In this document: positions 1 to 38,294 of the stretch, piece by piece
Numbering within the stretch: position 1 is the first letter of the stretch
How the letters are laid out: every line of letters begins with the position of its first letter
DNA from: Aurantimonas coralicida
GTDB lineage: Bacteria > Pseudomonadota > Alphaproteobacteria > Rhizobiales > Rhizobiaceae
Length of the DNA: 38,294 nucleotides
Assembly: GCA_011050685.1 (NCBI GenBank)
Contig: DRFF01000095.1
Span: 1 to 38,294, forward strand
Direction: 5' to 3'
Program-made: the position numbers and the translations under genes
The notes under the pieces: generated by a model
The model's input: only the letters and a program-made list of their open reading frames with translations
Told to the model about the DNA's origin: nothing
The model's database searches: none

Positions 1-2
1 AG

Positions 3-374
3 CCCCGTGTCCTGATCGTCGATGACGAATATTTTGTGGCATGGCATTTGGAGTCGCTACTTCAGGATCTCGAATTCGACGTTTGCGGCATCGCGGGCGA
101 CTGCGAAAGCGCCGTGAAATCGGCAATTGATTTTGCTCCCGACCTCATTCTGATGGACGTCAATCTGGGTGCAGGCCCTGACGGGGTTGAGACAGTGCGG
201 CGTATCTTCCAGCGCCGGCAAGTGCCGGTTATATTCATTACCGCCTATACCGATGAGGCCAACCTGACCCGGATTCGGCAAGCCGCCCCTGCCGCAGCGA
301 TCCTGTCTAAGCCAGTCTCTCCTGAAGTTCTGCAAGCGGCAGTCCGTCGGGCGCTGCCTCGCGAAGGCGGATGA
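3..374 (+). CDS. Single-domain response regulator (5' end outside window)
   Basis: Receiver domain of a two-component system that accepts a phosphoryl group from a histidine kinase. The frame is open from the first bases of the window, so the start lies upstream. A GTG at 36 would cut off the acidic pocket and is not the real start. Visible signatures are the acidic VDDE near the left edge, the phosphoacceptor Asp in LMDVNL, the switch Thr in FITAYT and the conserved Lys in LSKPVS. The protein ends right after the receiver domain (about 123 residues seen), so no output domain is attached. It may be a CheY-like or phosphorelay regulator. The partner kinase is not in the window. Confidence 0.9.
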   Translation, partial: PRVLIVDDEYFVAWHLESLLQDLEFDVCGIAGDCESAVKSAIDFAPDLILMDVNLGAGPDGVETVRRIFQRRQVPVIFITAYTDEANLTRIRQAAPAAAILSKPVSPEVLQAAVRRALPREGG

Positions 375-785
375 CGGAGTAGGCGGCCGTTTTCTTAAAC
401 GGGTGGCTCGGACGACCGCGTTATCTGGTCGCGGACCTGCGTAAATGCAGGATATGCACGACGGTCCCTGTCGATAATTTCATAATCTTGGACCCCTGGA
501 GGTGGAGCGACCAAAGGCCGTCGTAGAAGCGGGACGGTCATGGCTCGAGGCTCGAGAATGATGATGATAGCCATACGCGGGGCTGCACCGCTGTTTCTGA
601 AAGACTGGCTGATCTTAGGGCGGATGTCCCGTTCACTGTTGAACTTCTGAAGGGGCCGCGTTGCGCGCCTTGAGCCGGTAGGCTCGGGTAAGGAAGGCAG
701 CCTAGAGGTTTAAGAATTTACGTGGTGGCGAACCGTAGCTGGGAGAGGTGGCGATCCGCCGTGCGCGCTAAAAGGAGGCATTGGG
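375..785. other. Intergenic stretch without a recognisable gene
   Basis: About 410 bases between the response regulator and the Rieske gene. I see no convincing reading frame, RNA gene or transposase remnant. The only functional signal is a strong ribosome binding site (AAAGGAGG, about 770-778) just before the Rieske start codon. Confidence 0.5.
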
Positions 786-1337
786 ATGTCAACAGGCATG
801 GGCGGCTCCGGATCTCCGGCCGAAGCGACCCGCCGCGATTTCCTTTACATCGCGACCGGGGCGATGGCGGCGGTTGGCACGGCGGTGGCGCTGTGGCCCT
901 TCATCGACAGCATGAACCCGACGGCGGACGTCCTGGCATTGTCCTCGGTCGACATTGACCTGTCTTCCGTCGAAGTTGGTCAGCGGATCACCGCGATGTG
1001 GCGGAGCAGGCCGGTGTTCATCGCCCGCCGGACACCCGAGGAGATCGCCCGGGCCAAGGCCGACGACAGCGATCCGGGCCTGATCGATCCGGCGACCGAC
1101 GCGTCCCGCGTGATCCAGGAGGAATGGCTGGTCGTCGTCGGCGTCTGCACGCATCTGGGCTGTATCCCGCTCGGGCAGGATCCGGCCGCGCCGCGCGGTG
1201 ACTGGGGCGGCTGGTTCTGTCCCTGCCACGGCTCCGTCTACGATACGGTCGGCCGGGTGCGGCGCAGCCCGGCGCCGCGCAACCTTGATGTGCCGCCCTA
1301 CGAATTCCTCGAGAACGGCGCGGTGCGCATCGGCTAG
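786..1337 (+). CDS. petA: Rieske iron-sulfur protein (bc1-type), orphan
   Basis: Rieske [2Fe-2S] subunit of a cytochrome bc1-type complex, which moves electrons from quinol toward cytochrome c. The 183-residue protein has a TRRDFL twin-arginine signal followed by a membrane anchor (about 20-40). Box 1 is CTHLGC (Cys121, His123 as ligands, Cys126 for the disulfide) and box 2 is CPCHGS (Cys145, His148 as ligands, Cys147 for the disulfide). Length and motifs fit the PetA/UcrA family. The ATG at 786 follows a good AAAGGAGG site. Oddity: genes for cytochrome b and cytochrome c1 are absent on both sides. The next thing downstream is a decayed CBS gene. It could serve a bc1 complex encoded elsewhere or be a leftover. 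Confidence 0.92.
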   Translation: MSTGMGGSGSPAEATRRDFLYIATGAMAAVGTAVALWPFIDSMNPTADVLALSSVDIDLSSVEVGQRITAMWRSRPVFIARRTPEEIARAKADDSDPGLIDPATDASRVIQEEWLVVVGVCTHLGCIPLGQDPAAPRGDWGGWFCPCHGSVYDTVGRVRRSPAPRNLDVPPYEFLENGAVRIG

Positions 1338-1376
1338 GGTCGTTGACGTTTCGTCGAATTTTACAGGAGAGCAGAG

Positions 1377-1533
1377 ATGCGAGCAGCTGACGTCATAATC
1401 ACCAATATCATCACGGTTCAAGCGGATACGGAGGTTCGAGAAAGATCGCCCGCATTCGTGTTAACGCATAGTACCAGCGCGTTCCCTTCGTCGACGCAGG
1501 GCAGCGTTTTCTCGGGATAGGTTGCATTGAGCT
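1377..1533 (+). pseudogene. CBS-domain protein remnant
   Basis: After a plausible ribosome site (AGGAGA) an ATG at 1377 opens a 47-codon frame that begins MRAADVIITNIITVQADT, the typical start of a CBS-domain protein. Around 1480-1510 the expected continuation (a PFVDA...FLGI-like stretch) moves to another frame, and the first frame stops at 1518-1520. I read this as the decayed 5' end of a CBS gene. CBS domains bind adenosyl ligands and often regulate enzymes or channels. The rest of the gene is missing. Confidence 0.6.
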
Positions 1534-1689
1534 ACACATAGGGCCACTCGCCAACGCGCTCGTTCCTCTCCTTGCACAGCTCCAAACGGGGCTCTTGGAT
1601 ATCCCTGACAGACCCCTCTTGTGGACGAAGTCGTTAACGCGGGGCCGAGACGCCTTTGATCCGTGCCTTCTGGATCACTGCGGCGAGCG

Positions 1690-1960
1690 CCCTTTCGGAC
1701 GTCGCGACGGATATTGTGGTCCAATCGTGAAGGCGGTAATCGATTTCGCCACGAGTCTCGGCATGAAGGCCACGGCCGAAGGCGTGGAATGTCCGGATAA
1801 GCTCGATTATCGCCGATCGCAGAGTTGCTCCGCGACAGCGCAGCCCGACCGGCAGCAGAGCTTCCGGCTATTCTTCGCGCGATTGACGATGGAGACGACA
1901 CATTAGCGCGTGGCGCTCGATCGCGACGGCAGCTGCACGCCTGGATCATTGACGGAGACC
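1690..1960 (+). pseudogene. EAL-domain 3' fragment, paralogous to the gene at 20766-23375
   Basis: The stretch encodes AVIDFATSLGMKATAEGVEC followed by a degraded tail, the last part of an EAL phosphodiesterase domain. At DNA level it aligns with about 23069-23340, the end of the GGDEF-EAL gene in this window, with roughly four of five bases shared by eye. The copy here lacks about 16 bases near 1832, which shifts the frame. The upstream part (1595-1690) is too eroded to assign. It cannot be functional alone and marks an ancient duplication or a relic of a related gene. Confidence 0.75.
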
Positions 1961-2084
1961 GGCTATCGCATCGAAAGTGCCTAGGAACGACGCCGACCGG
2001 CTCGGATCAAAATGGTATGCATGGCTGACAACCTACGGTGAAACCGCGCAGAGGCCGCGCGATTCGTGGACCAGCGCCTTCGTC

Positions 2085-2717
2085 CTACCTGACCGGCGTT
2101 GTCGTCACCACGAACACCTCTCCCCATGTGCCGTTTGGACCAAAGATCAGCTGGTCCAGCCGTAGGTTCATGGTTTCGCCCCCGATGTCGATAAAACCCA
2201 GCGCATCCTGCCACCCGCCAATCGTCGCGATTGCTTTGTCTTCGGAGTTCACACGGTCGAACTCTCCCAGAATTTTTCCTTGAACATCGATGAGGGTAGC
2301 TCCTCGGTAACCGCCGCCCCCAACCGCCAGCGCACGGAGTTTCGGCGGCTCGGCAGCGGCGAAACTGGTGACAGTCTCACCGAGTAGCTGTCGTGCGTCG
2401 TCCGCCTGCCCGTTCTGCAGCAGGCGACGAATTTCCTTCACCGCCTTCTCGGCGGCCGCGAACGGGCCCGGGTACGCCTCAACATATTTGCCTACCTGCA
2501 AGACACGGTGGGCTTCGTCGACTGCCATCATCCCTTTCGATCGGCGCCCCCCGGTCAACTCCGCAAGAGCCGTCTCCAGACGGTTTGAGATGCCATCCGT
2601 GAGGGCTCTCACAGGTCGGCTTTGCTCCGCTGGCTGTTGGGCCTCGGCGACGGTGACTGCCAGCGTGGCGGCAAGAAGGGCTGGAATAAAGCGACAAACC
2701 GTCTCACGACATGCCAT
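2085..2717 (-). CDS. Secreted protein with PRC-barrel-like C-terminus
   Basis: A 210-residue protein with an N-terminal signal peptide ending around VAEA-QQ (residue 26), hence probably periplasmic. Residues about 40-120 are helical and charged. The last about 80 residues (GATLIDVQGKILGEFD, then IGGWQDALGFIDIGG and LRLDQLIFG) follow the spacing of a PRC-barrel-like fold: a short beta segment, a glycine turn, a second beta segment. This family call is by eye only. Its start overlaps the end of the DUF4396-like gene by 14 bases, so the two are one leftward operon and may act together at the membrane. Function unknown. Confidence 0.7.
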   Translation of the reverse strand: MACRETVCRFIPALLAATLAVTVAEAQQPAEQSRPVRALTDGISNRLETALAELTGGRRSKGMMAVDEAHRVLQVGKYVEAYPGPFAAAEKAVKEIRRLLQNGQADDARQLLGETVTSFAAAEPPKLRALAVGGGGYRGATLIDVQGKILGEFDRVNSEDKAIATIGGWQDALGFIDIGGETMNLRLDQLIFGPNGTWGEVFVVTTTPVR

Positions 2718-3402
2718 GTTTCCATCCGATCCTGATGAGAATGTAGTTTACTGGCAAAGTCAGAACCGCACCGATCAGCAAACCGAAGCCGGCAAAACCC
2801 CAGAAAGCATAAGTGTCGGGCGGCGGCTGCTCCCCGACGACCCGTGGTGTGATCTGAGCCATCACCAGGCCCATGCCAATCATCACGGAGAGCATCGAAA
2901 AAAACTCCGCTCGGAAGGCTTTCCACACCGCGGCAAGGAAGCTGTTGTTCTGCATCAGGAATGCCCAGAGTTGGAAGATAAACCAGCCAAAGGCAAACCC
3001 AACCGCATATTCGATCCAGAATTCCTGCCAGAACGTCACGTCAGCCAGACGAAGGACGATCATCGCGGTGACGATTCCGAGCCCGTCTCCGCCGACGCAG
3101 TGGATGAGCGCTCCATTCGTCTTATAAAACATGCTCTGGACATACCGGTGGTGAGCTTGCTGCTTTTCCTCCTCGTTCATGCCGCCGATCCCGGCCGGGC
3201 GGCAGGTCCACCAGTAAAGGGCGAGACCGATGATAGAGAAGAAAAAGATGATGATCGGCCACGCCGCCTTAAGCGGGGGGTTTACCGCCGTATTGACCAC
3301 CAACATGTCATATAGCGCCCAGCCTGCTCCGGCCGCGCCCACCACATACCATGGGACAACAAACCAAGGGTCGGCGAGAAAAGCGAGAAATCCGAAGTCC
3401 AT
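2704..3402 (-). CDS. Multi-spanning membrane protein, DUF4396-like
   Basis: A 232-residue integral membrane protein with about six hydrophobic helices. In the middle it has the sequence LIHCVGGDGLG (residues 99-109) followed by FWQEFWIEYAVGFAFGW, which I associate with the DUF4396 family of uncharacterised membrane proteins. The His-Cys...Gly-Gly-Asp motif could bind a metal or cofactor, but nothing in the sequence proves it. It is the first gene of a two-gene leftward operon with the secreted PRC-barrel-like protein. The ATG at 3402 opens directly into a hydrophobic N-terminus, as expected. Confidence 0.75.
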   Translation of the reverse strand: MDFGFLAFLADPWFVVPWYVVGAAGAGWALYDMLVVNTAVNPPLKAAWPIIIFFFSIIGLALYWWTCRPAGIGGMNEEEKQQAHHRYVQSMFYKTNGALIHCVGGDGLGIVTAMIVLRLADVTFWQEFWIEYAVGFAFGWFIFQLWAFLMQNNSFLAAVWKAFRAEFFSMLSVMIGMGLVMAQITPRVVGEQPPPDTYAFWGFAGFGLLIGAVLTLPVNYILIRIGWKHGMS

Positions 3403-3516
3403 TACCCCTCCAACGCACTGTTAAGTGAAAACGGATCAAAAGGTCGCCGATGGCGCGGTCCCGAGGAGGCCGCTCGACGCATCAACAAGGATGAACGGAC
3501 TCGCGCGCGCTGAAAT

Positions 3517-3867
3517 TTATAACTTCCACCGCGTTCGTTCTGGTAGGGGCGCGGGGTCCGCGCTTAGGCGCGGATAGGAAATCTGGGTCCGGCCAATCGA
3601 GGGCAAATACCCGTCTTCCCGCAATTTTCGGGGCGGCGCATGAGAAACATGACCGTCCCCGTATCGAATGAGATAGTCGCCCACCGAAGGAATGGCGCGA
3701 GTAAAAAAGCCTTCCCGAACGGCGATCCGACGGATTTTCCCGGTTTCGTCGACAGTCTTCACGGTTCTATCCGGGATCGAGAACGAGGAAATTCTGAAAA
3801 TCTCCACGATGGTGACGGGTTTCACCTCCGCCGACTGCCGCCGGAATTCGATGAGGTCCGCGTTCAA
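3517..3867 (-). CDS. Small hypothetical protein
   Basis: About 116 residues, no recognised domain and no membrane segment. A central stretch (PSVGDYLIRYGDGHVSHAPP) resembles small phage- or plasmid-type hypothetical proteins, but I cannot name a family. Start choice: the longest frame begins at a GTG (3876) that lies inside a GGGAGG ribosome site, so the TTG at 3867, eight bases after that site, is the better start. It is followed leftward by a gap and then the DUF4396-like gene. Confidence 0.55.
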   Translation of the reverse strand: MNADLIEFRRQSAEVKPVTIVEIFRISSFSIPDRTVKTVDETGKIRRIAVREGFFTRAIPSVGDYLIRYGDGHVSHAPPRKLREDGYLPSIGRTQISYPRLSADPAPLPERTRWKL

Positions 3868-4002
3868 TTTTTTCACCTCCCAATCGTTCGATGCTTTTGA
3901 CGCCTGAAGGGGCGTTATCCAAATCGTCAGGGAGGGAACGTATCCGCGGGGGATTCGGTTGACCCGTCGAGGGGATTGACGCCGATTATTTTCCTTGGCC
4001 GG

Positions 4003-4345
4003 CTACGGTGTGGTCATCTTTTGAGAAACACGCGGCAGCCCCCGCTGCCTCCAGGCCGGGCCAAGCGCCTCGCTGATCCAGATGTCGGCATTTTCGAGTG
4101 TTTCGAAGGAAAGAGGGTGGATCTCGGCGCACGGCCCAAAGCCGGCCTTGAGGACCAATGGGATTCCATCGCACCGGAAAGCGCACCAACACCGCGAGAA
4201 GCGCGCCCTTGTCAAAAACGAGACGTCCATCGGCAGCCTCCCGGCCAATTCCGGCTCGCACGCTCTGGAAGATAGGATCCTTCTGCAAGACTCCCATCGC
4301 CGACCCGCTGATGACGACCAGATACGGGTTCGCAGGAGGTTTCAT
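4003..4345 (-). pseudogene. Hypothetical companion of the Crp/Fnr gene, frameshifted
   Basis: The frame starting at 4345 reads MKPPANPYLVVISGSAMGVL and continues sensibly to RFPVRWNPI. The sensible continuation (VLKAGFGPCAEIHPLSFETL, then WISEALGPAWRQRGLP) then lies in another frame ending at 4003. Removing one G from the GG at about 4155-4165 joins the two into a protein of about 113 residues. Its ATG overlaps the TGA of the Crp/Fnr remnant (ATGA), so the two genes were translationally coupled. Family not recognised. Either a real pseudogene or a sequencing error. Confidence 0.55.
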
Positions 4346-5044
4346 TCAACAAGATTATGTGAATCGTCCGGCTGCCTCTGGCACAGATAGGCCGGATCGA
4401 ACTCCGCCCTTGCGCGCAGCCTTGCCCAGTCGTGGACGGTGAGGATACTTTGCCGAAAGCTGATGATGCCCGCTGCTCGCAAATCCTGCAGCACCCGATT
4501 GACATGCACGACCGTGAGGCCGGCGACGTCGGCGATGCCTTCCTGCATCAGTAGTAAAATCCGCGAGCTGGCATCCGCCGCGACGGTCGAGCAGTGCCGC
4601 AGGAACATTTCGCAGAGGAAATGAGCGATGCGTTGGTGGGCGGATCGGCGACCGAGATTGACGATCCACTGGCGCGAAATGGCGTCGCCCGACAAGGGAC
4701 GCCCACCAGAAGGCGCAGCCGATATCGGAATGAGCCATGATGGCGTCCATGACCGCTTGGCGTTTTGCCACCGCGATCTCGCAGTCCATGGCAGCCTCGA
4801 TGCTATAATCAAGCTGAGGAAAAAAATTTCGATGACAGATCGCAGATGTCGCTCGGCACGACGATGCCGAGGATCTGACGCTGGCCGCTCGGCACGGTCC
4901 GGTAGCGAAACGCCATACCTTCGACCATCGCGGTAATAAGAGACGGTGGATCTCCCTGGCGGAGTACGGCTCCATGCCAGCGCACCTCGATGACAGATGT
5001 GAACGCTCCTCGAAGCGCCTGTTCGCTCGCCGGCGTGAGCGGTC
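4342..5044 (-). pseudogene. Crp/Fnr-family transcription regulator, two frameshifts and IS-truncated start
   Basis: Three consecutive frames together spell one Crp/Fnr regulator. The N-terminal cyclic-nucleotide-type sensor domain (LTPASEQALRGAFTSVIEV through GIVVPSDICDL) is in the first. A linker helix (FPQLDYSIEAAMDCEIAVAK) is in the second. The third carries RQWIVNLGRRSAHQRIAHFL and the winged HTH (IADVAGLTVVHVNRVLQDLR). Dropping one T from the T7 run (about 4820-4827) and one G from a GGG (about 4692-4698) restores a single frame. The 5' end is replaced by the IS3-family left end at about 5045, so the original start codon is lost. No Cys cluster typical of Fnr is seen. Target genes unknown. 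Confidence 0.8.
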
Positions 5045-5105
5045 TGGAGTGCACCCCGTTTTGACCGGACAGTCGGCATAGCCGATAAGGCATAGGCATC
5101 CGCCT

Positions 5106-6170
5106 ATGAGTACGAGTATGTCGAAAGCTTCAGACGGCTCGTTTTCACGGGTCGAAGTCATCACTTCGGTGCAGCGCAGACGCCGTTGGTCAACAGCGGA
5201 AAAAGTTCGCCTCGTCGAGGAGGCAATGCAGCCTGGCATGAGCGTTTCCTACGTCGCCCGCCAGGCCGGCATCTCTCCCTCGCAACTCTTCGCCTGGAAG
5301 CGTCGGATGCTGGAAGGCGGCCACGCCGCCGTGCAGGCCGACGAGGACGTTGTCGGCACATCCCGTGTCCGCGATCTGGAAAAGCGTGTCCGCGATCTCG
5401 AGCGTCTGCTCGGCCGCAAGACCATGGAAGCGGAGATCCTCAAGGAAGCGCTGGACATCGCACGCCCAAAAAAAACGGCCGTTGCCCTTGAGGTCCTGGA
5501 GCGATCCAAGGGACGGTTCCCTGTGAAGATGGTGGCCGAGACGCTGAACGTCGCTCGTTCCCACATCAACGAGCGACGCGGCACCACGCCGAAGCCGCGA
5601 GGGCCGTATCACAAGGGCGAAGATGCCGAAGTCCTGCCGGCAATCCGGGCGATCGTCGATGCCCGGCCGACCTATGGCTATCGGCGCGTCACCGCGCTCG
5701 TGAACCGACAGCGTCGGGCTGAGGAGAGACCGGCGATCAACGCCAAGCGGGTCTTGCGGATCATGCGCCGCAACGGACTCACCCTCGAGCGCTCCACCGC
5801 ACGGCGCCCTGGCCGCACCCATGACGGCGTCGTCATCGCGCTACGCTCGAACGTGAGGTGGTGTTCGGATCATCAGGAAATCCATGCCCGAAACCGCGAG
5901 GTCGTCCGTGTCCTCTTCGTCCTGGACGCCTGCGATCGCGAGATCATCGCCTGGCTTGCCGCCGCCAATGCCGGCATCTCCGGCGAGATGGAACGCGATC
6001 TCATGGTCGCCGCTGTGGAACGACGGTTCGGCACGACGAAGATGCCGCATCCGGTGGAATGGCTCTCCGATAGAGCCTGCCCCGGACTTGATCCGGGGGC
6101 AGCGCCTATATCGCTGCGGACACGGCCGATACCGCGACGGCGCTTAACCTCAAGCAACTCTTCACGCCGG
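5106..6170 (+). pseudogene. IS3-family transposase (OrfA-OrfB), interrupted
   Basis: The OrfA part has an HTH (RRRWSTAEKVRLVEEAM, then VSYVARQAGISPSQLFAWKR) and a leucine-zipper stretch (RDLEKRVRDLERLL). An A8 run at 5468-5475 lies at the OrfA/OrfB junction, a typical slippery site. Here both parts are in one frame. OrfB shows the DDE core: Asp in RWCSD and Asp in LDACDREIIAW. The third acidic residue is lost. At about 6074 a small palindromic repeat replaces the expected SDNGSAY region and shifts the frame. The sense continues as AYIAADTADTATALNLKQLF in another frame and then stops being transposase. The nominal frame ends at 6221 inside foreign sequence. Confidence 0.85.
6077..6102. repeat. 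Palindromic repeat (REP-like) inside the transposase
   Basis: An almost perfect palindrome: GCCCCGGA, a short CTTGA spacer, then TCCGGGGGC. Hairpins built on CCCCGGACTTGATCCGGGG are, to my knowledge, common intergenic repeats in alphaproteobacteria. This one sits within coding sequence between the SD and AY codons of the transposase, apparently replacing a few bases of the original gene. Confidence 0.7.
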
Positions 6171-6174
6171 TGCG

Positions 6175-6303
6175 AAGATCATCAAGGCGGAACGGGGCTG
6201 GATCACAGTTCTCGATCGTGAGGCTTTCAAGTGCCTCGCCGGGAATTCCTAAGGGACCAGCGAGGCCGAGTATGAGCGGCTCCTCGGTCCTTTCCGCAGA
6301 TAA
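6175..6303 (+). pseudogene. Crp/Fnr-family C-terminal fragment with nonsense codon
   Basis: The frame reads IIKAERGWITVLDREAFKCL, then a TAA at 6250, then GTSEAEYERLLGPFRR and a stop at 6301. This is the typical wing and C-terminus of rhizobial Crp/Fnr regulators (RGxITVLDR ... EYDRLL). The TAA sits where the family usually has Tyr. The upstream part of the gene is missing because the truncated IS3 element joins it directly. It runs in the opposite direction from the Crp/Fnr remnant at 4342-5044 and so derives from a second gene. Confidence 0.7.
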
Positions 6304-6312
6304 CGCATGCGA

Positions 6313-6522
6313 TCAGACCGAGGGCTCGTGGAATTCCATCGCCACCTGACGACGCGACGCTGCCCTGATCAGCTCGAGCGCGACCTCGTCCTGGATCCAT
6401 CTGCCGGCCCCACCCTGGGTGGCCACAAGCCGCTGAGCCAGCCGGTTTACGTCGAGCACGGTTCCATTCGATTGGATCCGAACCACCGCCTCTTCGACGG
6501 CCTCTTGCATCGCATTTGACAT
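6313..6522 (-). CDS. Small hypothetical protein (69 aa)
   Basis: A short soluble protein starting MSNAMQEAVEEAVVRIQSNG and containing VLDVNRLAQRLVATQ. It has a clear ribosome site (AAGGGAG, about seven bases before the ATG at 6522), which supports it over the overlapping longer frame. Helix-rich, no membrane segment, no cysteines, family not recognised. It ends ten bases from the tail of the Crp/Fnr fragment and points away from the oxidase operon. Confidence 0.6.
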   Translation of the reverse strand: MSNAMQEAVEEAVVRIQSNGTVLDVNRLAQRLVATQGGAGRWIQDEVALELIRAASRRQVAMEFHEPSV

Positions 6523-6956
6523 GGTGTTCTCCCTTCACTGCGAAAGAAGCATTGCGCGAGCGTCGCCTGACGACATTAAAATAGGCTAAAGAACGGGCAT
6601 CCGATCAAAGGAGTCATGCCGGACCGCCTATCCAAGATGCGGTGCCAGCCAACAAATATTAATACGCAACCCTTGCAAAAGTGGTGGACGCCTGTTCGAT
6701 CGCACCTAATCTCGAACTCTTATTCCTCGAATGACGCGAGGCCAACAAGGGAAGAGAACGCAATGACCTCTTGGGTCCAATTCAACCCATTGCAACGCCA
6801 CAGCCTCATGCCGAAGATGGAAGCCGGGATCCGCCAAGGTGCTTTCTGATTAACCGCGCACAGGACGGGCGGCATGGGAAACCAGCACCGATGTCCTGGG
6901 TAGGCTTGACGTTCGATCTGCGCCGCGAAAAGGCGGATACAGTTGGGGGATGACTG
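6523..6956. other. Upstream region of the heme-copper operon, no gene seen
   Basis: About 430 bases that must hold the promoter of the operon starting at 6957. I looked for the Fnr/FixK palindrome (TTGAT-N4-ATCAA), usual before cbb3 genes, and did not find a good match. The nearest is TTGACGTTCGATC at about 6907, which is weak. Short frames here look random. A GGGGGA stretch directly before the GTG may act as ribosome site. Confidence 0.45.
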
Positions 6957-8462
6957 GTGGAAGTCGCGGAAAATCAGGGCACAGAATCGACTTTGGCAAC
7001 ATCTCCGGCGGGATTGATTGAACCCATCCACGACTATGCCGATCGCGCCGCAAAGATCTGGCTTTACAGTTCCGTCTTCTGGTTGATGTTCGTGACCCTG
7101 GTTGGTCTGACCATCGCAACCGAATTGATAACCCCGAACCTTTTCGGCGGCATCCCTTATCTGCTGTTCAGTCGAATCAGGCCGATCCATGTCAACGGCG
7201 TCATCTTCGCCTGGCTGACGATGATGTATTTCGGCGGCATGTTCTACGTCCTGCCGCGGCTTCTGGGGCTTCGGTCGATGTGGGGCGAAGGCGTGGCGGT
7301 CTGGATGGGCTGGGCCTGGAACCTGGCGCTCGCCGTGGGCTTTGTCGGGCTATCGATGGGCTTCACCCAGGGCCGGGAATATACCGAATTGATCTGGCCG
7401 GTGGATGTGGCGGTAATGATCGTGCTGCTGGTCAATATCTACATCATCCTGATGACGGTACTGAACCGGCGGGTGCGGCCGCTTTACGTGACCATATGGT
7501 GGAGTCTTGCCAGCCCGATCTGGCTGGCCGCCGATTATTTCATCGTCAACGTCATGTGGCGCCCCGGCACGCTTCTGGGCAACGGCGTGCCGGGGGCGCG
7601 GCTGTCCGGCGCGCTCGAGGACCCGCTGGCAGACGGGATGCTGAACTGGTGGGGCAACCATAACCTCTTCGGCCTGTGGCTGACGCCCATGATGGTCGGG
7701 CTGATGTATTATTTCGTGCCCAAGATTACGCGGACACCGCTTTACAGCCACACGCTGTCCCTAGTGTCATTCTGGGGCATCGCCTTCTTCTACACCGGGG
7801 TCGGACACCACCACCTGTTGCAGGCGCCGATCCCCGGCTGGCTCAAGACCTTCGCCACGGTCAACAGCATCATGCTGCTGGTGCCGGTCTTCGCCTTTGT
7901 CGGCAATATCTGGCTGACGATGCGCGGCAACTGGGACAAGTTCTTCATCAACATCCCGCTGCGCTTCATGCTGACCGGGTTCCTGTTCTACTTCCTGGTG
8001 AACGTGCAGGGGGCGTTCATGGCGGTGCCCGCGTTCAACAAGATGATCCATTTCACCAATTTCATCGTCGCCCACGCGCATCTGGCGCTTCTGGGCGCGT
8101 TCACCTTCTTCGGCATGGGGCTGATCGACTACATGGTGCCACAGATGGCGCGGCGACCGATCTACAGCTGCAAAATCTCGGAATGGACCTACTGGCTGCT
8201 GCTGACGGGGTTCTTCGGTTTCTTCTGGGTGCTGACCATCGCCAGCTTCCTGCAAGGCGAAAGCTGGGCGCAGGGTGAGCCGGAGGTCAATGTGCTGGCG
8301 ATGATCCGGCCGCAATATATTGGTAGGGCGGTGTTCGGGGCGCTGATCGTGTTCTCCACCTTCACCCTCGCATGGAACGTGGCCGCCACGCTGTTCAGCG
8401 ACACAAGTGCCGGCACCCGTCGCACCTTTCGCCGCGCCGTCGCCGTGGAACCGGGGGAGTGA
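6957..8462 (+). CDS. CcoN-like heme-copper oxidase catalytic subunit (noncanonical)
   Basis: Subunit I of a C-family (cbb3-like) heme-copper reductase: about 12 helices, 501 residues. By-eye alignment gives His78 and His375 as low-spin heme ligands, His373 for the high-spin heme, and His235 (WWGNHN), His285 and His286 (GHHHLL) for CuB. Tyr279, six residues before the His pair, matches the cross-linked Tyr of cbb3 oxidases, which favours O2 reduction. Gln351 stands exactly where canonical CcoN has a conserved Glu (22 residues before the HxH pair). The start is GTG at 6957. It is the first gene of a seven-gene operon, three bases before the cytochrome c gene. An NO reductase role is possible. 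No CcoQ or CcoGHI genes are nearby. Confidence 0.88.
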   Translation: MEVAENQGTESTLATSPAGLIEPIHDYADRAAKIWLYSSVFWLMFVTLVGLTIATELITPNLFGGIPYLLFSRIRPIHVNGVIFAWLTMMYFGGMFYVLPRLLGLRSMWGEGVAVWMGWAWNLALAVGFVGLSMGFTQGREYTELIWPVDVAVMIVLLVNIYIILMTVLNRRVRPLYVTIWWSLASPIWLAADYFIVNVMWRPGTLLGNGVPGARLSGALEDPLADGMLNWWGNHNLFGLWLTPMMVGLMYYFVPKITRTPLYSHTLSLVSFWGIAFFYTGVGHHHLLQAPIPGWLKTFATVNSIMLLVPVFAFVGNIWLTMRGNWDKFFINIPLRFMLTGFLFYFLVNVQGAFMAVPAFNKMIHFTNFIVAHAHLALLGAFTFFGMGLIDYMVPQMARRPIYSCKISEWTYWLLLTGFFGFFWVLTIASFLQGESWAQGEPEVNVLAMIRPQYIGRAVFGALIVFSTFTLAWNVAATLFSDTSAGTRRTFRRAVAVEPGE

Positions 8463-8465
8463 CGA

Positions 8466-9905
8466 ATGGACCACGCCAACCGCATTCCCGAGCATCCCCC
8501 CTATCCGGCCGAATTGCTCAAAACTCATCGCCGTCGCCGCATGCTGATGACCCCCGGCATGGTGGCGATCGGCGGGCTTCTGGCGTTCTTCACCGTCGTC
8601 TTTTCCGTGGTCGTTCTGCCGACCGCGACCTACAAGCCGCAGGTGTCGCCGAACTGGCTTCCGCTGAGCGACGCCCAGGTGGCGGGACGCGCGATCTATC
8701 TCGCCAATGGTTGCGTCTATTGCCATAGTGGCTTCAGTCGCCCGCAGGACGTCTTCGTGGGCTCATCGGCGCTCTATGCGCGGGCGTCACAGCCGGGCGA
8801 CTATACCGGCGCGAGCCAGAGCCCGAACACGCTCGGCAGCATCCGCACCGGTCCCGACATGGCCAACGAGGGCGGCACCCATCCCGATGGCTGGCACAGA
8901 TCGCACTACTGGAACCCGCGCAGCACTACGCCGATGTCGGTGATGCAGCGCTTCAACTTCCTCAGCGACGAGGAGACCGATGCGCTGATCGCCTATACCC
9001 AGAGCCAGGGCGGCAAGCTCGCGGCACTGCGCTATGCCGCGACGCGGACGGGGAACTACCTGATGCGGCTCAACGCCGGCAAGGCGGGTGTGGACGATCC
9101 CGACGCGCCGGTGGCTGACCTGGTGGCCGAACTGCGCCAATCAGGCGAATTCCGCGAGAGTGGCACGCCGATGGACAAGGCGCCGAGCGGCATGAGCTGG
9201 ATGGGCATCTGGCACATGAACAGTTTCTCGCGCTCCTACTGGCTGACCGACAATCCGCTTGAGGTGAACGCCGAGAACCTGATGCGCGGCAAGGCGACCT
9301 ATCTGCAACGCTGTTCGGGGTGTCACGGCGTCGAGGGTGACGGCAAGGGACCGGGGGCGGAGCGGCTGGACGTCAAGCCGTTCGACTTCACCAAGGCCAC
9401 TCTTGCCGACGACTCAGGTACATCGAGCGGGATGATGTATCATCGTATCCTGACTGCCGGGCCCGGCACGGCGATGGAGAATTTCGGCACCCGCCTGTCG
9501 GTCGCCGACATCTGGCGCACCGTGATGTTCCTGCGTACGATCCCGAACGGTGGGCTGGAGGAGACACTGCCGACCGTCGGGATGTACGCGCGATGGAAGC
9601 CGCCGGAGGGCCAGTTGCGCTACATGCAGGAAAACCCGATCGAGGAGATCTATGCCGAGCCGCTACCGACCGACGATCCTTTCATGCGGGCTGCGCATTG
9701 GATCGCGCCGGGCATGGCATCGAACGATCTGATCTATGTCGGGGGCAAGCTGCCGATCACCCTCGGCCGGCTGGCTGGTGTGATCCGATCGCAATACGAC
9801 CAGGCCGTCAAGACAGCCCATGCCGAGGCCACCGCTCGGGGCGAGGAGATTTCGTCGCTGGAGGATCTGCAAAGCACCAAGGGACTTGTCTTCTATGGAC
9901 CCTGA
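8466..9905 (+). CDS. Membrane-anchored diheme cytochrome c, CcoO-CcoP-like fusion
   Basis: 479 residues with one N-terminal anchor (about 30-52) and two c-type heme sites, CVYCH (83-87) and CSGCH (283-287). The first half follows CcoO: NGCVYCHSGFSRPQD, RTGPDM, GWHRSHYWNPR, and SVMQRF with the likely axial Met. The second half is a class I cytochrome c domain (GEGDGKGPGA-like stretch, likely Met ligand in TAMENF) in the role of CcoP. A C-terminal extension of about 110 residues has no known counterpart. It would carry electrons from soluble cytochromes in the periplasm to the CcoN-like subunit. Its stop overlaps the next start by 11 bases. Confidence 0.88.
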   Translation: MDHANRIPEHPPYPAELLKTHRRRRMLMTPGMVAIGGLLAFFTVVFSVVVLPTATYKPQVSPNWLPLSDAQVAGRAIYLANGCVYCHSGFSRPQDVFVGSSALYARASQPGDYTGASQSPNTLGSIRTGPDMANEGGTHPDGWHRSHYWNPRSTTPMSVMQRFNFLSDEETDALIAYTQSQGGKLAALRYAATRTGNYLMRLNAGKAGVDDPDAPVADLVAELRQSGEFRESGTPMDKAPSGMSWMGIWHMNSFSRSYWLTDNPLEVNAENLMRGKATYLQRCSGCHGVEGDGKGPGAERLDVKPFDFTKATLADDSGTSSGMMYHRILTAGPGTAMENFGTRLSVADIWRTVMFLRTIPNGGLEETLPTVGMYARWKPPEGQLRYMQENPIEEIYAEPLPTDDPFMRAAHWIAPGMASNDLIYVGGKLPITLGRLAGVIRSQYDQAVKTAHAEATARGEEISSLEDLQSTKGLVFYGP

Positions 9906-10212
9906 CAGAAAATGGCATGATGTCGGCACCATCTGGCGCGGCCTGACCATGCTGGCTGCAGCGACGCCGCCCGTTCTGGCAAGCGGTGCTGCCTGGGCCA
10001 GCGCCTCGCCGGAGGGCGCTGAATTCGTCATGGCCGACTGGATGCTGTTGTCGTTCTTGTCCTTCGCCGGCGCCGCGCTGCTGGTCTTTCTGATCGCGGT
10101 GCGGCGCGGGATGTTCGCCGGCATGGAGGACGCGAAATATCACCTGCTGTCGGTCAAGGAGCCGGACTATTACACGCCCGACTGGGCAAAGGAGGACGCA
10201 GATGCCCCCTAG
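9895..10212 (+). CDS. CcoS-like small membrane protein
   Basis: 105 residues, starting at the ATG at 9895 that overlaps the end of the cytochrome gene. The segment WMLLSFLSFAGAALLVFLIA then RRGMFAGMEDAKYHLL copies the layout of CcoS (one helix, R-x-G-x-[YF]-[DA]-x-[LM]-E, then a short tail). CcoS is needed for cofactor insertion into cbb3 oxidases. Unlike typical CcoS (about 50-60 residues) it carries an extra N-terminal hydrophobic segment (about 13-38) that may be a signal peptide or second helix. It lies among structural genes, so it may instead be a subunit. Confidence 0.6.
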   Translation: MDPDRKWHDVGTIWRGLTMLAAATPPVLASGAAWASASPEGAEFVMADWMLLSFLSFAGAALLVFLIAVRRGMFAGMEDAKYHLLSVKEPDYYTPDWAKEDADAP

Positions 10213-10549
10213 CGGCAGTGATCCCGAAACGGTGGCGGCGATCCATCGCTACATCTACGCGCAATACATGGACCGGATCCCGCTCGACCGCACCGACATC
10301 CTCTGGCGCGGACCGATCTACGAGGTCTTGTTCGCGATCACGCTGATCGTGTTCTTCTTTGCCGTCGTGTTCCTGATGCGCCCGACCTTTCATCAGCGCG
10401 CCGCGATCACGGAACTGACCTCGTTCGCGGGCCAGTTGACCGAGCGCGCCGGCGAATTGCGCCTGTTCTCGGCGCTGAGCTGGCTCGCCGTGGTCGCCTA
10501 TGCGGCCTATTTCGCCGTCTCCGCCGTCCTTTACGGCATCGTCTACTAG
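10202..10549 (+). CDS. Two-helix membrane protein of the oxidase operon
   Basis: 115 residues with two hydrophobic helices (about 39-58 and 90-112) joined by a polar segment. The N-terminal about 35 residues are soluble. No cofactor motif and no known family. It overlaps the CcoS-like gene by 11 bases and precedes the next gene by ten, so it belongs to the operon. Its size suits an accessory subunit that packs against the catalytic core, which is inference only. Confidence 0.75.
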   Translation: MPPSGSDPETVAAIHRYIYAQYMDRIPLDRTDILWRGPIYEVLFAITLIVFFFAVVFLMRPTFHQRAAITELTSFAGQLTERAGELRLFSALSWLAVVAYAAYFAVSAVLYGIVY

Positions 10550-10559
10550 GAGCGCGCGG

Positions 10560-10871
10560 ATGGTCGCCCGAGGACATTCCTATTGCTACATCACCACCGC
10601 CACGGTGCCCCGCGACATGTGGGCGCGGGTGCAACCGCTGCTCGAATCGTGGAAATCCGTGCTGCAGGATCTGCCGGGCTTCGTGACCAGCGATGTAATG
10701 GCGCGACGCACTGAAAGCGGCGATCTTCGGATGCATGTTCGCGTGACGTGGCTCTACCGCGAACAGTTGGAGGAATTCCTGGAAAGCCGCTGGGAGACCG
10801 AACGACTTATCGCCTCGACAAGCATCGAGCTTCGCGGCATCCAGTCGGAAGCCTTCGAGAATTTCATCTGA
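10560..10871 (+). CDS. Small soluble protein, ABM-like dimeric alpha-beta barrel
   Basis: 103 residues, no signal peptide, so cytoplasmic. I chose the ATG at 10560, preceded by TAGGAGCG, over a longer frame that overlaps the previous gene. The pattern of a beta strand (YCYITTATV), a helix with WARVQPLLESWKSVL, LPGF, then GDLRMHVRVTWLYREQLEEF is that of antibiotic-biosynthesis-monooxygenase-like ferredoxin folds. Such proteins include heme-handling enzymes, which would fit the operon, but no catalytic residue can be assigned. Confidence 0.6.
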   Translation: MVARGHSYCYITTATVPRDMWARVQPLLESWKSVLQDLPGFVTSDVMARRTESGDLRMHVRVTWLYREQLEEFLESRWETERLIASTSIELRGIQSEAFENFI

Positions 10872-10889
10872 CTGTGCGGGAAGCCTGCT

Positions 10890-11096
10890 ATGACAGAGAC
10901 CCATACGCGAACAACATGTGGCGTCGACGAAGTCCTGTCCTACAGCGACGACGAGGTCGTGAGTTCGTTTGAGGCCGAGGACAGGCGTTGGACCCTGAGG
11001 GCGCAGACGATCGACTGGCTGATCCTCGCCACCATGATCGTGGTGTCGCTCGGCTACCATCTGACAATCTTCGCGCTGCAGCCGGGACTGCGCTAG
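10890..11096 (+). CDS. Single-helix small membrane protein
   Basis: 68 residues with a polar, acidic N-terminus (DEVLSYSDDEVVSSFEAEDR) and one C-terminal helix (WLILATMIVVSLGYHLTIFA). Its stop lies three bases before the start of the large three-repeat membrane protein, so the two are translated together. It may be a small subunit or assembly factor for that protein. No family recognised. There is one Cys near the N-terminus and a His inside the helix. Confidence 0.65.
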   Translation: MTETHTRTTCGVDEVLSYSDDEVVSSFEAEDRRWTLRAQTIDWLILATMIVVSLGYHLTIFALQPGLR

Positions 11097-11099
11097 GCG

Positions 11100-13070
11100 A
11101 TGCGGGTCGAGGAGGTTTCCAACCTCGATGCGCTACTTTTCGTGACGGTTCTTGTTGCGATATCCGCCATTATCCTGCGGCTGGTTCCGCGGCGCGCCGA
11201 CATGCCGAAACTCTTGGCGGTCTTCAGCGAGACCGAGATCGCGGCGCACGACCGTGCCTTGCCGAAATACATTCTGACCTCGGCGGCGGCGCTCGTCCTC
11301 GGCCCGCTGCATCTTGCGGTGAAGTCGGTTCCGGCCATTTCGACCTGGCTTGAAGGTGCCGGGCGGGGCGGGCATCTGGCCGCCAACATCGCCTACAGTC
11401 ACATGATCATCGTCATGGGCGGCACCATCGCCGTGACCGGCCTGACCTGGTATGCCCTGCCGCGCGTGCTGCGCCGCCCGCTCTACAGCGAGACGCTGGC
11501 GCAGTTGGCTTTCTGGGGCACGGTGCTCGGGGCCGGCGGGTTCTATCTTGTCAATCTGTTGGGCGGTGTGGCGATGAGCGTTATGGTCCACGGCGGAATG
11601 ACCGATGCCGCCGCCTCCGACGCGATCGGGCTCTGGCGGTCCCTGCCCACGGCGGCGGCGGCCAGCCTGATGGGCGTCGGCTACTGGATTTTCGTCGTCA
11701 ACGTGCTCGTCACCTGCTGGCTTAGCCGACGCGTCGCCGGGCCGCAACCGCTTGGCCATCTGTCGAAATTCTTCGTGATCGGCAGTGTCGGACTCCTCGT
11801 CGGCACGGTCCAGGGCGTGCTTCAGGTGGTGCCGGAGAACGAGGACTGGCTGGCCGCCGCCGGGCAGGCCGGGCGCTATATCGACCCGATTTCGCACGCC
11901 CATGTCAACCTTCTGACAGGAATGATGATGCTGGTCGCGGGGCTGGTGTTCTTCCTTATCGGCAGCCGCGACGGGGCCGAGGCCGGCCGGCGCGCGGCAA
12001 ACCTCGTGTTCTGGACGCTGGGGCCCGGATCGATCGCGCTCTATCTTGCGTTTTTGACACTTGGGATGGCCGAGGGAGGACTGATTGTCGATCAGGGTTT
12101 GACCTTTCCGCAGGCGGTCGCGCGAATGGGGGCGTGGCAAGCTGTTCCCTTGCTGGGCTCTGCCGCCGTCGTGCTGTCGGGGCTCTGGCTGCTGCTTGCG
12201 ACGATCCTGCGCCACTTCGTGCGCGGATTCCGCCAGACGCCGGGAACCGCGCTGATCTGTCTTGGCGCAGCGGTGCTGCTGGTCGGCACGTTGCAGGGCG
12301 GCGTGCAGGCCCTGCCGGCGGTCAAGATGTGGATGGTTGCGGCGGGGGCGGGCGGCGAGGCTGTCGCGCGGACCCATGCGCAAACCAACATGCTGGGCGG
12401 CGTGCTGACGATCCTGACCGGTATGGCGCTGATGATCGGCCGACCGATGCTGGGCGCGGCGCCGCCGCCCCGGCTCGGGCTGCGGATGGCCGTGCTGATG
12501 GGGGCGGGCGTGGGACTCTACTATACGGCCTCGATGCTGGCCGCGATCGTTTCAGGTCAGGCCATCCGGGCCGGCGTGGATGCCGGGGACGGGTCGTTGC
12601 CGCTCGCCGCCGGAGCGGTGATTGCCGGCGCATTGCTCTATGCTGCCGCGGCTGCGCTCTTGCTGCGCTTCGTTTGGGCCATGACGGCGGATTACCGCAA
12701 AACGTCGTGGCTCGCGCTGAAAACTGAGCTATCGCGCCACGATGCGCCGGAAAAACCGTGGCGCGGTCGCATTCCTTCGGCCGCGCTGCTGCTTCCCGAG
12801 GCTGCCGGGGCGCTGACCGGCTTTCCCGGACTGGGATGGATCCTGAGCGGACGGGCCGCGGTCGGCGTGCCGCTGATGTTCGGCGGTCCGGCGCTGGCCT
12901 GGGCGGTGCTGCCACTCGCCCTTTCGCCCTACGGCCCAATCGCCCGCCCCGACACCGTGTTCGTGACGATCGAGAGTTATCTCGTCATCTCCGCCGCGAT
13001 TTCGGTTCTGACGCTATGGACCAGCATTGCAATGCGTCGGCTCCGCAGAGATGCTGACAATCAGGGGTGA
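11100..13070 (+). CDS. Heme-copper-subunit-I-like protein with three four-helix repeats
   Basis: 656 residues, about 15 helices. Three repeats of about 160 residues are readable. Each has a helix ending in LVLGPLHLAV / LLVGTVQGVL / LLVGTLQGGV (about 65, 232, 393), a loop with W..(A)GxGG, then a helix with histidine: AYSHM (His101), ISHAHV (His266, His268), RTHAQ (His426). Two more helices follow (FWGTVLGAGGFYL / FWTLGPGSIALYL / LMGAGVGLYYTA). This mirrors the three-arc architecture of heme-copper subunit I, and LPRVLRRPLYS after the first His helix resembles the neighbour CcoN-like protein. The His set differs from a catalytic subunit: helix 10 has HAQ instead of HxH. It probably binds heme. 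An extra N-terminal helix and two or three C-terminal ones complete it. Confidence 0.8.
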   Translation: MRVEEVSNLDALLFVTVLVAISAIILRLVPRRADMPKLLAVFSETEIAAHDRALPKYILTSAAALVLGPLHLAVKSVPAISTWLEGAGRGGHLAANIAYSHMIIVMGGTIAVTGLTWYALPRVLRRPLYSETLAQLAFWGTVLGAGGFYLVNLLGGVAMSVMVHGGMTDAAASDAIGLWRSLPTAAAASLMGVGYWIFVVNVLVTCWLSRRVAGPQPLGHLSKFFVIGSVGLLVGTVQGVLQVVPENEDWLAAAGQAGRYIDPISHAHVNLLTGMMMLVAGLVFFLIGSRDGAEAGRRAANLVFWTLGPGSIALYLAFLTLGMAEGGLIVDQGLTFPQAVARMGAWQAVPLLGSAAVVLSGLWLLLATILRHFVRGFRQTPGTALICLGAAVLLVGTLQGGVQALPAVKMWMVAAGAGGEAVARTHAQTNMLGGVLTILTGMALMIGRPMLGAAPPPRLGLRMAVLMGAGVGLYYTASMLAAIVSGQAIRAGVDAGDGSLPLAAGAVIAGALLYAAAAALLLRFVWAMTADYRKTSWLALKTELSRHDAPEKPWRGRIPSAALLLPEAAGALTGFPGLGWILSGRAAVGVPLMFGGPALAWAVLPLALSPYGPIARPDTVFVTIESYLVISAAISVLTLWTSIAMRRLRRDADNQG

Positions 13071-13114
13071 AATCGGCCTGACGACGGACACTGGTGTTTT
13101 GCCGGCTATAAAAC

Positions 13115-13139
13115 CTTAAGGCCCCCTTAAGTTTCGTTT
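13115..13139 (+). terminator. Possible terminator of the oxidase operon
   Basis: CTTAAGG (13115-13121) pairs with CCTTAAG (13125-13131) around a CCC loop and is followed by TTTCGTTT. The stem is short and AT-rich, so this is a weak candidate. It lies 45 bases after the last oxidase gene and before the cytochrome c4-like gene, where an operon end would be expected. Confidence 0.35.
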
Positions 13140-13248
13140 ACGTGAATAAAGGATATGATACTGGAAATAAGATTGGGCTATTCGCGGCTATGAATGCGTC
13201 ACCGCGTTCGATCCGGATGCGGGTCTCGGTGGAGAATGGGAGAATAAG

Positions 13249-14022
13249 TTGACGATCATCTCCTGCCTGGCACGAGCTTTCGAGGCTCATGACGTGCGCT
13301 CTGTAGGGTCGACAATTTATCCCCAGGGACATGCCGGCGTCCGGTGGCGGGGAAAAGCTGTGGGCGCTGCCGCACTGGTTCTGTCCTTTGCTCAGAGCGG
13401 CCCGCTGTTCGCCGCCGGAGGATCTGACATCGCAGCGAATGGCACGGCTGGTGGAGCGCCAGCCTGTGCGAGCTGTCATGGTCAGAGCGGAGAGGGCCAG
13501 CCGGAAGGGCCATTTCCCAGACTTGCCGGGATCAACGCCACCTATCTGGCAAGCCAATTGCAGGATTTTGCCGACGGTAAGCGCCAGAGCGATATCATGG
13601 GGTCGATCGCGCAGTCGCTCACCGAGGAAGAGATAGCGGCGGTCGCCAAGTACTATGCGGAAAAATCGGCGCCGAAAGCGAATGAGCCCACGCCCCTCGA
13701 TCCGGCGGTGGTCTCGGCCGGTGGGAAGCTTGCCATGCGCGGTGACTGGTCACGCGGCCTCCCGGGCTGTTCACAATGCCATGGGCCCGGCGGTGCGGGT
13801 GTCGGGTCGACCTTTCCCAAGCTTTCCGGGCAGTCGATGGAGTATATTGCCGGACAATTGAGGGCTTGGCAGGACAAGCAGCGCACTAACGATCCGCTGG
13901 ACCTCATGGCCGGCGTCGCATCCAAACTGGACGATGCGGAGGTACAGGCGGTCGCTTCTTACTATGCCAGTCTTCCGGTCGAGCAGGCGCCGCCCTCTCA
14001 GTCCTCGGAGGGGAAACAATGA
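13249..14022 (+). CDS. tsdB: Diheme cytochrome c4-like protein, probable TsdB
   Basis: 257 residues with two CxxCH sites (CASCH 73-77, CSQCH 174-178), each in a half of about 100 residues with FPRLAG.NATYLASQL or FPKLSGQSMEYIAGQL, the layout of cytochrome c4. A signal peptide ends around LFAA-GGS. The frame starts at TTG (13249) six bases after GGGAG. A GTG at 13294 is an alternative that leaves a more usual leader. Its end overlaps the TsdA start by four bases. In known systems TsdB, a c4-type protein, takes electrons from TsdA and can pass them to a cbb3 oxidase. Here an unusual oxidase operon lies just upstream. Confidence 0.82.
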   Translation: MTIISCLARAFEAHDVRSVGSTIYPQGHAGVRWRGKAVGAAALVLSFAQSGPLFAAGGSDIAANGTAGGAPACASCHGQSGEGQPEGPFPRLAGINATYLASQLQDFADGKRQSDIMGSIAQSLTEEEIAAVAKYYAEKSAPKANEPTPLDPAVVSAGGKLAMRGDWSRGLPGCSQCHGPGGAGVGSTFPKLSGQSMEYIAGQLRAWQDKQRTNDPLDLMAGVASKLDDAEVQAVASYYASLPVEQAPPSQSSEGKQ

Positions 14023-15164
14023 GCGGTCCCGAGATGAACACGAAAACCTGGGGGATGGGGGTCATGGTGATCGGCCTTTCCGGGCTCGTGGGCTATTCTC
14101 TCTCCCAAGGACGGGAGAGATACCCGGGTGCGCCCCAAAACAAGGTGATTCCATCGCCGAGCGCGGCCTTACCATCTGTTCCGGCATCGGCCGACCAGGC
14201 AGATGCGAGGACGCCCGGCACGCAGACTAAAACCGGCGATGCAACTGACGCGCGATCCGGTCGAAAGCCGCCCGACAGTAGGGTATCCGATGCCGGTTCG
14301 AATGCCACGACGGCGGTTTCCAAGGCCGGCGCAGTGGCGCCCAAGTCCTTTACGCCTCCGCCCGAGGACGCCATTCCGGACAACGATTTTGGCAGGATGG
14401 TCCTCCGAGGAGAAGCGATCTTCGACAGAACGGTGGAGAACGCCGGACAGTTCGTCGGTAATGATCTGAGCTGCTCGAACTGCCACATCGACAAGGGGCG
14501 ACTCGCTGGATCAGCGCCGCTCTGGGCCGCCTATGTGATGTATCCGGCCTATCGGTCCAAGAATGAGCATGTGAACACGTTCGAAGAGCGTCTGCAGGGC
14601 TGCTTCAAATACAGCATGAATGGCAAGGCGCCGCCGCCGGGGGACGAGGTGCTGGTTGCCCTGCAAAGCTATGCCTATTTCCTGGCCAAGGGCGCACCGA
14701 CGGGCGTCGACTTGCCGGGCCGCGGCTATCCGGATCTGCCGAAGACGGACAATCTCGACCGGAACAACGGGCGCAGCGTTTTCGTGCAGAAATGCTCGAT
14801 CTGCCACGGCGACGACGGCGCTGGCCAGAAGTCAGCGGATGGCACCATGGTGTTTCCGCCACTGTGGGGCTCGCGGTCCTACAATTGGGGAGCCGGCATG
14901 AGTACGATTACCAATGCCGCTAAGTTCATCAAGGCGAATATGCCGCTCGGTATGGGCAACAGCCTATCAGACAAGGAGGCATGGGACGTTGCCGCCTATA
15001 TCGACAGCCAGGAAAGGCCGCAGGATCCACGCTTCACGGGATCAGTTGAAGAGACTCGCTCGCAGTATCACAACACGCCTATGAGCATGTATGGCAAAGT
15101 CGTGGACGGGCAGACACTCGGCGAAACATCGCCTTCTTCTGGATTGCAGGCCCCTCCTCAATAG
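14019..15164 (+). CDS. tsdA: TsdA-type thiosulfate dehydrogenase, membrane-anchored
   Basis: Catalyses thiosulfate to tetrathionate (or the reverse) with two c-type hemes. Sites are CSNCH (152-156) and CSICH (259-263). Cys195 in QGCFKYSMNGK matches the unusual Cys ligand of the active-site heme in TsdA, which is the main reason for the call. The last half has Met residues (NMPLGMG, about 308-312) suited to ligate heme 2. Unlike standard TsdA, the N-terminus looks like an uncleaved anchor (12-28) followed by a Pro/Ala/Ser/Thr-rich linker up to about 118, so the enzyme may be tethered on the periplasmic face. Start overlaps tsdB (ATGA). Confidence 0.85.
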   Translation: MSGPEMNTKTWGMGVMVIGLSGLVGYSLSQGRERYPGAPQNKVIPSPSAALPSVPASADQADARTPGTQTKTGDATDARSGRKPPDSRVSDAGSNATTAVSKAGAVAPKSFTPPPEDAIPDNDFGRMVLRGEAIFDRTVENAGQFVGNDLSCSNCHIDKGRLAGSAPLWAAYVMYPAYRSKNEHVNTFEERLQGCFKYSMNGKAPPPGDEVLVALQSYAYFLAKGAPTGVDLPGRGYPDLPKTDNLDRNNGRSVFVQKCSICHGDDGAGQKSADGTMVFPPLWGSRSYNWGAGMSTITNAAKFIKANMPLGMGNSLSDKEAWDVAAYIDSQERPQDPRFTGSVEETRSQYHNTPMSMYGKVVDGQTLGETSPSSGLQAPPQ

Positions 15165-15214
15165 GATGCGGGATCTTTTGCCGTCTATCGTCGCCGCGAG
15201 CTCAGAGGATAAAG

Positions 15215-15373
15215 TTTGTGATTGTCGTGGGCAAATCGCTTTCAATCCTGCGGAACGACGAAGTCTGTCGTCGATTGATGACGATTTCAGGCGTCGGCTC
15301 CGTCACTTCGTGTTCTCCGGTATTATCGATGTCCCTGTACGCGTTTCTCATCGGCGACCCGTTCCAAATCCAG
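15215..15373 (+). pseudogene. IS110-family transposase remnant
   Basis: A short frame spells LRNDEVCRRLMTISGVGSVT, a hallmark of the C-terminal (IS116/IS110/IS902) domain, where the family reads CRRLMTxPGVGPxT. It then continues in another frame as FVFSGIIDVPVRVSHRRP. The fragment ends where the IS5-like element was inserted at CTAG (15374). Upstream and downstream parts of the IS are gone. Confidence 0.65.
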
Positions 15374-15377
15374 CTAG
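15374..15377. repeat. Target duplication CTAG of the outer IS (partner at 20142-20145)
   Basis: CTAG flanks the outer insertion sequence directly on both sides (15374-15377 and 20142-20145), immediately outside the CAGGCTGTTGAA inverted repeats. Confidence 0.8.
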
Positions 15378-15651
15378 CAGGCTGTTGAAAAAGCCGCTCG
15401 CGGCGAGGCATTTGGCGTGATTCACTGTCTCCGAGGGGATTTGGAGACCGGTGCATGCGCGGCGACGACAAACGAACTGGCCAACTGTTTAGCTACGTCG
15501 ATCTTGAGGCGCGGGTTCGGCGCGACCATCCGCTGCGAGCGATCCGGACGATCGTGAACGAGGCTCTCGGCGCGCTGGAGCGTGAGTTCGCGGCGCTTTA
15601 TTCGACGATCGGGCGGCCGTCGATCCCGCCGGAGAAGCTCTTGCGGGCGAT

Positions 15652-15659
15652 GCTCCTTC
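15652..15659. repeat. 8-bp target duplication GCTCCTTC of IS66 (partner at 18887-18894)
   Basis: GCTCCTTC occurs immediately outside the left (15652-15659) and right (18887-18894) inverted repeats, the 8-bp length expected for IS66-family transposition. Confidence 0.93.
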
Positions 15660-15747
15660 GTAAGCGTCCGGTGACTGAGGGTTTGCGATCGGCGAGTTTG
15701 GGGTGAAGCTTCGAAGCTAGTTTCGCAATCAGCTTCGAAGCCATCAC

Positions 15748-16200
15748 ATGCCGCGACTTGAGATTTTCACGGGAACCGAGCGCCGTCGGCGCTGGCCGGA
15801 TGCGGAGAAGCTGGCCGTCCTGGAGGAAGCTTCCGTCCCCGGGATCAGTGCGGCATCGGTGGCTCGGCGGCACGACATTCTTCCCCAGCAGATCTATCGC
15901 TGGCGCCGGCAGTTCGGCTTCGGCCGTGATCGCGTGGACAACGCTGGGCGCGGTTCGGCGACCGTGACGCCTGTGTCCTTCCTTCCGCTGGAGCTGGTTG
16001 CGTCGGGCAACGGTGGTACCGAGCAAACGGTGCGGCCAAACCCTGCGCCGGTTTCGTCATCACCTCGGTCGTCCCGTCGAGATGGCCATGGCGAGGGATT
16101 CGCGGAAGTTCTGCTCGCCAACGGTCGGCGCCTGCGCATTTGTCCGGCGATCGACGAAGCAAGCCTCGTTCGGTTGATCCGCATCGTGGAAACGGCATGA
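15748..16200 (+). CDS. tnpA: IS66 TnpA (HTH accessory protein)
   Basis: 150 residues. The N-terminus (FTGTERRRRWPDAEKLAVLE, then ISAASVARRHDILPQQIYRW) is the HTH of IS66 OrfA proteins. The middle is a low-complexity linker, and the C-terminus has LANGRRLRICPAIDEASLVR, common in this family. Its stop overlaps the start of tnpB (ATGA at 16197-16200). TnpA assists transposition, probably by DNA binding. Confidence 0.92.
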   Translation: MPRLEIFTGTERRRRWPDAEKLAVLEEASVPGISAASVARRHDILPQQIYRWRRQFGFGRDRVDNAGRGSATVTPVSFLPLELVASGNGGTEQTVRPNPAPVSSSPRSSRRDGHGEGFAEVLLANGRRLRICPAIDEASLVRLIRIVETA

Positions 16201-16544
16201 TCGCGCCGGGCTCGGGCGTCCGGGTGTATCTCGCCTGCGGGACGACGGACATGCGCAAGGGGATCTCGGGACTGTGTGGGGTTGCCCAGGAGGTTCTGCG
16301 CCAAAGTCCCTCCTCGGGAGCAGTATTCGCCTTCCGGGGGCGGCGCGGCGACCGGCTGAAGCTTCTGTTCTGGGACGACCAGGGCTTTTGCCTGTACTAC
16401 AAGGTCCTTGAGCGCGGACGCTTCGTGTGGCCCTCGCCGGCGGACGGCGTCGTGCGTCTGACGGCGGCGCAACTTTCGATGCTGTGGGAGGGCATCGACT
16501 GGCGTCGACCGGCCTGGACATCGGTGCCGATGCGGGCGGTCTGA
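16197..16544 (+). CDS. tnpB: IS66 TnpB
   Basis: 115 residues, start ATG at 16197 overlapping the tnpA stop. Family hallmarks are VYLACGTTDMRKGISGL near the start, VFAFRGRRGDRLKLLFWDDQ and GFCLYYKVLERGRFVWP. It is required for IS66 transposition with an undefined biochemical role. It is unrelated to the RNA-guided nuclease TnpB of IS200/IS605 elements. Confidence 0.95.
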   Translation: MIAPGSGVRVYLACGTTDMRKGISGLCGVAQEVLRQSPSSGAVFAFRGRRGDRLKLLFWDDQGFCLYYKVLERGRFVWPSPADGVVRLTAAQLSMLWEGIDWRRPAWTSVPMRAV

Positions 16545-16605
16545 AGCTCCTGTCAGGGAACGATTGGAGTGTCCTTCAAGGCTTGGTTCTGCTAGAATCA
16601 CCGTC

Positions 16606-18216
16606 ATGGAAACGGCCTTCGCGAACCTGCAGTCAGACTCTGCCACACTGCGTGCGATCATCCTCGCGCAGGCCGCCGAGTTCGCTACCCGCGAAGCCGA
16701 GCTGCGCTCCCACGGTACACTGATAGAGAGGCTGAAGGCGCAACTGGCGGCGCTCAGACGCGCTCGGTTCGGCGCTTCCTCCGAGAAGCTCGATCGCATC
16801 GCCGACCAGCTCGAGCTGGCGCTGGAGGAGATCGAGGCCAACCAGGCGCAGGACGAACCGCAAGGAACTGACGCCGAAGCGACGGCGGGATCGAGGACGC
16901 CGCGTTCAAAGCCCTCGCGCCGGCCCTTGCCCGATCATCTGCCGCGCTACGAGGTACGGCACGAGGCGCCATGCGCCTGCGCGGAGTGCGGCGGCACGCG
17001 CTTCTTGAAGGACGGCGAGGACGTCACTGAGATCTTGGACTATGTTCCGGCCTCGTTCCGGGTGGTGCGGCACGTGCGGCCACGCCTCGTCTGCCGGGAC
17101 TGTGACGCCATCATTCAGGCGGAACGCCCAAGCCTTCCGATCGAACGTGGCAAGCCAGGACCGGGGCTTCTTGCCCATGTGCTGGTCTCCAAGTACGCGG
17201 ACCATCTGCCGCTTTACCGCCAATCACGCATCTACGAGCGCGAGGGCGTGGAGTTGTCGCGCTCGACGCTGGCCGACTGGGTGGGGCGCAGCGCCGATCT
17301 CCTGGCGCCGCTGGTGGAGGCGGTGCGCGCTCATGTTCTGTCAGGGGACCGTCTGCACGGTGACGACACACCGGTTCCAGTGCTGGAGCCCGGTAAGGGC
17401 CGTACGAAGCAGGGGCGGCTCTGGGCCTATGTACGCGACGGCCGTCCCTGCGGCTCCACTGATCCTCCGGCGGTCGCCTATCGCTACAGTCCCGACCGCA
17501 AGGGGCACCACCCTCGCGAGCATCTGGCGTCATTTGCGGGGATCCTGCATGCCGACGGCTATGCCGGCTTTGCCGAACTCTACCGGGCACCGCTGGTCGG
17601 CGACGGTGGCCGGGTCGAATCGCGGATTGCCGAGGCGGCTTGCTGGGCACATGCACGTCGCAAGTTCTTCGACCTGACGGCGTCCGGACCCGCGCCCGTG
17701 GCGGGCGAAGCCCTGAAGCGCATCGGTGAGCTCTACGAGATCGAACGTTCCGTGCGCGGCCAGTCCGCGACTGAGCGGCTGAAGGTGCGCCAGGCACAGG
17801 CCGCTCCCAAGGTTGAGGCGTTGCGGTCCTATCTTGAGCGTGAACTGGCGCGCCTGTCGGGCAAGAGTCCGACGGCGGGTGCGATCCGCTACGCGCTATC
17901 TCGTTGGCCAGCGCTGTGCCGTTATCTCGGCGACGGACGGATCGAGATCGACAACAATGCCGCCGAACGCGCCATCCGCCCGGTCACTCTGGGACGTAAG
18001 AACTGGCTGTTCGCGGGTTCGGACGAAGGAGGCGTGCGAGCTGCCGGGATCATGACGCTGATCGAGACGGCCAAGCTGAACGGCCTCGACCCGGAGGCCT
18101 GGCTGCGCGACGTGATCGCCCGGATCCACGACCATCCGGCGCGCTGGATCGACGAACTCCTGCCTTGGAATGCCCAACCCGATGTCGCGACTTCCACCGC
18201 GCCTGCGCACGCTTGA
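16606..18216 (+). CDS. tnpC: IS66 TnpC transposase
   Basis: 536 residues from the ATG at 16606 (an upstream in-frame ATG at 16564 lies in the tnpB-tnpC spacer and is less likely). It has an N-terminal coiled coil ([20 protein letters not shown]), a zinc-finger-like segment (CACAECGG ... CRDC) and the DDE core: [24 protein letters not shown], and the region [20 protein letters not shown]. Full length for the family. The passenger gene starts inside its last 47 bases. Confidence 0.94.
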
Positions 18217-18862
18217 TCGCCTGCTCCTCGACCTGCCTGATGACGGCGGACCGATGCTTCTCAGCGAGCTCGACGGCTATCTCGCCGGACTTCTCGTCTG
18301 CCCGGACCTCCTCATGCCCGGTGAATGGTTGCCGAAGGTCTGGAGCCGCTACGACGACGAGGAAAGCCAGCCAGTGTTCGAGGACATGAACCATGTCCAG
18401 GTGACGATCGGGGCGGTCATGGAGCACTATAACGCCCTTGCCAAAGCGTTCGCCGGCCAAAGGCCGCGCTACGTGCCGGTTCTCGACGACGACCCAGTCT
18501 CCAACGAGATCCTCTGGGAGATGTGGGCCGACGGCTTCGGCCGAGCCGTCGACCTGAGGCCGCAGTGCTGGAAAGCCATCGCGAAGAGCGGCGACGAGGA
18601 CGCCAAGGTCGCGCTCGCCGGACTTCTCCATCTCGTCACCATCGCTCGCGATGAAGGCGCCATGTCCAAGGACGACATCAAGGCCTTTGACGAGACCGCG
18701 CCCGTTCTCATTCCACGTTGGGTTCTCGCACTCAATGCCTGGCGCCTCGCCAACGCCACCGGCGCGCCCGCACCGTCGCCGACCTTCGGTAAAGTCGGCC
18801 GCAACGATCCCTGCCCCTGCGGTTCCGGCAAGAAGTACAAGAAATGCTGCGGCCTCAATTGA
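18170..18862 (+). CDS. UPF0149/YecA-like protein with SEC-C motif (IS66 passenger)
   Basis: 230 residues. The N-terminal three quarters resemble UPF0149/YecA proteins (helical, acidic, [20 protein letters not shown]). The C-terminus is a complete SEC-C zinc-binding motif ([19 protein letters not shown]) like the one at the end of SecA. It overlaps tnpC by 47 bases and ends 10 bases before the IS66 right inverted repeat, so it is part of the mobile element. SEC-C domains bind zinc and can contact ribosomes or SecB. What the protein does for the IS is unknown; a role in expression or host adaptation is speculation. Confidence 0.88.
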
Positions 18863-19780
18863 TCTGACCGTTCACCGGACGGTTACGCTCCTTCAGGCGT
18901 TCTACTCGATCCGCTCGGAACGGCTCCTGATGGAGCGGCTGGAATACGACCTTCTGTTTCGCTGGTTCGTCGGCATCGGCGTCGATGATGCGGCGTGGGA
19001 CCACTCGACATTCTCCAAGAACCGCGACCGGCTGCTGGAAGGCGACATCGCCGCGAAGTTCCTGGACGCGGTTCTGGCCCAGCCCAGGGTCAAACGGCTT
19101 CTGTCGTGCGATCACTTCTCGGTGGACGGCACGCTGATCGAGGCCTGGGCGTCAATGAAGAGCGTCAAGCCGAAGGATGGGTCGGACATTCCGCCAGCCG
19201 AGGGCGGCGGGCGCAACGCCGAAGCCGATTTCCACGGCCAGAAGCGGACCAACGACACGCATGCCTCGACCACCGATCCAGAGGCCAGACTCTACAGGAA
19301 GGGCAAAGGGAAGGAGGCGAAGCTCTGCTTCATGGGGCATGGGCTGATGGAGAACCGCCACGGCCTTTTGGTCGATGCCTGCCTGACGCTGGCCGACGGG
19401 CATGCCGAGCGGGTGGCGGCGCTGCATATGATCGAGCCCTTGGCCGACCGGCCACGACGGATCACGCTCGGCGCCGATAAGGCCTATGACACGGAGGACT
19501 TCGTCAACGAATTGCGCTCGATGCGGGTGACGCCGCACGTGGCGCAGAACACCAGCGGCCGAGCTTCCGCGATCGACGGCCGAACGACCCGGCACGGCGG
19601 CTATGTCGCCAGCCAGCGCATCAGGAAGCGCATCGAGGAGGCGTTCGGCTGGATCAAGACGGTCGCCGGGCAGGACAAGACGAAGTTCCGTGATCGCGAC
19701 CGCGTCGAATGGGCCTTCACCTTCGCGGCCGCCGCCTACAATCTCGTGCGGCTGCCCAAGCTGATGACGGAGACCGGCTG

Positions 19781-20125
19781 ATGGTCAAGGCTCCCGCCTT
19801 CGCGAAGGCCTTTGCCGGCCGCTGGCGCATCGTCGAGATGGACAACTGGGACAACGACTTCCTGGACCTCGTCGAGGAAGCGCATCTCAGCTTCAAGGGC
19901 GCGGCGGACGGCGAAATCGCATTCGGCGCGCTCAAGGGCTTCCTCGACGTCCGCTACGGCGCACGGGACGGGTCCGCCTGCGCAGAGTTCTCGTGGGAAG
20001 GACAAGACGAAAATGACCCCGCCTGCGGTCGCGGATGGGCCGCAATCGGCACCGCCGGTCGCCTTGTCGGGCACTTCTACATCCACAACGGCGACGATTC
20101 AGGCTTCATCTGCGAACGCGAATGA
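19781..20125 (+). CDS. Hypothetical passenger protein of the IS5-like element
   Basis: 114 residues, starting at the ATG that overlaps the transposase stop (TGATG, 19779-19783) and ending directly before the right inverted repeat. It contains RWRIVEMDNWDNDFLDLVEE, FGALKGFLDVRYGARDGS, AEFSWEGQDENDPACGRGWA and VGHFYIHNGDDSGF. The protein is acidic, beta-rich and soluble. I do not recognise a named family. Its exact fit between transposase and inverted repeat, and the translational coupling, argue that it belongs to the element. Confidence 0.8.
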   Translation: MVKAPAFAKAFAGRWRIVEMDNWDNDFLDLVEEAHLSFKGAADGEIAFGALKGFLDVRYGARDGSACAEFSWEGQDENDPACGRGWAAIGTAGRLVGHFYIHNGDDSGFICERE

Positions 20126-20281
20126 GTTCTTCAACAGCCTGCTAGAGCCGTTCTTTAACCGGGTTCATAGTGCTGCTCGCCCGGTGCCACGCCAGGGCTT
20201 CGTGAGTTTCGAAGCTGCCTCTAAAGCATTATTATATATTAAGCAGTCCATGCGAGGATCGACTGTTCATGGGAGGAATTC

Positions 20282-20743
20282 ATGCTGCGCTCGCTTAGAT
20301 TGCTGATTATCTTTGTTGTATTTCTTGCAACGCCGGTACTTGCGCAGGCTCCACGCGGCTCCCGTGACGAAGCGATCGCGATGGTCACGCGTGTGCAGGT
20401 CATGTTCAAGGCGCAGGGGGCGGCTGCGACCTTTGCCGCTATCAACGATTTGTCGAACCCCGAATTTCACGATCGGGATCTCTATCCCTTCGTTTACGAT
20501 CTGGAGGGGGTCAATGTCGCCCATGGGGCTCGTCCCGTTCTTGTCGGCAAAAACCTGAGTTCTCTGAAGGACCAGGACGGCAAATATCTCATCCAGGAAA
20601 TTATTGGGGTGGCGACAGGCCCAGGCTCCGGGTGGGTAGACTATAAATGGCCGCACCCGATTACCAACAAGATCGAGGACAAATCCAGCTACATCGAGAA
20701 GCTGGGAGCTTACGTGGTCGGTGTGGGAATATACAAAAATTAG
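20282..20743 (+). CDS. Secreted single-Cache-domain sensor protein
   Basis: 153 residues with a signal peptide (cleavage near VLA-QAP) followed by one extracellular Cache domain (sCache_2 type): YPFVYDLEGVNVAHG, LVGKNLSSLKDQDGKYLIQE, GSGWVDYKWPHPIT, then the end strand YVVGVGIYKN. Cache domains bind small ligands such as organic acids. The protein has no output domain, so it probably signals through a partner. The membrane GGDEF-EAL protein starts 22 bases downstream and is the obvious candidate. The ATG at 20282 follows GGGAGGAATTC, a strong ribosome site. Confidence 0.88.
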   Translation: MLRSLRLLIIFVVFLATPVLAQAPRGSRDEAIAMVTRVQVMFKAQGAAATFAAINDLSNPEFHDRDLYPFVYDLEGVNVAHGARPVLVGKNLSSLKDQDGKYLIQEIIGVATGPGSGWVDYKWPHPITNKIEDKSSYIEKLGAYVVGVGIYKN

Positions 20744-20765
20744 GGTGCATGAGGGGAGGGATGGC

Positions 20766-23375
20766 ATGAAATCGCGCTTGATCTCTGGATGGGTCAACAA
20801 CCTGCCGATTGGCGTCAAGGCCTTCGGCGGCGGCGCGGTGCTGTTGATTTCGCTACTCTCGATCGGCGCCCTGGCCATTGCGGCCTTTGGAACGGTGACT
20901 TTCCGGTTGGAGAATTTCGCCACATCGGCCATTGCAAAACAAACGACCCAGGAGGAACTGATAGACGTCGTCTCCGCAGCCCATCTCGACCTTTTTCGAT
21001 ACATCGCTTGGGCGAGCAATGGCGTCAACGATCTGCGTCTCGATAAACTGCGAATACAGATCGCCCAGGAAGGTGAAGCAGCCAAAGTGTTGGCGGCAGA
21101 TCTGGCGAAACGCGACGATCTGACTTCGGCCGAGAGTCAAGCGGCTCTGATGTTTGCCGAAAGCTGGAAGAAGTACGTCGATGCGGCACGGGAAACCGTG
21201 GATGTGGGATCCGTGGATCCGGCGATGGGCACGATGCTGCTCGGTGGCAGTGACGACGATTTTCAACGCGCTGCCACCCAACTGCGCCGCCTAACGGCAG
21301 CAGCGCATCTTCAGACCCGTAGGATTGTGGACGAGTTGCTTACGCATGCGGCGAGGAATGGACGCGCCATCGAGATCGGGGGGGTCGTCGCGCTTTTCGC
21401 ATGTCTCGGCATCCTTTTTATCTTCGTAAGATCCATCGTGATTCCTGTTCGTTCAGTGACGCACGCCATGCGGAAAATCTCGTTCGGAAATCTCGAATTT
21501 CGTCCCAGTTCGGCGGACAGCTGCCGACGCGATGAGATCGGCCAGATGGTGTCCGCAATCGTCACGTTCTGCGGCAGAATGCGCGATGCCAAGGCGGTCA
21601 TCGAGCGGAATGAACAAGAACTCCTGAGCCAAAACCAGCGCTTTGACGCTGCCTTGGCGAACATGTCCCAGGGTCTTTGCATGTTCGATGGGGACAAAAG
21701 GCTCATCGTCTCGAACGCGCGCTTCGCCGAAATCTATGGCATCGATCCGGAGGTCATGAAACCTGGGACCCACTTCCACGATATAGAGCTTCGCAGGATC
21801 GATACTGGGGGCTATGTCGGCATCGATACGGAAGAATACCTTGGTGAACACCGCGACTCGACTGGGGAACGTGGCTCGCACGTTAAAGTCCAGCAGCTAA
21901 AGGACGGCCGATCTCTGGCGATCTACCATCGGCCCATGCCGGGAGGTGGATGGCTAACTACGCATGACGACATTACCAACATTCGGCGGATCGAGGCGCA
22001 GATTGCTCACATGGCCCATCATGATGGGCTGACGGACTTGCCAAATCGGACGCTGTTTGCCCAGACTCTTGACGCAGCTTTCGAAGCACGGTCGGAGCAC
22101 CAGCAAGTGGCCGTTTTTTGCTTGGATATCGATCGCTTCAAGAGCGTGAACGACACGCTGGGCCATCCGACTGGCGATCTCCTGCTCAAGATCGCGTCAG
22201 CACGTCTGACAGATTGCGTAAGAGCAACTGGAACGGCGGCGCGACTGAGCGGCGACGAGTTCGCGATCATAGTCCCGGCCGTGCGAAAGCGGGAGGAGAT
22301 GGAAGCGCTGGCGGAGAGGATTGTCGATGCGATGGCACAACCTTTCGACATTGAGGGTCATCAAATCTGCGTCAGCGCGAGCGTCGGCATAGCGCTCAGC
22401 AAAAGTGCCAGCGGAACCGCGGAGGAACTCGTTCGCAACGCCGACACCGCCCTATACCGAGCGAAGGCGGAGGGACGTAGCGTCTTTCGATTCTTTAAGT
22501 CGGGGATGGATGCCGGTCTGCAGCGCAGGCGCCAGCTTGAGATGGACCTGCGTCTAGCCATCAGGGAAGGGCAGATGGAGTTGCACTTCCAACCAATCAT
22601 CGATCTGGCGTCGGATCGCGTTGTCGCGTTCGAGGCTCTTCTAAGATGGACCCATCCGCTGCATGGCCCCATCCCGCCGAGCGAGTTCATCCCGATAGCT
22701 GAGGACGTCGGCTATATCGAGCCAATGGGGGAATGGGTCATCCGGCAAGCATGCTTGGCCGCCGCGCTATGGCCGGACGAAATCCATGTGGCGATCAACC
22801 TGTCGCCGCTGCAGTTTGGCAAACATGACCTGGTCGCCACCGTGACTGGCGCCCTTGCTGACGCAGGGATCGCGCCCTCCCGTATCGAGCTGGAAGTCAC
22901 AGAATCCGTGCTGCTGCACGACAGCGACGCAAACCTGAAGACCCTTCAGGATCTGCGAGATCTCGGCGCCCGCATCGTGATGGATGATTTCGGCACCGGC
23001 TACGCTAGTCTCAGCTACCTTCGAAGCTTCCCCTTCGATAAAATCAAAATCGATCGGTGCTTCGTCAAGGACGTCGCGACGAATGCTGAAAGTGGCGCGA
23101 TCGTCAAGGCGGTAATCGATCTCGCCGCCAGTCTCGGGATGACGACTACAGCCGAAGGCGTGGAATGTCCGGAGCAGCTCGACTATCTTCGTTCGCAGGG
23201 TTGCTCCGAGGCGCAGGGCTTTCTCTACAGCGCGGCCCGACCGGCGGAAGAGCTTCCGGCTCTTCTCGCGCGATTGACGATGGAAACGATGCGACGGCGC
23301 GTGGGGGCCGACCGCGAGGTCAGCAGTATTCCTGCTTCGGTGACAGATCGAAGATGGCGCGCCGATGGGGCCTAG
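20766..23375 (+). CDS. Membrane GGDEF-EAL protein with HAMP and PAS
   Basis: 869 residues from the ATG at 20766 (GGGGAGGG ribosome site). Order: TM1 (about 13-40), periplasmic helical bundle, TM2 (about 195-215), HAMP, PAS (about 300-420), GGDEF, EAL. The cyclase motif reads SGDEF, and no RxxD inhibitory site precedes it. The EAL domain keeps EALLRW, DDFGTGYASLSYL and KIDRCF, so it likely hydrolyses c-di-GMP; the GGDEF part may be active or only bind GTP. It is coupled with the Cache protein upstream, which may feed it a signal in the periplasm. Its 3' end has a decayed copy at 1690-1960. Confidence 0.92.
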   Translation: MKSRLISGWVNNLPIGVKAFGGGAVLLISLLSIGALAIAAFGTVTFRLENFATSAIAKQTTQEELIDVVSAAHLDLFRYIAWASNGVNDLRLDKLRIQIAQEGEAAKVLAADLAKRDDLTSAESQAALMFAESWKKYVDAARETVDVGSVDPAMGTMLLGGSDDDFQRAATQLRRLTAAAHLQTRRIVDELLTHAARNGRAIEIGGVVALFACLGILFIFVRSIVIPVRSVTHAMRKISFGNLEFRPSSADSCRRDEIGQMVSAIVTFCGRMRDAKAVIERNEQELLSQNQRFDAALANMSQGLCMFDGDKRLIVSNARFAEIYGIDPEVMKPGTHFHDIELRRIDTGGYVGIDTEEYLGEHRDSTGERGSHVKVQQLKDGRSLAIYHRPMPGGGWLTTHDDITNIRRIEAQIAHMAHHDGLTDLPNRTLFAQTLDAAFEARSEHQQVAVFCLDIDRFKSVNDTLGHPTGDLLLKIASARLTDCVRATGTAARLSGDEFAIIVPAVRKREEMEALAERIVDAMAQPFDIEGHQICVSASVGIALSKSASGTAEELVRNADTALYRAKAEGRSVFRFFKSGMDAGLQRRRQLEMDLRLAIREGQMELHFQPIIDLASDRVVAFEALLRWTHPLHGPIPPSEFIPIAEDVGYIEPMGEWVIRQACLAAALWPDEIHVAINLSPLQFGKHDLVATVTGALADAGIAPSRIELEVTESVLLHDSDANLKTLQDLRDLGARIVMDDFGTGYASLSYLRSFPFDKIKIDRCFVKDVATNAESGAIVKAVIDLAASLGMTTTAEGVECPEQLDYLRSQGCSEAQGFLYSAARPAEELPALLARLTMETMRRRVGADREVSSIPASVTDRRWRADGA

Positions 23376-23642
23376 AACAAGGAGGACCTGGTCTTGGTCG
23401 GTACTGCCTGCGGCGCATCAAGGCGGCGCGGCAGCCCCTTCTTGTTGGCCTGCCCATGGTGGAAGGTTCGTTCTCCGGCTTGATCGCCGACATTCCCGGG
23501 CGACAGCGCTGTAGCGCAAGGCGTGCGATCCGATCGCAGCGGGGCTCACCACGGGACGGGTGACCCGCGCCATCTGCATCCGGCCTTGCGATCGAAGCAT
23601 GGTTGCGTCATTCCGCAAGCCAAGCCCGAAGACGAGACCGAC

Positions 23643-25091
23643 ATGGCATCGAAGACCACGCTGAACGCAAAGAACCTTGAAGCCCTCGGTGCCGAGCGGC
23701 TCGCGAGCCTGTTGGTCGAGATCAGCACCGGCAGCGCGAGCGCCAAGCGGCGGCTTCGCCTGGAACTGGCGGGGGCGCAAGGGGCGGGCGAGGTCGCACG
23801 ACAAGTGCGCAAGCGCTTGACGACAATCGCACGCTCGCGGTCCCTCGTCGGTTGGCAACAGCGAAAAGCCCTGGTCGGCGACCTGGAAACACAGCGACGC
23901 GCCATCGTCGACGAGGTCGGCAAATCCGACCCTGCCGAGGCGCTTGACCTGATGTGGCGGTTTCTGGCGTTGGCGAACCCGGTATTTGGCCGGTGCGACG
24001 ACAGCAGCGGGACGGTGATCGGGATATTCCACGGGGCGTGCGACGATCTCGGCGACCTCGCCAAAGCCGCGGGCGCCGATGCCACACGGTTGGCCGACCA
24101 AGCTTTCGAGGCGCTCCTCGAAAACGACTACGGGCAATATGACGAACTGATCGCGGTGCTGGCGCCAAGTCTTGGACAGACAGGGCTCGATCATTTGAAG
24201 GCGCGCCTCGGCGCGTTCTCCCTGACGCCGCCCGATCGGCCGGAAAATGATGCGGAACGGCGGGTGATCGGATGGGGGAGCGGTGGCCCGGTCTATGCCG
24301 ACGAAATCGAAGCGCGCCGGCACGAGAGCACCGTCCGCCTTGCCCTGGAAGCGATCGCGGACGCGCAAGGCGACGTCGACGCCTTCATCGCCCAGCAGAG
24401 CGAGGCGGCGCGGACTGTCCCGGCGGTCGCCGCCGAGATCGCGCAACGTCTTCTTGAGGCCGGGCGAGTGGACGAGGCATGGACGGCGATCAACCGGGTC
24501 GACGACCGGCGATCGGACCGGCTGGGCTGGATTCCGTATGAATGGGAAGAAACCCGCCTTGCCGTGATGGAGGCGCTTGGCCGGGTCGACGAGGCGCAGG
24601 CGTTTCGATGGGGATGCTTCGAGCAAAGGCTCAGCGTCCAACATCTGCGTGCCTATCTCAGACAACTGCCCGACTTCGACGACGTCGAGGCCGAAGACCG
24701 GGCTCTGGCGCATGCGCTCGCCCATGCCGACGGCCATGAAGCCCTGATGTTCCTGCTCAACTGGCCGGCGCTCGACAAGGCCGCGGCGCTGGTGTTGCAG
24801 TCCGAGCGTCAGTGGAACGGGGATCACTACGAGCTTTTGACCCCGGCGGCGGAGGCGCTCGCCGGTAAATATCCGTTGGCGGCCACAAGGCTGCTGCGCG
24901 CGATGATCGACTTTGCTCTCGAACGGGCGAGGGTGAAGCGATATCGGCACGCGGCGCGGCATCTGGCCGAATGTGCGGGCCTTGCGGCGGGGATCGCGGC
25001 ATTCGGCGAACTCGAACCTCACGAGACCTATGTCGCGCGACTGAAATCAGAGCATGGCCGCAAGACGTCGTTCTGGACAAAGATGCCCTGA
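23643..25091 (+). CDS. DUF6880-family protein
   Basis: 482 residues, soluble, mostly helical. The start MASKTTLNAKNLEALGAERL and the following LVEISTGSASAKRRLRLELA are characteristic of proteins I know as DUF6880, common in alphaproteobacteria. The rest consists of TPR-like helical hairpins (for example RLLEAGRVDEAWTAINRVDD). The function is unknown; helical repeats suggest protein binding. The start was set at the ATG at 23643 because a longer upstream frame has no family-like sequence. It stands alone between c-di-GMP genes, with about 500 bases of non-coding DNA after it. The large antisense frame over it is a high-GC shadow. Confidence 0.82.
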   Translation: MASKTTLNAKNLEALGAERLASLLVEISTGSASAKRRLRLELAGAQGAGEVARQVRKRLTTIARSRSLVGWQQRKALVGDLETQRRAIVDEVGKSDPAEALDLMWRFLALANPVFGRCDDSSGTVIGIFHGACDDLGDLAKAAGADATRLADQAFEALLENDYGQYDELIAVLAPSLGQTGLDHLKARLGAFSLTPPDRPENDAERRVIGWGSGGPVYADEIEARRHESTVRLALEAIADAQGDVDAFIAQQSEAARTVPAVAAEIAQRLLEAGRVDEAWTAINRVDDRRSDRLGWIPYEWEETRLAVMEALGRVDEAQAFRWGCFEQRLSVQHLRAYLRQLPDFDDVEAEDRALAHALAHADGHEALMFLLNWPALDKAAALVLQSERQWNGDHYELLTPAAEALAGKYPLAATRLLRAMIDFALERARVKRYRHAARHLAECAGLAAGIAAFGELEPHETYVARLKSEHGRKTSFWTKMP

Positions 25092-25594
25092 CTGCCGCAT
25101 CGCAGCTGACTGCGGTTCGTGGATCCTCCGTCTTCACGAACGCGCACGATCGGCGGGAATAGGGATCGTCGACATCGGCGTGATGGTCCGCGACGCGCCG
25201 GTCTATTCCGGCATGCAAAACTGATTTTTGTCTTGAGGGAGACCTCTGGAGGCGGGGAGACGTCGGGACGTGCTGACCTGCCACCGACTTTGGACCGCCC
25301 TCTTGGAGAGAGAGAAGCGTATTGTCGGGCGCGTTACCGCTTCGCAGATCGCTTCCGCTATGGCACCAGATGCCGAGAGCAGTGGCCGTGCACGTCATCA
25401 GACCACAGGGGGGATAATCCCCTTTAGCGTTTTGTGATAAAATTGCGACGGTATAGAAGCTGTCTTTTTTTGCATAAATTAATAAAATTTTCGAAATACT
25501 TTTAACGAACTCGGTATATTATTAACATATTATTTCACAGGAAAATCGCCCTGCATCGGATGCAAGAGCGGTTGCTAAAATAGGTTACGTTCTC
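25092..25594. other. Intergenic region with AT-rich upstream zone
   Basis: About 500 bases without a gene. A short inverted repeat GGGGA-TAA-TCCCC followed by TTT lies at about 25410-25424 and could be a weak terminator for the DUF6880 gene. From about 25430 to 25550 the DNA becomes strongly AT-rich (runs of T and A, TATATTATTAACATATTATT), unlike the surrounding high-GC sequence. This probably holds the promoter of the diguanylate cyclase at 25595. I cannot fix -35/-10 boxes with confidence. Confidence 0.45.
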
Positions 25595-26917
25595 ATGCGA
25601 AGATTGTTGGCGGCGAGATCATTTCGGTTTTGGGTCGCGCTTGGAACGATTCTCGCTGTGGCGCCGCTGATGATATCCGCCGTCATAGGCTATTTTCTTC
25701 TCGATCGGGGCGTGATCGCACCTATCCACGACGTAGCCTTCCGTCAGCGTATACAGGCCCTCCCGACACAGCAGCTGCGTCTTTTGACCTGGGACACATT
25801 GATCCCCGTCGATGAGTTTGTGGGAAATGGAAATGCGCGTTCTCTTGATTCTTACCGGGGCCTGCGAGCACAGATTGAGTCAGGATTTGCCGAACTCGGT
25901 GAAGCCGTTGCCGAAGAGTCCGCGATCCGGACGCTGGTAGAACGTGCCCGTGAAAACTGGACGGCAGCCGACGGCTACGCCACGGCTTTGTTTTCGGTGC
26001 CGACGGAGGCTGGCAACCGGAAAACCGTGGAGACGATGCAACGCTTCCACGGGAAAATTGTCGCGACGTCGGACAGGCTTGAGGCCGTCTATCAGCAGCT
26101 TGCTGGAGAAATCCAAAAGGATTACGAGGTCGCAGCCCTCTCATACGAAAGATCGATCTGGCTGGCGGGCATTGCCGGGGCGCTATCCTTGCTGGCGCTC
26201 GCTGGCGGCGTTCTCCTGATCGGACGCATCATTGGGGCAAGCGTCGACCGTCTCGTCGATGGCGCAGTGCGTTTTGCCGAAGGAGACCGCAACCATCGCA
26301 TTCAAGTGCAAGTGCCTCCCGAACTTCACCGCGTGGCCGAAGAATTCAACCACATGATTGGCCGAATTCAGGCATCAGAAGACGCCTTGGCAAAATTGGC
26401 CCTCCTCGACAGCCTTACCGGTCTGCCGAATCGCCGCGCTTTTGAAACGGCCTTCGCCGAAACATGGGCACGCGTTCAGAGATTTGATGAGCCATGCTGC
26501 CTTATGGCGATCGACATAGACCACTTCAAATGTATCAACGATACATACGGACACGCCGCAGGCGACGAGGTATTGCGGGTTATGGCGGCCGTGATGAAGC
26601 GAAACATCCGCCCGTTCGACGAGGCATTTCGTGTTGGCGGTGAGGAGTTCGTCGTCGTTATGCCAAACACAACCGTGGATGTCGCACGCAAGGTCGCCGA
26701 ACGACTCCGGCAAACGATCGAATCGACTAGCGTCCCGTTCCAAAGCAACGCGATTCATTTGACAATTAGCGTTGGTGTTGCCCAGGGCTCTGATCAATTG
26801 GAGCAGAAGCTTTTCGCGGAAACAGCAGACGTAGCACTTTATGAGGCAAAATCCGCTGGTCGGAACCGGGTCGTCGTGAGCGACCCGAATAAACTGCGAC
26901 AGAAGGATGCTGCGTAG
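25595..26917 (+). CDS. HAMP-GGDEF diguanylate cyclase
   Basis: 440 residues: TM1 (about 12-36), a periplasmic helical domain of about 150 residues, TM2 (about 187-208), HAMP (about 210-262), GGDEF domain to the end. The active-site loop is GGEEF, and the inhibitory RxxD (RPFD) lies at the standard distance before it, so this should be an active, product-inhibited c-di-GMP synthase. Other GGDEF signatures: DSLTGLPNRRAF and IDIDHFKCINDTYGH. The signal sensed is unknown. It lacks an EAL domain, so it opposes the GGDEF-EAL protein upstream. Confidence 0.93.
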   Translation: MRRLLAARSFRFWVALGTILAVAPLMISAVIGYFLLDRGVIAPIHDVAFRQRIQALPTQQLRLLTWDTLIPVDEFVGNGNARSLDSYRGLRAQIESGFAELGEAVAEESAIRTLVERARENWTAADGYATALFSVPTEAGNRKTVETMQRFHGKIVATSDRLEAVYQQLAGEIQKDYEVAALSYERSIWLAGIAGALSLLALAGGVLLIGRIIGASVDRLVDGAVRFAEGDRNHRIQVQVPPELHRVAEEFNHMIGRIQASEDALAKLALLDSLTGLPNRRAFETAFAETWARVQRFDEPCCLMAIDIDHFKCINDTYGHAAGDEVLRVMAAVMKRNIRPFDEAFRVGGEEFVVVMPNTTVDVARKVAERLRQTIESTSVPFQSNAIHLTISVGVAQGSDQLEQKLFAETADVALYEAKSAGRNRVVVSDPNKLRQKDAA

Positions 26918-26921
26918 ACGG

Positions 26922-26934
26922 CTTCTGTCACTTC
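26922..26934. repeat. 13-bp direct repeat CTTCTGTCACTTC (partner at 29705-29717)
   Basis: CTTCTGTCACTTC occurs just after the cyclase gene (26922-26934) and just after the LAB_N gene (29705-29717), in the same orientation, with similar flanks (GACG before, GAAC/GAAA-CGA after). The two copies bracket the FtsX-GT2-LAB_N block. Confidence 0.6.
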
Positions 26935-26978
26935 TTGAACGAACGTAACGCAGAAAGCCACGGCATTTTTTGGTCGTC

Positions 26979-28469
26979 ATGTCACGACTCACAAAATTGA
27001 AACGTGTCGCGTTCACCGTGCTGCGCGGACGGGCATCCATGAGTCGTGACAGCAACCCGCTGTGGCAGCGGCTTTGGCTCGATCTCATCTTCCTGGCCGG
27101 AGCCGCAGTGATTTTCCTGCAGTCGGCCAGTTCCAACTATCAGGTTGTGCTGGCGCCCGAGGGCGTCACCGCGACCGCTGTCGACTACACCGCCTTCCTG
27201 TCGCCGCTGCTGTTCTGGGTTGGCAGCGTATTGCTGACGATCCGGCTGGCTTCCTGGTGGATCGGCCGTTCCGCCGGGGCCATGGAAGCGACGGCAACCC
27301 GGATTGGCCTGGCCAAGGCCACGGCCCCGAGCGTCGCAGCCGGCCTGTCACGGCAGCATCGGCGGATCGCCGGCGGCATCGCGCTGGTGTCTCTAGCCTT
27401 CTCCTTCGCTGTCGCCGCGTCCATCTTCAACCTGACCTACAACGGCCAGACGCGCGTCGACGCGACGCTGACCAACGGCGCTGACGTGACCGTCACCGGC
27501 TCCACCGCGACGCCGGTCGGCCCGATCGTCCAGACGATACAGGCGATGCCGGGTGTGGCGGCCGCCATCCCGATGCAGCATCGTTTCGCCTATGTCGGCA
27601 ACGATCTCCAGGATATCTACGGCATCGATCCGACCCGGATCGGCGAAGCGACGGCAGTCGAGAATGCCTATTTCGCCAACAAGGACGCGGCAGCGACGCT
27701 GAAAGCGCTGGAAACGACGCCCGACGGTGTTCTTGTCTCCCAGGAGACCGTCAACGACTTCCAGCTGGCGCTCGGCGACCCGATCAAGTTGCGGCTGCAG
27801 GATGCCACGACGCACCAATACAAGGCGGTCCCGTTCAAGTTCGTGGGTGTCGCCCTGGAATTCCCGACCGCGCCGAAGGACTCCTTCCTGGTCGCCAATG
27901 CGAGCTACCTCGCGACTGAGACCGGCTCGCCGGCGCATGAGGTCTTGCTGGTCCGGTCGCTCGGCGACCCGAAAGCCTTGGCTGCGACGATCCGCCAGGA
28001 CCTTGGCTCGACGTCGGGCTATACGGTCACCGATCTGGAATCCGCCTTCCACATCATTGCCTCGAGCCTGACAGCCGTCGATCTCGGACGGCTCACCACG
28101 GTCGAAATCGCCTTCGCGGTCGTCCTGCTGGCCGCCGCGACCGGCCTGATGCTGTTCCTCGGCTTTGCCGAGCGCAAACGCACTGCCGAAATTCTCGCCG
28201 CTCTCGGGGCTTCCGGCGCGGAAATCGGCGGCTTTCTGTGGAGCGAGGCGCTGCTGATCTTAGTGCCGGGGGCGGTTGTCGGCTCGGTGATCGGCGTGGC
28301 GGCCGCCGACATGCTGGTGAAGCTCCTGTCCGGCATCTTCGATCCGCCGCCGGATGCGCTGTCCTATCCGCTGATTCAACTTCTCGGCTTCGCCTTGGTC
28401 GGCATCGTGGCGACGGTGGCGGCCGTTCAGATCGCCCGGCTGCGGGTCTCGCGGGAGGTTGATGCCTAG
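26979..28469 (+). pseudogene. FtsX-type ABC permease, 5' half missing
   Basis: The open frame covers only the C-terminal half of a large MacB/FtsX-like permease: a helix (LWLDLIFLAGAAVIFLQSAS), a second (FLSPLLFWVGSVLLTIRLAS), a periplasmic domain (about residues 160-370), and the final three-helix FtsX domain (VEIAFAVVLLAAATGLMLFL, RKRTAEILAALGASGAEIGG, LLGFALVGIVATVAAVQIA). Full-length relatives are, to my knowledge, about 800 residues with two FtsX domains. Family similarity begins only near 27030, and the codons before it look unrelated, so the 5' part and the ATPase gene are lost. It overlaps the glycosyltransferase start by one base. A residual product is possible. Confidence 0.75.
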
Positions 28470-29353
28470 TGCCTAGCATGGATGGATTTCGTCCCACCCC
28501 GGACGTGCCACTGTCCAGGCAAGCAGCCCAGGATGTCTCATACGCTGACTCCCCGACATCCAACGGCACCAACCAACCTGCGTCGACCGTGGCTCGGGAG
28601 GTCGGAACCGGCAGGGTCTTCGCTCTTGTGAGCATCGTCGTTCCGGCACGCAACGAGGCGGCAAATCTCGCCGGATTGCTGCGCGAGATCGAGGCCGCTC
28701 TGGCCGCCCGCGCCCATGAGATCGTCGTCGTCGACGACGGCTCAACCGACGCGACGGCAAAAACCTTGGCGGGGCTATTGGCTGACGGCATCCCGCTTCG
28801 TCACATCCGCCACGATCGCTCGACTGGACAGAGCCGGGCCATTCGCAGTGGTGTTCTTGCCGCAAGCGGTGATCTGGTCGTCACCATCGATGGCGACGGT
28901 CAGAACGATCCCGCCTTTATTCCAGTGCTCGTTGCGGCGCTGGAGTCGGCCGGGCCGACGGTCGGCCTTGCCGCCGGCCAGCGCACTGGCCGGACCGACA
29001 GCAGGCTCAAGCAGCTTTCCTCGCGTTTTGCCAACCGCCTTCGCACCGCGATTTTGAAGGACGCAACCCGCGACACTGGCTGCGGCCTAAAGGCAATGCC
29101 CACCGTCCTGTTCCGCCGGTTACCCTATTTCGATGGCTGGCACCGCTATCTTCCGGCGCTCGTGCTCCGGGAGGGGCTTTCTGTCGTGCATATCGACGTC
29201 AAGGATCGCCAGCGCCGCTTCGGTCGCTCCAATTACGGTATTTTTGATCGCGGCCTTCGCGGAATTCTCGATCTCTTCGGCGTCTGGTGGCTGCGTAGGC
29301 GGGCGCTGGTGCGGCCAGATGTCAGCGAAATCGCACCGGATCAACCTCTATGA
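28469..29353 (+). CDS. Family 2 glycosyltransferase (dolichol-phosphate-mannose-synthase-like)
   Basis: 294 residues. The GT-A fold core starts at VSIVVPARNEAANLAGLL, followed by IVVVDDGSTDAT and the metal-binding VVTIDGDGQNDPAF, then TGCGLKAMP and RRFGRSNYG. It transfers a sugar from a nucleotide sugar to a lipid carrier such as undecaprenyl phosphate. No C-terminal transmembrane pair is present, so it is the short, soluble form. Start: GTG at 28469 overlapping the permease stop; an ATG at 28478 is an alternative. It is coupled with the LAB_N gene, which could act as the membrane partner. Confidence 0.9.
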   Translation: MPSMDGFRPTPDVPLSRQAAQDVSYADSPTSNGTNQPASTVAREVGTGRVFALVSIVVPARNEAANLAGLLREIEAALAARAHEIVVVDDGSTDATAKTLAGLLADGIPLRHIRHDRSTGQSRAIRSGVLAASGDLVVTIDGDGQNDPAFIPVLVAALESAGPTVGLAAGQRTGRTDSRLKQLSSRFANRLRTAILKDATRDTGCGLKAMPTVLFRRLPYFDGWHRYLPALVLREGLSVVHIDVKDRQRRFGRSNYGIFDRGLRGILDLFGVWWLRRRALVRPDVSEIAPDQPL

Positions 29354-29682
29354 ACGACCTTGTTACCTATCTCCGCCATGTCTTCGTCGATCAGTTCGAC
29401 ATCTGGGTTGCGCTCGGCTTCGTCGCCCAATTGATGTTCACCGGCCGCTTCGTGGTCCAGTGGCTTGCCTCCGAGCGAGCCCGGCGAAGCGTGATCCCTG
29501 TCGCCTTCTGGATATTCTCCCTGGCAGGCGGAGCGCTGCTGCTGGTCTATGCGATCCAGCGGCGCGACCCGGTGTTCATCTTGGGGCAGGCGGCGGGCCT
29601 GTTCGTCTATACACGCAATCTCGTCCTGATCTGGGGCGAACGGAAGCGGGCCTCGCCGGAGTTCGATTTGGCGGCCTCCTGA
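29350..29682 (+). CDS. LAB_N-domain membrane protein (lipid A biosynthesis N-terminal-like)
   Basis: 110 residues, three helices. IWVALGFVAQLMFTGRFVVQ with WLASERARRSVIP and WIFSLAGGALLLVYAI is the signature of the lipid A biosynthesis N-terminal domain. Such stand-alone proteins typically accompany a GT2 enzyme in lipid A or lipid-linked sugar modification. The start overlaps the end of the glycosyltransferase by four bases. Confidence 0.9.
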   Translation: MNDLVTYLRHVFVDQFDIWVALGFVAQLMFTGRFVVQWLASERARRSVIPVAFWIFSLAGGALLLVYAIQRRDPVFILGQAAGLFVYTRNLVLIWGERKRASPEFDLAAS

Positions 29683-29832
29683 AAGGTCGGTATGGCGCGC
29701 GACGCTTCTGTCACTTCAGGAAACGACGGTCTTTTCGCCAGCTGAATCTGCGCCGTTGAAGCCTGTTTGCACCGTTCGGCGAGCCGATCTTACGACGAAA
29801 CCAGCATGGCGTCGAAGCCCACGCCGCGCCGC

Positions 29833-30453
29833 TCAGCTCTTGCGGGCTGTGGCGATCGCCGCTTTCATGTCGGCCGGCGCGACGACGCCCGGATAGACGG
29901 CGGTTCCGATGATTTAGGCGGGCGTGCCCAGAAAGCCGAAGGTCTCGGCCTGCGTGTTGTTGCGCTGCAGGATGGCATTGATCCGGTCCTTATCCCGATC
30001 ATAGGCCGCATTGAGCTTGGGCACCGAAAAGCCAGCCTTGGCCAGGATCGTCTCGATCATCTCGGGCGTCAGCTTGCCCTTGGTCGCCATCAAGGCGGCC
30101 ATTGCCTTGGCGTGGCCCGTACCGGCGGCAAGCGTCAGACGCGCCGCATAGAGCGAGGGCGGCCCGAAGATCGGCCAGTCCTTCATGACGAAGCGGACCT
30201 TGCCGTCTTCCTGCACCACCCGCATGTCGTCGGGATGGGCCTTCTTGCAGTATGGGCACTGGTAATCGAAATATTCCACGATGGTCACGTCGCCCTTCGG
30301 ATTGCCGAGGACGGGAACCTGCGGGTCGAACAGCACGGCCTCCTTCGACATCGGATCGATCTCGGCGAAGGCCGTCTGGGACAGGAAAGGCGTGCCGGCG
30401 AGGACGGCGGAGGCGACGATCAGCCAGCGGCGGGAGATGGATGGGGTGGTCAC
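29833..30453 (-). pseudogene. DsbA/thioredoxin-fold protein with internal stop
   Basis: From a GTG at 30453: a signal peptide (ISRRWLIVASAVLAGTPFLS), then VTIVEYFDYQCPYCKKAHPD with the CPYC redox site, and helical insert typical of DsbA-family proteins. The frame stops at 29914 (TAA) directly after the cis-proline loop (GFLGTPA). Past the TAA the family sequence continues in the same frame: IIGTAVYPGVVAPADMKAAI and a normal stop at 29833. The TAA replaces an expected Tyr codon. The truncated product would lack the last strand and helix. Role if intact: thiol-disulfide exchange in the periplasm. Confidence 0.88.
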
Positions 30454-30760
30454 GAGGGGTGTTGCCGCCTGCTCGACATCGTCGCAATCATCCCCACAAC
30501 TGGCCCATGCCGCGCCCGAGCCACCAGTCGACCCGCGCGTCGCCCGGATGTATGGCGCGGTGACCGACGATGGCCGGCAGACTCCCGCTGTCGATCCGAA
30601 GAACATGGACCCGCGCAACATTCGCCAGGTGGTCGACTACGTAACGAAGGAGCCGGCGGGAACGATCGTCGTCGATCCCCGCGCCCGCTTCCTCTATCTC
30701 GTCATGGAGAACGGCAAGGCCATGCGCTACGGCGTCGGCGTCGGCAAGGCGGGTCTGGAA
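30437..30760 (+). pseudogene. L,D-transpeptidase (YkuD/ErfK) N-terminal fragment
   Basis: The frame contains PPVDPRVARMYGAVTDDGRQ, RQVVDYVTKEPAGTIVVDPR and ARFLYLVMENGKAMRYGVGV, the typical front part of alphaproteobacterial L,D-transpeptidases. Homology stops near 30758 (GVGKAG), where the IS5 remnant begins. The catalytic HxxC...SxGCxR region is gone. Its 5' end lies close against the head of the DsbA-like gene on the other strand, and a normal signal peptide is not clear. The fragment has no catalytic residues. Confidence 0.8.
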
Positions 30761-30779
30761 CCAGTGCGTCCAGAATGCT

Positions 30780-30961
30780 GGTCCAGCGGTTGAAGCGGTT
30801 ATAGATCGTCCTTGCAGGCCCGTATTCGCTCGGGCAGTCCTGCCAACGGCTGCCGGCCTCGAGAACATGCAGGATGCCGCTGATGACCCGGCGATCATCC
30901 ACGCGACGGGCCCCTCGATAGCGGCCCAAGCCTCGTCGTTCAGCCAGAACAGTCGTGCCAT
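30780..30961 (-). pseudogene. IS5-family transposase 5' remnant
   Basis: After a good ribosome site, MARLFWLNDEAWAAIE begins in one frame and ARRVDDRRVISGILHVLEAG plus DCPSEYGPARTIYNRFNRW follows in another. Together they are the N-terminus of a common alphaproteobacterial IS5-family transposase, missing some residues between the two parts and everything after NRW. The DDE core is absent. It separates the truncated L,D-transpeptidase from the truncated NicO gene. The end of the element is probably near 31037. Confidence 0.8.
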
Positions 30962-31036
30962 CCGATCCTCCCTTGGCTCCTTTGCACACGAGGGAATCTG
31001 ATTTGCTCCGAAGCTTCAACAGGATGAATGGGTATC

Positions 31037-31270
31037 GACCCTAAGGGATACGCCGAGGCTCCGGAGCCAGCCGATCGGCGATCCGGCAAGGTAGGCCGAC
31101 ATGACCGCCTTCGAGTGCCCCGGCGTCAGCGCATGCACAGCTCCGAAGACAATTCCTATCGGCAGGACGGAAGCGAGCGCGATCCAGTCCCGGTCCGTCG
31201 CGAATGCCTTCAAGTAACCGGCCAGAGTCCCATGAAGCTCGCTTTGGATGTTTACGAGGAGTTGGAGCAT
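31037..31270 (-). pseudogene. NicO/RcnA-type nickel-cobalt transporter, truncated
   Basis: From the ATG at 31270 the sequence reads MLQLLVNIQSELHGTLAGYL, then LASVLPIGIVFGAVHALTPG and HSKAVMSAYLAG, including the HxxTPGHSK signature of the NicO family (nickel/cobalt efflux). After SLGVSL the codons come from the IS5 remnant and stop soon. Only the first one or two helices remain. It was the last gene of the leftward metal operon. Confidence 0.82.
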
Positions 31271-31298
31271 CCGGTCCGCGCCAGAGTGGGATGCGGCT

Positions 31299-32237
31299 TC
31301 ACGGGGTCGAAGCCTCGTCTCCGTCCGCGTCGGCACGATGCCCATCCGCCGGGCCGGGCGATGCAAGGAAGGGGTTCAGCACCCCCGCAACTTCCTCAGG
31401 AAACTCCTCGTGCGCCGACAGCTTCCCTCGTGGAAGCGTAGTAGCCTCTATGTTTGGCAGCTCGGCCAGGGCTTCCATCTCCGCCTTCGATTTGGGCGGC
31501 GTCTCGGCTCCATAGACGACGAGGACAGGATCTTGGATACGCGAGGCCGCTCCTAAGAACTCGTCCCGGCTCTGCATCGGGTCGAGACCGCCGGTCACGA
31601 ACCGGAACGATGCGTGGCGAGCGCCTTCCGCCTGGATGACCGCGAATTTCGAGGCCAGACGAGCAGGCGTAAGCCAGCCCGGATCGGAATACACATGGCC
31701 TCGTGCCATCATGTGCAAGACGGGGCTGTTGACGTTCAGCCGATAGAGGCCGAAGCCGAGGACAGGCACGTCGCCAAGGCGGGACAGCCGTCTGAACAGG
31801 GGCATGCGCTTGCCCGTCATGGTCGGGAGCGGACCGCGCCAGGTCGGCGCAACCAGGCATAGCCGACCGAGAGCGCCAGGGTTTGCCGCAGCATGGGCAA
31901 GGGCATATCCAGCGGCATGCCCCGCGGCGACCGTGGCAAACGGCTTGTCAATGACGTTGTTGGCCAGCAGATTGGTGAGGAACGCTCGATACATTTCAGG
32001 TTGCCAATCCAGTCGCGGCCGAGGCCGATCGCCGAAGCCGGGCCAGTCGACCGCGACGGTGGTGAAGCGACTGGCGAGCCGGTCCTGTAGTGGCAGCATT
32101 TCGGCGCGGGTCGAGATCGAGCTGAGGGCTGGCAGCAGGAGAACGGTCGGGCCCGAGCCCCGGCGCTCTACGCCGACCGTGACGGACGCGCCTTTCCAGG
32201 ACCAGACCCAGACTATTCCAACGTTCTGCGCTCTCAT
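31299..32237 (-). CDS. Alpha/beta-hydrolase-fold protein lacking the nucleophile Ser
   Basis: 312 residues. Fold hallmarks: GPTVLLLPALSSIS, VAVDWPGFGDRPRP (oxyanion and lid region), ATVAAGHAAGYALAHAA at the nucleophile elbow, DPVLVVYGAE with a strand-6 position, and a late His (KLSAHEEFPEEV). The elbow G-H-A-A-G has Ala (codon GCC) where the catalytic Ser belongs, so ordinary esterase activity is unlikely. It sits between the NreB-like MFS gene and the truncated NicO gene and may be a non-catalytic partner in metal handling. The start at ATG 32237 is the first in frame. Confidence 0.85.
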   Translation of the reverse strand: MRAQNVGIVWVWSWKGASVTVGVERRGSGPTVLLLPALSSISTRAEMLPLQDRLASRFTTVAVDWPGFGDRPRPRLDWQPEMYRAFLTNLLANNVIDKPFATVAAGHAAGYALAHAAANPGALGRLCLVAPTWRGPLPTMTGKRMPLFRRLSRLGDVPVLGFGLYRLNVNSPVLHMMARGHVYSDPGWLTPARLASKFAVIQAEGARHASFRFVTGGLDPMQSRDEFLGAASRIQDPVLVVYGAETPPKSKAEMEALAELPNIEATTLPRGKLSAHEEFPEEVAGVLNPFLASPGPADGHRADADGDEASTP

Positions 32238-32294
32238 TGTGTGATGCTCCTGTTCCTTGGTGGCCCTTCCGGACCGGGATCAGCCGTTCGCTGA

Positions 32295-33671
32295 CTATCG
32301 GCTGGGCCAGACCGGATGATGGTCGTCGATCACGAACGGGTGGACGTGTCGTGTCGGGCCGTGCCGATGCGGATGGCGGTGCGGCTCCGGACCCTCCCAG
32401 CCTTCATGATCGTGCTGGTGGTGCAGGTCGTCGTGGACGTGCAGCGCGTCATGCACGGAGCCGGCGTGTTCGTGCTCGACTTCGACCGGATCATTGGCGG
32501 GCCAGAGCAGGAGGGCCGCCGTCGTGCCGAGGCCCGCTCCGACCGCCATCACCATGAAAGTCGCATCGAGACCGAGACGGGCACCGAGCCATCCCGCCAG
32601 CGGATAGGTCACGAGCCAGCAGGCATGGGACAGCGCGAACTGCGCGGCAAAGACGGCTGGCCGGCTACCCGGGTCGGATGATCGCCGCAGGAGCAGCCCT
32701 GCCGGCGTGCCGATCAAGGACGATGCCGCCCCAAGAAGAGCCCAAAGAACCACGCTTGCCTCCCAGCCAGCGCCGAGACTCCCAAACGACAACAGCACGG
32801 CCATTGAACCCGCGCCGGAAACCATCACGGCTCGCACAGGAAGGCGGTCAAGCAGTCGGGAAAGAATGATGGCGACCGTCATCGAGCCGAGCCCATAGGC
32901 GGCGAAGAGATAGGCGACATCCTCGTTGGTTCCGCCGAGCGATTCCCGGACATGCACGACGGTGTTGACGATGACCATGGCGCCGCCTGAGGCTGCGGCG
33001 AATGCCAACGCCAGAAGCCCGCGCAGACGAGGTGTCGCGAGATAAATCCGACTTCCCAGCGTCAGTCGGTCGAGAAAAGACGATCCCGTCGATGCCTTCG
33101 CCACCACCGGCAGTGCCACCGAGACGACGAGGACGGCCGAAGACAGGAAGCCGAGCGTCGTTCCGACGAACAGCCAGTGGAAGCTGATAACGGTGAGAAG
33201 CACCCCGGCGAGCAGAGGGCTGAGAAGTGATTCCAGATCATAGGCGAGCCGCGATAGCGACAGCGCATTCGTATAATCCTTTTCGTCGGCGAGGATATCG
33301 GGGATCGTCGCCTGGAAGGTCGGCGTGAACGCCGCGGAGAAGGATTGGAAGGCGAAAACGAGGGCGTAAACCTGCCAGATCTCGGTCACGAAGGGCAGTA
33401 AGAAAACGAGACCGGCGCGGCAGAGGTCGAGGATGACGAGCAGCGCGCGGCGCGGCAGATATGACGTCAGAACGCCGGCAAAGGGTGAGACACCCACATA
33501 GGCTACCATCTTGATAGCCAGAGCTGTGCCGAGCACCGCACCAGCATCGGCTCCCGCGAGGTCATAGGCGAGAAGGCCGAGCGCGACCGTCGTGAGCCCG
33601 GTTCCGATCAGCGAGAGGACCTGCGCGGTGAAGAGGTGACGGTAGGTGCGGTGTCGAAGCACGGACAGCAT
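32295..33671 (-). CDS. NreB-like MFS metal exporter with His-rich tail
   Basis: 458 residues. About 12 helices of the major facilitator superfamily (RHLFTAQVLSLIGTGLTTVA at the start, the GLLAYDLAG loop) are followed by a cytoplasmic tail (about 405-458) extremely rich in His: EVEHEHAGSVHDALHVHDDL and HRHPHRHGPTRHVHP. NreB and CnrT-type nickel exporters have this layout. The tail probably binds Ni or Co before export. It is in a leftward operon with the HupE-like protein and anchor protein. A hairpin lies just upstream (33704-33731). Confidence 0.86.
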   Translation of the reverse strand: MLSVLRHRTYRHLFTAQVLSLIGTGLTTVALGLLAYDLAGADAGAVLGTALAIKMVAYVGVSPFAGVLTSYLPRRALLVILDLCRAGLVFLLPFVTEIWQVYALVFAFQSFSAAFTPTFQATIPDILADEKDYTNALSLSRLAYDLESLLSPLLAGVLLTVISFHWLFVGTTLGFLSSAVLVVSVALPVVAKASTGSSFLDRLTLGSRIYLATPRLRGLLALAFAAASGGAMVIVNTVVHVRESLGGTNEDVAYLFAAYGLGSMTVAIILSRLLDRLPVRAVMVSGAGSMAVLLSFGSLGAGWEASVVLWALLGAASSLIGTPAGLLLRRSSDPGSRPAVFAAQFALSHACWLVTYPLAGWLGARLGLDATFMVMAVGAGLGTTAALLLWPANDPVEVEHEHAGSVHDALHVHDDLHHQHDHEGWEGPEPHRHPHRHGPTRHVHPFVIDDHHPVWPSR

Positions 33672-33703
33672 GGCGGTTCTCCGATCGGCCTCGGAACAGG
33701 GAA

Positions 33704-33731
33704 CTTCCCCCGCCTTGTAGAGCGGGGGAAG
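33704..33731 (-). promoter_or_regulatory. Perfect 10-bp hairpin before the MFS gene
   Basis: CTTCCCCCGC (33704-33713) and GCGGGGGAAG (33722-33731) are perfectly complementary around an eight-base loop. It lies in the 67-base gap between the anchor-protein gene and the MFS gene. There is no T run after it on either strand, so it is more likely an attenuator, a processing site or an mRNA-stabilising stem than a classic terminator. Confidence 0.6.
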
Positions 33732-33738
33732 CCATTCT

Positions 33739-34485
33739 TCAGACGAGGCGTTCGATAGCCGAATAGGTGCCGCTGGTGCGCACCGTCAGCGACACGGGAG
33801 CATCGCCACGGTTGCGCCAGAACCAGCCGTGCCGGCCCGTGAAAGCCGCCTGAAGCTGGCCTTCATCAGAAGAAACGCCGCGGCCCTTTTCGTAGGAGAT
33901 GTTCTCACCGCCGCCATCGCCATGGGTATCGTAGTTGACGGCTCCCCCTTCCGAGACGACCCATGCAAAGGCGGCAATTTCTCCCTCCTCCATGGTCAGC
34001 TTTATCTCCGCGCCTTCGCCGGGGGCGAGCGTGATGGTCATCTCGTCCTGACGGGGCTCTGCCGTCTGCGCGGCCGCCGGCGAGACGAGAAAGGAGCCGA
34101 TCATGCCGAGGAGGCTCGACTGGCGCTGCGGCACAGGCGGTGCGGGCGGCGGGGGCGGTGCGAGAGGAGCGACCACAGCCGGTTCCGTCGACGATGCGCT
34201 GGCGGGCGGCATCGTTGCCGCATCGGCCGATGGCAGCGATGCGGCCGGGTTGGCGGCATTCATGGCGGCGTCGGCCTCCGCTTCCGCAGCGAGCTGCGTC
34301 TTGATCTCCCCCATCTCCGTCAGGTTCAGCACCTTGCCGACACCGGTCGGGTCGATGCCGTATTCGGATGGCAGCACGACCGCGACCAGAAGGGCGACGG
34401 CCGAAACGGCGGCGATGGCGGTGGAGCGCAGAAGCTGCTTCGTGGTCGGAAGCTCGGCGCGGGTAGGCATGTCGCTGTTATACAT
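33739..34485 (-). CDS. Membrane-anchored periplasmic protein of the metal operon
   Basis: 248 residues from the ATG at 34485 (GAAAGGAAAACC ribosome site). One TM helix (about 20-38, TAIAAVSAVALLVAVVLPSE), an Ala/Pro-rich linker (PLAPPPPPAPPVPQ), then a C-terminal beta-rich domain (MTITLAPGEGAEIKLTMEEG, FAWVVSEGGAVNYDTHGDGG, GRHGWFWRNRGDAPVSLTVR). I know such proteins only as transmembrane anchor proteins next to HupE/UreJ-like genes. The conserved pairing suggests a joint role in nickel uptake or sensing. Confidence 0.8.
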   Translation of the reverse strand: MYNSDMPTRAELPTTKQLLRSTAIAAVSAVALLVAVVLPSEYGIDPTGVGKVLNLTEMGEIKTQLAAEAEADAAMNAANPAASLPSADAATMPPASASSTEPAVVAPLAPPPPPAPPVPQRQSSLLGMIGSFLVSPAAAQTAEPRQDEMTITLAPGEGAEIKLTMEEGEIAAFAWVVSEGGAVNYDTHGDGGGENISYEKGRGVSSDEGQLQAAFTGRHGWFWRNRGDAPVSLTVRTSGTYSAIERLV

Positions 34486-34508
34486 TGGTTTTCCTTTCAA
34501 AATGTGCG

Positions 34509-35243
34509 TCAGGACACGAACAGGCCGGTCACCTGATAGCCGAAGAGCACGAAGCCCGCGGCCATCACGGCGACGTTGGCGGTGTAGGCGTGACGGAAGA
34601 AGCTCGGGGTCCTGCGCCAGAAGCTCATGACGATAAGGATGGCGCCGAGCGCTAGGAGCTGGCCGATCTCGACGCCGACGTTGAAGGCGAGGAGGTTCGG
34701 GACGAGCCCGTCCGGTGCGATGTCGTATTCCAGGATCTTCGTCGATAGGCCAAAGCCGTGAAAAAGGCCGAAGATAAGGGTGGCGGCCTTGGTGTTCGGT
34801 TGGAAGCCGAACCAGCGCTGGTAAGCGCCCATGTTGTCGAGCGCCTTGTAGACGACCGACAGCGCGATGATCGCATCGATGATGTAGCTGTTGATCCCGA
34901 CGTTGAAGTAGACGCCGAGCAGCATGGTCGTGGAGTGACCGATCGCGAAGAGGGTCACGTAGATCCCGATGTGCTTCATCCGGTAGAGGAAGAAGATCAC
35001 GCCGAGCAGGAACAGGAGATGATCGTAGCCCGTCACCATGTGCTTGGCGCCGAGATACATGAACGGGATGAGGTTCACCCCCGAGATTTCCTGGATGTAG
35101 CCCTGGTCGCCCGCCGTGACGGCATGGGCCAGGGCCGAGGTTGCGAATGCCGCCGTCAGGAAAAAGGCGAACAGGGGCGTCAGAAGCGTCGTCCGAAGCG
35201 CTGTACGCGACCGGATGCGACCTTCCGCGGAAGGGTCCTGCAT
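34509..35243 (-). CDS. HupE/UreJ-like membrane protein (nickel-related)
   Basis: 244 residues: a signal-like segment (FAFFLTAAFATSALAHA) then about six helices. Signatures are GAKHMVTGYDHLLFLLGVIF, YVTLFAIGHSTTMLLGVYF, LIFGLFHGFGLSTKIL and LLAFNVGVEIGQLLALGAIL, matching the HupE_UreJ_2 type with conserved His/Asp in helices. HupE proteins move nickel for hydrogenase or urease. Neither enzyme is in this window. It lies 23 bases before the anchor protein gene, in the same operon. Confidence 0.88.
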   Translation of the reverse strand: MQDPSAEGRIRSRTALRTTLLTPLFAFFLTAAFATSALAHAVTAGDQGYIQEISGVNLIPFMYLGAKHMVTGYDHLLFLLGVIFFLYRMKHIGIYVTLFAIGHSTTMLLGVYFNVGINSYIIDAIIALSVVYKALDNMGAYQRWFGFQPNTKAATLIFGLFHGFGLSTKILEYDIAPDGLVPNLLAFNVGVEIGQLLALGAILIVMSFWRRTPSFFRHAYTANVAVMAAGFVLFGYQVTGLFVS

Positions 35244-35300
35244 TGTTGAGTTCCGATTGTCCGAAATGGTGTGATGCCGTCCGCGGGGGACGGCGCTGGA

Positions 35301-35681
35301 TCACGCGATCTCGAACGGCCTCGGAGGTCGGTCAAATGGGGTCGTCAGCCCGTGAAGCGGTTGGTCGGAGCCGATCGCTATCCGGCTCCGCGAGGCGACA
35401 AGAGAGGGCTCGGCAAGCTTCAGCAGGCCGTTAACGGTCTCGTGCGAGTGGTCCCAGGGATTATGCTTGTGGCTGTGCCCGTCTGATGCGACCTGTGCAG
35501 CTTCACTCTCCCCCTCATCCAGGTGGGAATGGCCGTGGTCATCGGCGTTCACCAGAGTCGAATGAACGCCCGCAGCTGCTTCGTGCGAGGTTGTCGGGCT
35601 GGACAGATAGAACGGCATGCCGAGCACGATCGCGATTGCGATCACCAGGCGAAAGACAAGGGTACTGTCGAGTTCCAACAT
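35301..35681 (-). CDS. His-rich small membrane/periplasmic protein
   Basis: 126 residues from the ATG at 35681. One N-terminal helix (LVFRLVIAIAIVLGMPFYLS) is followed by a His-rich stretch (DDHGHSHLDEGESEAAQVAS, then DGHSHKHNPWDHSHE). The tail is Pro- and Arg-rich. A longer in-frame start at 35783 exists but adds no sensible sequence. It is the first gene of the leftward metal operon, and the His cluster suggests binding of nickel, cobalt or zinc on the periplasmic side. No named family recognised. Confidence 0.7.
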   Translation of the reverse strand: MLELDSTLVFRLVIAIAIVLGMPFYLSSPTTSHEAAAGVHSTLVNADDHGHSHLDEGESEAAQVASDGHSHKHNPWDHSHETVNGLLKLAEPSLVASRSRIAIGSDQPLHGLTTPFDRPPRPFEIA

Positions 35682-35880
35682 GCATCCCGGCGGATAAATC
35701 ATATCTGTCACACAAGAGTGCGACGTGTCGCTGATGCCAGCCTTGTGTCCATCGAAGATGGCAGTGGCAAGGCGGATCACCACGACCCGTGCCTTCGGCG
35801 GCTCCGATCACCATCTCAACCCCGACGGCGGCGAGGGCTTCGCCTTGGGCACCGTCTTGTCCTCCTGTTCCAGCCGCCGA

Positions 35881-36585
35881 TCAAGACCGGGCGTCGGCAT
35901 GCACGGTATAGGGATGCTCATCCCAACCCAAATACCAAAAGTATTTCGACAATATTTCCTGTTGCAGATGGCACAATTTATCATCGCCCAACCCGAATAT
36001 ATGAAGCGGGTAGCGATTGCCATCACGAAATATCCCAAGATAGATATGACGATCATCTGACCGTATTATCATGAAAAAATAATCGAGAGTCTCGGACATC
36101 CGTAAACCGATGCGACGGCCAAGCATTGGTATATGGGTAAGTGCATTAATGAGATCGAACGGCGTCTCGAGATTTACATCGATCAGGTGTGATCGAACGG
36201 AAGACATAAAAAAAGATGGATTTATGACAACGGTTCGGACTTTCATCGACCATCTAATATTTTCGCTATAGTTTGATATTGGGAAGAAATTATATGGTGC
36301 AGCGGCATCGTAAGGGGCTTGCGAATTTTGATCCGAGATGTCGCTGCTTTTGTCTGGCAGTTCGACCGCGATAGTCAGACTCCGAATACGGTCTCGAGCC
36401 AAGGACTCGGCTTGCTCTACCACCCGATCCGGCACACCCGACTCGCCGGATGCGTAGCGCGCCACCGTCCTGAGCGAGACGCCGAGGTCCCTCGCGAGCT
36501 GGGACTGCCAGTATGAGCCGTATAGCGCCTTTCCCAAGGCGCGAAGCCGCCCTGTGTTGACATCTGGGGACCGTGGACGGCCCAT
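35881..36585 (-). CDS. HTH-containing hypothetical protein, AT-richer than neighbours
   Basis: 234 residues. The first 60 residues are a helix-turn-helix of the lambda-repressor/homeodomain-like kind (WQSQLARDLGVSLRTVARYA), followed by a basic helix (ARDRIRSL). The remaining about 150 residues (for example RTVVINPSFFMSSVRSHLID and YFFMIIRSDDRHIYLGIFRD) match nothing I know. The 3' two thirds are clearly AT-richer than the window average, which suggests transfer from a low-GC source or a mobile element. It may autoregulate through the inverted repeat about 90 bases upstream (36673-36697). Confidence 0.65.
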   Translation of the reverse strand: MGRPRSPDVNTGRLRALGKALYGSYWQSQLARDLGVSLRTVARYASGESGVPDRVVEQAESLARDRIRSLTIAVELPDKSSDISDQNSQAPYDAAAPYNFFPISNYSENIRWSMKVRTVVINPSFFMSSVRSHLIDVNLETPFDLINALTHIPMLGRRIGLRMSETLDYFFMIIRSDDRHIYLGIFRDGNRYPLHIFGLGDDKLCHLQQEILSKYFWYLGWDEHPYTVHADARS

Positions 36586-36672
36586 CGCAAGAACTCCATT
36601 TTATTCGCCGTCGAATTTGTGTCATAGACTTGGGACAGAAATACGTCGCGTGGGTGGAGTTCCGCCCGATTT

Positions 36673-36704
36673 TGGGTGGAAACCGTGTTTTCACCCAGTT
36701 TTTA
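36673..36704. promoter_or_regulatory. Inverted repeat upstream of the HTH gene
   Basis: TGGGTGGAAA (36673-36682) and TTTTCACCCA (36688-36697) pair at nine of ten positions around CCGTG, followed by GTTTTTATCG. Read rightward it looks like a rho-independent terminator, but no rightward gene precedes it. Because it lies in front of the leftward HTH gene, an operator is the alternative. Confidence 0.45.
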
Positions 36705-37740
36705 TCGTTTTTAATCAATGGGTTATGGGAGGGAAAATTTCGCTGAATCTAAGAATCTAGCGACGGGCTTCTTTGGCCGATCAGAGCGCAGGTCAAACGT
36801 TGTGGATCTTCACTGAGGTCGGCGGCTTAGCCGCAGGGACCTGAGGGCGGGTGGCGGTTCCTGCTTCGACGGTCGCCGCACTCCGTGGAGCGAGACTGTT
36901 TTGCGACCCGTGCGAATCCGGATGACCGACACTCCGACATCCTACGTCGGCGTTTCCAACAACCCAGGGCCGCGTGCCGCGTGGTGAAATTGCATCGAGA
37001 ACTCCCAGCCAATCCACGTTGCCTGTCGGATCGAAAGGGATGACGTATCTACGGGAATCGCACCGAGGCGCTCACCTTCTGTTTCGAAGGGACCGTTTCC
37101 GTCATATCCCTCTCAGATGAGACGGCCCGTTTAATTGACCCTTCCGTCCATGATCGTGTCCGGATGGACCTGACCTCCTCTTTTGCACCTGTCGACGTCC
37201 AGCAAGGCTTTATTCGCGTGTTGGGCCATCCATAGGCCTCCCCTCGCAGGGGCAATTCCAATCCGGCGCCCGAATGCCACCCATCAGTGGCCGGTCGGAT
37301 GCGAGACGCCTCGAATATTCGCCCGATCCTCAGTCCGGTGAGCCATCGCGCATCTTTTGCCACACAGACCCCCTTCCTGCGTGTCCTGCGCCATCCCCAG
37401 CCTCCGATCCCGCTTCCCGATCCGCCATGTCCCCCGGATGCAGGCTCACCGGTGGCCGAGTCCGGTGCCCGCCGATCATCCGCACAATCAGTTCGTCGAC
37501 GCGCCTGGCGAGGCTCGAACTGGCCCTTCCATGATCGTCGGCTTCGATCCGTGGTCGTAAGGCCGTTTCGCCACAATTTGACCATCCTTCCATCGCCGAC
37601 GCCGCCATCAGGTCGTTGGCGTGATCCACCTCCAACAACCCCTTATGGCGCAGGCCCCCGCCATCGTTTCCGCCAACCGTGGACCATGGCGGCCAGTTTG
37701 CCGGAAATGGTTCGAACCTGCCTCCATCAAAGTCCTATTG

Positions 37741-37942
37741 GACAGGGCTTCCGCCATTTTCCAGCCATCACGGCGTGACGGTTTTCGGTTGGCTGGCTAT
37801 CCATCCAATATGAGTTCATTTTACCCTCAACCACTGCCATAATTCGGCCATCGTTCCAACGCCGGCGACGGAATGGCCGCGATGGAAGCCATTCATCTTC
37901 ATAAAACCCTTGTATCGCAGGACTTTCGCCATTTTCCGGCCA
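37741..37942. repeat. Pair of imperfect 25-bp direct repeats
   Basis: ACAGGGCTTCCGCCATTTTC (from about 37742) and GCAGGACTTTCGCCATTTTC (from about 37917), each followed by C-R-GCCA, are nearly the same sequence about 175 bases apart. More diverged copies of the CCGCCATT / ATGGCGG core are scattered between 37600 and 38090. Confidence 0.5.
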
Positions 37943-38075
37943 ACCGTCGGCCAAATGGCGGGCATGTCGAAATGGCGGGAAAAAATCCGTCATATCCAAT
38001 TGATATATATGATAGTTTTCACCGTCTTGGACGATAACGCCAATGCGCCGGATGGCGGCGACCGTTCCAGAAGCC

Positions 38076-38109
38076 AAAAAGCCGCCATGGATGAGTCCAT
38101 GGGCGGCTT
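38076..38109 (-). terminator. Rho-independent terminator of the IS5-family transposase
   Basis: On the minus strand GCCGCCCATGGA, loop CTCA, TCCATGGCGGC (one bulge) is followed by TTTTT. It starts about 27 bases after the transposase stop at 38136, the expected place for a terminator or the transcribed end of the element. Confidence 0.6.
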
Positions 38110-38135
38110 CGATCCATAAAAATCGGTTCGGAAAG

Positions 38136-38294
38136 TCATGATGTCTGTCCAAGACGTCGAACGAGGATCATGACGGATGCGGCGTAAAGGAAGGCAGTTG
38201 ACGATGCGATGGTCGCCTCGGGGTCCTTCCAGAGGCGGCGGTTTCTGCTGATCCATGCGAAGAAGCGTTCGACGACCCAGCGCCTTGGGTGAAC
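38136..38294 (-). CDS. IS5-family transposase C-terminus (5' part outside window)
   Basis: The frame enters from the right edge and reads [20 protein letters not shown], then [20 protein letters not shown] and a stop. [16 protein letters not shown] contains the conserved catalytic Glu region of IS5-family transposases (Y-x2-R...E type). 53 codons are visible. It is a different IS from the two elements at 15.4-20.1 kb, and resembles the type left as a remnant at 30780-30961. Confidence 0.88.

Follow-up and report, generated by a model that had tools for sequence, protein, structure and literature searches.

A conserved seven-gene operon joins a probable Gln-type C-family oxidase to a tandem triplicate of a subunit-I-like four-helix unit

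The window analysed here, 38,294 nucleotides of Aurantimonas coralicida contig DRFF01000095.1, carries a seven-gene operon which, in the reading that we moderately favour, specifies a C-family cytochrome c oxidase of the Gln type along with accessory proteins of its own, the largest of which (656 aa) would most likely be a second membrane arm. More tentatively, we propose that the core fold of the heme-copper enzymes may have arisen by triplication of a 4-helix unit, which survives as single-gene proteins, and that the 656-aa protein may be a second, independent triplication, serving as a non-catalytic partner in a new oxidase complex.

Results

Layout and conservation of the operon

Seven plus-strand open reading frames form one tight operon, with gaps of 3, 10, 18 and 3 bases and two 11-base overlaps, as the preliminary description of this DNA had claimed. 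The features of the region are as follows.

2704..3402, minus strand: DUF4396 membrane protein; shares 68% identity with the gene product encoded just before the operon in L038 (see below)
6957..8462, plus strand: 501-aa CcoN-like catalytic subunit; GTG start, all His ligands and Tyr279, Gln351 where the canonical residue is Glu
8466..9905, plus strand: 479-aa membrane-anchored diheme protein; CcoO/FixO domain and one cytochrome c domain (CVYCH, CSGCH)
9895..10212, plus strand: third gene, small protein; signal-like N-terminus (by eye) and one transmembrane helix; likeness to CcoS by eye only
10202..10549, plus strand: 115-aa two-helix membrane protein matching no known family
10560..10871, plus strand: fifth gene, soluble protein; predicted ABM / IsdG-like fold
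10890..11096, plus strand: 68-aa one-helix protein matching no known family
11100..13070, plus strand: 656-aa protein; three tandem 4-helix units, kin of the C-terminal third of CcoN, without the HH pair for CuB
11232..11735, plus strand: unit 1 of the 656-aa protein (residues ~45-212)
11745..12227, plus strand: unit 2 (residues ~216-376; motif SHAHVN)
12237..12689, plus strand: unit 3 (residues ~380-530; motif THAQTN), the most diverged of the three
13115..13131, no strand: 7-bp perfect inverted repeat, terminator-like, between the operon and tsdB
13249..14022, plus strand: TsdB-like diheme cytochrome c, adjoining the operon in this genome only
14019..15164, plus strand: TsdA-like diheme protein (30.9 bits for the SoxA/TsdA domain, whose cut-off is 27), a neighbour in this genome only

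Inverted repeats of this kind are little more frequent in the region than in shuffled sequence (10 against 6.0, sd 2.6). No FNR-type box precedes the operon, matches across the whole window numbering 14 against 8.7 by chance, and no sigma-70-like promoter precedes it either, the single one in the region sitting elsewhere.

All seven genes occur in the same order at two further loci, in a Paracoccaceae MAG (L038) and a Paracoccus UBA889 MAG (L039), and the flanks of the three loci differ, with the exception of one DUF4396 gene. The co-occurrence of the 501-aa and 656-aa proteins, which the preliminary description had put forward for checking, is thereby borne out. Identities to L038 and L039 are, respectively, 89% (L038) and 87 and 95% (L039, on the two sides of a run of N) for the 501-aa protein, 79% and 81% for the 479-aa protein, 74% and 87% for the third-gene protein, 65% and 77% for the two-helix protein, 60% and 70% for the ABM protein, 64% and 68% for the one-helix protein, and 67% and 66% for the 656-aa protein. 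The dN/dS ratio lies between 0.06 and 0.29 in 12 of 13 comparisons, the thirteenth being saturated; for the 501-aa gene the comparison was with L038 only. Conservation of the block is far above chance, and purifying selection acts across the three loci; gene linkage alone does not prove a single complex. The gene set is rare and bacterial. Plasmid records held no match to the 656-aa protein, and their CcoN-like matches reached at most 35% identity among the matches listed (15 of 535 records). Two additional matches to the 656-aa protein (E 5e-4 and 7e-4), covering about 98 and 67 residues, were set aside as partial or due to chance.

The 501-aa catalytic subunit

The CcoN-like label of the 501-aa protein is confirmed by a PF00115 match of 252 bits, and the features of the C family of heme-copper oxygen reductases are all present, namely PF00115, the His ligands of hemes b and b3 and of CuB, and the helix-VII Tyr. 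Ligands were numbered after P. stutzeri CcoN. In all 59 aligned rows, including the window protein, the six His ligands are present, as is the active-site Tyr. The Glu is kept in 18 of 18 canonical rows and gives way to Gln in 41 of 41 non-canonical rows, with the window protein again among them. The Gln site would be the same residue as the Glu that has been called mandatory in cbb3 oxidases.

Several lines of evidence place the protein outside canonical CcoN. It scores 256 bits against the ccoN equivalog TIGR00780, short of the cut-off of 583, and in the tree the 18 canonical rows and the window protein lie on opposite sides of a branch with 100/100 support. This tree used 34 of the 59 rows, the long-branched L052 and 24 rows of the f209 type having been dropped from an earlier tree of all 59, and none of the CcoN trees includes L039, on account of the run of N in its gene. 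In the 34-row tree the window enzyme is linked weakly, at 85/81, to the f209 rows. Contrary to the outcome that the preliminary description had set against its own reading, the 501-aa protein does not fall inside ordinary CcoN and its partners are conserved with it. That the operon simply encodes an ordinary cbb3 oxidase followed by unrelated genes is in our judgement highly improbable: the PF00115 and FixO domains are those to be expected of such an enzyme, and grouping the canonical rows and the window pair on one side of a branch was not rejected by the AU test (p 0.194), but the sub-threshold equivalog score, the 100/100 branch, the Gln for Glu and the keeping of seven genes as a block all speak against it.

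The preliminary description had left a choice between a new terminal oxidase and an NO reductase. Its view of an unusual heme-copper set with two subunit-I-like proteins, outside ordinary CcoN, stands, and the enzyme is most probably an oxygen reductase supplied by cytochrome c rather than an NO reductase. The marks of an NO reductase (cNOR/qNOR) are the absence of the active-site Tyr and an FeB-type ligand set, and several NO reductase families arose inside the heme-copper superfamily. The latter point, together with the replacement by Gln of the Glu near heme b3, lends something to the NO reductase alternative, but the retention of the Tyr and of the three CuB His, and the far weaker similarity to NorB, make it improbable. 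In a phmmer search of the PDB, five CcoN chains matched with E values from 2e-59 to 1e-46, and NorB was the weakest match at 9e-5.

The 656-aa protein and the origin of its units

The second large protein of the operon is indeed heme-copper-like, as first described, but it is a tandem triplicate of units and not a second CcoN. Each unit is kin to the final third of CcoN (helices IX-XII) and to a family of stand-alone 4-helix proteins; against the 219-aa members of that family the three units score 114, 128 and 52, and their best scores against the CcoN arcs are 54, 41 and 22. The sequence contains no HH pair and so has no CuB His pair, and where its His residues are set against single CcoN ligands the match shifts by about one position between alignments. 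A DUF6131 match was dropped (14.8 against a cut-off of 25). The structural model of the 656-aa protein is of low confidence (pLDDT 51, pTM 0.59) and resembles a whole subunit I, a fold of 12 helices; Foldseek with this model matched subunit I of cbb3, NorB and ba3, with TM scores by target of 0.62-0.64 (cbb3) and 0.68-0.69 (NorB), and by query of 0.47-0.49.

The Foldseek matches to full-length subunit I would also be expected if the 656-aa protein were a subunit I of the ordinary kind that has worn down, a paralogue of CcoN minus CuB with no new triplication, and the pairings of single units with CcoN arcs, each taken alone, were not rejected (p-AU 0.118, 0.074 and 0.235). Jointly, however, the pairing of units u1, u2 and u3 with arcs A, B and C was rejected, with a log-likelihood 51 lower and p-AU 0.00013 (0.00027 with another seed; 0.0032 under LG+C10 with a shortened tree search), and every unit scores better against the 219-aa family than against the CcoN arcs. 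The unit tree was built from all 4 sequences of the 170-aa type, 10 of the 30 in the 219-aa family, and three arcs from each of 10 of the 59 CcoN rows. L-INS-i realignment left the likelihood nearly unchanged and therefore does not count as an independent alignment; it adds a second seed and a second model. We consider a worn-down subunit I unlikely, and the unit trees favour an independent triplication for the 656-aa protein.

Structures have shown since the 1990s that oxidase subunit I has a pseudo-threefold shape. CcoN profiles gave a threefold repeat with clean controls, the 59-row profile including 30 rows from one close group (f209 and kin) and the repeat from canonical rows alone matching in just two arcs. 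Search listings of the open-licence PMC literature showed no report of a sequence triplication of heme-copper subunit I.

The stand-alone proteins, of 219-aa and 170-aa types in family f209 and its kin, contain the same 4-helix unit as the 656-aa protein, once instead of three times. Among the matches listed, the 170-aa type and a Gln-type ccoN share a contig, 1.8-5.6 kb apart, in 14 of the 26 genomes having both, and the 219-aa type and such a ccoN do so, 11-20 kb apart, in 9 of 31; the two genes lie on separate contigs in the other 12 and 22 f209-type genomes. In the f209 loci that we examined, unlike the window, the proteins of this kind have a single unit, and neither a triple-unit 656-aa protein nor an ABM protein nor a two-helix partner was found. 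For DUF2871, the match to the 170-aa type stayed below the cut-off (24.0 against 27.4 bits); it had no match in the window's own genome and a match below the cut-off in 1 of 14 controls.

Partner proteins and neighbouring genes

The 479-aa protein, with its FixO and cytochrome c domains and two CxxCH motifs, agrees with its earlier labelling as a fused CcoO-CcoP-like protein. The CcoS-like label of the third gene is not supported: neither Pfam nor NCBIfam gave a FixS match, and hhalign comparison with two small FixS-like sets (5 sequences and 2) gave probabilities of 6 and 1.7. A blaOXY match to this gene was also dropped (15.6 bits against a cut-off of 600). For the fifth gene the ABM-like label is upheld by the predicted ferredoxin-like fold (pLDDT 84; best Foldseek E 5e-6, with ABM proteins or IsdG/IsdI making up many of the 50 matches listed) but not by Pfam, where there is no match. 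The four small proteins showed no homology to eight protein families of the f209 operons or to two FixS-like ORFs.

Neither CcoQ, nor a separate diheme CcoP, nor nearby ccoGHIS was found in the operon by ORFs, Pfam or NCBIfam. Canonical ccoN genes do occur in the same genome, one of them close to genes for a FixG-type protein and a P-type ATPase, so that an operon without assembly genes need not mean a cell without them. These observations bear on the alternative that the 656-aa protein is non-structural and, together with the ABM protein, forms a heme or copper delivery and assembly module that then leaves the oxidase. The predicted ABM fold is common to the heme-binding IsdG/IsdI, no CcoG-, CcoH- or CcoI-type gene was seen within the operon, and the 656-aa protein evolves about 3.6 times faster than the catalytic subunit (dN 0.277 against 0.077, to L038), all of which would suit such a module. 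The FixG-type and P-type ATPase genes elsewhere in the genome argue against it, as does the retention of subunit-I-like, His-bearing helix motifs in the 656-aa units, and we regard it as a credible but doubtful explanation.

Downstream, the tsdBA-like pair that adjoins the operon went unremarked in the preliminary description. It is absent at L038 and L039, and the genomes of these loci gave one weak, partial tsdBA match, in one of the two.

Discussion

The window enzyme has in common with canonical cbb3 oxidases (ccoNOQP, ccoGHIS) the CcoN fold, the heme and CuB ligands, the Tyr and the CcoO domain, but differs in the Gln for Glu, in the fusion of CcoO to one cytochrome c domain and in its new partners, with no CcoQ or assembly genes seen in the operon. 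Passages in three papers describe distal cbb3 oxidases as lying outside the proximal group, with a different subunit composition (PMC7029218, PMC8788666, PMC10734462), and one of these reports that the distal cbb3 ccoN/ccoO of Sideroxydans are upregulated on thiosulfate (PMC8788666). The window enzyme may belong to this 'distal' kind. Two replicons offer close comparisons. On pSymA of Sinorhizobium meliloti (L050), as in the window, Gln occupies the Glu site and a fused ccoO-cytochrome c gene (554 aa) directly follows ccoN; its CcoN is 35% identical, SCO, TauE and P-type ATPase genes lie close by, and the 15-kb locus contains no relative of the 656-aa protein besides a weak match to its own CcoN. 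A Paraburkholderia fungorum plasmid (L052) with the order tsdB-tsdA-ccoN-ccoO(P) likewise places a Gln-type ccoN beside tsdBA-like genes (TsdA 58% identical), but its CcoN is 28% identical, the accessory block is lacking, and tsdBA lies upstream of ccoN instead of downstream. We found no description of a cbb3 variant of the window's composition in the open-licence PMC literature.

For the reading of the operon as an oxidase with its own accessory proteins, we propose the following mechanism. A periplasmic cytochrome c, here perhaps TsdB, would donate electrons to the 479-aa subunit, whose two hemes c would hand them on to heme b and then to the b3-CuB site of the 501-aa subunit, where O2 would be reduced to water, the Tyr acting as redox partner. 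The 656-aa triplicate could fold like a whole subunit I devoid of a CuB site; it would most likely stand beside the catalytic subunit and may bind heme b or hold the complex together. Assembly or heme handling is the likely role of the ABM protein and of the small helices.

On its catalytic side, the operon adds a Gln-type oxidase to the C family, from a group that lacks the Glu described as mandatory for cbb3 enzymes. The gene set is compact and is found in different genomic surroundings, and it could be cloned into a Paracoccus-like host. The tandem triplicate, the stand-alone units and the repeat in the CcoN profile make an origin by triplication directly testable, through structures and oligomers, and the 656-aa protein, encoded next to an unusual oxidase, could help to show how the fold of the enzyme arose.

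Results

The seven genes at 6957-13070 of the window are tightly packed on the plus strand and form an operon, with the gaps and overlaps given in the preliminary description. The 501-aa product of the first gene scores 252 bits against PF00115 and 256 bits against the ccoN model, far under the cut-off of 583 bits; the 479-aa product of the second joins a FixO to a cytochrome c domain and contains CxxCH twice. None of the four small proteins matches a Pfam family at E 0.1, and the earlier reading of the third gene as CcoS-like does not hold. The ABM protein was modelled at pLDDT 84, and ABM proteins and IsdG/IsdI make up many of the Foldseek matches listed. The last product, of 656 aa, matches PF00115 partially (30.3 bits; cut-off 34.8).

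The operon is real and occurs in different surroundings. A scan of the 656-aa protein against genome contigs gave four pattern matches, two of which encode a relative, in the Paracoccaceae MAG BWSM_148 (locus L038, 67% identical) and the Paracoccus MAG UBA889 (locus L039, 66%). Both loci hold all seven genes in the order of the window, the ccoN-like gene of L039 being interrupted by 349 N. Outside the operon, the flanking stretches compared have no DNA similarity to the window at E 1e-5, except for the gene of a DUF4396 membrane protein in L038 (5040-5738; window 2704-3402; 68% protein identity), which is thus common to two of the three loci. The window copy lies on the strand opposite to the operon. 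Of 13 dN/dS comparisons of the operon genes, 12 gave values between 0.06 and 0.29 and one was saturated. The seven-gene set is rare in the overlapping genome samples searched. With the 656-aa protein as query and E <= 1e-3, only the own genome matched among 60 relatives; among 385 genomes of the class three matched, the own genome alone at full length. With the 501-aa protein and E <= 1e-90, the own genome was the one match among 394 genomes of the family. The 656-aa protein has no match among plasmid records.

In all 59 aligned rows the catalytic subunit has its six His ligands and its Tyr. The Glu near heme b3 is present in 18/18 canonical rows and replaced by Gln in the 41 others:

window-type: 2 rows
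rhizobial-type group (L045, L050 of Sinorhizobium meliloti pSymA, L051, L057): 4 rows
grouped with L049: 4 rows
Paraburkholderia fungorum plasmid (L052): 1 row
family group f209 and kin: 30 rows

L057 2080-5184, - strand: ORF of 1034 aa, a fusion of Gln-type CcoN and a CcoO-cytochrome c part

In a 34-row tree, a 100/100 branch separates the window pair from the canonical rows, among them the two canonical ccoN genes of the own genome (contigs C66 and C69); the window pair is linked only weakly to f209 (85/81), and a grouping of the canonical rows and the window pair on one branch side survives an AU test (p 0.194). A quick 59-row tree likewise groups the canonical rows and excludes the window pair from them. 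Against solved structures, five CcoN chains lead (E 2e-59 to 1e-46) and NorB comes last (9e-5). Passages of PMC7029218, PMC8788666 and PMC10734462 term cbb3 subtrees 'proximal' and 'distal', and one in PMC8788666 has distal ccoN and ccoO up in Sideroxydans on thiosulfate. The window enzyme is likely a putative member of the distal kind.

The successive thirds of CcoN (arcs A, B and C) match in register in profiles of the 59 rows (A-C 97.1%, B-C 94.8%, A-B 82.6%); with the 18 canonical rows only, B-C stays at 88% but A-B drops to 1% and A-C to 2%, which is a real limit on the CcoN repeat. As controls, 56 comparisons with reversed profiles stayed at or below 15%, and for each of seven pairs none of 60 block shuffles of the columns scored as high as the true pair. 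Most of 11 units compared share a core of, in order, a His motif, a YY.VPR-like stretch, RP.YS and FW, least visible in unit 3 of the 656-aa protein.

The 656-aa protein consists of tandem 4-helix units. BLAST in a small database aligned residues 33-205 (29%, E 1e-19), 220-382 (31%, E 5e-19) and, weakly, 393-487 (E 0.004) with one stand-alone 219-aa protein. By hhalign, units 1 and 2 match at 96.5%, 2 and 3 at 96.8%, and 1 and 3 at about 70%; the third CcoN arc (helices IX-XII) matches unit 1 at 95%, unit 2 at 88% and unit 3 at only 4.5%, and the 219-aa family (30 sequences) matches units 1, 2 and 3 at 99.0, 99.3 and 94.4% and that arc at 99.0%. The 219-aa protein found a match at E <= 1e-6 in 97 of 299 genomes of the phylum, many of these matches being CcoN itself. 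In the f209 loci examined, ccoN has a second single-unit type nearby, of about 170 aa. Among the matches listed, Gln-type ccoN shares a contig with the 170-aa type in 14 of 26 genomes that have both, and with the 219-aa type in 9 of 31. DUF2871 (PF11070; L040 6274-6786) shows a weak relation, below cut-off (E 5e-5), to the 4-helix heme-copper unit; a DUF2871 match in Haloferax volcanii is also below cut-off.

At pLDDT 51 and pTM 0.59, the AlphaFold model of the 656-aa protein is of low confidence. Foldseek with this model gave 25 matches at E <= 0.001, all of them to cbb3, NorB or ba3 subunit I (best E 2e-6); the highest TM is 0.69 by target, 0.49 by query. The protein has no HH pair and therefore lacks the usual kind of CuB site. 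Eight His in or near the units (71, 92, 101, 164, 220, 266, 268, 426), and His547 C-terminal to them, are kept in 3/3 orthologues, which makes putative heme binding possible.

Discussion

An independent triplication of the 4-helix unit in tandem best accounts for the subunit-I-like 656-aa protein. In a 53-unit tree, a 99/99 branch groups the nine units of the 656-aa proteins with ten 219-aa proteins and leaves 30 CcoN arcs and four proteins of the 170-aa type on its other side; long branches that meet are a warning sign there. Were the protein instead an ancient subunit I, its three units would be expected to pair in order with arcs A, B and C. Taken one at a time, these pairings are not rejected (p 0.118, 0.074, 0.235); jointly they are (p-AU 0.00013), also with a second seed (0.00027) and under LG+C10 (0.0032).

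The surroundings of the operon in the window include:

786-1337: Rieske protein with TAT-type N-end
4342-5239, - strand: broken-looking Crp/Fnr-type regulator (cNMP-binding piece, ORF 4809-5099, 22.1 bits, below cut-off; HTH piece, ORF 4342-5079)
5106-6221: transposase gene, by eye
13249-15164: TsdB-TsdA-like pair, downstream
16564-18216 and 18651-19781: transposase genes, IS66 and DDE/DUF772, by Pfam

Transposase genes flank the oxidase and tsd genes on both sides, and an inverted repeat sits between the operon and the tsdBA-like pair. No such pair was found near the operon in L038 or L039, and a search of both genomes for tsdBA-like genes gave one weak partial match in total. On the P. fungorum plasmid, Gln-type ccoN adjoins tsdBA-like genes (TsdA 58%), and a passage of PMC9237845 proposes that TsdB may donate electrons to cbb3. 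Thiosulfate is thus a plausible electron source for the window enzyme, and the tsdBA-like pair is not a fixed part of the gene set. The P. fungorum locus (NZ_CP099644.1, 3785-8263) runs tsdB-like, tsdA-like, ccoN, ccoO, the last with additional CxxCH motifs; DsrE and YeeE genes are nearby.

Elsewhere in the own genome, contig C66 carries canonical ccoN, FixO, FixG-type and P-type ATPase genes and contig C69 ccoN, FixO and FixP-type genes, so assembly could be shared. Judged from sequence, the operon product is a predicted C-family oxygen reductase of the Gln type, and its partners are new. Among these, the biggest surprise is the second subunit-I-like protein, of 656 aa, whose role we infer.
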